NCBI GenBank assembly: GCA_021737785.1
Contig: JAIPDI010000037.1
Coordinates: forward strand, 1 to 53,850
Reading direction: 5' to 3'
Source of the DNA: Deltaproteobacteria bacterium
GTDB lineage: Bacteria; Desulfobacterota; DSM-4660; Desulfatiglandales; Desulfatiglandaceae
Length of the DNA: 53,850 bases
The position numbers were made by a program, and so were the translations under genes. Numbering within the stretch: position 1 is the first letter of the stretch; each line of letters opens with the position of its first letter. Positions 1-53,850 of this stretch are shown in pieces. The notes beneath the pieces were generated by a model, which was given only the letters and a program-made list of their open reading frames with translations, did not search any database and had not been told where the DNA came from.

Positions 1-1
1 G

Positions 2-139
2 ATCGGCAAGACCATCAACCGGAGCCATTCCACGGTCCTCTATTCCGTGGAGCAGGTGGCCCACCGGATGAAGACCGATCGCAATCTCAAATACCAGATC
101 GAGTTCCTCGCCGGGCGCATCGAGGATATGAAAAAATGA
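2..139 (+). CDS. dnaA: DnaA C-terminal end (partial, start outside window)
   Basis: The frame is open from the left edge to TGA at 137-139 and encodes the last 45 residues of a DnaA-type domain IV. The helix-turn-helix signature is clear: an IGKTINRSHSTVLYSVEQV segment matches the DnaA box-binding motif in which a basic residue and His precede (S/T)TV. The rest of the gene lies outside the window, so the ATPase domain cannot be judged. It points away from the second dnaA at 8066-9379 and is separated from it by gyrA, gyrB and dnaN, so the chromosome carries two DnaA-family genes here. Its stop overlaps the start of the next gene in an ATGA, suggesting coupling. A DnaA-related protein keeping only domain IV cannot be excluded. 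Confidence 0.8.
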   Translation: MGKTINRSHSTVLYSVEQVAHRMKTDRNLKYQIEFLAGRIEDMKK

Positions 140-393
140 GCAGCGACTCCTCCCACCCATTCAAGACGCTTGCCGTGTGGGCCTGTATCATCGTCGGCGG
201 TCTGGCGACAACCGGCATCGGCCTCGTCTGTCTCGTCTCCATCTGGGAAGGGTTCACACACGTCCATCGACCCGGTTCCTGGGTCCCCATCGTGGCAGGA
301 ACACTCGTCTTGGGCCTGGCCGTATGGCTCTATGTTAGAGGAACAAAGGCCATCCACGGCCGTCTCGACAGAGATGAACTCCTAAATTTTTGA
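136..393 (+). CDS. Small two-helix membrane protein, function unknown
   Basis: This 85-residue protein starts at an ATG that overlaps the preceding dnaA stop (ATGA), so the two are probably translated together. Two hydrophobic stretches, roughly residues 10-36 and 49-68, look like transmembrane helices joined by a short loop. The C-terminus is charged and should be soluble. There is no recognisable family motif. It ends convergently to the minus-strand gene at 444-626, with 50 bp between and no strong terminator hairpin visible. Confidence 0.55.
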   Translation: MSSDSSHPFKTLAVWACIIVGGLATTGIGLVCLVSIWEGFTHVHRPGSWVPIVAGTLVLGLAVWLYVRGTKAIHGRLDRDELLNF

Positions 394-443
394 GATGATT
401 TTCCCAGCCGCCTTATCTGCGTGATATTCCTGCTGCAAGGATC

Positions 444-626
444 TCAACGCGCCCTTTCCTCATAAAACGACCGCAAAAACTCCTCGTCCTTCGGCGACAG
501 GTTGAATTGGCGGGCGGCTTTCTCGATAAGCTCACCCATCGGATGGGTTTCATCTTCCAAACGGGCTTCGGCAATCCACTTCACTGCCTGGCGTACATTT
601 TCTCCCTTGGGCTGGACAGTTGCCAT
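444..626 (-). CDS. Small conserved-looking helical protein (60 aa)
   Basis: A 60-residue, charged, helical protein preceded by a good Shine-Dalgarno (AGGAG about 6 nt before the ATG). It lies 24 bp downstream of gpsA on the same strand and is likely the last gene of the gyrA-gpsA transcript. I do not recognise a domain. The sequence reads as one or two amphipathic helices, with a central SPKDEEF turn and a basic end, and has no cysteines or membrane segment. The RBS, the spacing and a composition typical of a soluble protein support it as real. Confidence 0.6.
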   Translation of the reverse strand: MATVQPKGENVRQAVKWIAEARLEDETHPMGELIEKAARQFNLSPKDEEFLRSFYEERAR

Positions 627-650
627 CTCTCGCTCCTTATGCGTCCCCCT

Positions 651-1673
651 CTAAAACTCCCTTTCCGCCTTCAGGTCCCTTAACATCAGTTCCCGCACTG
701 CATCCCTCGGATCCCTCCCCTCGTACAGGATCCGATAAACCTCCCTGGTGATCGGCATGGCCACCCCCATTTTTACGGACAGTTCATAGGCCGAACGTGC
801 GGTCTTGACCCCCTCGGCCACCATCCGCATACTTTGCGTGATCTCATTAAGTGCCGTGCCCACGGCCACCTTGAGACCAACGCTCCGGTTCCTGCTCTGA
901 TCGCCGGTGCAGGTCAGCACCAGGTCGCCCAGACCGGCCAGACCGGCGAAAGTATGGGGATTGGAGCCCATGGCCACACCCAGGCGGGTGATCTCGGCCA
1001 GGCCCCGGGTGATGAGGGCGGCCCGGGCGTTCTCGCCGAATTTAAGTCCATCCGATGCCCCTGCCGCAATGGCAATCACATTCTTGAGGGCACCGCCCAG
1101 TTGGGTTCCGATCAAATCATCACCGGCATAGACCCTGAAGAAATCCGTTGAAAACAGTTCCTGCAGCTTTTTTGCATGGCCCGGATGCCGACACGCAACA
1201 GTGACGGCCGTCGGATATTGGCGGGCCACCTCCCTGGCGAAACTGGGCCCGGACAGACAGGCGAAAGTCTCCTGATATTTCTCGTCCAGGACCTCACCGG
1301 CCACCTGAGACATGACCAAAAGCGTATCGTTTTCAATGCCCTTAGTGGCAATCATGACCGGTATATCCGGCCGCAGAAAGGGTTTTAGGGAAACCAATAC
1401 CGTCCTGAAAACATGGGAAGGGATCGCCAGGAGGGCCAATTGCTTATCCTGCAGTGCCTCTTCAAAAGAATTGACCGGCCGCAATCCATGGCTGACCCTG
1501 AACCCCGGCAGAAACACCTCGTTGCGCCGTTCATCGCGGATTTGCCGGAACACCTCTTCCTCCCTCACCCAAAGGTCTACCTCAAGTCCCTTTTCAGCCA
1601 GAAGATTCGCCAAGGCCGTGCCCCAGCTTCCCGCTCCGATCACGGCGATTCTCTTTATGTCGGTTCCCTCCAA
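651..1673 (-). CDS. gpsA: NAD(P)+-dependent glycerol-3-phosphate dehydrogenase
   Basis: Reduces dihydroxyacetone phosphate to sn-glycerol 3-phosphate for phospholipid synthesis in the cytosol. The N-terminus carries the Rossmann motif IAVIGAGSWGTALA, followed by the family blocks ATKGI, SGPSFA, LGGALKNV(I)AIAAG with the catalytic Lys, and AGLGDLVLTC. I chose the TTG at 1671-1673 as start: an AGGAAGG lies 5 nt upstream and the resulting 340 residues match the family length. An ATG at 1701-1703 overlapping the end of gyrA is the alternative; the longest frame, from 1745, would add an implausible extension inside gyrA. It lies directly downstream of gyrA, so it is probably co-transcribed. Confidence 0.95.
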   Translation of the reverse strand: MEGTDIKRIAVIGAGSWGTALANLLAEKGLEVDLWVREEEVFRQIRDERRNEVFLPGFRVSHGLRPVNSFEEALQDKQLALLAIPSHVFRTVLVSLKPFLRPDIPVMIATKGIENDTLLVMSQVAGEVLDEKYQETFACLSGPSFAREVARQYPTAVTVACRHPGHAKKLQELFSTDFFRVYAGDDLIGTQLGGALKNVIAIAAGASDGLKFGENARAALITRGLAEITRLGVAMGSNPHTFAGLAGLGDLVLTCTGDQSRNRSVGLKVAVGTALNEITQSMRMVAEGVKTARSAYELSVKMGVAMPITREVYRILYEGRDPRDAVRELMLRDLKAEREF

Positions 1674-1692
1674 TACCCCTTCCTCTCTCGGG

Positions 1693-4119
1693 TCAGTCTT
1701 CATCTTCCATGAGCTTGGCGACCCCCACCACCTTTTCCCCTTCACCCAGATCGATCAATTTGACGCCTTGCGTATTTCTCCCGATCACCGAAATATCGCC
1801 GGCCCTCAGGCGTATGATCTTTCCGTGTCCCGTGATAATCATCAATTGATCCTGATCGTTCACCTGGTAGGAATAGACCACCGGCCCGTTTCTTTCGCTG
1901 GTCTTGATGGTGAGGACGCCCTTCCCTCCCTTGCCCTGCCGGGGATACTCGTCCGTCCTGGTGCGTTTGCCAAACCCGTTTTCGGTGACCGTCAGGATTG
2001 TGGCCCCCTCTCCGATGGCCTCCATCCCCACGACCCCATTGCCCGGCGCCATCCGGATCCCAATGATACCCGAAGCCACCCTCCCCATGCTCCTCAGTTC
2101 GGACTCAGGAAAACGGATCGATTTTCCTTCCCTTGTGGTGAGGAAAATATCCTGCTCCCCACTGGAAACCCTGACTGCAATGAGTTCATCGCCCTCCCTG
2201 ATTTTAACCCCGATCGTTCCCACCGACCTGGGATGACTGTAAGCGGTCAACTCCGTCTTTTTGACCAGCCCCTCTTTGGTGGCCATCACCACATATTTTC
2301 CTTCTTCATAGTCTCTTACCGGGAGAATGGTCGCCACACGCTCCCCCTTCTTCAGATCCAGAAGGTTGACGATGGCCTTTCCTTTGGACATCCGGCCGCC
2401 CTCCGGAATCTCATGCACCTTTTTCCAGTAGACCCTGCCCTTGTTGGTGAAGAAGAGGAAAAAATCATGGGAGGACGCAACAAAGAGGTGTTCCACAAAA
2501 TCCTCGCCCATCGGCTTGACCCCGGTCATTCCCTTGCCGCCCCGGCGCTGGGCCCTGTACAGGCTGATGGGATTTCTCTTGATATAGCCATTATGACTGA
2601 TGGTAACCACCATGTCCTCTTCGGCAATGAGGTCCTCCATGTCGATGTCCTCTACGTCATCGAGGATTTCGGTCCTGCGCTCGTCGCCATAGAGTTCTTT
2701 AACTTCCTTCACCTCATCCTTTATAATATTGAGGACCATGGCCGGGTTCCCAAGGATTTCCTTGTATCGTGCGATATCCTTGATCAGTTCGTAATATTCC
2801 GCATTGATTTTATCTCTTTCCAGCCCGGTCAATCGTTGGAGTCTCATGTCTAAAATGGCCTGGGCCTGAATTTCGGAGAATCCGAAATCCGACATAAGGC
2901 GGGTCTTCGCCTCTTTGGCGTCGGAAGAGGACCGAATCAATTCAATGACATCATCAAGGAATTCCAAGGCCTTTTTCAGGCCTTCCAGAATATGGGCCCG
3001 GGCCTCTGCCTTCTTGAGTTCGTAAATCGTTCTTCGAACCACCACCTCCCGGCGATACTCGATAAAATGCCGGATAATCTCTTTGAGGGAAAGGATCTGG
3101 GGTCTCCCGTTGACAATAGATAGAAATATGATCCCGAAGGATGTTTCCAGTTGAGTGAACTTATACAACCTGTTCAGGATCACCAGTGCCACACCGTCCC
3201 GCTTCACCTCAATGGCGATCCGCATCCCCTCCCGGTCGGATTCATCCCTGATTTCCGATATTCCTTCTATCTTTTTCTCCCGCACCTGCTCAGCCAGCTT
3301 TTCCAGGAGTTTCCCTTTATTCACCTGATAAGGGATTTCAGAAATGATAATTCGCTCACGGTTATGGCCGACCTTCTCCACAAAGGCCCTTGCCCTCATC
3401 TTAATGATCCCGCGTCCTGATTCATATGCGTCTCGGATCCCCTTTTTTCCGCAGATAAACCCCGCTGTCGGAAAATCAGGACCCGGAACCAGTTCCATCA
3501 GTTCCCTCAAACTGATATCGGGAGTGTCTATAACCCGTTCAACGGCCTGACAGATTTCAGACAGATTATGGGGCGGAATATTGGTGGCCATGCCCACGGC
3601 AATTCCTGAAGATCCGTTCACCAGCAGATTGGGTATCCGGCTCGGGAGAACCACAGGTTCCACAAGGGATCCGTCGTAGGTCGGTATGAAATCAACGGTC
3701 TCCTTTTCAATATCCGAAAGAAACTCCTGGGTCGCCCGGGCCATTCTGACTTCCGTATATCGCATGGCCGCCGGAGGATCACCGTCTATGGAACCGAAAT
3801 TCCCCTGACCGTCCACCAGCGGATACCGCATGGAGAACCCCTGGGCCAACCTCACAATCGTATCATAGACCGCCGTATCCCCGTGCGGATGGTACTTACC
3901 GATAACATCGCCCACCACCCTCGCGGATTTCTTGTAGGGCCTGTTGAAAAAGTTTTTCAAATCATACATGGCGTAAAGGACGCGCCGGTGAACCGGCTTC
4001 AAGCCATCTCTGATATCGGGAAGGGCCCTCCCTACGATCACGCTCATGGAATACTCGAGATAAGACTTTTTCATCTCATCTTCGATATCAACCGACTCAT
4101 ATACCGCTTCTGGCATCAT
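1693..4119 (-). CDS. gyrA: DNA gyrase subunit A
   Basis: The breakage-reunion subunit of the A2B2 type II topoisomerase that introduces negative supercoils. The 808-residue product has the usual layout: an N-terminal winged-helix/tower region containing the catalytic tyrosine in [10 protein letters not shown], the quinolone-resistance-determining stretch [12 protein letters not shown], a long coiled coil, and a C-terminal beta-pinwheel with the GyrA box QRRGGKG. The C-terminal acidic tail is short. Two adjacent ATG codons begin the frame; either may be used. It follows gyrB by 118 bp on the same strand, and its 3' end abuts or overlaps gpsA. The length is typical of the family and nothing looks broken. 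Confidence 0.98.
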
Positions 4120-4237
4120 TAGGTTTCAGCTCTCCAATACATTTGTTATTCGAACATTTGGGTTTCGGTATGTAGCATGGATTTCCTGTTCCGGCATCTA
4201 AGACCGTTCAATCGGAAATCCGAAGTTTAAATCAATC

Positions 4238-7745
<3,508 letters not shown>

Positions 7746-8065
7746 TTTTTGCCTCCGGCAGCTGGGTATTAGTGTATGTATAGATATAGAAAAGACAACA
7801 ATCCTAATAAGAATTGTCTATTTGTTAATACATGGACGATCTATTTGAAATAATGGCTAAAACTTATCATCCATCTCTGATACGCGTTTCATCAGTTTCG
7901 AATGCCCCCCCTATAATTTTTGTAAAAATCCAAGCTTTCAACAGGCCTTCGAAATAGTTTGAACAGGTTTTTGAAACGTGAATTCCGGCATTGTAAAGGC
8001 CAAATCATCATCATGCCACCAGAGGCGGTTGCAGGGCCGAGGCTCCCTCTCCCATAATGCCTCAA
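7746..8065. other. dnaA-dnaN intergenic region, possible origin site (unproven)
   Basis: This 320-bp region between dnaA and dnaN is locally AT-rich near 7780-7880 and holds no convincing gene. Its position would suit oriC, but I found no exact TTATCCACA DnaA box on either strand, only loose resemblances. The 108 bp upstream of dnaA (9380-9487) also lack exact boxes. An origin assignment therefore rests only on gene order. Confidence 0.25.
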
Positions 8066-9379
8066 TTAAAACAGAAGATTTTGTATGTCATCGATATCTT
8101 GTGATATTTTTGCATTGTTAGCTTTAGCCTTCCGTATACACCTATCCGCATATATGACAGTAGAATGATGCCTGTTACCGAATGCACGTCCTATTTCCTT
8201 TAGGGAAAGGGGGGTCAGTTTCTTACTGAGATAGATGGCCGCCTGCCTCGGGTATGAATAGGGCCGTCCTCTCTTATCAGATAACAGGTCGGCTAAAGAA
8301 ATATTGAAATATTTCGCCGTGACGCCTTGTATATGATTAATGTCAATACAGCTTGAAGGAGACGCCGCTTTAATTATCAATTCGGCCACGGAGAGGTCTA
8401 TGGGTCTTTTATGAGAAAAAAAGTGGTCTTTGATCCTTCCGATATGCTGGATCAGGGTTTTCATGTCATCGGTGGTGTTTGCCAGGAAAAAGGCCACGTC
8501 GTCCGGAAGGGTGAGTTTTTCGTTTCCGGCTATTTTTTTTATAATTTTGACCTTAGTCCTTTGACCTGGGGGACGGATCTCTGCTATAAGACCCCATTCG
8601 AGACGTGAGCGCAGTTGGGGGAGGAGATTCCGGATCTTGCCGGGCGCATAAGCGGCTGTTACCACCAACTGACCGGCGGATTCGAGGCACGAGCTGCAGA
8701 GTGCCAATAGTTCTGCTTGGAGTTTGCGCTGACCGGCGATCAGGTGAATGTCATCCAGGAGAAGAAAATCAGGGGTCTTCTCTGTTTCCCGGAAGCGATC
8801 GGGATGCTGGGCGTCCAAGGTGCCTGAGACCTCATTGAGGAACCGATCGGCGGTTAGATAGGTGATATTTGCCCGGGGGTTGTTTTGGAGGACCAGGTTG
8901 CCGATGGCATTCAAGATATGTGTTTTTCCCAAGCTGAGTTCACTGTATATATAGAGCGGATTGTAGTCGCTGCCGGGCCTTTGTGCAACGCTCAGGGCTG
9001 AAGAGCAGGCAAGACGGTTGCAATTGGCCATAACAAAGTCACCAAAGGTGCTATGGGGGTCGATCCCGTGAAAGAGGGGACTGTTGCGTCCCTTGACGAC
9101 CCCTTTGATTTGTGGTTGTATAGGATCCGGAGGGTCGGCATAAGTGAAGCGAATCTCCGGAAGGGTGTTGAAATTATGTTTGAAAATGGTTTGAATCTGA
9201 TCCGTGTAGTTCTCTTGCAGCCAGTGGGCAATGAATTTGTTCGGAACCTCTACAACAACCTGGCGGGCGTTGATTTCCTTCAGGGATGCCCTTGATAACC
9301 ATCTCTGGAACTCGGACATGGAGATTCCGGATATAAAATCTGCTTTGAATTGGTCCCATGTATAATTTTTTAGTGTCAT
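8066..9379 (-). CDS. dnaA: DnaA-family replication initiator with degenerate Walker A
   Basis: Predicted initiator of chromosome replication. Domain I (about residues 1-82) and a short linker precede an AAA+ domain and the DNA-binding domain IV, whose GNRHHSTVIYADRCI matches the DnaA-box recognition motif. The Walker B LLLDDIHLI and the SRLEWGLIAEI segment are normal. The P-loop is not: where DnaA usually has GG(T/V)GLGKTH this protein has SELSLGKTH, so the first glycines are lost while GKT is kept. The sensor II arginine of NVRELEGAL is Lys in DMKTLIQHI. At 437 residues it is near normal length. The frame opens at a GTG at 9382, but the ATG at 9377-9379 is the simpler start; no strong RBS is visible. 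It is divergent from cooC and just upstream of dnaN. Confidence 0.88.
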   Translation of the reverse strand: MTLKNYTWDQFKADFISGISMSEFQRWLSRASLKEINARQVVVEVPNKFIAHWLQENYTDQIQTIFKHNFNTLPEIRFTYADPPDPIQPQIKGVVKGRNSPLFHGIDPHSTFGDFVMANCNRLACSSALSVAQRPGSDYNPLYIYSELSLGKTHILNAIGNLVLQNNPRANITYLTADRFLNEVSGTLDAQHPDRFRETEKTPDFLLLDDIHLIAGQRKLQAELLALCSSCLESAGQLVVTAAYAPGKIRNLLPQLRSRLEWGLIAEIRPPGQRTKVKIIKKIAGNEKLTLPDDVAFFLANTTDDMKTLIQHIGRIKDHFFSHKRPIDLSVAELIIKAASPSSCIDINHIQGVTAKYFNISLADLLSDKRGRPYSYPRQAAIYLSKKLTPLSLKEIGRAFGNRHHSTVIYADRCIRKAKANNAKISQDIDDIQNLLF

Positions 9380-9487
9380 CACAGATACTTAAATCTTGCG
9401 CAACCGGCTGTGTAAAATCGTTTTTTTATAACAAATCGTCATAAAGATATCAATCAAAATCTGTTTGATAAGAAGAGGGAGACAGCA

Positions 9488-10231
9488 ATGACCTATTCGA
9501 TCGCCCTTGCAGGGAAGGGGGGAACGGGCAAAACAACCATCGCCGGGATGCTGGTCAAATATCTGGTGGAAAAGGGGAGGATTCCGGTCTTGGCTGTGGA
9601 CGCGGATGCCAACGCCAATCTGAATGAGGTTTTGGGGCTGGAGGTTGAAGAAACCCTGGGAGACGCCAGGGAGCAGATGAAGACGGGGGCCTCCAGCGGC
9701 ATGACAAAAGATATTTTCATGGAGATGAAGCTCCAGCAGGCGGTCGTGGAGGCGGACGGCTTTGATCTGATCGTTATGGGAAGGCCTGAAGGGGCCGGAT
9801 GCTACTGCGCTGCCAATACCCTCTTGACCCAGTCCCTGGAGAAACTGATTGCGAACTACACCTCCGTGGTCATGGACAATGAGGCCGGCATGGAACATAT
9901 GAGCCGGTTGACCACCAATAATATCGAAGCACTTCTCGTGGTTTCGGATCCCACGCGAAGAGGGCTTCAGGCGGCTTCGAGGATCGTGGAGCTGGCAGAT
10001 AAACTCTCGTTGAATATCGGCCGTAAGATGGTGTTGGTGAACCGCTTCAGAGAGGATCAGGCCCAGGCCCTGGAGCAGGCCCTGGCCGAATATAATCTGG
10101 ATTTTGTCGGAACGGTGCCCGAAGACGGGGAACTGCAGGAATTTGATCTGAAAGGCAGACCTACCAGTGAGCTGGGAATAGAAAATCCGGCTGTCGCAGC
10201 GGCCTACCGCATCTTCGATGCCATCCTATAG
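9488..10231 (+). CDS. cooC: CooC-type nickel-insertion ATPase for CODH/ACS maturation
   Basis: A MinD/ParA-superfamily ATPase that helps load nickel into the C-cluster of CO dehydrogenase (or the A-cluster of acetyl-CoA synthase). The 247-residue protein opens with the deviant Walker A GKGGTGKTT, followed by VDADANANL, typical of CooC. The dimer-interface metal-binding CxC motif is present at Cys105-Tyr-Cys107 (GCYCAANTLL), which separates CooC from other ParA-like ATPases. The ATG follows a GAGGGAGA Shine-Dalgarno. It is divergent from dnaA and lies upstream of acsD, separated by a 380-bp gap with a candidate terminator and promoter, so it may form its own transcript. AcsF is an equally suitable name in an acetyl-CoA synthase context. 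Confidence 0.92.
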   Translation: MTYSIALAGKGGTGKTTIAGMLVKYLVEKGRIPVLAVDADANANLNEVLGLEVEETLGDAREQMKTGASSGMTKDIFMEMKLQQAVVEADGFDLIVMGRPEGAGCYCAANTLLTQSLEKLIANYTSVVMDNEAGMEHMSRLTTNNIEALLVVSDPTRRGLQAASRIVELADKLSLNIGRKMVLVNRFREDQAQALEQALAEYNLDFVGTVPEDGELQEFDLKGRPTSELGIENPAVAAAYRIFDAIL

Positions 10232-10289
10232 CGGAGAAAGACGGGGTTACCGGTGATAGGCGTTGCATGAAACCGGTTGTGCGGCGAAG

Positions 10290-10337
10290 GATATAGCAAC
10301 ATTTGAACTGATAATCGCTATATGTTGTATTTTTTTC
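10290..10337 (+). terminator. Candidate intrinsic terminator after cooC
   Basis: A stem pairing ATA(G)CAACAT with ATGTTGTAT, with a one-base bulge and a loop of about 19 nt, is followed by a run of seven T. The large loop makes it weaker than the terminators at 19011 and 48393. It would end cooC transcription before the acs operon. Confidence 0.4.
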
Positions 10338-10404
10338 TTTTTTACCCACAATATATAGAAAGGGTCAAAGAGAGAAAAGCCGCTTAAATTACTGCAAAAA
10401 ATTC

Positions 10405-10431
10405 TTGACAATGAATTGAGATTCATCTAAT
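10405..10431 (+). promoter_or_regulatory. Candidate housekeeping promoter of the acs operon
   Basis: A perfect -35 TTGACA at 10405-10410 is followed by TCTAAT (10426-10431, 15-nt spacer) or TAATTT (17-nt spacer) as -10. It lies about 180 bp upstream of acsD in an AT-rich gap. The rest of the 10232-10612 gap holds no gene that I can support; a short CCTC/GAGG hairpin followed by T residues near 10448-10470 could act as a weak attenuator. Confidence 0.4.
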
Positions 10432-10612
10432 TTGCTTTGCAATAGCCTCCGCAGGTGAGGTATTTTTTTGCATTTTCTATGTTATTTTTTTCACAAAGAA
10501 ATGTTTAAGACATTTTTTTCGTATAAGGGTTTACTCAGTATTTATGGTTGGCGGCAGTGTTTCAGACGGCCGCAGATTATTAACAACAGCATGGAAGAAG
10601 GAGGTAAAGACA

Positions 10613-12196
10613 TTGGCCTTTGAAATTCCCAAACAGCCCTATTCCGGAAAGATAGGGAATACCACGGTCGGAACCGGCAGTGGCGCTGTGACGTTGGGGG
10701 GTCAGACTTCGTATCCATTTCATGTCTTCGAGGGAGATATGCCGAATCCCCCGAAAATCGCGATGGAGATCTGGGATTACGACCCTTCCAATGAATGGCC
10801 TGCAGCGGCCGTTGCCCCGTTTAAGGATGTTATTTCTTCACCTGAGACCTGGGCCAAAAAATGTGTTGACGAGTACGGGGCCGACATTATCGTGCTTCAA
10901 CTTAAGAGCACCGACCCCAATGGAATGGACAGGAGTCCGGACGAGGCGGCCGAGGTCACCAAGAAGGTTGCAGACGCGGTGGATGTGCCGGTTATCCTGT
11001 GGGGTACGGCAAACAACCAGAAGGATGAAGAGGTCCTCAAAAAGATTTCCCAGGTATGCGAAGGCAAGAATCTGGGCCTGGGTCCGGTGGAAGAAGCCAA
11101 CCACAAAGGGGTGGGTGCAAGCGCCCTGGGGTACGGTCATACGGTCATTGCGTCCTCGCCCATCGACGTGAACCTCGCAAAACAGCTCAACATCCTTCTG
11201 GGTAATTTAGGGGTTCAGTCAAACAAGATTGTCATCGACCCCACAACCGGCGGTCTTGGGTACGGTCTGGAATATTCCTACTCGGTCATGGAGCGCATCA
11301 TGATGGCCGCACTGACCCAGGAAGACGATAAACTTCAGATTCCCATGATCACCAACCTGGGCAACGAGATCTGGAAGTGCAAAGAAGCGGGCCTTCCCCT
11401 TGGAGAGATGCCCACATTGGGCGACCCGGAAAAAAGGGCCATCCTCATGGAATGTGTGGGGGCGGTATGCTATCTGCTTGCCGGGTCTTCGGTGGTGATA
11501 TTGAGGCATCCCGAATCGGTTCGTATGGTCCGTTCGTTTATCGAGCTTTTGAGCAATGGGGGAAGTGCCGCCGACGTTCAGGAGATCTCAAAACTATTGC
11601 CGCTGGAGGAGGCGGATCTGATCTCATTGTCTCCTGAGCCCAACCTGGATTTCGGTCCTGCAGAGACTGCTCCCAAACCTGAGAAGGCCCCGGCCAAACC
11701 GAAAACCGAGGCAAAGGCTGCCCCTGCGCCTCCCAAGAAAGAAGAGAAGGCTGTAGCCGAACCAGAGGCCAAAAAGGCCGAGCCAAAGCCCGATAAAGCG
11801 GTAGCGCCAAAGGCGGAACCCGACGCAAAGGCCACGGCTGAAGCTGAAGCCAAGGCCAAGGCAGAGGCCGAAGAAAAGGCCAAGGCAGACGCCGAAGCCA
11901 AGGCCAAAGCCGAGGCGGAAGCGAAAGACAAGGCAGAGGCAGAGGCCAAGGCCAAGGCCGATGCAGAGGCCAAGACCAAGGCGGAAGCGGAAGAGAAGGC
12001 CAAGGCAGACGCCAAGGCCAAGGAAACAGAGGACCTGAAGGCCCTGAGATACAAGCGGGCCCAGGAAAGAGAAAAACACGAGGCCGGGCAAAAGGCTCGC
12101 GAAGGAGAGGCCGTTGCCAAAACTCCGGCAGGCCAGCAGATGGACATGGTTGAGAAACTGATTGCAGCCATCAATCGTATTCATAAACGGATTTAG
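10613..12196 (+). CDS. acsD: CODH/ACS corrinoid iron-sulfur protein small subunit (AcsD/CdhD) with long Ala/Lys/Glu tail
   Basis: The small subunit of the corrinoid iron-sulfur protein, a TIM-barrel partner of AcsC that carries the methyl group from methyl-tetrahydrofolate to acetyl-CoA synthase. The first roughly 335 residues match the family (for example IPKQPYSGKIGNTTVGTG at the start and IDPTTGGLGYGLEY in the barrel). The remaining 190 residues are odd: a Pro/Lys/Ala linker followed by a low-complexity AEAKAKAEAE-type array resembling a TolA-like long helix, ending in a short amphipathic segment. I chose the TTG at 10613 because GGAGG lies 8 nt upstream; the ATG at 10544 would add an unrelated 23-residue leader. 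It is the first gene of the acsD-acsA-acsB-acsC-acsE run. Confidence 0.92.
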   Translation: MAFEIPKQPYSGKIGNTTVGTGSGAVTLGGQTSYPFHVFEGDMPNPPKIAMEIWDYDPSNEWPAAAVAPFKDVISSPETWAKKCVDEYGADIIVLQLKSTDPNGMDRSPDEAAEVTKKVADAVDVPVILWGTANNQKDEEVLKKISQVCEGKNLGLGPVEEANHKGVGASALGYGHTVIASSPIDVNLAKQLNILLGNLGVQSNKIVIDPTTGGLGYGLEYSYSVMERIMMAALTQEDDKLQIPMITNLGNEIWKCKEAGLPLGEMPTLGDPEKRAILMECVGAVCYLLAGSSVVILRHPESVRMVRSFIELLSNGGSAADVQEISKLLPLEEADLISLSPEPNLDFGPAETAPKPEKAPAKPKTEAKAAPAPPKKEEKAVAEPEAKKAEPKPDKAVAPKAEPDAKATAEAEAKAKAEAEEKAKADAEAKAKAEAEAKDKAEAEAKAKADAEAKTKAEAEEKAKADAKAKETEDLKALRYKRAQEREKHEAGQKAREGEAVAKTPAGQQMDMVEKLIAAINRIHKRI

Positions 12197-12234
12197 AACC
12201 CGAAATCGCAATTGGAAAGAGGAGGAACCTCATA

Positions 12235-14280
12235 ATGGCGACAGAAGAAGTCAAGAGTAAGGTTGTTTCAGCAAAGAAAAAGGCTGAGCCGCCCAGGCCG
12301 GAAGATCTGGCCCTGGATGTGGCGAGCCAGGAGATGATCGTGAGGTCGAGGGAGATGGAGATCGAGACCATCTTCGATCGGGCTCAGAGCATGAAGCCCT
12401 GTAATATCGGGGCCCAGGGAACGTGCTGTAAGAACTGCGCCCAGGGGCCTTGCAGGCTTCCCCTGCCCAAGGGGGGCATAGAGGGGAAGGATACCCGCAA
12501 GGGTCTGTGCGGGGCCACGCCCGAGACTATCGCTGCCAGGAATTTCGCCCGGATGGTTGCCGGCGGCGCCGCGGCCCATTCAGACCATGGCAGGGGGGTT
12601 GCAGAGACCTTTCTGGCGGCCGCTCGAAAGGAAACCGACGATTATCACATTAAAGATACCAAGAAGCTCCTTGAGATCGCCCCTGATTTCGGCGTAGAGA
12701 TCACCGTAGAGGGGGAGAACGGCGAAATCCTGGACCGGGATATTGACGAGATCGCCGTGGAAGTGGGTGAAGTCGCCCTGGGCCAGTGGGGACAGCAGAC
12801 CGGCGAGGTCTGCACCATCAAGCGGGCCCCGGAAAAACGGTATGAACTCTGGAAAAAGCTGGGCGTCACCCCGAGAGGCATCGACCGGGAGATCGTGGAG
12901 ATCATGCACCGGACCCATATCGGCGTGGACCAGCATTATGAGAATCTGGTGGAACAGTGCAGCCGGGCAGCCATCGCCGACGGCTGGGGCGGCTCCATGA
13001 TCGCCACCGACCTTCAGGACGTCCTCTTCGGCTGCCCCTATCCCCTGAAGAGTCAGGCCAATCTGGGGGTGATGAAAAAAGATCATGTCAACATCGTCAT
13101 CCACGGCCACGAGCCCCTCTTGAGCGAGATGATCGTACAGGCCTCCGAGCTCCCCGAGATGTTGGAACTGGCCAAGAGCAAAGGGGCCAAAGGGATCCAG
13201 TTGAGCGGCATCTGCTGCACGGCCAATGAGCTTTTGATGAGACACGGGATCCCACTCTGCGGTGATTTCCTGCAGCAGGAGCTGGCCATTATCACCGGCG
13301 CGGTAGACGCCATGGTGGTGGATGTACAGTGCATCATGGAGAATGTCGCCAGTGTGGCCCAGTGTTTCCACACAAAGGTGATTACCACCAACCCGCGTGC
13401 CAGGATCGCATCAGGCGAAACCATTCATATAGAATTTGATGAACACACCGCCTTTGAAGATGCCAAGAAGATCGTCAGGGCAGGCATCGAAAACTTCCCC
13501 AACAGGGAAAAGGAGGTCATGATTCCGAATGACAGGCATGACCTGGTCGCCGGATTCAGCTACGAGGCGATCAACTACCATCTGGGCGGGACCTTCCGGG
13601 GATCCTATACGCCCTTAAATGACAACATCATCAACGGCCGCATACGGGGTATCGGCGGAGTGGTTGGGTGAAACAACGCTCGAACCTCGCTGGATGCGGG
13701 GCATATCGCCGTTGTAAAAGAATTGATCAAGCATGATGTGATTGTACTTACCACCGGGTGTAACGCCATTGCCTGCGCCAAGGCCGGACTCCTGACGCCC
13801 GAATCGGCGGCTGTTTACTGCGGTCCCGGGCTGGCCGAGGTCTGTGAGACGGTCGGCATTCCGCCTGTACTGCACATGGGTTCATGCGTGGATAACAGCC
13901 GGATCCTCATGGCGGCGACCGAAGTGGTCAAGGCCGGGGGCCTGGGCGAGGATATCAGCGACCTTCCGGCCGCCGGATCCGCGCCCGAATGGATGAGTGA
14001 AAAGGCCATCAGCATCGGCCATTATTTTGTGACCGCAGGCGTGTATACCGTTTTCGGCGTGACCATGCCCGTGAGCGGCTCGCCGGTCTTCGAAGACTAC
14101 CTGTATAACAAACTGGAGGGCCTCTATGGCGGCATGTGGGATCTGGAGGTGGATCCGATCAAGCACGCCCACAAGATGATCGCCCATATTGACAAGAAGC
14201 GGAAGGCCCTCGGCATCGACAAGGCGCGTGAGAGGGTCCTCATGGATATGGCTGACCGGCAGAAGCTGGAGGCGGCGTAA
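12235..14280 (+). CDS. acsA: CO dehydrogenase catalytic subunit (AcsA/CooS) with selenocysteine at a C-cluster ligand position
   Basis: Interconverts CO and CO2 at a nickel-iron-sulfur C-cluster and feeds CO to acetyl-CoA synthase. Read through the TGA at 13669-13671 the product is 681 residues, normal for the family; both halves are in one frame. D- and B-cluster cysteines are Cys56, 64, 65, 68, 73 and 92. C-cluster ligands can be placed by spacing against Carboxydothermus CODH-II: His290 (HGHEP), Cys328 (GICCTANE), Cys366 (DVQC), residue 479, Cys509 (TTGC) and Cys551 (HMGSC). Residue 479 is the UGA, in GVVG-U-NNA, exactly 113 residues after Cys366 and 30 before Cys509, as expected for Cys446. 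A hairpin suited to a bacterial SECIS begins 13 nt after the UGA. A strong AGGAGG RBS precedes the ATG. A sequencing error (TGC to TGA) is the main alternative. Confidence 0.9.
13685..13701 (+). promoter_or_regulatory. Putative SECIS hairpin in acsA
   Basis: A six-base-pair stem CCTCGC/GCGGGG (one G-U pair) with a UGGAU apical loop begins 13 nt after the UGA at 13669. Position, size and a GG in the loop fit bacterial SECIS elements recognised by SelB. Confidence 0.6.
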
Positions 14281-14317
14281 ACCGAAAAACACCTCTTAAG
14301 AAGGGAGGACATACACC

Positions 14318-16534
14318 ATGTCAAAATTAGTAGCGTTTGCGGCCATTCAAGGCGCTTACAATATTGTCTCAAAGGCGGAAGGGACCTACAAGCGGGCCCT
14401 GGAAACCTACGGCGGAAGCCAGAAGCTGGAGTTTCCCAATACCGCCTATTTTTTACCCATTATATATTCTCTGACCGGGATCAAGGTGACGGATCTGGAT
14501 TCGGCGAAAAAACCCCTGGAATTTGCACGGAGCCTGTTGCCGCCCCATGTGAAAAAGGACTGCCACCTTCCCTACCTGGGACCCCTCCTGGATGCAGGGA
14601 TGGGGGCGATTTTTGCCGAGGAGATCTCAGAGGCCATCCGGTATGTGGAAGACCCGGATTTTTATCAACCCGAGGTGGAAGACCCGGATGTGGACAACGG
14701 CAAGATCTGGCTGGGTGCGGCCGATGACGCCATCATGAGAAAACGGGGCGTGGAGTTCGTGGACGGCACGGCCCCGGGGTTTGCCGCCATCGTGGGCGCG
14801 GCCCCCGATTCGGCCACCGCCAAGAAGATGGCCGAGGAGTATCAGCTCAAGACCATCTATGTTTTTATGGCCGCCAATCAGAACAACACCACCTTCACGG
14901 AGCAGCTCCTGGAGCAGAAGGTCCAGATCGGCTGGAACACCCGTCTGGTCCCCTTTGGGCCGGATATCTCCGCTGCGGTGTTCGCCCTCGGTTTTGCCAA
15001 CCGGGCGGGCATGTCCTTCGGCGGCATCCAGCCGGGAGACTATAAGAAGATGCTGGCCTATCAGAAAAACCGCATCTTTGCGTTCGTCAACGCTCTGGGC
15101 GACGTCAATGCCGAGTGGGCGGCCAATGCGGCCGGATGCGTGAACTGGGGATTTCCCACCATCGCGGATACGGATATTCCGGAGATCCTGCCTACAGGCG
15201 TCTGCACCTATGAACACGTGGTGGCCAACGTGGGTCACGATGAAATGCCCCAGAGATCCATCGAGATTCGCGGGCTCAAGGTGAGCATCACGCAGATCGA
15301 CATCCCCTTGGCCTACGGCCCGGCCTTCGAAGGCGAGCGGGTCCGAAAAGACGACCTCTATATGGAGATGGGCGGCGGCAAGACCCAGTGCACCGAGTTG
15401 TGCAAGATGGCGGATATGAACGCCATAGAAGACGGTAAGACAGAGGTCATCGGTCCTGACGTCAAGGACGTGAAAAAGGGAGACAGGCTCCCACTGGGGA
15501 TTTTCGTTCAGGTGGCCGGCCGGGAGATGCAGGCCGACTTCGAGCCGATCCTGGAACGGCAGATCCACCACCTCATCAACTATGCCCAGGGCATTATGCA
15601 CATCGGGCAGCGGGATATCTCCTGGATCCGGGTAGGTGAGCCGGCCATCGAGAAGGGATTTACCCTCAAGGATATCGGGACCATCCTTCACGCCAAGTTT
15701 CATCAGGACTTCGGGAGCATCCTGGATAAGGTCCAGGTGACCCTGTATACGAAGAAGGAAGACGTGGATAAGCTCACGAAGACCGCCAGGGCCGAATACA
15801 AGGCCAGGGATGAGCGGGTGGAGAGCATGACGGACGAGAGTGTGGAGACCTTTTATTCCTGCACCCTCTGCCAGTCCTTTGCCCCGAGCCATGTCTGCAT
15901 GGTGAGCCCGGAGCGGACCGGACTGTGCGGCGCCTACAACTGGATGGACTGCAAGGCCTCCTTTGAGATCAATCCCACAGGTCCCAACCAGCCCGTGAAA
16001 AAGGGCGAGGTCTTGGACCCGGTATTGGGGCAGTTCAAAGGGGTGAACGACTTCGTGTTCAAGGCCTCTCGGCAGACGGTCGACCACTACAACTTTTACA
16101 GCATTGTCCATGACCCCATGACCACCTGCGGCTGCTGTGAGTGCATTGCCGCGGTGCTTCCGGGGTGCAACGGGGTCATGACGGTTCACCGGGACTACAC
16201 CGGCGAGACCCCGTGCGGAATGAAATTTACCACCCTGGCCGGGGTCATGGGGGGGGGACAGTCCTCGCCCGGCTTCGTGGGTCATGGTAAATTCAATATC
16301 ACCCAGCGCAAGTTCATCGCAGGGGACGGCGGGCTCCTTCGCATGGTCTGGATGCCCAAATCGCTCAAAGAGGAGATCAAGGAGCGGCTCATGAAGCGGG
16401 GAGAAGAGCTTGGGGTCCCCGATTTATATGACAGAATCGCGGATGAGACCGTGGGCATTGACGAGGAATCGGTCATGGCCTTTCTCAAGGAAAAGGACCA
16501 TCCGGCCTTGAAGATGGACCCGATCGTAGGGTAA
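14318..16534 (+). CDS. acsB: Acetyl-CoA synthase catalytic subunit (AcsB, A-cluster)
   Basis: Condenses CO, a corrinoid-bound methyl group and CoA into acetyl-CoA. The 738-residue length is close to Moorella AcsB, including the N-terminal domain that contacts CODH and that archaeal CdhC lacks. The A-cluster cysteines sit where expected: a C-x2-C pair at 515 and 518, then HVC and GLC, for the Fe4S4 part, and the Cys604-Gly605-Cys606 motif that binds the distal nickel; these are offset by 9 from Moorella Cys506 and Cys595. A GGGAGG RBS precedes the ATG, 38 nt after acsA. The C-terminal GVMGGGQSSPGFVGHG block is also family-typical. No truncation is seen. Confidence 0.97.
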   Translation: MSKLVAFAAIQGAYNIVSKAEGTYKRALETYGGSQKLEFPNTAYFLPIIYSLTGIKVTDLDSAKKPLEFARSLLPPHVKKDCHLPYLGPLLDAGMGAIFAEEISEAIRYVEDPDFYQPEVEDPDVDNGKIWLGAADDAIMRKRGVEFVDGTAPGFAAIVGAAPDSATAKKMAEEYQLKTIYVFMAANQNNTTFTEQLLEQKVQIGWNTRLVPFGPDISAAVFALGFANRAGMSFGGIQPGDYKKMLAYQKNRIFAFVNALGDVNAEWAANAAGCVNWGFPTIADTDIPEILPTGVCTYEHVVANVGHDEMPQRSIEIRGLKVSITQIDIPLAYGPAFEGERVRKDDLYMEMGGGKTQCTELCKMADMNAIEDGKTEVIGPDVKDVKKGDRLPLGIFVQVAGREMQADFEPILERQIHHLINYAQGIMHIGQRDISWIRVGEPAIEKGFTLKDIGTILHAKFHQDFGSILDKVQVTLYTKKEDVDKLTKTARAEYKARDERVESMTDESVETFYSCTLCQSFAPSHVCMVSPERTGLCGAYNWMDCKASFEINPTGPNQPVKKGEVLDPVLGQFKGVNDFVFKASRQTVDHYNFYSIVHDPMTTCGCCECIAAVLPGCNGVMTVHRDYTGETPCGMKFTTLAGVMGGGQSSPGFVGHGKFNITQRKFIAGDGGLLRMVWMPKSLKEEIKERLMKRGEELGVPDLYDRIADETVGIDEESVMAFLKEKDHPALKMDPIVG

Positions 16535-16643
16535 GGGATAAGCGCCAATTCATTTTCCGGACGCGGGTAGACGCAGACCCTGCAGATTAAGTCATCTGTG
16601 GGTGTCTGCGGCCTCCTGCGTCCCCATAGATGAGGAGTACATT

Positions 16644-17990
16644 ATGGGATTAACTGGAATTCAGATATTTAAGCTGTTGCCTAAAACGAACTGCGGGGAG
16701 TGCGGCGTACCCACATGCCTCGCCTTTGCCATGAATCTGGCCGCGGGCAAGGCGGAACTGGACAGCTGCCCGTATGTGTCGGATGAGGCCCGGGCCCAGT
16801 TGGCAGAGGCCTCTGCCCCGCCGATCCGGCCGGTTGCCATCGGGGCCGGCACAAGGGCGTTCAAGACGGGCGGCGAGACCGTCATGTTCAGGCATGAAAA
16901 AACCTTTTACAATCCGACCGGACTCGGGGCCATGGTCGCCTCGGATATGGACCCGGCCGCCCTGGATACCAAACTGAAGGAGTGGAACGCCCTTCAGTTT
17001 GAGAGGGTGGGCCTCAATCTGAGGCCCGAGCTGGTAGCCCTGAAGGATGCGGGCGATGCGGCGGCGTTTGCGGCTGCTGCCAAGAAGATCGCCACGGAGA
17101 GCGAATTCAATTTGGTGCTCATGACAGAGAACGTTGACGCCATGAAGGCTGCGGTGGAGGCCTGCGCATTCAAAAAGCCGCTTCTGTACGCAGCGACCGC
17201 GGCCAATGCCGAAGACATGGGGAACCTGGCAAAAGAAAAGGGACTCCCCCTGGCCGTTAAGGCGGACAATATGGATGATTTGATCGCCCTCAGCGATAAG
17301 CTGACGGGGATGGGGCTGAAGGATCTGGTGCTCGATTCAGGGGCCAGGGAGATCAAACCGCTCCTGCAGGATCAGGTGTCCATCCGAAGGGCCGCACTCA
17401 AGGCCGGCAACAAGTCCCTCGGGTTTCCCACCATCACCTTCCCCTGTGAAATGGCGAGCAACCTGGACATGGAGACCCTCATTGCGTCCATGCTGATCGC
17501 CAAATACGGAGGGATCGCCATCCTCTCGGATTTCAAGGGTGGAAGTCTCTTTTCCCTCCTCCTGGAGCGGTTGAATATCTACACAGACCCGCAACGTCCC
17601 ATGACCGTTACAGAGGGGATCTACGAGATCGGTTCGCCGGACGAGAATTCTCCGGTCCTGGTGACCACCAACTTCTCTCTGACCTACTTTATCGTCAGCG
17701 GTGAAATAGAAGGGAGCCGGGTGCCGAGCTGGCTGCTGATCCTGGATACGGAAGGCCTATCGGTCATGACCGCATGGGCCGCAGGAAAATTCTCCGGAGA
17801 CGTGGTGGGCATGTTTGTGAAGAAGTGCGGCATCGCCGACAAGGTGAAGCACCGGAAGATCATCATCCCCGGCTACGCCGCCTCCATCAGCGGCGAGATG
17901 GAAGAGGAACTGCCTGACTGGGAAATTCTAATCGGGCCCAGGGACGCCTCTCTGATACCCAAATACCTCAAGGACATGGCAGCAAAGTAG
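16644..17990 (+). CDS. acsC: Corrinoid iron-sulfur protein large subunit (AcsC/CdhE)
   Basis: The large subunit of the corrinoid iron-sulfur protein; binds the corrinoid that shuttles methyl groups from AcsE to AcsB and an Fe4S4 cluster that reactivates it. The cluster motif is at the very N-terminus: Cys17-x2-Cys20-x4-Cys25-x16-Cys42, the pattern known for this family. A TIM-barrel middle and a corrinoid-binding C-terminal domain (VTTNFSLTYF, PSWLLILDTEGLSVMTAWAAGKF) follow. I place the start at the ATG at 16644 (MGLTGIQIFK) since GAGGAG lies 6 nt upstream; an upstream in-frame start at 16602 would add 14 unrelated residues. It gives 448 residues, normal for the family. Confidence 0.95.
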   Translation: MGLTGIQIFKLLPKTNCGECGVPTCLAFAMNLAAGKAELDSCPYVSDEARAQLAEASAPPIRPVAIGAGTRAFKTGGETVMFRHEKTFYNPTGLGAMVASDMDPAALDTKLKEWNALQFERVGLNLRPELVALKDAGDAAAFAAAAKKIATESEFNLVLMTENVDAMKAAVEACAFKKPLLYAATAANAEDMGNLAKEKGLPLAVKADNMDDLIALSDKLTGMGLKDLVLDSGAREIKPLLQDQVSIRRAALKAGNKSLGFPTITFPCEMASNLDMETLIASMLIAKYGGIAILSDFKGGSLFSLLLERLNIYTDPQRPMTVTEGIYEIGSPDENSPVLVTTNFSLTYFIVSGEIEGSRVPSWLLILDTEGLSVMTAWAAGKFSGDVVGMFVKKCGIADKVKHRKIIIPGYAASISGEMEEELPDWEILIGPRDASLIPKYLKDMAAK

Positions 17991-18103
17991 AATGAAAACC
18001 AGGAGTTGGAACTTGCCGTGCCGGGGCCAGCAAGCCCGGCCGGCCCAATAGACAACATGAGACCTTGATCTCGGAACAAACCAGAAGAAGGGGGAGTGTG
18101 CCC

Positions 18104-18988
18104 ATGTTATTGATTGGTGAAAATTTAAATGTCATCAGCACGGTGATCGGCAAGGCCTTTAAGGAAAAAAATCCGGGCCCCATTGCCGAAGAGGCCAAGC
18201 GCCAGAAGGAAAAGGGGATGGACTGGATCGACATCAACCTGGGCCCCGCCAGAAAGGGCGGACCCGAGTTGATGGAGTTCGTGGTCAAGACGGTGCAGGA
18301 AGCCATCGGGGATTCGCCCCCTCTCTGCCTCGATACCTCCAACGTCGAGGCCATGGAAGCGGGACTTTCGGTGCACCAGGGGAAGGCCATTATTAACTCC
18401 ATCATGTGCCGGCCTGAACGATATGAAAAGATGATCCCTTTAGCAGTCAAGTACAAGGCCAACATGATCGCCCTCATGTGGGGACCGGAAGGCCTCCCCA
18501 GGGACGAAAACGAGCGGGGCGCCCTGGCTGCCGAGCTGATATACGCCGCCAATGAGGCCGGCGTGCCCAATGAAGACATCTTTGTGGACGGGATTGTGAC
18601 CCCGGTGAATATCCAGCAGCCGCAGGCACTCAGCCTGCTCGCCTTTCAAGAGATGCTTCCGGATATGTTCCCCGGCGTCAAGTCCACCTGCGGACTCTCC
18701 AATATCTCCAACGGACCGCCGGATCATCTCAGGCCGATCCTCAATCAGACCTATATGGTCATGCTGGAGAGGAAGGGGATGTATTCCTGTATCGCCGATG
18801 CCTACGATGATCAGCTGGTGGCCATTGCCCGGGGAAAGCGACCCGACGTGGTGGAGATTATTCACAAGGTCATGGACGGCGAAGCCATCGATATGGGTGC
18901 CCTTACAAAGGAGTTGCAGGGCTATGTCAAGACGGCCAAGGTGATCTTAGGCGAGTCGCTATATTCGGACTCATGGCTTGAGCTGTAA
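18104..18988 (+). CDS. acsE: Methyltetrahydrofolate:corrinoid/iron-sulfur protein methyltransferase (AcsE)
   Basis: Transfers the methyl group from methyl-tetrahydrofolate to the cobalt of the corrinoid iron-sulfur protein, linking the methyl branch to acetyl-CoA synthesis. The 294-residue product is a pterin-binding TIM barrel: LLIGENLNVIS at the N-terminus, WIDINLGPARKGG in the pterin site region, LCLDTSN and STCGLSNISNGPP later, all as in AcsE/MetH-like methyltransferases. The ATG at 18104 follows a GGGGAG; the frame is open further upstream but without family similarity. It is the last acs gene before the strong terminator at 19011. Confidence 0.95.
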   Translation: MLLIGENLNVISTVIGKAFKEKNPGPIAEEAKRQKEKGMDWIDINLGPARKGGPELMEFVVKTVQEAIGDSPPLCLDTSNVEAMEAGLSVHQGKAIINSIMCRPERYEKMIPLAVKYKANMIALMWGPEGLPRDENERGALAAELIYAANEAGVPNEDIFVDGIVTPVNIQQPQALSLLAFQEMLPDMFPGVKSTCGLSNISNGPPDHLRPILNQTYMVMLERKGMYSCIADAYDDQLVAIARGKRPDVVEIIHKVMDGEAIDMGALTKELQGYVKTAKVILGESLYSDSWLEL

Positions 18989-19010
18989 CAGAGACCTTAT
19001 TGAACCTAAA

Positions 19011-19060
19011 AGAGGCCTTCCCAGCATACCAGGGATGGGGTGCGGGGAGGCCTCTTTTTT
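19011..19060 (+). terminator. Strong intrinsic terminator after acsE
   Basis: A near-perfect 12-bp stem (AGAGGCCTTCCC with GGGGAGGCCTCT) is followed by six T. It lies 22 bp after the acsE stop and closes the acs operon. The following Mrp-type gene starts 34 bp beyond it, so that gene relies on read-through or its own promoter. Confidence 0.88.
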
Positions 19061-19093
19061 ATACTGAAGCGAGGAAATGAAAGGATTCGGGAC

Positions 19094-19936
19094 ATGGAAA
19101 ATGCTGCATGCAACACCCCCGGCGATTTTGAGCGTGCCCAGCAGGACAAGATGATTGAGGCCAATCTTGGACGCATCGGCCGGAAGATATTGGTGATGAG
19201 CGGAAAGGGCGGGGTGGGGAAAAGTACGGTGGCCGCCTATCTTGCCCTCCTCTTGAGCCAAAACGGCAGCCGGGTCGGGCTCCTGGATGTGGACCTGCAC
19301 GGCCCCACCATTGCGAGGCTCATGAACGTTCAGGGCGGTTTTGATATGAGCGAAGAAGGGGTGGTCAGGCCCTACCGCTTCTCCGACACCCTCCGCATCG
19401 TCACCCTGGAGATGATGCTTGGAGACAAGGATACGGCGGTGATCTGGCGGGGACCGATGAAGATCAGCGCCATCCGGCAGTTCATCTCTGATATTGAATG
19501 GGGAGACCTCGATTATCTGCTGGTGGATTCGCCGCCGGGCACCGGAGATGAGCCGTTGACCGTGGCACAGACGATCCCTGATGCAGAGGCGGTTATTGTG
19601 ACCACCCCCCAGGAGATCAGCCTGGCGGACGTCCGGAAATCGATTAATTTCTGCCGACAGGTGGACATGAAGATCCTGGGGGTCGTGGAAAACATGAGCG
19701 GTCTGATATGCTCAGGTTGCGGTGAGACCGTGCCGATGTTCGGGACGGGCGGCGGCGAACTCATGGCCTCCCAGATGGGGGTTCCCTTTCTGGGCCGGAT
19801 CCCCATGGATGGGGGAATGGTGGTTTCAGGCGACAGAGGGGATCTCAAGACCCTCATGGCCAGATCGGATCTGGAGATAAACGCCGCCTACAAAAAGATA
19901 CTGGAAAAGTTTGGTCCGACCCAGCCAGTGAATTGA
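19094..19936 (+). CDS. Mrp/NBP35-type iron-sulfur carrier ATPase
   Basis: A P-loop ATPase of the Mrp/ApbC/NBP35 group thought to carry Fe-S clusters to target proteins. The 280-residue product has the deviant Walker A GKGGVGKST, DVDLHGPT, DYLLVDSPPGTGDE and a C-terminal CxxC at Cys206 and Cys209 (ICSGCGE), which bridges a cluster across the dimer in this family. The frame opens at 19040, inside the terminator, so I use the ATG at 19094, preceded by a modest AAAGG. It follows the acs genes immediately. Given the many Fe-S and Ni-Fe-S clusters made by its neighbours, a maturation role is a reasonable inference but is not shown by sequence. Confidence 0.88.
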   Translation: MENAACNTPGDFERAQQDKMIEANLGRIGRKILVMSGKGGVGKSTVAAYLALLLSQNGSRVGLLDVDLHGPTIARLMNVQGGFDMSEEGVVRPYRFSDTLRIVTLEMMLGDKDTAVIWRGPMKISAIRQFISDIEWGDLDYLLVDSPPGTGDEPLTVAQTIPDAEAVIVTTPQEISLADVRKSINFCRQVDMKILGVVENMSGLICSGCGETVPMFGTGGGELMASQMGVPFLGRIPMDGGMVVSGDRGDLKTLMARSDLEINAAYKKILEKFGPTQPVN

Positions 19937-20121
19937 TGAATCGGTCATCGTTTAATATCCCCTGCAGATGCGCCCATGCGGGAAACGCAGTTTGGGGCTC
20001 CGGCCAATTTTAGCTTGCAGCAGGGGGCGCTTCATGGTATTGAGGACAGCTGTAGAGCGGTCACAACATATAAATGAATTCTCCTCGCCAATGCTATTTC
20101 ATCAATAAAACGGAACAGACA

Positions 20122-21252
20122 ATGGAGCTTACTCAAAACCAGATCGATTACTGCATGGAATGCGGGGTATGCACCGGGAGCTGCCCGGTCAGCAGGGTGC
20201 TTCCTTCTTTTTCGCCCCGTCAGATGATCAAACGGGCCATGAAGGAACCGGACGGAGATCTTTCCGGGGCCCATGAGATATGGGCGTGCCTGAGCTGTGC
20301 ACGATGCAGCACAAGGTGCCCGGTCGAGATCGATTTCCCCGAATTCATCCGGTCCTTCCGGCAGAAGGCCCGGCGGACCGGGAATCTCCCTTTTGAGAGT
20401 CATCACGGTATGCTGCAATCCATTGCCGGGCTCCAGACGGGTGAAGTCCGACAGCGGCGCACGGATTGGGCCGGGGAAACGGGCGTTTTTTCAGACCAAG
20501 GAGAGTATTTCTATTTTGTGGGGTGTCTTCCCTATTTTAACGTTATCTTTAACTACCTGGATATATCACCGCTCCAGAGCGCACGGGGGGTCCTCACCAT
20601 TCTCAACAGGATGGGGATTACCCCTGTTATCAGCAATGAAGAACGGTGCTGCGGGCATGATGCCTTATGGAGCGGAAATGAGGAGACCTTCCGCAAATTG
20701 GCCGAACGCAATATGGAGGTAATCGCCTCCTCAGGGGCCAAGACCGTCCTCTTCAGTTGCCCTGAAGGATATACCACCTTTAAGACACATTATCCCAAAT
20801 ATTTTGGGGAACTCCCGTTTGAAACCCTTCATATGACCGAATTCCTGGCCCGTGAACTGCCGGGCTCCGGGCTTTCTTTCAAGCCTTCCCAAAACGGCGC
20901 GTTAACCTTTCACGATCCATGCCGGCTGGGCAGGGGGGCAGGTCTCTATGAGCAACCTCGAGAACTGTTGAAACTGATCCCGGAAAGCCGCCTGGTGGAG
21001 ATGGGCCGCAACAGAGAAAATGCACTGTGCTGCGGCACCAGTGCGTGGATGGAGTGCTCCAACTGCTCAAAGGCCATGCGCATTGAGCGGCTGGATGAGG
21101 CGTTGCAGACCGGGGCCGATACGCTGATAACCGCCTGTCCCAAGTGCCACATTCATCTCTCCTGCGCCCGGAACACGGCTGAATTGGATCTGAAGGTGAC
21201 AGATTTGTACGTCTACCTCTCAGAGGGGCTGTCGGAGAGCAATAATGGATGA
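20122..21252 (+). CDS. HdrC-HdrB fusion (HdrD-like) iron-sulfur protein
   Basis: A heterodisulfide-reductase-like protein combining the two-cluster ferredoxin domain of HdrC with the HdrB catalytic unit. The first 80 residues hold two [4Fe-4S] motifs (CMECGVCTGSCP and CLSCARCSTRCP). Two CCG domains follow, with CCGHDALW and CCGTSAWM as the cluster-binding cores that build the noncubane clusters of HdrB/HdrD. I use the ATG at 20122 (376 residues), which puts the first cysteine at the family position; the frame is open from an ATG at 20074 with no RBS. No HdrA gene is adjacent, but three are present downstream and none of those operons has its own HdrBC, so this could be a shared partner. GlpC-like or lactate-utilisation homologues are alternatives. 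Confidence 0.8.
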   Translation: MELTQNQIDYCMECGVCTGSCPVSRVLPSFSPRQMIKRAMKEPDGDLSGAHEIWACLSCARCSTRCPVEIDFPEFIRSFRQKARRTGNLPFESHHGMLQSIAGLQTGEVRQRRTDWAGETGVFSDQGEYFYFVGCLPYFNVIFNYLDISPLQSARGVLTILNRMGITPVISNEERCCGHDALWSGNEETFRKLAERNMEVIASSGAKTVLFSCPEGYTTFKTHYPKYFGELPFETLHMTEFLARELPGSGLSFKPSQNGALTFHDPCRLGRGAGLYEQPRELLKLIPESRLVEMGRNRENALCCGTSAWMECSNCSKAMRIERLDEALQTGADTLITACPKCHIHLSCARNTAELDLKVTDLYVYLSEGLSESNNG

Positions 21253-21550
21253 TCGCTCATAAAAAGTCCCTTGGACGGCACCCTGTCAAGAGCAGTTCTT
21301 ATGGTTGGATCCGTCACAATCCCCAAGAAGTGCTTCGGGTTTTTCCTTTCACCGCATCCTTGGGCTGAATTCCATATGTCAGTCAATCCCCGGCATATCC
21401 CATTGACGCAGAAAGGCCTCGGCCCCGGCTGTCCCATATCAGGGATGGGGCCCGGCCCTAACGATCTTCGACGATTTCCTCCCTTTCAGGGCTCGGCGTG
21501 ATGTCCTGGCAGCAGATACCCACTCCCTATTGTAGAAAAGCGCTACGGGG

Positions 21551-21658
21551 GTGTTGCAAATCACAACACATATGCAAGTCATTTAATTTAATATACTATT
21601 TCCCATAAACAGGGATTAGCAAAATATGTTTTGCCAAGAGATGTTGAAATATGCAGCA
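21551..21658. promoter_or_regulatory. Two inverted repeats upstream of a sigma-54 promoter (candidate activator sites)
   Basis: GTGTTG-N7-CAACAC lies at 21551-21569. A second, TGTTG-N7-CAGCA, lies at 21642-21658. Both have the same 7-nt spacer and sit about 110-215 bp upstream of the sigma-54 promoter at 21768, the usual place for enhancer-binding protein sites. The rest of 21253-21767 holds no gene I can support. Confidence 0.5.
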
Positions 21659-21767
21659 TGTCTGTTGCATAAAAAATCTTCTCTGATTCCCCCGCCAGCC
21701 CTTCACATCCTGACATTATATTAAATATCAATAGGTTATCCTCAGAACAAGGATCGGTCGCCTCAAA

Positions 21768-21783
21768 TGGCACAGGCCTTGCT
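21768..21783 (+). promoter_or_regulatory. Sigma-54 promoter upstream of the GcvH-like pair
   Basis: TGGCAC at 21768-21773, a 5-nt spacer AGGCC and TTGCT at 21779-21783 match the -24/-12 consensus exactly. Transcription would begin near 21795, about 40 nt before the ATG at 21835. Confidence 0.8.
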
Positions 21784-21834
21784 CTATAATTAGGGCAACA
21801 CCACACCCAACGAATAAAAGAAAAGGAGAAAAAA

Positions 21835-22833
21835 ATGGCCGAAGAGATCAAGAAGGGCAGAAGAAGCGAGATCGGGTACGGGTCTTCATACAGGAAAGGG
21901 GCTGACCAGGATTTAACCGCCGGGTCGGATATCCCCACTGTCCTGGGAGGCCAGGTATGGATGGTTAAACCGGATAAGCGGGCGGTTACAAGCCATCCCT
22001 GCATCTGGATGCAGGCCGGTGCCGTGGAATTCAAGAATTGCAACAATTTCTTTGACTGCACCACCTGTAAGTATGATCTGGGGATGCGGGGGAAGGTGAA
22101 GAAAGGAAAACAGATTAGCTGGCAGGACGCCATGCGGAAACGGCCCGGTCTGAACCGGGTGTGCAGGCACAGCCTGACCGGCCGCGTCGCCAGCCGCGCC
22201 TGCGCCTATGACTACGCCTGTTCCACGTGTGATTTCGATCAGTTTTTCGAGGACGTGTGGAGCATGAAGACCAAGACGATTCCCTACGAGACGCAACAGG
22301 TAAAAGGTTTCAATGTTCCGATGGGATATTATTTTCATAACGGACACACATGGGCCAGGATCGAAAGTGGCGGATGTATCCGGGTGGGGATGGATGATTT
22401 TGCCTTGAAACTTCTGGGAAGGGCCGACGTCATGGATCTTCCCCTCATGGGTAAGGAGGTGGACAAGGATCGCCCGGGTTGGGGACTGAAGCGGAAAGAG
22501 AATGACGCGGAGGTCCTTTCGCCGGTAAACGGGGTGATCATGGAAGTGAATGCGGCATTGAGTGAAAGGCCCGGGCTTGCCAATGAGAACCCCTACGAAG
22601 AGGGGTGGGTTTTTATGATACGGACGCCCGACGTTAAGAAGGCCGTCAACGCCCTTATGGCAGATGCTGACACCATCACCTGGATGGACCATGAGATCGG
22701 GAAACTGGAAACCATGGTGGCAGAGGTCGCAGGGCCGCTGGCCGCGGACGGGGGGTATCTTGCCGATGACATCTTTGGAAATCTCCCAGGGTTGGGCTGG
22801 CAAAATCTCACCAGGACCTTCCTCAAGACGTGA
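21835..22833 (+). CDS. Cys-rich GcvH-like protein 1 (lipoyl lysine position altered)
   Basis: A 332-residue protein with an N-terminal cysteine-rich region and a C-terminal glycine-cleavage H-protein-like domain. The N-terminal part contains two copies of C-x12-C-x5-C-x2-C (Cys56/69/75/78 and Cys110/123/129/132), fit to bind zinc or Fe-S. The H-like domain starts near residue 158 (GFNVPMGYYFHNGHTW) and includes LSPVNGVIMEVN. In GcvH the lipoylated Lys lies seven residues before that SPV; here the aligned residue is Glu222, with Lys221 beside it. RBS AAGGAG precedes the ATG. It shares its layout with the next gene and is driven by the sigma-54 promoter at 21768. No gcvP or gcvT is near, so a role in glycine cleavage is unlikely. 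Confidence 0.8.
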   Translation: MAEEIKKGRRSEIGYGSSYRKGADQDLTAGSDIPTVLGGQVWMVKPDKRAVTSHPCIWMQAGAVEFKNCNNFFDCTTCKYDLGMRGKVKKGKQISWQDAMRKRPGLNRVCRHSLTGRVASRACAYDYACSTCDFDQFFEDVWSMKTKTIPYETQQVKGFNVPMGYYFHNGHTWARIESGGCIRVGMDDFALKLLGRADVMDLPLMGKEVDKDRPGWGLKRKENDAEVLSPVNGVIMEVNAALSERPGLANENPYEEGWVFMIRTPDVKKAVNALMADADTITWMDHEIGKLETMVAEVAGPLAADGGYLADDIFGNLPGLGWQNLTRTFLKT

Positions 22834-22980
22834 GCCGAAGATGTTCCCCGTGCCGGCCATTCCCCCCCAGGGATTCGGGGGTGAGGCAAAGACGACGCCT
22901 CTGGGACGGCACGATGAACGGAAATTTCGTATGGACAGGGCCGCAGACGGCAACGGGCGCGGTTCGACCGGGAGGGAGAC

Positions 22981-23961
22981 GTGAAACCGAGTCCCTCCGC
23001 CTTGAACCTATCTGCGACCATGGAGATGGATATGGCGCCACATCAGGTAAACCGAAGATCACCCGGGGAACGGTCGCCTTGCATCTGGATGCAGGGCGGG
23101 GTGGTTTCCCGGAAGTTCTGCAAGACCAATTATGCGTGTATTTCCTGTAAATTCGACAAGGCCCTGGGAAAAGCCGCCGATCGGAACCGAAGCGGCATGC
23201 AGGAGGGGATGGGGCTCACGGGAAAACGGGGGAAGATCGTCTCCTGGAAGGACAAGTTGAGAGCAAGGCCCCTCTCCCGACGGCCGTGCATCCACCATAT
23301 GAAGGGACGCATCGAATTCCGGGCGTGTCACCATGATTATCATTGTGAGAATTGCGGGTTTGATCAGTTCTATAATGATCAGTTTGCCGTTCACACGGTG
23401 GTCAAGCCGATTGATCCGATGGAAGTGAAAGGATTCATGGTTCCCCAGGGATACTATTTTCACCCGGGGCACGCGTGGGTCAAGGTGGAGGACGGGGCCC
23501 GGGTCCGGGTGGGCATCGATGCGTTCGCCTCAGGCCTCTTGGGCCCTTTTGACCGCATCCGGTCTCCCCTGCTGGGCCGGGAGGTCCGCCAGGACCGGCC
23601 GGATATTGTGGCGTCCCGGGGGAAACTTGAGGCAAACATCCTTTCCCCTGTCAGCGGGATCGTGGTGGCCGTCAACCCGAGGCTCTGGGAGGACGGGTCC
23701 CTGGCCGGCAGTGACCCCTATTCAGAAGGCTGGGTCATGAGCGTCCATTCCACGGGTCTTCGCCACGATCTCAAGAAATTGATGATTCACCGGGAAACCG
23801 AGGTCTTTATGGAAACCGAGGTGAACGACCTCTATCAGCTCATAGAAGAGGTCGCCGGGCCTCTTGCAGCGGACGGCGGGGACCTGGGGACGGATATTTT
23901 TGGAAATATGCCGGCCCTTGGATGGGAAAGACTGACCCGGAAATTTCTCAGAGCCGCTTAG
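22981..23961 (+). CDS. Cys-rich GcvH-like protein 2 (lipoyl lysine retained)
   Basis: A 326-residue paralogue of the preceding protein. It has the same two C-x12-C-x5-C-x2-C motifs (Cys34/47/53/56 and Cys103/116/122/125), again opened by CIWMQ, and an H-protein-like domain from about residue 151 (GFMVPQGYYFHPGHAW). Here Lys215 in SRGKLEANILSPVSG aligns with the GcvH lipoyl lysine, so this copy may carry lipoate. I use the GTG at 22981, which follows a GGGAGGGAG, although an ATG at 23020 (residue 14) is possible. It lies 147 bp after the first copy and has no obvious promoter of its own. The pair may form a heteromeric carrier; the reaction is unknown. Confidence 0.8.
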   Translation: MKPSPSALNLSATMEMDMAPHQVNRRSPGERSPCIWMQGGVVSRKFCKTNYACISCKFDKALGKAADRNRSGMQEGMGLTGKRGKIVSWKDKLRARPLSRRPCIHHMKGRIEFRACHHDYHCENCGFDQFYNDQFAVHTVVKPIDPMEVKGFMVPQGYYFHPGHAWVKVEDGARVRVGIDAFASGLLGPFDRIRSPLLGREVRQDRPDIVASRGKLEANILSPVSGIVVAVNPRLWEDGSLAGSDPYSEGWVMSVHSTGLRHDLKKLMIHRETEVFMETEVNDLYQLIEEVAGPLAADGGDLGTDIFGNMPALGWERLTRKFLRAA

Positions 23962-24063
23962 ACCGATTGCCGACCCAGAGGCTTGATATAGGAACCCCTG
24001 CTCTGTTTCAGTGCGTTGAATCCTGAAGTCGAAGGCTTAACGTGCTGAGAGAGAAATAATTCT

Positions 24064-24690
24064 TCAATTCCTCAATTCCTCAATTCCCGAATTTCTCTTT
24101 ATCTCATCGTTCAGCAAGATCCTGCAATAGCGGCAGAGTTCCATAGACTTCTTGTCCACATCCTTTACACTACGGCAGTAATGCATGATACAGGAGGGAT
24201 CCTTACAGTGGTGGAGCGAAAAGGTATGTCCAAGCTCATGAACCGCCTCCTTCACAAGCCGGAAACGCAAATCCTCTGGATGGCTGGCCGGCAATAGCCC
24301 CTCTCTGAGCCGAAAGGTGGAGACCACGCATGCCCGTCCGCCCAACTGGGCCTCGCCATAGACATGGGTAAGGATGGGGATAAAGAGATCCACCGCCACA
24401 ATGGCCAACACCTTCAGTGCGTTGGGCGGGGCCGCCTGGGCAAGCCTTTCGAGGATGGGCGTGGAATGATACTGGAGCCGATCCTGGTCCATGACAAATT
24501 CGACGTCGCTCAGGAGGGGATGGATTTCCGTCGGATATCCGAACACCCGAGTGACCTCCCTGCAGATGTGGCCTGCGAGCAGAGGGTTCAGTTCGCACAG
24601 GGGGGAAATGAGAATAGTGTTCTTATTGGATGCGCTCAAGCGGGTCTCTTGACGAAAAAATGTTACACGGGGTTTAAGGTGCTGAATCAA
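24064..24690 (-). CDS. Archaemetzincin-type zinc metalloprotease
   Basis: A putative zinc-dependent peptidase of the archaemetzincin (AmzA) group, cytosolic since no signal peptide is seen. The catalytic and structural zinc motifs are compact: HELGH at 151-155, a third His at 161, then Cys162, Cys167, Met169 and a closing Cys186-x2-Cys189. This follows HExxHxxGxxHC-x4-CxM-...-CxxC except that the usual Gly is Ser158. The frame opens at a TTG at 24690; a second TTG at 24639 with AAGAG upstream is an alternative and would not affect the catalytic part. It is the only minus-strand gene between 9.4 and 52.5 kb. Bacterial copies are uncommon compared with archaeal and animal ones; its substrate is unknown. 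Confidence 0.85.
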   Translation of the reverse strand: MIQHLKPRVTFFRQETRLSASNKNTILISPLCELNPLLAGHICREVTRVFGYPTEIHPLLSDVEFVMDQDRLQYHSTPILERLAQAAPPNALKVLAIVAVDLFIPILTHVYGEAQLGGRACVVSTFRLREGLLPASHPEDLRFRLVKEAVHELGHTFSLHHCKDPSCIMHYCRSVKDVDKKSMELCRYCRILLNDEIKRNSGIEELRN

Positions 24691-25417
24691 TCCTTACCAT
24701 CCCGTTGTAGAAGGATATATGTCCCCGAATACCCTCCTTGCCCGGGTTTCTTCCCGCCGGCCGGCCACGTCTGTCCTTGCCGATCTTTTAATATTGCCAA
24801 CCCGAAGAAGTCCGCTGAAAATCTCTTTTCAACCTGACACGACGCATTTTTCCACAGAAAGAACCCTCCGGGAGAGGTAAGACCAAGGTACCACAGGATG
24901 CCGAGGCCGCAGGGTCGGGTCCCCGGGATATCCGGTGAAAGAGCGGTCGAAGGGGTTGTTTTCAGACCCATGACTTCGGCCGTCCGATTCCCGCTTTCTG
25001 GGGCCGGGATCAGTGAGAATGAGTGTGCGGTGTGGGTATCATGAGGTCGTGTAATCAAGGGTCGTTTTCCCAGGGACGTTCTTGCAGAGAGGACCGCCGC
25101 ACACTGTAACTGTGCCGGTAAGAGGAGGATCGCCGATATCTTGAAGCACTCGGGTTTCACACGCGGCGGCGGGCGTCAGGCCCAAGATGAAGGGAAGGGT
25201 AGTTTGTGCCGAACGCCCATCCAAGTACGCCCATTTTATCATTGACATCAGATCCAAAACCACCTAATTTTGCGGAACGCAACGGGAAAGAAACAGCGTA
25301 GTGGTTTGCAGCAAGCTTGTCAAGACAGGTTTTCGGCGGGTCCCATCGGGGCTGGCGGTTTTACTCGGATTACTCACTGCGGGCAGGTGAAAGCCGCAGG
25401 TGTTGAAGGAGTGGTGC
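24691..25417. other. Gap without a supported gene upstream of the large hdrA
   Basis: About 730 bp lie between the archaemetzincin gene and hdrA. Open frames here (for example minus strand 25039-25263 and 24687-25160) lack RBS, family motifs and plausible composition. A short GCACA/TGTGC hairpin near 25100 with a CTGTAAC loop is seen, but no known riboswitch could be recognised. Regulatory sequences for hdrA are likely here; no clear promoter was found. Confidence 0.5.
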
Positions 25418-28400
25418 ATGGCAGAAAAAACAGTCGGGTCGGTTATGGTTATCGGCGGTGGGATTGCAGGGATGCAGTCTGCTCTGGATCTCGCTGATTC
25501 GGGATATTTTGTTCATCTTGTGGAGAAATCGCCCGCCATCGGCGGTGTCATGAGCGAACTGGATAAGACGTTTCCCACCAATGACTGCGCCATGTGAATT
25601 ATCTCTCCTAAACTGGTCGAGGTCGGCCGGCATCTCAACATCAATCTGATAACCTGCGCAGAAGTGGAACAGGTCGAGGGCAGCGAAGGAAATTTCGAAG
25701 TCACCCTCCACAAGACTCCCCGTTATATCGATGAAGGCAAGTGCACGGCATGCGGCGATTGCGCCGCGGTATGTCCGGTGTCCCTCCCCAGTGAATACGA
25801 TCAGGGACTGATTGGCCGAAAAGCCACCTTCAAGAAATACGCCCAGGCCATCCCCGGGGCCTTTGCCATTCAGAAGACAGATAAGGCCCCCTGCCGTCTG
25901 GCCTGCCCTGCCGGACTCAATGTGCAGGGATATGTTCAGATGGTGAAACAGGGCAAGTATGAAGCGGCCCTGAAGATCATCATGGAGGACCTTCCCCTCC
26001 CCGGCGTATTGGGACGGATCTGTCCCCACGGCTGCGAGGATGCCTGCCGCCGGTGCGAGGTGGATGAGCCGGTGGCCATCCGCGATCTCAAGAGGCTGGC
26101 CGCTGATCAGTTTGATCCCAGGGATGTAAAGATCGAATGCCTCCCCCGCCGGGACGAAAAGGTGGCCATTATCGGTTCGGGCCCTGCAGGGCTTTCGGCC
26201 GCCTATCACCTGGCGCGGAAAGGGATTTCATCCACGATCTTCGAGGCCCTTTCCGAGCCCGGAGGGATGCTGCGGGTGGGGATCCCGGCCCATCGTCTGC
26301 CCCGGGAGGTCCTGGACAGGGAGATCGAGCTGATCCGAAACCTGGGGGTCGAGATCAAGACCGATACGCCCCTGGGACCGGATCTGGGCATCGAGGATCT
26401 CATGAATACCGGGTACCAGGCGGTGTACCTGGCCCTTGGGGCACATAAAGGGATCGAACTGGGGATCCCCGGAGAAAAGGCCCAGGGCGTTCGCCAGGGG
26501 GTTGACTTCCTTAGGGAAGTGAACCTGAATGGAAAGGCCCCGGTGGGAAAACGGGTGGCCATTATCGGGGGCGGGAATGTGGCCATTGACGTGTCCCGAT
26601 GCGCGGTCCGATTGGGCGCCGAAGAAGTGATGATCCTCTACCGCCGTACCCGGGATGAAATGCCTGCCTGGGAAGAGGAGATTCAGGCGGCAGAGGCAGA
26701 GGGCGTCAGCGTCGCCTATCTGTGTGCGCCTCAGGAGGTTCTGACCACAGACGGGCGGGCAACCGGGCTGCGATGCATTCGAATGGAACTGAGGGAACCC
26801 GATTCCTCCGGCAGGAGACGCCCGATCCCGATTCCCGGGAGCGAGTACGATATAGAGATCGACCAGGTGATCCCCGCCATCGGTCAGACGCCCGACCTGT
26901 CGGCCCTGGAAGATGCCGCGGATCTGGCCTTTTCCAGATGGGGCACCGCTGAAGTGGACCCGGTGACCTATGAAACCGGCCGCAAGGGGGTCTTTGCCGG
27001 CGGCGATCTCCAGACCGGACCCTGGGTGGCTATCGGCGCCATTGCGGCGGGACGCGAGGCCGCGGAATCCATCGTCAGATATTTGGACGGCCGCGACATG
27101 GCAGAGGGCCGCGCCCCCCTGATCAATGAAAACCCGGCCTACCGCCCGATCCCCGAAGATGCACCGCGGCGCTCAAGGGCCCATATGCCGGAGCTTCCCC
27201 TCGGGGAAAGGACCGGCAACTTCAAAGAGGTGGAATTAGGCTATCAGGAGGAAGCGGGAAAGGAAGAGGCGGGCCGCTGTCTGAACTGCGGTTACTGTTG
27301 CGAATGTCTCCAGTGTGTGGAGGCATGCAAGGCCGGCGCAGTCACCATGGAGACCCATGCACAGCAGCCGGAGACCCTGTCCATCAATGTGGGATCCGTG
27401 ATCATGGCCCCGGGATTTCAGGCCTTTGACCCGGGCCGGTTTGACACCTATCATTACGCCGCCAGTCCCAATGTGGTCACCTCCATGGAATTTGAACGGA
27501 TCCTGAGCGCCACAGGCCCGTACCAGGGTCACCTGCAGAGACCCTCCGATGGGCGGGAACCCCGGAAGATCGCCTGGCTCCAGTGTGTGGGATCGCGGGA
27601 CGTCAACCGATGCGATCACTCCTATTGTTCTTCTGTCTGCTGCATGTATGCCATCAAAGAGGCGGTCATTGCCAAAGAGCACTCGGAACACGATCTGGAT
27701 GCCGCCATATTCTTCATGGACATGAGGACCTATGGGAAGGATTTTGAGAAGTATTATGAGCGTGCCAGGGACGAACAGGGGGTCAGGTTCATCCGTTCCA
27801 GGATCCATTCCATCTCCGAACAGGCCGATACCGGAGACCTGATCCTGGAATATGCGGACGAGGGCGGCCGGATCCATAGGGAGACCTTTGATCTGGTGGT
27901 TCTGTCCGTGGGACTGGAGACGCCGAGGCAGCTGGTTGAAACGGCCCATCGTCTGGGCGTGGAACTGGACGGGGACGATTTTGTGGAGACAGGGACCTTC
28001 AGCCCGGTGGAGACATCCAGAAAAGGGGTATATATATGCGGGGCCTTTCAGGAACCCAAAGACATCCCCTACTCCGTCATGGAGGCCAGTGCAGCGGCCT
28101 GCGATGCCAAGGCGGCCCTCTCTTCTGCCCGGGGAACCCTGGTCAGGGAAAGGACCTACCCCGATGAGAGGGATGTGTCTGCCGAAGCGCCGCGAATCGG
28201 TGTCTTCGTCTGCAACTGCGGCACCAATATCGGAGGGATCGTGGATGTGCCGGCAGTTGCGGAATATGCCCGCACCCTTCCGGGGGTTTTCTATGTGGAG
28301 GAAAACCTCTTCACCTGCTCTCAGGACACGCAGGACAAGATGAAGGAGGCCATCCAGCGGGAGGGGCTCAACCGGGTGGTTGTGGCGGCCTGTACCCCGA

Positions 28401-29860
28401 GGACCCATGAGGAGCTGTTCCGGGAGACCCTGAAAGACGCGGGGTTGAATAAATACCTTTTCGAGATGTCCAACATAAGGAATCAATGTTCCTGGGTCCA
28501 CAGCAAGGAAAGAGATGAGGCCACGAGCAAGTCAAAGGACCTGGTCCGGATGGCGGTGGCCAGGGCCCAGTTGATCCAGCCCCTTCCCCAGCCGACGGTT
28601 CCGGTGGACAGCAGGGCGCTGGTGATGGGCGGGGGCGTCGCAGGGATGAGTGCGGCCCTGGGTCTGGCCGATCAGGGGTTTCATGTCTTTTTGGTGGAAC
28701 GGGCCGGCGATTTGGGCGGAAACGCCTTGGGTCTTTCCAGGAGCTGGCGCGGCGACGACATTGCAGAGAAGGTGAAAGAGATGACCGCCCGGGTGGAAGC
28801 CCATCCGGAAATAGAGATTTTCAAGGAATCCGCGGTCACCGGGGCCTCCGGTTTCGTGGGGAATTATGAGACCGTGATTTCACAAAACGGCGTTGATCGT
28901 TCGGTGAGGCACGGGGCCGTCATTGTGGCAACGGGGGCTGAAGAATACACCCCGGTGGAATATCTGTACAACAGGGACAACCGGGTGTTGACGCACCGGG
29001 ATCTCGATGCGGCCCTTAAGGCGGAAGACCCCCGGATTACCGGGGCGAAAAGGGCTGTTTTTATCCAGTGCGTCGGCTCCAGGGAACCGGAAAGACCCTA
29101 CTGCTCCAAGGTCTGCTGCACCCATACCATGACCTCAGCACTGGAACTGAAGGCGCTGAATCCGGAAATGGAGGTGTATGTATTATATCGGGACATCCGG
29201 ACATACGGCCAGAGAGAGGCCCTTTACCGGGAGGCCAGACGCCAGGGGGTGGTTTTTATCCGGTACACCCCGGATCAGAAGCCGGTCGTTGAAACAGACG
29301 GGGATGCCGTCTCCGTGATCGTCCGGGACCCCATCCTGGACCGGCAGATCCGCATCCATCCCGATCTGGTGGTACTGGCCTCGGCCATTGTGCCGCGGGA
29401 CAATACTGCCCTGGCCCAGATGTTTAAGCTTTCCCTGAATGAAGACGGGTTTTTTATGGAGGCCCACGCCAAGCTGAGGCCGGTTGAATTCGCCACAGAA
29501 GGGGTTTTCCTGGCCGGAATGGCCCATTACCCGAAGCCGATTGAAGAGAGCATTGCCCAGGCCAAGGCGGCGTCCTCGAGGGCCTCGGTGGTCCTTTCCA
29601 AGGAATACCTCACGGTAGAGGGCGTGGTCTCCCATGTGAATGAATATTACTGTCTCGGGTGCGGCCTGTGTGTGGAGGCCTGCCCCTTTGCCGCCATATC
29701 TCTTGTGGACGCGGAGGGGGGCGGAAAGGTCTCCCGGGTCCAGGAGGCCCTCTGCAAGGGATGCGGGGCCTGTTCGGTGGCCTGCCCCACAGGGGCGGCG
29801 TCCGTTTTCCACTATGATGACGGGGAAGTGCTGACCATGGTGGATGCGGCCTTGAATTGA
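25418..29860 (+). CDS. hdrA: HdrA-GltD-HdrA' fusion flavoprotein with selenocysteine
   Basis: A 1480-residue HdrA-type flavoprotein, read through the TGA at 25595 (Sec60 in [16 protein letters not shown], the HdrA motif). Layout: HdrA FAD Rossmann start ([16 protein letters not shown]); a ferredoxin motif [12 protein letters not shown]; an inserted GltD/NfnB-like module at about 154-634 with [13 protein letters not shown] motif [14 protein letters not shown] and NAD(P)H motif [29 protein letters not shown]; the rest of HdrA with [20 protein letters not shown]; then from about residue 924 a second HdrA-like unit with FAD motif [16 protein letters not shown] and two C-terminal [4Fe-4S] motifs. 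The related hdrA at 41868 has the same order without the GltD insert. The ATG at 25418 follows GAAGGAG by 7 nt. A flavin-based bifurcating complex coupling NAD(P)H to ferredoxin and a disulfide is the likely role, by inference. Confidence 0.88.
25613..25630 (+). promoter_or_regulatory. SECIS hairpin in hdrA (25418)
   Basis: A seven-base-pair stem CTGGTCG/CGGCCGG with an AGGU loop begins 15 nt after the UGA at 25595. The same 18 nt recur at the same distance in the hdrA at 41868. Confidence 0.75.
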
Positions 29861-29907
29861 GAATAGACGCTTTGTCTGTAACTTCTCTGTAACGTGCGAA
29901 GAGGTTT

Positions 29908-30137
29908 GCCCGTGGGGGTCTCTGCCTCCCGCCCAGGAGGCGGGACAAAAACCGAATACAGCTCCTGGGGACGGCAGCAGGGCTTTACAATTCAGTCTGT
30001 TCCAGCCCCAAGTACAGCCTTTCATGGGACGGTATGTCCTTGCTGCCTTTCCATAAACATTATTTGGAGCCCGGGGGCGGCCGCCGAACCATACGACCGC
30101 ATTTTATTGCAGCTCTTGGGCAGAGACCCCCACGGGC
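29908..30137. repeat. 230-bp element bounded by a perfect 19-bp inverted repeat
   Basis: GCCCGTGGGGGTCTCTGCC at 29908-29926 and its exact reverse complement at 30119-30137 enclose 192 bp with no gene. A TCCCGCC/GGCGGGA hairpin sits just inside the left arm (29927-29945). It fills most of the 387-bp gap between two hdrA genes. It could be a small non-autonomous mobile element or a large structured leader. Confidence 0.6.
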
Positions 30138-30247
30138 GTCCATAGGGGAAACCTGTTTGGTTGCGGCTGTCAGGCCGCCTTAGGATAAAGATTGCAGATC
30201 ATCTTAGAAAAATAGTTGAGACCGGATAAAAGAATAACAGGAGAGAC

Positions 30248-31783
30248 ATGGTGAACAAAGACATTCTCGTTATCGGAGGGGGCATCGCCGGGATACAGGC
30301 GTCACTGGATCTCGCAGAAATGGGGATCCATGTGTATCTGGTGGAAAGCCTTCCCAGTATCGGCGGGAAGATGGCCCAATTGGACAAGACCTTTCCCACC
30401 AACGACTGTGCCATCTGAATTCTTTCGCCCAAGATGCTGGATGTCGGTCGGCATCCCAATATTGATCTGATGGCCTACTCCGAAGTGGAGGAGGTGGCCG
30501 GCGATAGCGGCAATTTCAGGGCGACGGTCAGGAGAAAGGCCCGGTATGTGGAGGAAGACCGGTGCACCGGGTGCGGCGCCTGCAAGGAAAAGTGTCCGAC
30601 CGTGCTCCCTGATGCGTTCAATGAGGGCCTGGGGACGCGAAAGGCCATATACAGCTGGTTTGCCCAGGGCATCCCCTCGACCCATACCATCGATCCCGAT
30701 CATTGCCGGCAGTTGAACGGCAAGAAGTGCGGTATCTGTCAGAAAGTCTGCCAGGCCGAGGCCGTCAATTTCGATCAGAAGGACCGGATGGTGACGCTGG
30801 ATGTGGGGGCCATTATCGTGGCCTCCGGATACAAGGTCTTCGATCCCTCCCGGATCCCTGAATACCAGTATTGCCAGCTTCCCAATGTCATTACGGCCAT
30901 CGAGCTCGAAAGACTCCTGAGCGCCAGCGGCCCCACGTCCGGACATCTGCACCGCCCGTCGGACCTCCTTTTGGAGGCGGAGATCGAAGCCCTTGAAAAG
31001 GATGTGAAGAAATCGGAAAAGGCCCTTGGTAAATTTGAGCAGAAATATGATCAGGCATCGGCCGCCTTTTACGACGCCTATCAGAAGGGCGAATACGAGG
31101 GGGATGCGGATCGCGGAAAATGGGCGGAAAAATACGCGTCCCACCTGGCCCTTCTGGCGCCGCTTGAGGCGCTGAAAAAGGAGGCGGAAGGCGTTGATGT
31201 GGCCAAGCGACTGGCCTTTATTCAATGTGTGGGGTCCAGGGATTTCCGGTTTTATCCGTTCTGTTCGGGTTTCTGCTGCATGCATTCCATCAAGGAGGCC
31301 ATTATCGCCAACGAGCATGAAAAGGAGACCACCTCCGTCATCTTCGGAATGGACATCCGGGCCGTGGGAAAGGGTTTTGAGGAATACAAAATCCGGGGAG
31401 GCAACCAGTCGGGAATCAGCTATGTTCGCGGCCGGGTGGCGGAGATTACAGAAGGACCTTACCGGAATCCGGTGGTAACCTATGAGGATACCCGGGAGAG
31501 AAAGGTCATTTCCCAGGATTTCGATCTGGTGATTTTAGCCACCGCCTGCGCCCCCAGCGAGGGGGTGGACCGCCTGGCAGAGATACTGGGGATCGAACTG
31601 AACCGGTTCGGGTTCTTCAAGACCGGGACGTCACAGCCTGTGGATACGACCCGGCCGGGCGTTTTCACCTGTGGTTGCGCCCACGGACCGATGGATATTC
31701 CGGAATCGGTGGCCCAGGCCAGCGCGGCCGCGGCCCGGGCCGCGCAGATCGTGTCAGCGGCCAACCTGCGGAAGGCGTCTTGA
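30248..31783 (+). CDS. hdrA: Selenocysteine HdrA flavoprotein with helical insert (operon A)
   Basis: First gene of the hdrA-hdrA'-mvhD-fdhB-fdhA run. Read through the TGA at 30416 (Sec57, [16 protein letters not shown]) it is 511 residues. It contains the FAD motif [16 protein letters not shown], the ferredoxin motif [20 protein letters not shown], and the HdrA block CVGSRD...[13 protein letters not shown]. Between GHLHRPSD and [10 protein letters not shown] there is an insert of about 80 residues (240-320) rich in Glu, Lys and Ala, probably a helical hairpin; the paralogues have only a short linker there. It corresponds to the first half of the hdrA at 41868; the second half is encoded separately by the next gene. 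ATG at 30248 follows a GGAGAGA. Confidence 0.9.
30434..30454 (+). promoter_or_regulatory. Putative SECIS hairpin in hdrA (30248)
   Basis: ATGCTG pairs with CGGCAT (one G-U pair) around a 9-nt loop, starting 15 nt after the UGA at 30416. It is less regular than those of the other two hdrA genes but has the same position. Confidence 0.5.
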
Positions 31784-31847
31784 AATTGAAAAATTGGAAG
31801 TGAAAATTGAAAAAGATAGACCCTGGCGCTGACGAGCAGGCGCTGAC

Positions 31848-33542
31848 ATGGAGATCGTTACCAAGATGAGTGGAAAAAAGCCTCAAGCAGACGAGTTGCG
31901 GATCGGCGTATTTATCTGCGACTGCGGCTCCAATATCGCCGGACATCTGGATTGCGCTTCGGTTACGGATTATGCCTCCAACTTGCCTGGAGTGGTGTAT
32001 GCCAAAGAAAACCTGTACACCTGTTCCGAGGCCGGGATCGGAGAGATTCAGAAGGGTATCAAGGAACAGAATCTGAACCGGGTTGTGGTGGCATCCTGCT
32101 CCCCGCGCACACATCAGCCCCTCTTTCAGAACTCCTGTGCCGCGGCCCAGCTGAACCCTTACCTGTTTGAGATGGTGAACATCAGGGATCAGTGTTCCTG
32201 GGTCCACATGCAGGAGCGGGAAGATGCCACCCTGAAGGCAAAAGACCTGGTGCGGATGGGGGTATCCAAAGCGGCCTTTCTGGAACCCCAGCAGGACATC
32301 GAGGCCTCACTGATTCCCAGGGTGCTGGTGATCGGCGGGGGCGTTGCCGGTCTGTCTGCGGCAGGGAGCCTGGCGGACATGGGCCTGGAGGTGGTTCTGG
32401 TGGAAAAGGAGACAGAAGCAGGGGGGCTCCTCAGACAGATCAACCGGTTGGCCCCCCATGGGGAAAAGGCCGCTGACCGCGTTTTGCAGATGACGGAATC
32501 CATCAAGGCCAATCCCAATGCCACGCTTTACCTCGGTTCACGGGTGGAAGAGGTGGGGGGGTACATCGGCAATTTTGAGATTACCATCCGTCCCGATGGG
32601 GGCGATGCGATTCATGAAAAGGTGGGGTGTATTGTCGTGGCCACCGGGGCCGTTCCCCTGAAGCCGGAAGGTCTGTACGGGTATGACGGGGCCGGGGTCG
32701 TCACCCAGATGGAGTTGGAGCAACGTCTCTTATCCGGTGCAATGGACGCCCGGCGGGTGGTGATGATCCAGTGCGTGGGGGCCCGTTCTCCGGAGAGGGA
32801 ATACTGTTCCAGGATCTGTTGCCGGACCGCGGTCAAGAACGCCCGGCTGATCAAGGAGCAGAATCCGGAGGCGGACGTTCATATCCTCTACAGGGACATG
32901 CAGATGTACGGGACGGAAAATGAACAGATGCTCTGGGACGCCAGGGGGGAAGGGGTCCGGTTCGATGTATTTTCACCGGATCGGCCGCCAATGGTGGCGG
33001 AGGACAGAGTCCGGTTCTATCGGCCGCTTACAGGGGAAATGACGGAGATTCCCTGTGACCTGGTGGTCCTGTCCACGCCTTTGGTGCCGAGAGAGGGGGC
33101 CCAGGCCCTGTCTCAACTCCTGAGGGTCCCGGTGGACCAGAACGGTTTTTTCTTGGAAGCCCATGCCAAGCTGAGGCCCCTTGATTTTGCCACGGACGGT
33201 ATTTTCGTATGCGGATCGGCCCGATACCCGGCAAATGTGGAAGAGGCCGTGTCCCAGGGGTTGGGGGCGTCTTCAAGGATCGCCACCATTTTGTTCAAGG
33301 ACAAGCTCATCACCAGCGCCATTGTGGCCGAGATCGATCCGGAATCCTGTGTCGGGTGCATGGGATGCATGGAAATGTGCCCTTACGAGGCGATCACGTA
33401 TCTCCCTGAAAAGAATATTTGCGAGGTCAACACCGTCCTGTGCAAGGGGTGCGGATGCTGCGCCGCCACCTGCCCGTCGCAGAGTGCCAGGCTCAAGGGA
33501 TTCAAGCCGGAGCAGCTTCTGGCGCAGATACGGGCGGTGTAA
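31848..33542 (+). CDS. HdrA'-type flavoprotein (second HdrA unit as a separate gene)
   Basis: A 564-residue flavoprotein corresponding to the C-terminal unit of the fused HdrA proteins. It starts with the IGVFICDCGSNIAG domain and the VVASCSPRTHQPLF block, followed by the FAD motif VIGGGVAGLSAAGSLA, the CVGARSPEREYCSRICC block and, at the C-terminus, two [4Fe-4S] motifs (CVGCMGCMEMCP and CKGCGCCAATCP). No selenocysteine codon is present. The ATG at 31848 has a poor RBS; an ATG at 31866 is possible. It would pair with the 511-residue HdrA just upstream to rebuild the arrangement that is a single polypeptide at 41868, and probably passes electrons to MvhD and the formate dehydrogenase encoded next. 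Confidence 0.87.
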   Translation: MEIVTKMSGKKPQADELRIGVFICDCGSNIAGHLDCASVTDYASNLPGVVYAKENLYTCSEAGIGEIQKGIKEQNLNRVVVASCSPRTHQPLFQNSCAAAQLNPYLFEMVNIRDQCSWVHMQEREDATLKAKDLVRMGVSKAAFLEPQQDIEASLIPRVLVIGGGVAGLSAAGSLADMGLEVVLVEKETEAGGLLRQINRLAPHGEKAADRVLQMTESIKANPNATLYLGSRVEEVGGYIGNFEITIRPDGGDAIHEKVGCIVVATGAVPLKPEGLYGYDGAGVVTQMELEQRLLSGAMDARRVVMIQCVGARSPEREYCSRICCRTAVKNARLIKEQNPEADVHILYRDMQMYGTENEQMLWDARGEGVRFDVFSPDRPPMVAEDRVRFYRPLTGEMTEIPCDLVVLSTPLVPREGAQALSQLLRVPVDQNGFFLEAHAKLRPLDFATDGIFVCGSARYPANVEEAVSQGLGASSRIATILFKDKLITSAIVAEIDPESCVGCMGCMEMCPYEAITYLPEKNICEVNTVLCKGCGCCAATCPSQSARLKGFKPEQLLAQIRAV

Positions 33543-33616
33543 CCGGATACCGGGTGCTGGACAGTGAATGAAAGCCGGACTTCAATCTAAACTCAACGCT
33601 CATAAGAGGATGATTC

Positions 33617-34066
33617 ATGACCGAAAACAGTTTTGAGCCCAAGATCATATGCTTTTTGTGCACCTGGTGAGCATACGCTGCTGCTGACCTGGCTGGGGTC
33701 AGTCGACTGCAGTATCCCACGAACATCCGGACCGTCCGGGTGATGTGTTCTGCGAGCGTTTCGCCGCACCATATCCTGAGGGCGTTTCAACAGGGGGTGG
33801 ACGGCGTTTTTGTGGGCGGGTGACACCTGGGTGAATGCCATTACCTGTATGGTAATTACGCAACAGATAAGCGGATAAGATTTCTCCGAAAGCTTCTGGG
33901 GTTCAGCGGGATCGAGGAAGACCGGTTGCGCGCCCGATGGATCTCTTCGGCCGAGGGGCCTGAATTCGCTGAAGAGATACGGGATTTTGTCGAAACCCTG
34001 AGGGGGCTGGGCCCTTCACCCGTAAAAGAGGTGGAATCCCGCTTGAAAACGGCCCTGGCCGCTTAA
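33617..34066 (+). CDS. mvhD: MvhD-like electron-transfer subunit with two selenocysteines
   Basis: A 149-residue protein of the MvhD/HdrA-associated family that carries a [2Fe-2S] cluster and links HdrA to a hydrogenase or dehydrogenase. Two in-frame TGA codons must be read: 33668 (Sec18, CTW-U-AYAAADLAGVSR) and 33821 (Sec69, FVGG-U-HLGECHYLYGNY). The paralogue at 44949 has Cys at the first site and Sec at the second, which supports both readings. Conserved ARWISSAE near residue 105 is also typical. The ATG follows an AGAGGA with 7-nt spacing. Each Sec codon has a hairpin downstream. Conventional gene finders would miss or split it, since no frame of useful length remains. Confidence 0.88.
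33684..33702 (+). promoter_or_regulatory. SECIS hairpin for first UGA of mvhD (33617)
   Basis: A perfect six-base-pair stem CTGACC/GGTCAG with a 7-nt UGGCUGG loop begins 13 nt after the UGA at 33668. Confidence 0.6.
33840..33856 (+). promoter_or_regulatory. Putative SECIS hairpin for second UGA of mvhD (33617)
   Basis: ATTACC/GGTAAT with a UGUAU loop begins 16 nt after the UGA at 33821. It overlaps the codons of the conserved HYLYGN motif, so conservation in the paralogue does not by itself prove RNA function. Confidence 0.45.
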
Positions 34067-34101
34067 TCATAGGCCTTTATAATGCGGATTTCCGAAACCA
34101 A

Positions 34102-34183
34102 TCCCGCCCAGGCGGGACTCACACAAAGCCACGAAGCCGCAAAGGGGTTTTGTTTTTCTTTCTGTCTCTGTGCCCCTGTGTGA
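34102..34183. repeat. Intergenic palindrome and dyad between mvhD and fdhB-like gene
   Basis: A TCCCGCC-CA-GGCGGGA palindrome (34102-34117) resembles the one at 29927-29945. It is followed by a CACAAAG/CGAAG-rich stretch and CCCCTGTGTGA, which form a loose dyad. The 151-bp gap has no gene; these look like dispersed intergenic repeats. Confidence 0.4.
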
Positions 34184-34217
34184 CAAATTGTTGGTCTTGG
34201 GTTATTAAGGTGGCGAT

Positions 34218-35024
34218 ATGATCGAAAAGGTGAAAGAACGGGTCAGAGATCTCCTGGCATCCGGGGAGGTCCAGGGATTTCTAGGCTTGAGTAACAAATA
34301 CGGAAACACAGGTCCTCACCTGTTTTGCGACGGGGAAGACCTGGACAATCTGGTCATCGGGGATTGGAGGGCGCCGGGAGATGCCCGGTACTCCCTCAAC
34401 AAACAGCTCATCCATATTGCCCGAAAACATCCTGAGCATGTCTTTGGTGTGCTGGTGCGAGGATGCGATGAACGGGGGTTGAAGGTCCTGTACACCTGGA
34501 ACCAGCTCAATCCGGAAAAGGTGGTCCCGGTGGGCATCGCCTGCGTTCAGGAACTGGCTGAGGCCTGTGAATGTTCAAAGCCCTTTCCGGATGAATTGGT
34601 GGCCGGTGAAAAGGCCGACGGATGTATCGCCGAATCGGTGGCCCGGTTGGACGCCCTGGATGTGGCCGGGCGCTTTGACGCGTGGCTGAAGGAATTTTCA
34701 AAATGCATCAAATGCTACGGGTGCAGGGATGTCTGTCCCATGTGTTTCTGCAATGACTGCACGCTTGAAGACGACGGCCTGGTGAGCAGCGGGGCCATCC
34801 CGCCCGAGATCCCCATGTTCCATCTGACCCGGGCCGTGCATATGGTGGGCCGGTGCATCGATTGCGGCCTTTGCAATGAGGCCTGTCCTGCCGATATTCC
34901 GCTCAGGACCCTGTACAAGAAGGTGGCGGATATCGTGGATGAGGAATTCCATTACCGGCCGGGACAGGAGCTGCACGCAAAATCGCCCTTCAATATTCTG
35001 ATGCAGCCGTCATCCACCGATTGA
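34218..35024 (+). CDS. Formate dehydrogenase beta-like iron-sulfur protein (operon A)
   Basis: A 268-residue FdhB/FrhB-like protein with a C-terminal double ferredoxin domain. The N-terminal part has the FrhB-like LVRGCDERGLK block (compare KPCDI in FrhB); the C-terminal part has CIKCYGCRDVCPMCFCNDC and CIDCGLCNEACPADIPL, sufficient for two [4Fe-4S] clusters. The ATG at 34218 is preceded by an AAGGTGG. It lies directly before fdhA and after mvhD, as its paralogue does at 45505, so it most likely wires the molybdopterin subunit to MvhD and HdrA. It lacks a clear deazaflavin- or NAD-specific motif; the electron partner is inferred from context only. Confidence 0.82.
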   Translation: MIEKVKERVRDLLASGEVQGFLGLSNKYGNTGPHLFCDGEDLDNLVIGDWRAPGDARYSLNKQLIHIARKHPEHVFGVLVRGCDERGLKVLYTWNQLNPEKVVPVGIACVQELAEACECSKPFPDELVAGEKADGCIAESVARLDALDVAGRFDAWLKEFSKCIKCYGCRDVCPMCFCNDCTLEDDGLVSSGAIPPEIPMFHLTRAVHMVGRCIDCGLCNEACPADIPLRTLYKKVADIVDEEFHYRPGQELHAKSPFNILMQPSSTD

Positions 35025-35085
35025 TTCATATCAATCACCCCTCCGGCAAGGGCGAGTAACCGGAAAGAGAGGAAGGTTTATTTAC

Positions 35086-37122
35086 ATGGACTACCGGACT
35101 GTGCTGACCACGTGCACCTATTGCGGCTGCGGCTGTAATTTTTACCTGGAGGTGCTTGACGGTCAGGTCATCGATACGATCCCCTGCAAGACCCATCCCG
35201 TGAACGAGGGAAAACTCTGCATCAAGGGATGGAACGTTCATGAGTTTATACAAAGTCCCCGGCGGCTGACACGGCCGCTCCTCCGCAAGGACGGGGTCCT
35301 CAAAGAAGTGGACTGGGACGAGGCCATCGATTATACGGCTTCCAGGCTCAAGGCGATCAAGGAGGCCGACGGCGCCGACAGCATCGCCTTTCTCACCTCC
35401 GCAAAGGTAACCAATGAGGAGAATTATCTCCTCCAGAAGTTCGCACGGGCCGGGGTGGGCACCAACAGCGTGGATCACTGCGCGCGTCTCTGACACTCCT
35501 CCACGGTGGCAGGTCTTGCCGCCGCGTTCGGGAGTGGGGCCATGACCAATTCAATATCTGAAATTGAAGACGCGGACTGTGTCTTCATCATCGGATCCAA
35601 TACCACTTCTTCTCATCCCCTGGTGGCCACACGCATCTTCCGGGCCAAGAAAAAAGGGGCCAGGATTATCGTTGCCGATCCCCGGACGATCCAGCTATCC
35701 TCGTTGGCGGATATTACGGTTCGCCATAAGCTGGGGACCGACGTGGCCCTGTTAAACGGCATCATGCATGTCATCCTCGAAAAGGGATGGCACAATCTCT
35801 CCTTTATTCAGGAGCGGACCGAGGAATTTGAGGCGTTTTCAAAGGTCATTAAAGACTACCCGCCGGAAAAGGCCGCCGAGATTACAGGAGTGGCCGCCGA
35901 AGACATCCTCCGGATGGCCGAACTCTATGCCAAGGCCGAAACCGCCTCCATTGTCTACTGCATGGGGATCACCCAGCACACCACCGGAGTGGACAATGTC
36001 AAGACCCTGGCCAATCTGGCCATGCTCACGGGAAATGTGGGGAGGGAATCCACCGGCGTCAACCCGCTCCGCGGGCAGAACAATGTTCAGGGGGCCTGTG
36101 ACATGGGAGGGCTCCCCAATGTTTACCCCGGGTATCAGCCGGTAAATATGGTGGATATTCAGAAGAAATTCGAAAGCGCCTGGAATGCCGCACTGTCGGA
36201 CAAGGTGGGTCGGACGGTCCCTCAAATGCTCACAGGGCTGGCAGACGGATCGGTCAAGGCATTGTATGTCATGGGTGAAAATCCGATACAGAGCGATCCC
36301 GATACCGAGCATGTCAAAAAGGCCCTGGAGGCTGCTGAACTCCTGATCGTCCAGGACATCTTTCTCACCCCCACTGCCGAACTGGCCCATGTGGTCCTCC
36401 CCGGGACCTCTTTTGCGGAAAAAGACGGCACGTTCAGCAATACCGAGAGGCGCGTGATGCGGGTCCGGCAGGCCGTCGATCCGGTGGGGGACTCCCGTCC
36501 CGATTGGCGGATCATCCAGGAGGTTTCCAACCGATTCGGCTATCCCATGAACTATGCCTCGCCCGAAGCCGTGATGCAGGAGATTGCCTCTCTGACGCCG
36601 TCGTACGGCGGGATCACCTATGATCGCCTGGAGGGTGAGGGGCTTCAATGGCCCTGCCCACATGCGGATCATCCCGGAACCCGATATCTGCATGAGGGGG
36701 TGTTCTCAAGGGGAAAGGGACTGTTTCATCCGATTGAATACAGGCCCCCGGCAGAAATCGTGGACGAGGAATTTCCGCTCTGGCTTTCCACCGGGAGGGT
36801 CTTTGCCCATTACCACACCGCCACCATGACCCGGAATTCCCCCTCCCTGGATGCCGAGATCCGGGAAGGATTTCTGGAGGTCCACCCCGAAGACGCGGAC
36901 AAATTAGGGGTTTTGCAGGGAGACAGGGTCATTATAACCTCCCGGCGGGGGGCCATTACGGCCCGGACCGCCATTACCGACAGGGTCCAGCAGGGACTCG
37001 TATTTATGCCCTTCCATTTTATTGAAAGCAACGTAAATGTCCTGACCAATCCTGCCCATGACCCGATCGCCCAGATCCCGGAGTTCAAGGTCTGTGCGGT
37101 CAAGCTTGAGAAGGCTGCCTGA
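35086..37122 (+). CDS. fdhA: Formate dehydrogenase catalytic subunit with selenocysteine (operon A)
   Basis: Molybdenum- or tungsten-bis-pterin formate dehydrogenase, interconverting formate and CO2. Read through the TGA at 35491 it is 678 residues. The N-terminal [4Fe-4S] motif is CTYCGCGCNFYLEV...CIKGW, and Sec136 sits in HCARL-U-HSSTVAGL with the neighbouring catalytic His, the formate dehydrogenase signature. GINPLRGQNNVQG-like (GVNPLRGQNNVQGACDMG) and the C-terminal cofactor-binding domain are intact. The length fits a cytoplasmic enzyme without a Tat signal. An AGAGAGGAAGG stretch lies upstream of the ATG, 61 bp after the fdhB-like gene. It completes operon A, likely an HdrA-coupled, electron-bifurcating or confurcating formate dehydrogenase that may supply the methyl branch of the Wood-Ljungdahl pathway. 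Confidence 0.95.
35505..35523 (+). promoter_or_regulatory. SECIS hairpin in fdhA (35086)
   Basis: GGTGGCA/TGCCGCC, seven base pairs with a GGUCU loop, 11 nt after the UGA. The loop matches the well-studied E. coli fdhF SECIS loop (AGGUCU). Confidence 0.9.
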
Positions 37123-37136
37123 GGGTTCACCTTTCC

Positions 37137-37195
37137 GCCGGGTCAATAAGGGAGATATGGGCAGATATGGCGCGTCTTCCCACATCTGACCCGGC
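37137..37195. repeat. Inverted repeat after fdhA (operon A)
   Basis: GCCGGGTCA (37137-37145) is exactly complementary to TGACCCGGC (37187-37195), 14 bp after the stop. No T run follows, so it may be a 3' stabilising stem or Rho-dependent end rather than an intrinsic terminator. Confidence 0.4.
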
Positions 37196-37296
37196 AGTGT
37201 GATCCCCAAAGGCTCTACCTGAAGGGCGTATCCAAGAAACGCTTATAATGAAATCCCCACCCCTTTTCACAACCGGGGTTCGTTCAGACGTTACTT

Positions 37297-37345
37297 ACAA
37301 GCCTGCCAAAAAAATGAGAAAAACTTTGCGGCGTTGCAGGCTTGT
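37297..37345. repeat. 10-bp inverted repeat upstream of the sigma-54 activator gene
   Basis: ACAAGCCTGC (37297-37306) and GCAGGCTTGT (37336-37345) flank an A-rich 29-nt loop. It lies 60 bp before the start of the activator. A perfect TATAAT occurs at 37244-37249, without a good -35. The arms could be an operator or a small dispersed repeat. Confidence 0.4.
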
Positions 37346-37405
37346 GTGAGATATTTACCCGGTGTGGCTGAGACGCATTCGGGAAAGGTAAAAGAGGCCG
37401 GCAAG

Positions 37406-38839
37406 ATGAAATCCACTAAAATTCTGGTCATCGACGATGAAAGGGCCATCTGTGATGGATGTAAATTGGTACTCGCCGACGAGGGGTATGCAGTGGATAC
37501 CTGCCAATGGGGTCGGAAAGGGTTGGATATCCTACTGGGCGGCGGATACGATGTGACCCTGTTGGACATGAAACTCCCTGATATGGATGGGTTGGAGATC
37601 ATCCAGACCCTCAGGAGGGAACGACCGGGTGTCTATATAATTGTGATGACCGGTTACTCCAGCGTGGAAAATGCGGTGGAAGCCATGAAATCGGGCGCAT
37701 TCGACTATCTTTCCAAGCCTTTCGCAGATGATGAGCTGCTGATTGCCGTGGAAAAGGCCGTTGAAAACAAGCGGCTTAAAGATGAGAATCGATACCTGCG
37801 CCAGCAGCTTGTCGACCGGGGCGAGTTTCGGGACATCATCGGTGAAAATCCTCATATCCTGAAATTATTTGAAGACCTGAAAAAGGTGGCGCCGACCGAC
37901 AGCACCGTGCTGATCTGCGGGGAGACGGGAACGGGCAAGGAGCTTTTTGCCAAGGCCATACATGCCCATAGCAAACGGGCGGACCGCGCGTTTATTGCGG
38001 TGGACTGCAGCACCTTTGCCCCATCCCTCCTGGAAAGCGAGTTGTTCGGACATGTCAAAGGGGCCTTTACCGGCGCAGTAAAGGATAAGGCCGGGGTCTT
38101 TGAGGCGGCCGACGGCGGCACCTTCTTCCTGGATGAGGTGGCCAATCTGGATCTGAGTATTCAGGGCAAACTCTTGCGGGCCATGGAGACCCAGGAATTC
38201 AAACCGGTGGGGGGCAGCCATACTAAACTGTCCGATGTGCGCATCATTTCCGCCACCAACCGGGACCTGAAAACAATGGTAGACCAAGGGACATTCCGGG
38301 AAGACCTGTTTTACAGATTAAACATATTTCCTCTCTTCATCCCCCCGCTGAGGGAGCGGAGGGATGACATCCCGAGGCTCCTCTACCATTTTCTGAGTGT
38401 GTACTGCCGGGCGACCGGAAAACGAATTGACGGGTTTTCAGACGATGCCCTTGAAATGCTGACCAGCTATGACTGGCCGGGCAATGTCCGCCAGCTCAGG
38501 AACACGGTGGAGCGGCTGGTCATCCTGGCCGACGAACGGATCCTGGACAACCGGAGCCTGACGGATAACTGGGAGACGAAAGGTCCGTCAGTCAGGGACG
38601 GGATCCCCGAAACCCTGGAGGAACTCAGGTCGGTCAAGAAAGACCTGCTGGAAAACCGGTTTGGCCAGATCGAGCGGGCCTTTCTACAGCAGGCCCTTCT
38701 GGCTGAAAAGGGGAACATCACCCAGGCAGCCGGACGGGTGGGAATGCAGCGATCCAACTTTTCCGCCCTGATGAAAAAACACCATCTTTCCACAGTCCCC
38801 CCAAAGTCTGCATCCACAGAGGACCCTTCCGGCAAGTAG
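37406..38839 (+). CDS. Sigma-54-dependent response regulator (NtrC family)
   Basis: A 477-residue transcription activator: receiver domain (Asp54 in LLDMKLPD, with the KP of SKPF), AAA+ domain with Walker A GETGTGKE at 172-179 and the sigma-54-contacting GAFTGA loop at 219-224, and a C-terminal Fis-type helix-turn-helix (NITQAAGRVGMQRSNFSALMKK). I place the start at the ATG at 37406, where the receiver begins; the frame is open from 37334 with no similarity. It lies between the two fdhA-hdrA operons and directly upstream of three operator-like inverted repeats and a sigma-54 promoter, which it may activate. Its receiver closely resembles the single-domain receiver at 41408. Confidence 0.93.
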   Translation: MKSTKILVIDDERAICDGCKLVLADEGYAVDTCQWGRKGLDILLGGGYDVTLLDMKLPDMDGLEIIQTLRRERPGVYIIVMTGYSSVENAVEAMKSGAFDYLSKPFADDELLIAVEKAVENKRLKDENRYLRQQLVDRGEFRDIIGENPHILKLFEDLKKVAPTDSTVLICGETGTGKELFAKAIHAHSKRADRAFIAVDCSTFAPSLLESELFGHVKGAFTGAVKDKAGVFEAADGGTFFLDEVANLDLSIQGKLLRAMETQEFKPVGGSHTKLSDVRIISATNRDLKTMVDQGTFREDLFYRLNIFPLFIPPLRERRDDIPRLLYHFLSVYCRATGKRIDGFSDDALEMLTSYDWPGNVRQLRNTVERLVILADERILDNRSLTDNWETKGPSVRDGIPETLEELRSVKKDLLENRFGQIERAFLQQALLAEKGNITQAAGRVGMQRSNFSALMKKHHLSTVPPKSASTEDPSGK

Positions 38840-38857
38840 GCGCCCTCGTTCTTCCGC

Positions 38858-38963
38858 CGTATGAGACCCCATACAGCCGTATATCTTGTTATACGCGGCT
38901 AACCCATTTAAATCAAAAGCATTAACGGCTTTTCACCCTCCTATGCATATACAGAGTTATACG
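38858..38963. promoter_or_regulatory. Three inverted repeats, CGTATA-N6-TATACG type (candidate activator sites)
   Basis: CGTATG-N6-CATACA at 38858-38875, CGTATA-N6-TATACG at 38878-38895 and CATATA-N6-TATACG at 38946-38963 share spacing and half-site. The first two are 20 bp apart, two helical turns. They lie 110-215 bp upstream of the sigma-54 promoter at 39072, as expected for enhancer-binding sites of an NtrC-type protein. Confidence 0.6.
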
Positions 38964-39071
38964 GCGGCCCGTGCGGGGGCAGTTCCTCATTTTTGGTTCA
39001 TGTATATATAACCGATTGATATTTTGGGTTTTTCTGATCATTCGCCATCTCTGGCCGAGGCCTGAGATGTT

Positions 39072-39088
39072 TGGCATCACAATTGCTT
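39072..39088 (+). promoter_or_regulatory. Sigma-54 promoter upstream of the response regulator
   Basis: TGGCAT (39072-39077), a 5-nt spacer CACAA and TTGCTT (39083-39088) match the -24/-12 consensus except for one base (T for C at the end of the -24 block). The next gene begins at 39303; a repeat element sits between. Confidence 0.7.
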
Positions 39089-39103
39089 TATTAATAGACA
39101 AAA

Positions 39104-39240
39104 CTGATGGTCTCGTAAAAAGTCGTCACCCCGTTGAAAAACGGGGTCCAGGGTTCTTATAAGCGATTGAGTTTACTGGATTCCGGCTTTCGCCGGAATG
39201 ACGAAAAAGGCCATTTTCTGACTTTTTACGAATGCATCAG
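39104..39240. mobile_element. 137-bp MITE-like element with imperfect 21-bp terminal inverted repeats
   Basis: CTGATG-N3-TCGTAAAAAGTC at the left end matches the reverse complement of the right end (GACTTTTTACGA-N3-CATCAG) at 18 of 21 positions. Inside are two perfect hairpins, CCCCGTT/AACGGGG and ATTCCGGC/GCCGGAAT. No reading frame is present. It lies in the leader of the 39303 response regulator. Confidence 0.65.
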
Positions 39241-39302
39241 AACAGCATCGAAACATTTTGAAAGGCCATCTTGACACTTAATGAACAAAGGGAGGGACGG
39301 AG

Positions 39303-39992
39303 ATGACAACATTGCATCAAGAAAGAATGGTAGGGGGTCAGACGCCGCCCCATATCCTGGTGATGGAGGATGACCTCAGTGTGGCCAAAGGCCTTGAGAT
39401 GGTCCTGACCGAGGAAGGATATGATGTCTATCTGGCAGGCACGGGCGGCATGGCCTTAGAGGAATTCAACGAGAAACGGTATGACCTGCTGGTGGCGGAT
39501 CTCAGGTTGCCGGACATGGACGGCATGGAGGTCATCAGAAAGATCAAGGCTGAAAAACCCGACACAGAGGTGGTGGTGATTACAGGATACGGAACCGCCG
39601 CCAATGCGGTGGAGGCCATGAAATTAGGGGCCCATGACTTCCTGCCCAAACCGTTTACCGAGGAGCAGATCAAGGCGGTTGTCGGCGAGGCCCTGAAGGA
39701 GCGCGTGGAAGAAAGCACAGAGCCCCTTTTCCCGGATGCCAGGGTTGCGGAAGGAAGACTCATCCAGAAGAGGGAAGTCATTCAGGCATTGAACCGGACT
39801 TCGGAAGACAAGGCATTCTGGAGCGATTTGATGGAAAACGGACCCGTCGCCCTGGAGGGTTACCGGCTCTCAAGCGAAGCAAAGGCGGCCGTTGCATCGG
39901 GTGATTTGAGATGGATCAACGAGAATGTGGGAGAACTCACCCAGAAGCAGTTGATGTTTGTCTACAAGCGGCTGGAGCGCGAGGCCTGGTAA
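39303..39992 (+). CDS. Response regulator with unusual C-terminal domain
   Basis: A 229-residue protein: receiver domain (about 16-130, phospho-acceptor Asp66 in VADLRLPD, KP at LPKPF) followed by a helical C-terminal part of about 75 residues with no DNA-binding motif that I recognise. That part (AFWSDLMENGPVALEGYRLSSEAKAA...) loosely resembles the small LigA/Nif11-like helical fold, a tentative likeness only. It is preceded by a sigma-54 promoter and a MITE-like repeat. GGGAGG lies upstream of the ATG. It is followed by a soluble histidine kinase and another receiver protein, so it is probably part of one phosphorelay. Confidence 0.85.
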   Translation: MTTLHQERMVGGQTPPHILVMEDDLSVAKGLEMVLTEEGYDVYLAGTGGMALEEFNEKRYDLLVADLRLPDMDGMEVIRKIKAEKPDTEVVVITGYGTAANAVEAMKLGAHDFLPKPFTEEQIKAVVGEALKERVEESTEPLFPDARVAEGRLIQKREVIQALNRTSEDKAFWSDLMENGPVALEGYRLSSEAKAAVASGDLRWINENVGELTQKQLMFVYKRLEREAW

Positions 39993-40172
39993 TCCGGATT
40001 TTTGAGAGCGATCCCGGAACCCTGCCTGCGGGGCTGATCCGATTTTGAGGACGCGGCACAGGTTTTGGGAAGGCAACTGTTTTCCATGTCAATACTCATA
40101 ACGGGGAATTTGTCCTCCTTAACTGCCTCCTGCTGTTTTCAGGGAAGATGTGTGAAGGAGGCGTGATCATTC

Positions 40173-41411
40173 ATGACTTCTTCGACGTTGTTTGAAAGTT
40201 ATTTTCACGTCATCCGGGACGTGATTTCCGCCATGCACTCCCTGACGAATCTTCAGGATGTGCTGGACGTGGTGGTCACCAAAACCACCAAGGTTCTCCA
40301 CGCCAAGGGCGCGCTTCTCAGAATACTCAACAAAGAAACCAACAGATTCGAGGTGCGGGCGGCGGCTGGATTGGGCGAGCGGTATCTCAACAAGGGTCCG
40401 GTCAGTACGGAAACCATCCTGGCTACATTGTCCGAACCGGGCAAGGTCTATATCATCACCGATATCTGGAACGCCCCCCGGATCGAATATCCTCAGGAGA
40501 CCTGGGATGAGGGGATCCGCATGCTGCTGGATGTGCCGCTGGCCGTTGATGAGCAAGTAACGGGTCTTCTGCGGATATACCTTCCAGAGCAGCGTGAGCC
40601 GTCCGTCGATGAACTGGATTTTATCCAGACCATCGCCATGCAGTGCGCCTGCGTCATCGAACGGGTCGACCTGATTCAAAGACAGCAGTCCCGCTTCGAC
40701 TTCCTGGCCACTCAGGTGGAAAAGGGCTCCTCCTTAGCCCGGATGGCCGCAGGTATTGCCCACGAGATCAACAATCCTCTGGCCGGCATTCTCCTTTACA
40801 GCTCCAACATGAGGAAGAAGGTTCCCCCGGGCGGGCCGCTGGAGGACGGTCTTAAGATTATCATAAAAGAAACCCAGCGATGCAAGACTATCATCCAGGG
40901 TCTGCTTGACTTTGCGCGGGAACAGGAACCCGAAAGGGCCCTGGTCAATGTCAATGATGTGATAAATTCCGCCATCGGCATTGTGGAAAACGAGTTTCAT
41001 CTCCGGCATGTGCGGTTTCTAAAGGAATTGGCCGAAGACATGGTGGAGGTTCTCCTGGACAAAAATCAGATCGAGCAGGTCCTCATCAATCTCTTCCTCA
41101 ATGCCCTACACGCGGTGGACGACCGAGGTCTGGTCACGGTCAAGAGCGCCGTGAACAGGGAGAAACGGACAATCCAGGTGGAGGTTGCCGATACCGGCTG
41201 CGGGATCTGCAAAGAGAATATGGAAAAGATATTCGAACCATTTTTTTCCACAAAGGCGAACGGAACAGGACTTGGACTGGCGGTGAGCTACGGCATTATA
41301 ATGAATCACAAGGGCGATATCCGGGTCTTGAGCGAACCGGGCCGGGGGACGCGTTTCATTGTTGAATTGCCGATGCTGCCGTTTGCCCCGATGGGCAAGG
41401 AGCGGAGATGA
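40173..41411 (+). CDS. Soluble GAF-domain sensor histidine kinase
   Basis: A 412-residue histidine kinase without membrane segments, so it senses a cytoplasmic signal. A GAF-like domain occupies about residues 10-165. The dimerisation box contains His197 in GIAHEINNPLAGIL, and the ATPase domain has the N box (INLFLNALHAV), DTGCGI and GTGLGLAVSYGI. GAAGGAGG lies upstream of the ATG. Its stop overlaps the start of the next response regulator (ATGA), which is therefore its probable partner. Placed between two formate dehydrogenase/HdrA operons, it may report redox or one-carbon status, an inference from context. Confidence 0.92.
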   Translation: MTSSTLFESYFHVIRDVISAMHSLTNLQDVLDVVVTKTTKVLHAKGALLRILNKETNRFEVRAAAGLGERYLNKGPVSTETILATLSEPGKVYIITDIWNAPRIEYPQETWDEGIRMLLDVPLAVDEQVTGLLRIYLPEQREPSVDELDFIQTIAMQCACVIERVDLIQRQQSRFDFLATQVEKGSSLARMAAGIAHEINNPLAGILLYSSNMRKKVPPGGPLEDGLKIIIKETQRCKTIIQGLLDFAREQEPERALVNVNDVINSAIGIVENEFHLRHVRFLKELAEDMVEVLLDKNQIEQVLINLFLNALHAVDDRGLVTVKSAVNREKRTIQVEVADTGCGICKENMEKIFEPFFSTKANGTGLGLAVSYGIIMNHKGDIRVLSEPGRGTRFIVELPMLPFAPMGKERR

Positions 41412-41776
41412 CACCGCTGGATGTCTTGGTAATTGACAATGAAGACGTGATCTGCAAGGCCTGCCATCTGGTGCTGACGGAAAAGGGGCATGCGGTCGAT
41501 TATTGCAAGACCGGCAAATCCGGATTGCTTGCCTTGGCGCGGTCGCGCTATGACCTTGTACTGCTGGACATGAAGCTGCCGGATATGGACGGGATGGACA
41601 TTCTCAGGACCTTGAAGGATAAGATGCCGCCGCTGCGCGTGATCGTCATGACCGGGTATTCCACCCTCGCCAATGCGGTGCAGGCCATGAAATTGGGTGC
41701 GACCGATTATCTTTCCAAGCCTTTTACGGATGATGAGTTGGTGGAGGCCGTTGAAAACGCATGCGCACTGAGGTGA
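41408..41776 (+). CDS. Single-domain response regulator
   Basis: A 122-residue stand-alone receiver with phospho-acceptor Asp54 (LLDMKLPD), the conserved Thr in VMTGYST and Lys in SKPF. No output domain is present. It starts inside the stop of the kinase gene, so the two are translationally coupled. It resembles the receiver of the activator at 37406 throughout, suggesting that it came from a duplication and may act as an intermediate or phosphate sink. Confidence 0.92.
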   Translation: MTPLDVLVIDNEDVICKACHLVLTEKGHAVDYCKTGKSGLLALARSRYDLVLLDMKLPDMDGMDILRTLKDKMPPLRVIVMTGYSTLANAVQAMKLGATDYLSKPFTDDELVEAVENACALR

Positions 41777-41867
41777 TCGCCGGGGATCGGAAAAACAGAG
41801 AGAGATCTTTCCCGTTCTTTGGCGGTTCAATTCTACCCAAAAGACGTTTTAGACGAGAGGTATTACA

Positions 41868-44800
41868 ATGAGCGATAAGATGGTTAACCAGGAACTGCAG
41901 GGGGCCGTAATGGTTGTCGGCGGCGGTATTGCCGGCATGCAGGCGGCCCTGGACATGGCAAACTCGGGTTTTTATGTATATATGGTTGAAAAATCGCCGG
42001 GGATCGGCGGGGTCATGGCCCAGCTGGACAAGACCTTTCCCACCAACGACTGTTCCATGTGAATCCTGGCCCCGAAACTGGTCGAGGTCGGCCGGCACGT
42101 CAACATCGAACTTCTGACATTAAGTGAAGTAAAAGAGATCTCCGGAAAAGAGGGCGATTTTACCGTCATTGTGGTGCGTCATCCGCGATACGTGGATATG
42201 GACAAGTGCATCGCCTGCGGGACCTGCGCCGAGAAGTGTCCCAAGAAGGTGGATGATCTCTATAACGAGGGGTTGATGAAGCGGAAGGCGATTTACGTCC
42301 CCTATTCACAGACCGTTCCCCTCAAATACGCCATAGACAGGGATAACTGTATCTATTTCCAGAAAGGGAAATGCAGGGCCTGTGAAAAGTACTGCCCCGC
42401 GGGGGCCATCAACTTTGATGAACAGGAGACAGAGGTTGCCCTCCACGTGGGCTCCCTCATTCTGGCCCCCGGATTCAAGTCCTTTGATCCCGGCCGATAC
42501 GATACCTATTCCTACTCGGCCCTCCCGAACGTGGTGACCTCTCTCGAATTCGAACGGATCCTTTCAGCGACAGGGCCTTTCATGGGGCACCTCTCCAGGC
42601 CATCCGACAAGAAGGAACCCGCAAAGATCGCATGGTTTCAGTGCATCGGCTCCCGGGACGTCAACCGGTGCGACAACGGCTACTGCTCATCCGTATGCTG
42701 CATGTACGCCATCAAGCAGACGGTCATTGCGAGGGAACACAGCAAAGTCCCTCTGGATTGCGCCGTGTTTTTCATGGATATGCGGACCCATGGAAAGGAT
42801 TTTGACCGGTATTACGAGCATGCCCAAAAGGACGGCGTACGGTTTATCCGATCGCGGGTCCATTCGGTGGATTCCATTACGGGTTCTGATGATATCCAGG
42901 TGATCTACGCGGACGAGTCCGGCCGTCTGCAAAGGGAGTCCTTCAACATGGTGGTCCTCTCCACCGGTCTGGAGGTGGACGAGGCGGTGGCGGGCCTCTC
43001 GAATCGGCTGGGGATCACCTTGGATTCTTATCATTTTGTCGCGTCCGACAGCTTTCACCCGGTGGCGACCTCGGTGCCCGGGATCTATGCGTGCGGGGCC
43101 TTCACCGGACCCAAGGATATTCCCCAATCGGTCATGGAGGCCAGCGCGGCCGCGTGTGCGGCAACCGAGCGGCTGGCCCCTGCCCGCAACACCCGAACCA
43201 AGGAGGTGGTGATCCCCCCGGAGCGGGATGTGCGGCGGGAGCCCCCCAGGATCGGGGTATTTGTGTGCAACTGCGGCATCAATATCGGGGGCGTGGTCAG
43301 GGTCCCGGAGGTGGCGGAATTTGCCAGGGGCCTCCCCCACGTGGTCTATGTGGAGGAAAACCTCTTTACCTGCTCCCAGGATACCCAGGACAAGATGACG
43401 GAGGTCATCAAGGCCCAGGGATTGAACCGGGTGGTGGTAGCGGCCTGCACGCCCCGAACCCATGAAGGGCTGTTCCAGGAGACCCTCATGAATGCCGGGC
43501 TCAACAAATATCTCTTCGAGATGGCCAACATCAGGAACCACGACTCGTGGGTGCATGCCGACGACCCGGATGCAGCCACGCAAAAGGCCAAAGATCTCGT
43601 GCGCATGGCCGTGGCCAAGACCGGTCTCTTGACCCCGCTTCAGCAGACGGCCCTTCCCATCAGTCAGTCGGCCCTTGTGGTGGGCGGCGGGGTTGCCGGC
43701 ATGACGGCCGCCCTGGCCCTGGCCCGCCAGGGATACCCGGTGCATCTGGTTGAAAAATCAGAGACCCTTGGGGGCAATGCCTTGATGCTGAACCAGGCCC
43801 ACCAGGGGGAAGCGGTGGCGGACCTGATCCAGGAACTGGTGAGCGAGATCCGATCGGAGAAGCGGATTACCCTGCACCAGAATGCCGCCATTACCCAGGT
43901 AAACGGGTTTATCGGCAATTTCAAGACCGAGGTGACCGAAGGGTCTTCCAAAGAGACCATCGATCACGGGGTGGCGATCCTGGCCACGGGGGCAGCGGAG
44001 TACAAGCCCAGGGAGTACCTCTATGGGGAGCATGGGGCGGTGGTGACCCACCAGGAGATGGACGGACTGTTGAGGAGCGACGATCCCAGGGTGGCACAGG
44101 CCGGGACGGTGGTCTTTATCCAGTGCGTGGGATCGAGGGATGACGAGCACCCCTACTGTTCCAAGGTCTGCTGCACCCATACCGTGGAAAGCGCCCTGGA
44201 ACTGAAAAAGCGGAATCCCGATGTCATGATCGTTGTCCTTTACCGGGACATGCGGACCTACGGAAAACGGGAGGATCTCTACCGGGCCGCCCGGGCCGCA
44301 GGGGTGATGTTTGTCCGGTATTCAAAAAATGAAAAGCCTCTGGTCAGTGCGGACGGCGACGGCGTGAGGGTTGAATTCAGAGACCCGATACTGGATCGCA
44401 CACTGGCGGTCCGGGCCGATCTTCTCTGTCTGGCCACGGCCATCGTATCGCACAGGGATCTGGGTCTGGCCCAGTTCTTCAAGGTCCCCATGGACGGGGA
44501 CGGGTGGTTCCTGGAGGCCCATCAGAAGCTGAGACCGGTGGATTTCGCCAATGACGGGGTGTTTCTCTGCGGCATGGCCCACTACCCAAAGCCCATCGAC
44601 GAGAGCATCGCACAGGCCCAGGCCGCTGCCTCCAGGGCCTTGACGGTCCTTTCCATGGATACCATCCAGGTGGGAGGCATTGTCTCGATCATCGATCCCG
44701 AGCTCTGCTCCGGGTGTCTGGCATGCATGCAGGTCTGCCCCTATAACGCCATCTCGCTGAACGAGGAAAGAAATGTGGCAGAGGTGAACGAGGCCCTGTG

Positions 44801-44909
44801 CAAGGGGTGCGGCGCCTGTGCGGCCACGTGCCCGTCCGAGGCCGCGGTCCTGATGGGGTTCAACAACACCGAAATCTATGCCCAGATCCGGGGGGCCCTG
44901 GCCGCCTGA
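41868..44909 (+). CDS. hdrA: HdrA-HdrA' fusion flavoprotein with selenocysteine (operon B)
   Basis: A 1013-residue protein read through the TGA at 42060 (Sec65, [16 protein letters not shown]). It has the HdrA FAD motif [16 protein letters not shown], ferredoxin motif [41 protein letters not shown], then from about residue 460 the second HdrA unit ([17 protein letters not shown] motif [33 protein letters not shown]) and two C-terminal [4Fe-4S] motifs ([24 protein letters not shown]). It equals the two separate proteins of operon A joined in one chain, and the 25418 protein without its GltD insert. GAGAGG lies 9 nt upstream of the ATG. It heads hdrA-mvhD-fdhB-fdhA, likely a formate-dependent bifurcating complex. 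Confidence 0.93.
42078..42095 (+). promoter_or_regulatory. SECIS hairpin in hdrA (41868)
   Basis: CTGGTCG/CGGCCGG with an AGGU loop, 15 nt after the UGA at 42060, identical in sequence and position to that of the 25418 gene. Confidence 0.75.
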
Positions 44910-44948
44910 GACTGGGAATTGCAGGATTCGAAAAAAAAGGAGAGAACC

Positions 44949-45395
44949 GTGAAAGAAGACGGATTTGAGCCTAAGATCATCGCGTTTATGTGTAACTGGT
45001 GCACCTACGGGGCGGCAGACCTGGCCGGCGTCAGCCGGCTGTCTTACCCGCCCAATATCCGGCCCCTGCGCGTCATGTGCTCGGCCACGGTATCCCCGCA
45101 CCATATCCTGAGGGCCCTGCAGGACGGGGCCGACGGGGTCCTGGTGGGGGGCTGACACATCGGCGACTGCCATTACCTGTATGGTAATTACATGACCGTG
45201 AAGCGGATGACATTCCTTCAGGAATTGTTGGGACTGCTGGGCCTTCAGGAAAGGGTCCATCTGGCATGGATCTCATCGGCCGAGGCCCAGAGATTCGTGG
45301 AGGTGGTCACGACGTTTACCGAAAAAATTAAATCACTGGGGCCGAATCCGCTGTTGGCGTATTCCGACGCGCCGCGGGCTGTTAATTGGGCGTGA
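44949..45395 (+). CDS. mvhD: MvhD-like electron-transfer subunit with one selenocysteine (operon B)
   Basis: A 148-residue paralogue of the protein at 33617. It starts at GTG 44949 after an AAAAGGAGAG. Cys18 (CNWCTYGAADLAGVSR) replaces the Sec of the paralogue, whereas the TGA at 45153 is Sec69 (LVGG-U-HIGDCHYLYGNY). The remainder, including AWISSAEAQRF, follows the family. It passes electrons between HdrA and the formate dehydrogenase module by analogy with MvhD in methanogens. Without Sec read-through it would end after 68 residues, losing conserved sequence, so the UGA is very unlikely to be a stop. Confidence 0.92.
45172..45188 (+). promoter_or_regulatory. Putative SECIS hairpin in mvhD (44949)
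   Basis: ATTACC/GGTAAT with a UGUAU loop, 16 nt after the UGA at 45153, the same as in the paralogue at 33840. Confidence 0.45.
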
Positions 45396-45504
45396 GGCGC
45401 AACGATGAGGCATGAGGCGGAAGGTGTCAGGCGCAAGGATGGATGGAAGCACCCTTGTGCCTTGGGCCTGGCGCCTAATGCCTCTCCTTTCAAGGAGACT
45501 TTCT

Positions 45505-46326
45505 ATGAATAACGAGATCAAATCCTGGCTTGAACAGGGAACCATTGACGTGTTTTTAGGGTACAGGGAGGTGGACCATCACCCCCTCCCCTGGTGCTTT
45601 ACCCGGGAGCGGCTGGAAGAGGTGGACGACCTGGTGGTGAGTCCGGCCCGGTATTCCCTGGAGAAGATCGCCACCCATATGGCGGCGGAAGATCCGGATA
45701 TCAAAATCGGCCTGCTGGCCCGCGACTGCAACCGGCGGGCATTGAATGTATTATATGTCTGGAATCAACTGCGGCCGGAACAGATTTCCACCGTGGATGT
45801 CAATTGCTGTCCATCGAGGCTGAAGGAACATGCCGACTGCTCCTATCTGGAGCCGAAAACAATCGGCGCCTACAAGAAGGAGGTGGGCATCGACAACACC
45901 CTTCGATTAAATGAGGCGGAGGCCTATGGCCCGGAAGAGGGGCGCAACCGGTGGATGTATGAATTCCAGAAATGCATCAAGTGCTACGGGTGCCGGAATA
46001 TATGCCCGGTCTGTTTCTGCAGGGAGTGCAGCCTGGAGCACAGCGATCTTGTGGGGACCGGCCCGCTCCTGCCGGACATCCCTGTCTTTCATCTGGTGAG
46101 GGCCGTTCACATGGCGGGCCGCTGCATCGATTGCGGGTTGTGCGAAGATGCCTGCCCCATGGACATTCCGCTGAGGTTGCTCTATCAGAAGGTCAACCAG
46201 ATCGTCATGGATCTGTTTGACTACGACACCGGGTCCAGCGCGGATCAGCCCCCCTTCAGCATATTGGGGGATAAGGTGACCCTCCAACCGAAACCGATTC
46301 AACCCGTTATAGGGGCGGAGGCATAA
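45505..46326 (+). CDS. Formate dehydrogenase beta-like iron-sulfur protein (operon B)
   Basis: A 273-residue paralogue of the 34218 protein, with the FrhB-like LLARDCNRRALN block and two [4Fe-4S] motifs (CIKCYGCRNICPVCFCREC and CIDCGLCEDACPMDIPL). I use the ATG at 45505, which has AAGGAG 8 nt upstream; the frame is open from 45412 but the extra 31 residues have no counterpart. It ends 11 bp before fdhA. The overall similarity to operon A indicates that mvhD-fdhB-fdhA was duplicated as a block. Confidence 0.83.
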   Translation: MNNEIKSWLEQGTIDVFLGYREVDHHPLPWCFTRERLEEVDDLVVSPARYSLEKIATHMAAEDPDIKIGLLARDCNRRALNVLYVWNQLRPEQISTVDVNCCPSRLKEHADCSYLEPKTIGAYKKEVGIDNTLRLNEAEAYGPEEGRNRWMYEFQKCIKCYGCRNICPVCFCRECSLEHSDLVGTGPLLPDIPVFHLVRAVHMAGRCIDCGLCEDACPMDIPLRLLYQKVNQIVMDLFDYDTGSSADQPPFSILGDKVTLQPKPIQPVIGAEA

Positions 46327-46337
46327 AGGAGTCTGAA

Positions 46338-48383
46338 ATGGAGTGCAAATTGGTGCCGTCGGTCTGTTCCTACTGTGGAACCGGCTGCGGCGTTTTATTT
46401 GAGGTGATCAACAACCGGATTGTCGGCACATTGCCCATGAAGACCCACCCGGTCAACGAGGGGAAACTGTGCATCAAGGGGTGGAATCTTCACGAACATG
46501 TCAACAGCATCCTGCGGCTCAAGCAGCCCCTGGTCAAGACCTTCGGCCGGTTCATCAAGACGGACTGGGACGAGGCCATAAAGCTCACTGCGGATCGTTT
46601 TCGAGAGATTATCGACAAATACGGACCGGACAGCATCGGGGTCCTGGTCTCGGCCAAAATAACCAACGAAGAAAACTACCTGGCCCAGAAGCTTGCCCGC
46701 GCAGTCATCGGGACCAATAACGTGGATCACTGCGCGAGGCTCTGACACGCCTCCACGGTGGCAGGTCTTGCCGCCGCGTTCGGGAGTGGGGCCATGACCA
46801 ACTCCGTTGCCGACATAGAAGATGCCGGATGTATCTTTATCATCGGTTCCAATACCACGGCATGCCACCCCCTGATCGCCAGGCGGGTCATGCGGGCCAA
46901 GGAAAAGGGGGCCAAACTCATTGTGGCCGATCCGAGGCACATCCAGCTCTCGCGCTTTGCCGATGTGGCCGTTACCCACCGGCTGGGGAGCGATGTGGCC
47001 CTCCTCAACGGAATGATGCACCTCATCATTAAAAACGGCTGGCACGCCAAAGAGTATATCGCCGCCCGAACCGAAGACTTTGATGCCCTTGAAAAGAAGG
47101 TCGGTGCGTTTACCCCTGAGAAGGTCCAGGCCATCACCGGGGTGGCGCCAAAGGACCTGGAGGAGATGGTGCGGCTGTACGCCACCCATTCGCCGGGGAG
47201 TCTCCTCTATGCCATGGGGATCACCCAGCACACCACCGGCGTGGACAATGTCAAGTCGTGCTGCAACCTGGCCATGCTCTGCGGATACGTGGGGGTGCGC
47301 GGGGGCGGCGTCAATCCCCTGAGGGGGCAGAACAATGTACAGGGGGCCTGCGACATGGGGGGCCTCCCCAATGTCATGACCGGGTATCAGCCGGTGGCGG
47401 ACGAGGGCGTGCGGGAAAAGTTCTCCAAGGCCTGGGGGGCGCCGCTCCCGGCCACCCCGGGGCTGACCATTACCGACATGGTCCCGGCCATGCTGGAGGG
47501 AAAGCTGAAGGGGCTGTATGTGATCGGCGAAAACCCCAAACTGAGCGATCCGGACTGGAATCACTTCAATCATGCCCTGAAAAAACTGGATTTCCTGGTG
47601 GTCCAGGAGCTTTTTCTGTCAGAGACGGCCCAGGTGGCGGATGTGGTCCTTGCCGGGGCCTCGGTGGCTGAAAAGGAAGGGACCTTTACCAATACCGAGC
47701 GCCGCTGTATGCGGATCAGAAAGGCGATCGAACCCATCGGCAACACGCTCCCCGACTGGGAAATCATCAGCAGGCTCTCAACGGCCATGGATTATGACAT
47801 GCGCTATGAGAACCCGGAAGAGATATTCAATGAAATGGCGGCATTGACGCCCAAGAGCTATGCGGGCATGACGTACCAGCGGATGGGGCTGGACGGGCTC
47901 CAGTGGCCCTGCCCGGATAAGGACCATCCGGGCACGCCCTATCTGCACAAGGACCAGTTTACCCGGGGCAAGGGAAAGTTCTTTGCCCTGGACTATAAGG
48001 ACCCTGCGGAACTCCCGGACGAGGAATACCCCTACTTTCTGACCACCGGCCGGATGTTCGCCCACTTCCATACCGGCACCATGACCCGGATTTCCCCGCA
48101 TCTGGATGCGGAACAGAAGACAGGGTATGTGGATATCAACCCGGAAGATGCAGAGACCCTGGATGTGAAGGACGGAGACGTGGTGGTCCTCTCCTCCCGC
48201 AGGGGCGATATCGAGGCCCCGGCCCGGCTCACCCGTTCGGTGGTGCCCGGCACCCTCTTCCTTCCCATTCACTTCGGCGAGGTGCCCACCAATGTCCTCA
48301 CCAATGCGGAGGCCGTGGATCCCCTGGCCAAGATCCCGGAGTTCAAGGTCGGCGCGGTGAGGGTGCAAAAGCTCGTCCTGTAA
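46338..48383 (+). CDS. fdhA: Formate dehydrogenase catalytic subunit with selenocysteine (operon B)
   Basis: A 681-residue paralogue of the 35086 enzyme, read through the TGA at 46743 (Sec136, HCARL-U-HASTVAGL, same residue number). The N-terminal [4Fe-4S] motif is CSYCGTGCGVLFEV...CIKGW; GVNPLRGQNNVQGACDMGG and the C-terminal pterin-binding domain are intact. AAAGGAG precedes the ATG. A perfect terminator follows at 48393, so this ends operon B. The 52 nt from 46750 to 46801 are identical to those at 35498-35549 in the other fdhA, much more than the flanks. Which copy works as CO2 reductase and which as formate oxidase cannot be read from sequence. Confidence 0.95.
46757..46775 (+). promoter_or_regulatory. 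SECIS hairpin in fdhA (46338)
   Basis: GGTGGCA/TGCCGCC with a GGUCU loop, 11 nt after the UGA at 46743; identical to that of the first fdhA and similar to the E. coli fdhF element. Confidence 0.9.
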
Positions 48384-48392
48384 TAGATCAAA

Positions 48393-48431
48393 GGCCCGGA
48401 AACCGCACGTTTCCGGGCCGATCTTTTTTTT
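48393..48431 (+). terminator. Strong intrinsic terminator after operon B
   Basis: A perfect 11-bp stem, GGCCCGGAAAC with GTTTCCGGGCC, with a 5-nt loop, followed by a T run. It lies 10 bp after the fdhA stop. Confidence 0.92.
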
Positions 48432-48553
48432 CCGGCACCGAAATAAAATTTGGGAAATCGGCAAAAAGGTCCGGAAATGATTGTTATTTGATTCTTGAAC
48501 GACGTCCCAAAGTTCCACTGACCCTGTGACAGCAGGAACACTCACTGAAATTC

Positions 48554-48582
48554 TTGACAAAAAGGAGGCATAAATATAAAAT
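48554..48582 (+). promoter_or_regulatory. Housekeeping promoter of the fic gene
   Basis: TTGACA at 48554-48559, a 17-nt spacer and TAAAAT at 48577-48582. Transcription would start near 48589, which makes the ATG at 48614 the first usable start of the fic gene rather than an upstream TTG. Confidence 0.6.
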
Positions 48583-48613
48583 ATTCTACAAAATAGGCAC
48601 TTCAGGTTTTTCC

Positions 48614-50098
48614 ATGCAAAATAATCTACCCGAAATCGTCTTCGCGTCCGCGGACAAGGCCGAGTCACAGAGGATCAGTCGCTGGGTGAGAACCGGCCTG
48701 CTGAGAAAGCTCGTCCCGCGTGTGTACACATCCAACTTTAAAGACAGCGACCGCGCGATTATCGGGCGGAACCTCTATTTGATCCTTGGCAAACTCTTCC
48801 CTGGGGCCATCCTCAGCCACCGCACCGCGCTTGAGGGCGGACCAGCTGATACCGGCGATATATTCCTGACTTACAAATACTCGCGAAAAGCGGAACTCCC
48901 CGGATTTTCCGTCCATCTCCTGAAAGGACCCGGGCCTGTGGAAGGCGACCTGCCGTTTCTTCAGGGTTTGTTCATGTCCTCCGCACCCCGGGCATTTCTG
49001 GAAAACCTGCAAATTTCACGGAGCAGATCCTCCATATCCAAAGGACTGCCGCGATCCGAGATAGAAAACCGACTGGAGCGCATCTGCCGAATTCAAGGCC
49101 CTGAGGCACTCAACCAACTTCGCGACAAGGCCCGCAACACGGCTGTCTTTCTCGATATGGGCCCTCAGTTCCAAATGCTGAACCGCATCATCAGCGCTAT
49201 CATGGGTACGCGGCCTGCCGGCGAACTGTCTTCTCCACAGTCACGAGCCTCATCTCTGGGTATGCCATATGATCCGGATAGGCTGGAGATTTTCAATCAT
49301 CTGTTCTCCTTTCTGGCCCAAACACAACTCCCCGTGAGAAAACAAACACGGCTTTCGGAGGAACAAATGCATTTGGCGGCGTTTTTTGACGCCTACTTCT
49401 CGAACTTCATCGAGGGGACTGAATTCGAAATCGATGAAGCCCATGCCATTGTTTTTCTGCACAAGGTGTCCCACAATCGACCTGAGGACGCCCACGATAT
49501 CATGGGAACATTTCGTCTCGTATCCAATCAGGAGGAAATGTCTAAGGTGCCTGAAACATTTGATGATTTCATCTCTCTCGTCACATCGCGCCACCACACA
49601 GTAATGGCGGCGCGTCCCGAAAAGATGCCTGGCGAGTTCAAGCGGGAACCCAACCGGGCCGGCCAAACGCGCTTTGTGGCCCCTGAAGAGGTGAGGGGCA
49701 CCTTGCTCCAAGGTTTTGAGATGAGCCGTGCGATTGAGCCGGGGCTTCCCCGCGCCATATTTATGATGTTCATGATCTCCGAAGTTCACCCGTTCGTGGA
49801 CGGCAATGGGAGAATCGCCAGAATCATGATGAATTCCGAGCTGGTGCACACGGGTTTGTGCCGGATCATCATTCCTGTCGTGTTTAAAGACGATTACCTT
49901 CAGGCCCTCAGGGCCTTATCAAGAACCAGCCATCCGGGACCTCTCGTGAAAGCCATGGATTTCGCCCATCTTTTCACCAGTCAGATGATCTTTACGTCAT
50001 ACGATGCGGCCATAAGGGTGCTGACGGCATGCAACGCCTTTAAGGACCCGGAGGACGCGAGGCTCAGGCTGCCAGGTTCAATCGGAGCAAGTGAATAG
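48614..50098 (+). CDS. AbiEi-like regulator fused to a Fic (AMPylation) domain
   Basis: A 494-residue protein. The N-terminal ~200 residues resemble AbiEi-type antitoxin/winged-helix regulators (ISRWVRTGLLRKLVPRVYTSNF, then LSHRTALEGG). The C-terminal half is a Fic domain with HPFVDGNGRIAR from His392, the catalytic motif that transfers AMP or another nucleotide to a hydroxyl side chain. The inhibitory helix motif (S/T)xxxE(G/N) is present before it: SNFIEG at 263-268, so the protein should be self-inhibited (class II type). It has its own promoter and lies just after the terminator of operon B, at the start of a defence/toxin-antitoxin-like region. The target is unknown. Confidence 0.87.
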   Translation: MQNNLPEIVFASADKAESQRISRWVRTGLLRKLVPRVYTSNFKDSDRAIIGRNLYLILGKLFPGAILSHRTALEGGPADTGDIFLTYKYSRKAELPGFSVHLLKGPGPVEGDLPFLQGLFMSSAPRAFLENLQISRSRSSISKGLPRSEIENRLERICRIQGPEALNQLRDKARNTAVFLDMGPQFQMLNRIISAIMGTRPAGELSSPQSRASSLGMPYDPDRLEIFNHLFSFLAQTQLPVRKQTRLSEEQMHLAAFFDAYFSNFIEGTEFEIDEAHAIVFLHKVSHNRPEDAHDIMGTFRLVSNQEEMSKVPETFDDFISLVTSRHHTVMAARPEKMPGEFKREPNRAGQTRFVAPEEVRGTLLQGFEMSRAIEPGLPRAIFMMFMISEVHPFVDGNGRIARIMMNSELVHTGLCRIIIPVVFKDDYLQALRALSRTSHPGPLVKAMDFAHLFTSQMIFTSYDAAIRVLTACNAFKDPEDARLRLPGSIGASE

Positions 50099-50354
50099 AT
50101 CCTCTGCTGAGAAGTCGGAGCTTCCGGGGCAAGGGAAGACGACCATTCGGCAATGGGCCGATCGCCTGCTATTCCTTTCCGGCCCCTCGGTCAGAGGCAA
50201 AAACATCTTGACTTACAGGCAGTTATTGACTATCAGACATGCACGAATGCCAACATAGAGCAAAAAATCAAACCTTCACGAATTTGAGGCAAAGAAGCCG
50301 TGCCCGAAATGTTAAAACTCAATGGGCGGTTCAGCGTGCCTTGGTCATTACCAG

Positions 50355-50391
50355 ACGCCTTTGGGTTATCTTACCCAAGGGCGTTTTTTTT
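50355..50391 (+). terminator. Intrinsic terminator in the fic-ORF6N gap
   Basis: A 12-bp stem (ACGCCTTTGGGT with ACCCAAGGGCGT, one G-U pair), a 6-nt loop and eight T. The 50099-50492 gap otherwise contains no gene I can support; a small RNA ending here is possible but no promoter is clear. Confidence 0.75.
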
Positions 50392-50492
50392 CGGATGGAT
50401 GGAGGGGGATGCGAACTGATGTATATCCTTGAATTACCAAAAGGCTGCCTTGCGTCCAAAGGAAAGTCCTGCACTGCTGACGGGAGCTAAAG

Positions 50493-50696
50493 ATGGCAGA
50501 TAGTGTACCGACGAAAAAGATCGCCAGTAAGATTTACGTCATCCGGAATACAAAGGTTATGATCGATAGAGATTTGGCTGATCTTTATGGTGTGGAAACA
50601 AGGGTGCTGAACCAAGCGGTACGAAGAAATGTTAAACGTTTTCCCGAAGATTTCATGTTTGAATTGACCCGCCTGCGTTTCCACCGCCTGGGGTAG
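50493..50696 (+). pseudogene. Truncated ORF6N-domain protein
   Basis: The first 57 residues are a clear ORF6N-domain start (IYVIRNTKVMIDRDLADLYGVETRVLNQAVRRN, then FPEDFMFELT), a DNA-binding-associated module common in phages and mobile islands. Such proteins are usually 150-300 residues; here the frame diverges after FELT and ends at residue 67. A GGGAG RBS precedes the ATG, so a short product may still be made. The break point falls where the downstream nucleotidyltransferase pair begins, which suggests an insertion or recombination event. Confidence 0.75.
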
Positions 50697-50716
50697 CCGG
50701 TCACAGGAGAACCGCT

Positions 50717-50932
50717 TTGGATGTCATGGAAACCCATAAATCGAGGATGCATCCGGTGCAGCTCAGGATCTTTCGAGAAATGAGCCCCGAACGAAAGCTG
50801 GAGATTGCCCAGATGCTCTACTATTCGGCAAGAGAACTGAAGGCCGCTGCCATTCGCGCCAAGCATCCGGAGTGGTCTGAAGAAGAGATTCAATCCAGAT
50901 TGAGCGAGGCGTTCCTTTATGGCAGGACCTGA
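50717..50932 (+). CDS. Small helical partner of nucleotidyltransferase
   Basis: A 71-residue, charged, helical protein (SPERKLEIAQMLYYSARELKAAAIRAKHPEWSEEEIQSRL). I favour the TTG at 50717 as start: AGGAG lies 7 nt upstream, whereas the in-frame ATG at 50726 is 16 nt away. It overlaps the next gene by 14 bp, so the two are coupled. Small helical proteins paired with a minimal nucleotidyltransferase are common in toxin-antitoxin-like modules; here the function is not established. Confidence 0.7.
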   Translation: MDVMETHKSRMHPVQLRIFREMSPERKLEIAQMLYYSARELKAAAIRAKHPEWSEEEIQSRLSEAFLYGRT

Positions 50933-51500
50933 GCTGTTTCAAGTTTTTATACGCCCGCTGAACCTTCTGAATATTCCCTACATGGTGACAGGATCTGTAG
51001 CGAGCATCGTTTACGGCGAAGCCCGGATGACTCACGATATTGATATGGTCGTGATGATCCGTGTTCGTGACGCTGAGCGCATTGCTGAGGCGTTCCCCTC
51101 GACTGATTTTTATTGCCCGCCGAAGGAGATCATCCGGATCGAGGCAAATAGGCCCCTGCGCGGTCACTTCAATCTCATCCATCATGCAACCGGGTTCAAG
51201 GCCGTTATCTATGTGGCGGGCGAGGATCCTCTCCATCATTGGGCCATGGAGCGCCGAAGGTGCATCCGCATGGCAGAAGATCTAATGTGGGTCGCCCCTC
51301 CCGAGTATGTGATCCTTCGAAAACTGGCCTACTATCGAGAAGGCGGAAGCGAAAAACACCTCTCTGACATTCGGGGCATTCTGGAGGTTTCAGGGAATGA
51401 CCTTGACATATCCGAAATTCAAAGGCGGGCGCTCGACATGGGGTTTCAAAAGGAGTGGCGCGAGTTGTTGGCAAATCTCCCGGAAGGCGTAAAAGCGTGA
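50919..51500 (+). CDS. Nucleotidyltransferase-fold protein (toxin-antitoxin-like)
   Basis: A 193-residue protein with the nucleotidyltransferase signature GS at 25-26 and the metal-binding Asp40-Ile-Asp42 (TGSVASIVYGEARMTHDIDMVV). The later segment VAPPEYVILRKLAYYREGGSEKHLSDI is also typical of the AbiEii-like/DUF6036 type. It overlaps the small helical gene upstream by 14 bp. Members act as antitoxins or toxins that modify nucleotides, tRNA or proteins; which applies here is not clear. No membrane or signal region is present. Confidence 0.82.
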   Translation: MAGPELFQVFIRPLNLLNIPYMVTGSVASIVYGEARMTHDIDMVVMIRVRDAERIAEAFPSTDFYCPPKEIIRIEANRPLRGHFNLIHHATGFKAVIYVAGEDPLHHWAMERRRCIRMAEDLMWVAPPEYVILRKLAYYREGGSEKHLSDIRGILEVSGNDLDISEIQRRALDMGFQKEWRELLANLPEGVKA

Positions 51501-51707
51501 AATCGATGCGTCAACAAAGGGCCATAGGGGGACCTTGACCTCCCCCTCAGCCCTCCATGCCATGGATGTTGTCACCCCAGCCTTTTCCGCATCTTCTCAA
51601 TATCCGGTGCATAAAGCCTTGGCTGGTTGATGCTTATTCGGCGTCAACATTTTGTGCGGGGTCCGGAGTTACTCGTGGTCTTACCCCGGTTTGTCGAAAT
51701 GATACGC

Positions 51708-51744
51708 TTGACGCTTCAATTTGCACGTATTAGTATACGTGCAA
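51708..51744 (+). promoter_or_regulatory. Promoter with overlapping perfect palindromic operator
   Basis: TTGACG (51708-51713), 17-nt spacer, TAGTAT (51731-51736). A perfect 10-bp inverted repeat, TTGCACGTAT and ATACGTGCAA (51721-51730 and 51735-51744, 4-nt centre), covers the -10. A repressor bound there would block transcription; the RHH protein encoded next is the obvious candidate. Confidence 0.75.
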
Positions 51745-51763
51745 TGTTAAGGAGGTGCATCTG

Positions 51764-51979
51764 ATGCAAAAGAAACTCACAGTGACCATCGACGAAGAGG
51801 TTTATGAGGGCTTGCGAACAGTCATCGGACCACGGAAAATCAGCCGCTTTATACAGGAGTTGGTACGCCCACATGTTGTAAAAAGAGATATGTACGCCGC
51901 GTATAAAGAAATGGCCGCTGATCAAATCAGGGAATCTGAAGCCCTTGAGTGGGCCGAAGCCACCCACCTCAATCTATAA
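51764..51979 (+). CDS. Ribbon-helix-helix antitoxin, apparently without its toxin
   Basis: A 71-residue protein: an RHH DNA-binding start (KKLTVTIDEEVYEGLRTVIGPRKISRFIQELVRPHV) followed by an acidic tail (MAADQIRESEALEWAEATHLNL) like those of antitoxins paired with PemK/MazF-type toxins. The ATG at 51764 has TAAGGAGGT upstream. A perfect palindrome over the promoter suggests autoregulation. No toxin gene follows: the next 500 bp lack any plausible frame, so this is an orphan antitoxin or a decayed module. Confidence 0.8.
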   Translation: MQKKLTVTIDEEVYEGLRTVIGPRKISRFIQELVRPHVVKRDMYAAYKEMAADQIRESEALEWAEATHLNL

Positions 51980-52013
51980 TCACCCCCCTCCTGCCCCATT
52001 TTGCAATTTTTCC

Positions 52014-52041
52014 TTGACATACCCATCTGTTGCACTATGAT
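52014..52041 (+). promoter_or_regulatory. Promoter-like sequence with no recognised gene
   Basis: TTGACA (52014-52019), a 16-nt spacer and TATGAT (52036-52041) form a strong housekeeping-type match. The downstream 52042-52565 contains no gene I can support, so it may be a remnant or drive an unidentified RNA. Confidence 0.5.
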
Positions 52042-52565
52042 CCCCCCAATTACCCAATTTCGGCCAAATAGGTTTCCAAGTTCCAATCCATGATTCATTA
52101 ACCTTAAGCCTTTGAGCTTTCAACTTTCAGCTTATGGATCATCATCCCCTCAAATACCCCATACCCCGCTCCTGACAGGGCTCTTTTTCCTGTTGGGAGC
52201 AAAAACGCTATCTCCGATCCGCAACAGTCGATTTTCACAACCATATGCACAGAACGGCTTCAATCCCGCAATAGGCGTTCCACATCAATGCGAACTTCCA
52301 ACGCAGAAGTTTCAGTATGGCAAAACACAACCGTCTGCCCAAATACAACGAACTCCTGAACCCCACTTGGTACAGGCCCTGCGTGACCTCTGGGATCGGG
52401 TATAGCATCGATACGTTTCATGCAACGGTTTTGCCTTATGGCTAATAAATATTAAAGACGTTGTGTGATAAAATACGTGGTGGTTCGTCGAAGTGGCCAA
52501 CGGAGATCATGAGAAACAAGATACGGCAAACAAGAGTCAACAGCAGACCTGACCCCTTTTCTTCA

Positions 52566-52748
52566 TCACAGCTCTTTGACAGATAAAAGCCCTTGATCCA
52601 TTAGCCATTGATTGGTCATGCCGGTCTGGGTGGCCAGTGTCCGGGCTAAGTGCCAAGGCCCTTTTCTGCTTATGGCGACCGATATGGCGGCATCCAGAGA
52701 GGTCCCGAGCTTTCGCAGCTCCCGCACCTTTGTCCGGGCATACCGCCA
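52566..52748 (-). pseudogene. Remnant of a group II intron reverse transcriptase/maturase (C-terminus)
   Basis: The minus strand encodes about 60 residues ending at the stop at 52566, including SRKGPWHLARTLATQTGMTN and a QWLMDQGLLSVKEL ending. This matches the C-terminal end of group II intron-encoded proteins as I know them. An in-frame TGA lies immediately upstream, and no reverse transcriptase domain is nearby, so only a fragment remains. The short frames called on the plus strand here are shadows. Confidence 0.6.
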
Positions 52749-52948
52749 TCACGCCATGGCGTGATAGCACATACGCAAGCGTCTCCTGAGCCAGTGATCG
52801 ATTTCAGGAAGCAAAAGGGGACAGGCAAATTATGATTTCCATCTTTACAGTCTTAATACCATGATACATGGACTTTTTTCCATGATATATAGGCAATAGG
52901 TGGATACTTTTCCAGCTGTCCCAACTGTTATGCCAGAAGGACGTTAAG

Positions 52949-53551
52949 ATGACTCAAATCGGTCTATGCTATTTTTCCAGAATCGTCTCGGATGATGTCG
53001 TTGATGACTTCGTATCAACCATCTCAACTAGCGGCTTGTCTCTCACCGTCGAGCGTGAGGAAGAAGTCCCTATTCAAGGTGGTTTAGAGTGGCTAGCTCC
53101 GACAGCGCTCATTGTCTTTCTCGCAAAGCCCTATTTCGAAGCCTTCCTATCAGAGATGGGGAAAGATCATTACAATCTCCTTAAGAAAGCTCTGAAGAAA
53201 GCCGCCAATCGTCTCCTCGGTCCGTCGAGACCAGAGATACTTCTCGTCCATTCAAAGGGTAAAGTTAAAAGCTCAGGAGAATACTCCCTGGCTTTCTCGA
53301 TCCATGTCAAGGTTTCTGAGGATCTAAATCTTAAGCTGTTGTTTCCAACTGAACTGAGGGAAGAAGGTGTCCATGAGATCATTGAAGCATATTCGGATTT
53401 CATTGCCGCTCTTTACGCAGGGAAGGTCGACGAGGAACTCATACATAAGCTGAGCGCTGGAAGGGTAATCGGCAAAACAATGCTTGTTGCATACGATTTC
53501 GAATCAAAAGAAGTTGGACCTGTTGATCCCATCCCTCGGAAACGTAGCTGA
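52949..53551 (+). CDS. Unknown 200-residue protein with one hydrophobic segment
   Basis: A 200-residue protein with a good RBS (AGAAGGA before the ATG). A hydrophobic stretch near residues 47-66 (LEWLAPTALIVFLAKPYFEAF) could be a membrane or membrane-surface helix; the remainder is mixed alpha/beta with a basic end. I recognise no catalytic motif. Upstream, short dyads (CCATGATACATGG at 52859-52871 and CCATG at 52880) may be regulatory. Its base composition is more AT-rich than that of the metabolic genes, which fits an acquired island gene. Confidence 0.65.
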   Translation: MTQIGLCYFSRIVSDDVVDDFVSTISTSGLSLTVEREEEVPIQGGLEWLAPTALIVFLAKPYFEAFLSEMGKDHYNLLKKALKKAANRLLGPSRPEILLVHSKGKVKSSGEYSLAFSIHVKVSEDLNLKLLFPTELREEGVHEIIEAYSDFIAALYAGKVDEELIHKLSAGRVIGKTMLVAYDFESKEVGPVDPIPRKRS

Positions 53552-53850
53552 AGGCATAACATCGCGGCGCTGACTTCGTCCAGCCGCGATTAAGTATCAA
53601 TAATTATGTACGATGATGACCTAATACATGAAGATTGCATATTACGTGATGTAGATCCGTATTTCGCTCAAGGATATCGAAAAAATTTGAGATACGTTAC
53701 CAAAGACTATGCCCCCCTGTGTCAGAGTAGTTGTCGGATGAAGCAGGAGAGAAGTGGCGACACCCCCGTAGGTGAGCGTAGCGAACCGGAGGGGGTGTCG
53801 GAGGCGACCCGCCATCCCCATTTCTCCTCAATACGAACATGAAGCGGGGC
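53552..53850. repeat. Right-edge region with a 10-bp inverted repeat
   Basis: CGACACCCCC (53758-53767) and GGGGGTGTCG (53791-53800) flank 23 nt rich in GTAGCGAACC-like bases, resembling a REP-type palindrome. A 78-codon frame at 53606-53842 runs through the repeat and is unlikely to be a gene. Nothing else is seen to the window end. Confidence 0.5.

Follow-up and report, generated by a model that had tools for sequence, protein, structure and literature searches.

The window analysed here, by which the whole stretch of 53,850 nt is meant, carries an operon with the gene order AcsD-CODH-ACS-AcsC-AcsE-Mrp-MetV/HdrC-like, in which the gene for the catalytic subunit of carbon monoxide dehydrogenase (CODH) contains an in-frame UGA at codon 479 (Table 1). 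Clustering with acsB, acsC, acsD and acsE identifies the UGA-bearing gene as that of the CODH of the CODH/ACS complex (Wood-Ljungdahl pathway), and CODH is followed by ACS in every UGA locus examined. The AcsD-like protein possesses, C-terminal to its CdhD domain, a repetitive Lys/Ala/Glu-rich tail of approximately 170 residues (TolA-like low complexity), and two neighbouring genes adjoining the acs operon (21835-23961) each encode a protein whose C-terminal half contains a GcvH-like domain.

Table 1. Coordinates of the genes, codons and RNA element discussed in the text (positions within the window).
Feature	Position	Strand	Basis or remark
AcsD/CdhD (corrinoid protein delta subunit) with Lys/Ala/Glu-rich tail	10544..12196	+	
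Ni-CODH catalytic subunit of acsA type (681 aa); single in-frame UGA, predicted to encode selenocysteine	12235..14280	+	TIGR01702, 619 bits, cut-off 478
His292, C-cluster Fe ligand by spacing with D. vulgaris His266	13108..13110	+	PMC6168284
Cys328, C-cluster ligand, D. vulgaris Cys302 equivalent	13216..13218	+	
Cys366, C-cluster ligand, CODH-II Cys333 equivalent	13330..13332	+	
UGA codon, predicted Sec479, at the CODH-II Cys446 C-cluster ligand position	13669..13671	+	alignment, spacing; ligand assignment PMC10502027
Bacterial SECIS-type hairpin, 17 nt	13685..13701	+	arms 13685-13690 and 13696-13701, loop UGGAU 13691-13695
Cys509, C-cluster ligand, CODH-II Cys476 equivalent	13759..13761	+	
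Cys551, C-cluster Ni ligand, CODH-II Cys526 equivalent	13885..13887	+	alignment to solved CODHs
Acetyl-CoA synthase (AcsB)	14318..16534	+	
AcsC (gamma subunit)	16602..17990	+	
AcsE-like methyltetrahydrofolate:corrinoid methyltransferase	18065..18988	+	
Sec UGA, HdrA-type gene	25595..25597	+	
Sec UGA, HdrA-type gene	30416..30418	+	
Sec UGA, VhuD/MvhD-type gene	33821..33823	+	
Sec UGA, formate dehydrogenase alpha (FdhA)	35491..35493	+	
Sec UGA, HdrA-type gene	42060..42062	+	
Sec UGA, VhuD/MvhD-type gene	45153..45155	+	motif same as at 33821; assigned by motif, copy not scanned itself
Sec UGA, formate dehydrogenase alpha (FdhA)	46743..46745	+	

The in-frame UGA claimed in a preliminary description of this DNA is present. 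It is the sole TGA within the CODH frame, which terminates with TAA and is otherwise open, and solved CODHs align with the product along the whole length. In phmmer alignments with these proteins (approximately 50% identity) residue 479 is matched with the invariant Cys in their VVGCNN motif, and the distances between residues 366, 479 and 509 (113 and 30) are identical to those between Cys333, Cys446 and Cys476 of CODH-II. The spacing claimed earlier is therefore confirmed and, together with the alignment, supports the proposal that the UGA replaces the Cys446-equivalent ligand of the C-cluster. To our knowledge, the C-cluster ligands of CODH are regarded as strictly conserved. In the window CODH the His/Cys set is complete but for this one position, and, given the TIGR01702 score and the operon, the protein can be considered a CODH with a variant ligand set, which strict motif filters such as those used in PMC11338639 would reject. 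PMC10502027 treats Cys446 of CODH-II as one of the C-cluster ligands and gives the persulfidated Cys347 as its superposed counterpart in the hybrid cluster protein, a member of the same superfamily which has an Fe-S-O cluster and no Sec; the position is thus already variable in the superfamily, with a thiolate, a persulfide and here, by inference, a selenolate.

A search for homologues with UGA at this codon, which the preliminary description had proposed, was positive in 15 of the 85 genomes searched in the order, representing 15 species, a protein search and a pattern search each recovering the UGA-bearing CODH genes on its own. Orthologues of 81-88% identity have TGC or TGT instead, and in an alignment of 132 rows (some loci repeated) column 479 holds only Cys or UGA, while the remaining cluster ligands are Cys or His in all rows or in all but one. 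Among the UGA genes pN/pS is 0.101 upstream and 0.106 downstream of the UGA, and further stops are absent. Other TGA codons encountered in CODH relatives were rejected as comparable cases: that of a relative of 57% identity (G203) lies at query position 17, ahead of the conserved part, and in G029 and G052 residue 479 is Cys in the regions examined. Sec and Cys genes also differ at CODH residues 324, 342, 390, 600 and 601, outside the hairpin described below, which may reflect common ancestry or adjustment to selenium.

The hairpin of 6 bp reported earlier at 13 nt past the UGA (CCUCGC-UGGAU-GCGGGG) is indeed present but, as SECIS-like hairpins of this length occur downstream of approximately 16% of all codons in the window, it constitutes weak proof in a single sequence, and it is conservation across species that carries the argument. 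Of the 15 UGA genes, 14 retain all six pairs and one retains five; the Cys genes (n = 103) retain a mean of 1.9 pairs, with at least five in only one of them. In slide controls, pairing amounted to 98.7% at the hairpin and to at most 65% when shifted. Pair 5 is compensatory among UGA genes (G-C to U-A or the reverse), and since four of the six pairs are invariant the covariation rests mainly on this one pair. The loop is frozen as UGGAU/C, residue 486 is encoded by CTG in 15/15 UGA genes (His in 56/58 Cys genes) and residue 489 by GGG in 15/15. Codons 472-491 form the minimum of synonymous diversity of the gene, and elevated identity is limited to about 20 codons around the UGA, for which reason long-tract recombination was rejected as the source of the local conservation. 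Synonymous sites in the codons directly 5' of the UGA (GTG GTT GGG; window 13645-13671) are also nearly frozen in UGA genes. An Rfam search of the window with gathering thresholds gave no matches.

Machinery for selenocysteine is present in the source genome, with selB on contig C12, selA on C18, selD (itself with a UGA) on C15 and a tRNA-Sec with anticodon UCA on C43. Fourteen of the 15 UGA genomes have selB above the cut-off, the exception being G001 (63% complete); within the compared set a selB match is absent from this genome, G023 and G081, all three only 63-83% complete. The seven other selenoprotein genes of the window noted in the preliminary description were recovered as three of HdrA type, two of VhuD/MvhD type and two for FdhA. 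A change of code to UGA = Trp was rejected, because UGA also terminates ordinary genes here, those for Mrp and the MetV/HdrC-like protein among them, and because CCA is the anticodon of the tRNA-Trp identified.

These data meet all the tests of Sec coding that can be applied to sequences (UGA homologues, Cys homologues, a conserved SECIS hairpin, purifying selection downstream and a full set of Sec machinery), and we consider it highly probable (approximately 0.94) that UGA479 encodes selenocysteine in a full-length CODH of the CODH/ACS complex, with a selenolate ligating one C-cluster Fe, although protein and selenium data are lacking. SelB, tRNA-Sec and the hairpin would decode UGA479 as selenocysteine, decoding would yield the full-length enzyme, and the selenolate would take the place of the thiolate on one Fe of the NiFe4S4 cluster. 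The codon, its position and conservation, the hairpin, the selection and the machinery can be read from genomes; inference alone supports the insertion of Sec in vivo, the bonding of Se to Fe, the functional effect and CO/CO2 activity.

An in-frame UGA could also be a leaky stop, giving mainly truncated CODH with some read-through by near-cognate tRNA. There is a precedent in acsA of C. autoethanogenum, where partial read-through was reported, with none in E. coli, for a UGA at codon 401 (deduced from an upstream CDS of 1,203 bp) for which the authors judged Sec unlikely (PMC4895105). The likeness ends at the presence of a UGA within a CODH gene: the C. autoethanogenum codon replaces Ser of its relatives at a non-ligand position in one species, whereas here an invariant Cys ligand is affected in 15, the UGA alternates with Cys only and is tied to the conserved hairpin, and selection has not weakened, although Trp inserted by a near-cognate tRNA in place of a cluster ligand should presumably inactivate the enzyme. 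We therefore give this explanation a very slim chance. Still less credence is due to a sequencing or assembly error, or to a pseudogene with a second CODH as backup, which the comparative data already refute: an identical codon in separate assemblies of 15 species makes error or a dead gene very unlikely, and the pN/pS of 0.10 is accompanied by neither frameshifts nor further stops.

The backup required by the latter explanation does exist, an intact Cys-type paralogue of 57% identity being present in the source genome (G000:C11). The preliminary description had held that a second intact cooS replacing the gene would refute its reading; an intact gene does exist, though not within the ACS operon, and the stretch examined around it yielded no Acs homologue. 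In the UGA-bearing genomes G025 and G037 (94-95% complete) no other CODH match was obtained. The same paralogue makes a selenium-sensing switch conceivable, one that does insert Sec but is maintained by selection because it stops CODH synthesis at low selenium, when the Cys paralogue would take over. Its locus (L032, 6983-10864) adjoins genes for PerR-like and LysR-like regulators, and the best match of the latter is a selenium-metabolism LysR family (213 bits, under the cut-off of 250), which is no more than suggestive. As the paralogue also accompanies ACS-linked CODHs of the Cys form (G019, G020 and G011) and is missing from the two UGA-bearing genomes above, such a switch appears unlikely.

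In a CODH tree computed without the Sec and hairpin columns, at least three Sec/Cys changes are required. The AU test rejects grouping the UGA genes in a single clade (p 0.014), and the history must therefore have included reversals, repeated gains or transfer. Two Cys orthologues, L041 (5657-7705) and L009 (1501-3540), keep the Leu486 of UGA genes with the hairpin decayed to 4/6 and 2/6 pairs, respectively, and are likely, by inference, to be Sec-to-Cys revertants.

Selenolate ligands of active-site metals, with Cys homologues in existence, are known from [NiFeSe] hydrogenases and Sec-containing formate dehydrogenases, but those bind Ni or Mo/W, whereas the Sec of CODH would bind an Fe of NiFe4S4. 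Sec-containing HdrA/VhuD proteins, whose genes lie in the same window, also have Sec among Fe-S cluster ligands, but serve electron transfer or heterodisulfide chemistry and not a Ni-Fe-S catalytic cluster. With the Ni-CODHs of bacterial CODH/ACS (AcsA; TIGR01702) the window protein shares sequence, operon and all B-, D- and C-cluster residues except Sec for Cys at the Cys446 position. The CODH catalytic subunit is absent from the 119 prokaryotic selenoprotein families of a 2026 review, which include formate dehydrogenases, hydrogenases, HdrA, HgcA and a nitrogenase subunit (PMC13188914). A full-text literature search found no report of Sec in any CODH, though subscription literature was covered incompletely and an earlier mention cannot be excluded.

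CODHs are among the fastest and most O2-sensitive CO2-reducing catalysts. The effect of selenium is, in the absence of measurements, most likely a more reducible cluster that can recover from oxidation, or faster Wood-Ljungdahl turnover; judging by selenium chemistry and by proposals made for [NiFeSe] hydrogenases, easier recovery from oxidation would be the likeliest benefit, with a change in redox potential or rate as the alternative. That this lineage has a Se-Fe ligated C-cluster changed in its redox potential, in its resilience to O2 or sulfide or in its bias towards CO2 reduction, with several Sec/Cys toggles, seems to us slightly better supported than not. If this is true, the toggles would provide natural selenium and sulfur CODH pairs for comparison, and S-ligated orthologues of 85-88% identity would make it possible to test directly how the nature of the ligand tunes the catalyst. 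CODH would then join the selenoproteome as a key carbon-fixing enzyme of sulfate-reducer-type sediment bacteria, and the formate dehydrogenases, the HdrA/VhuD-type genes and the CODH of this window would all be selenium-dependent.
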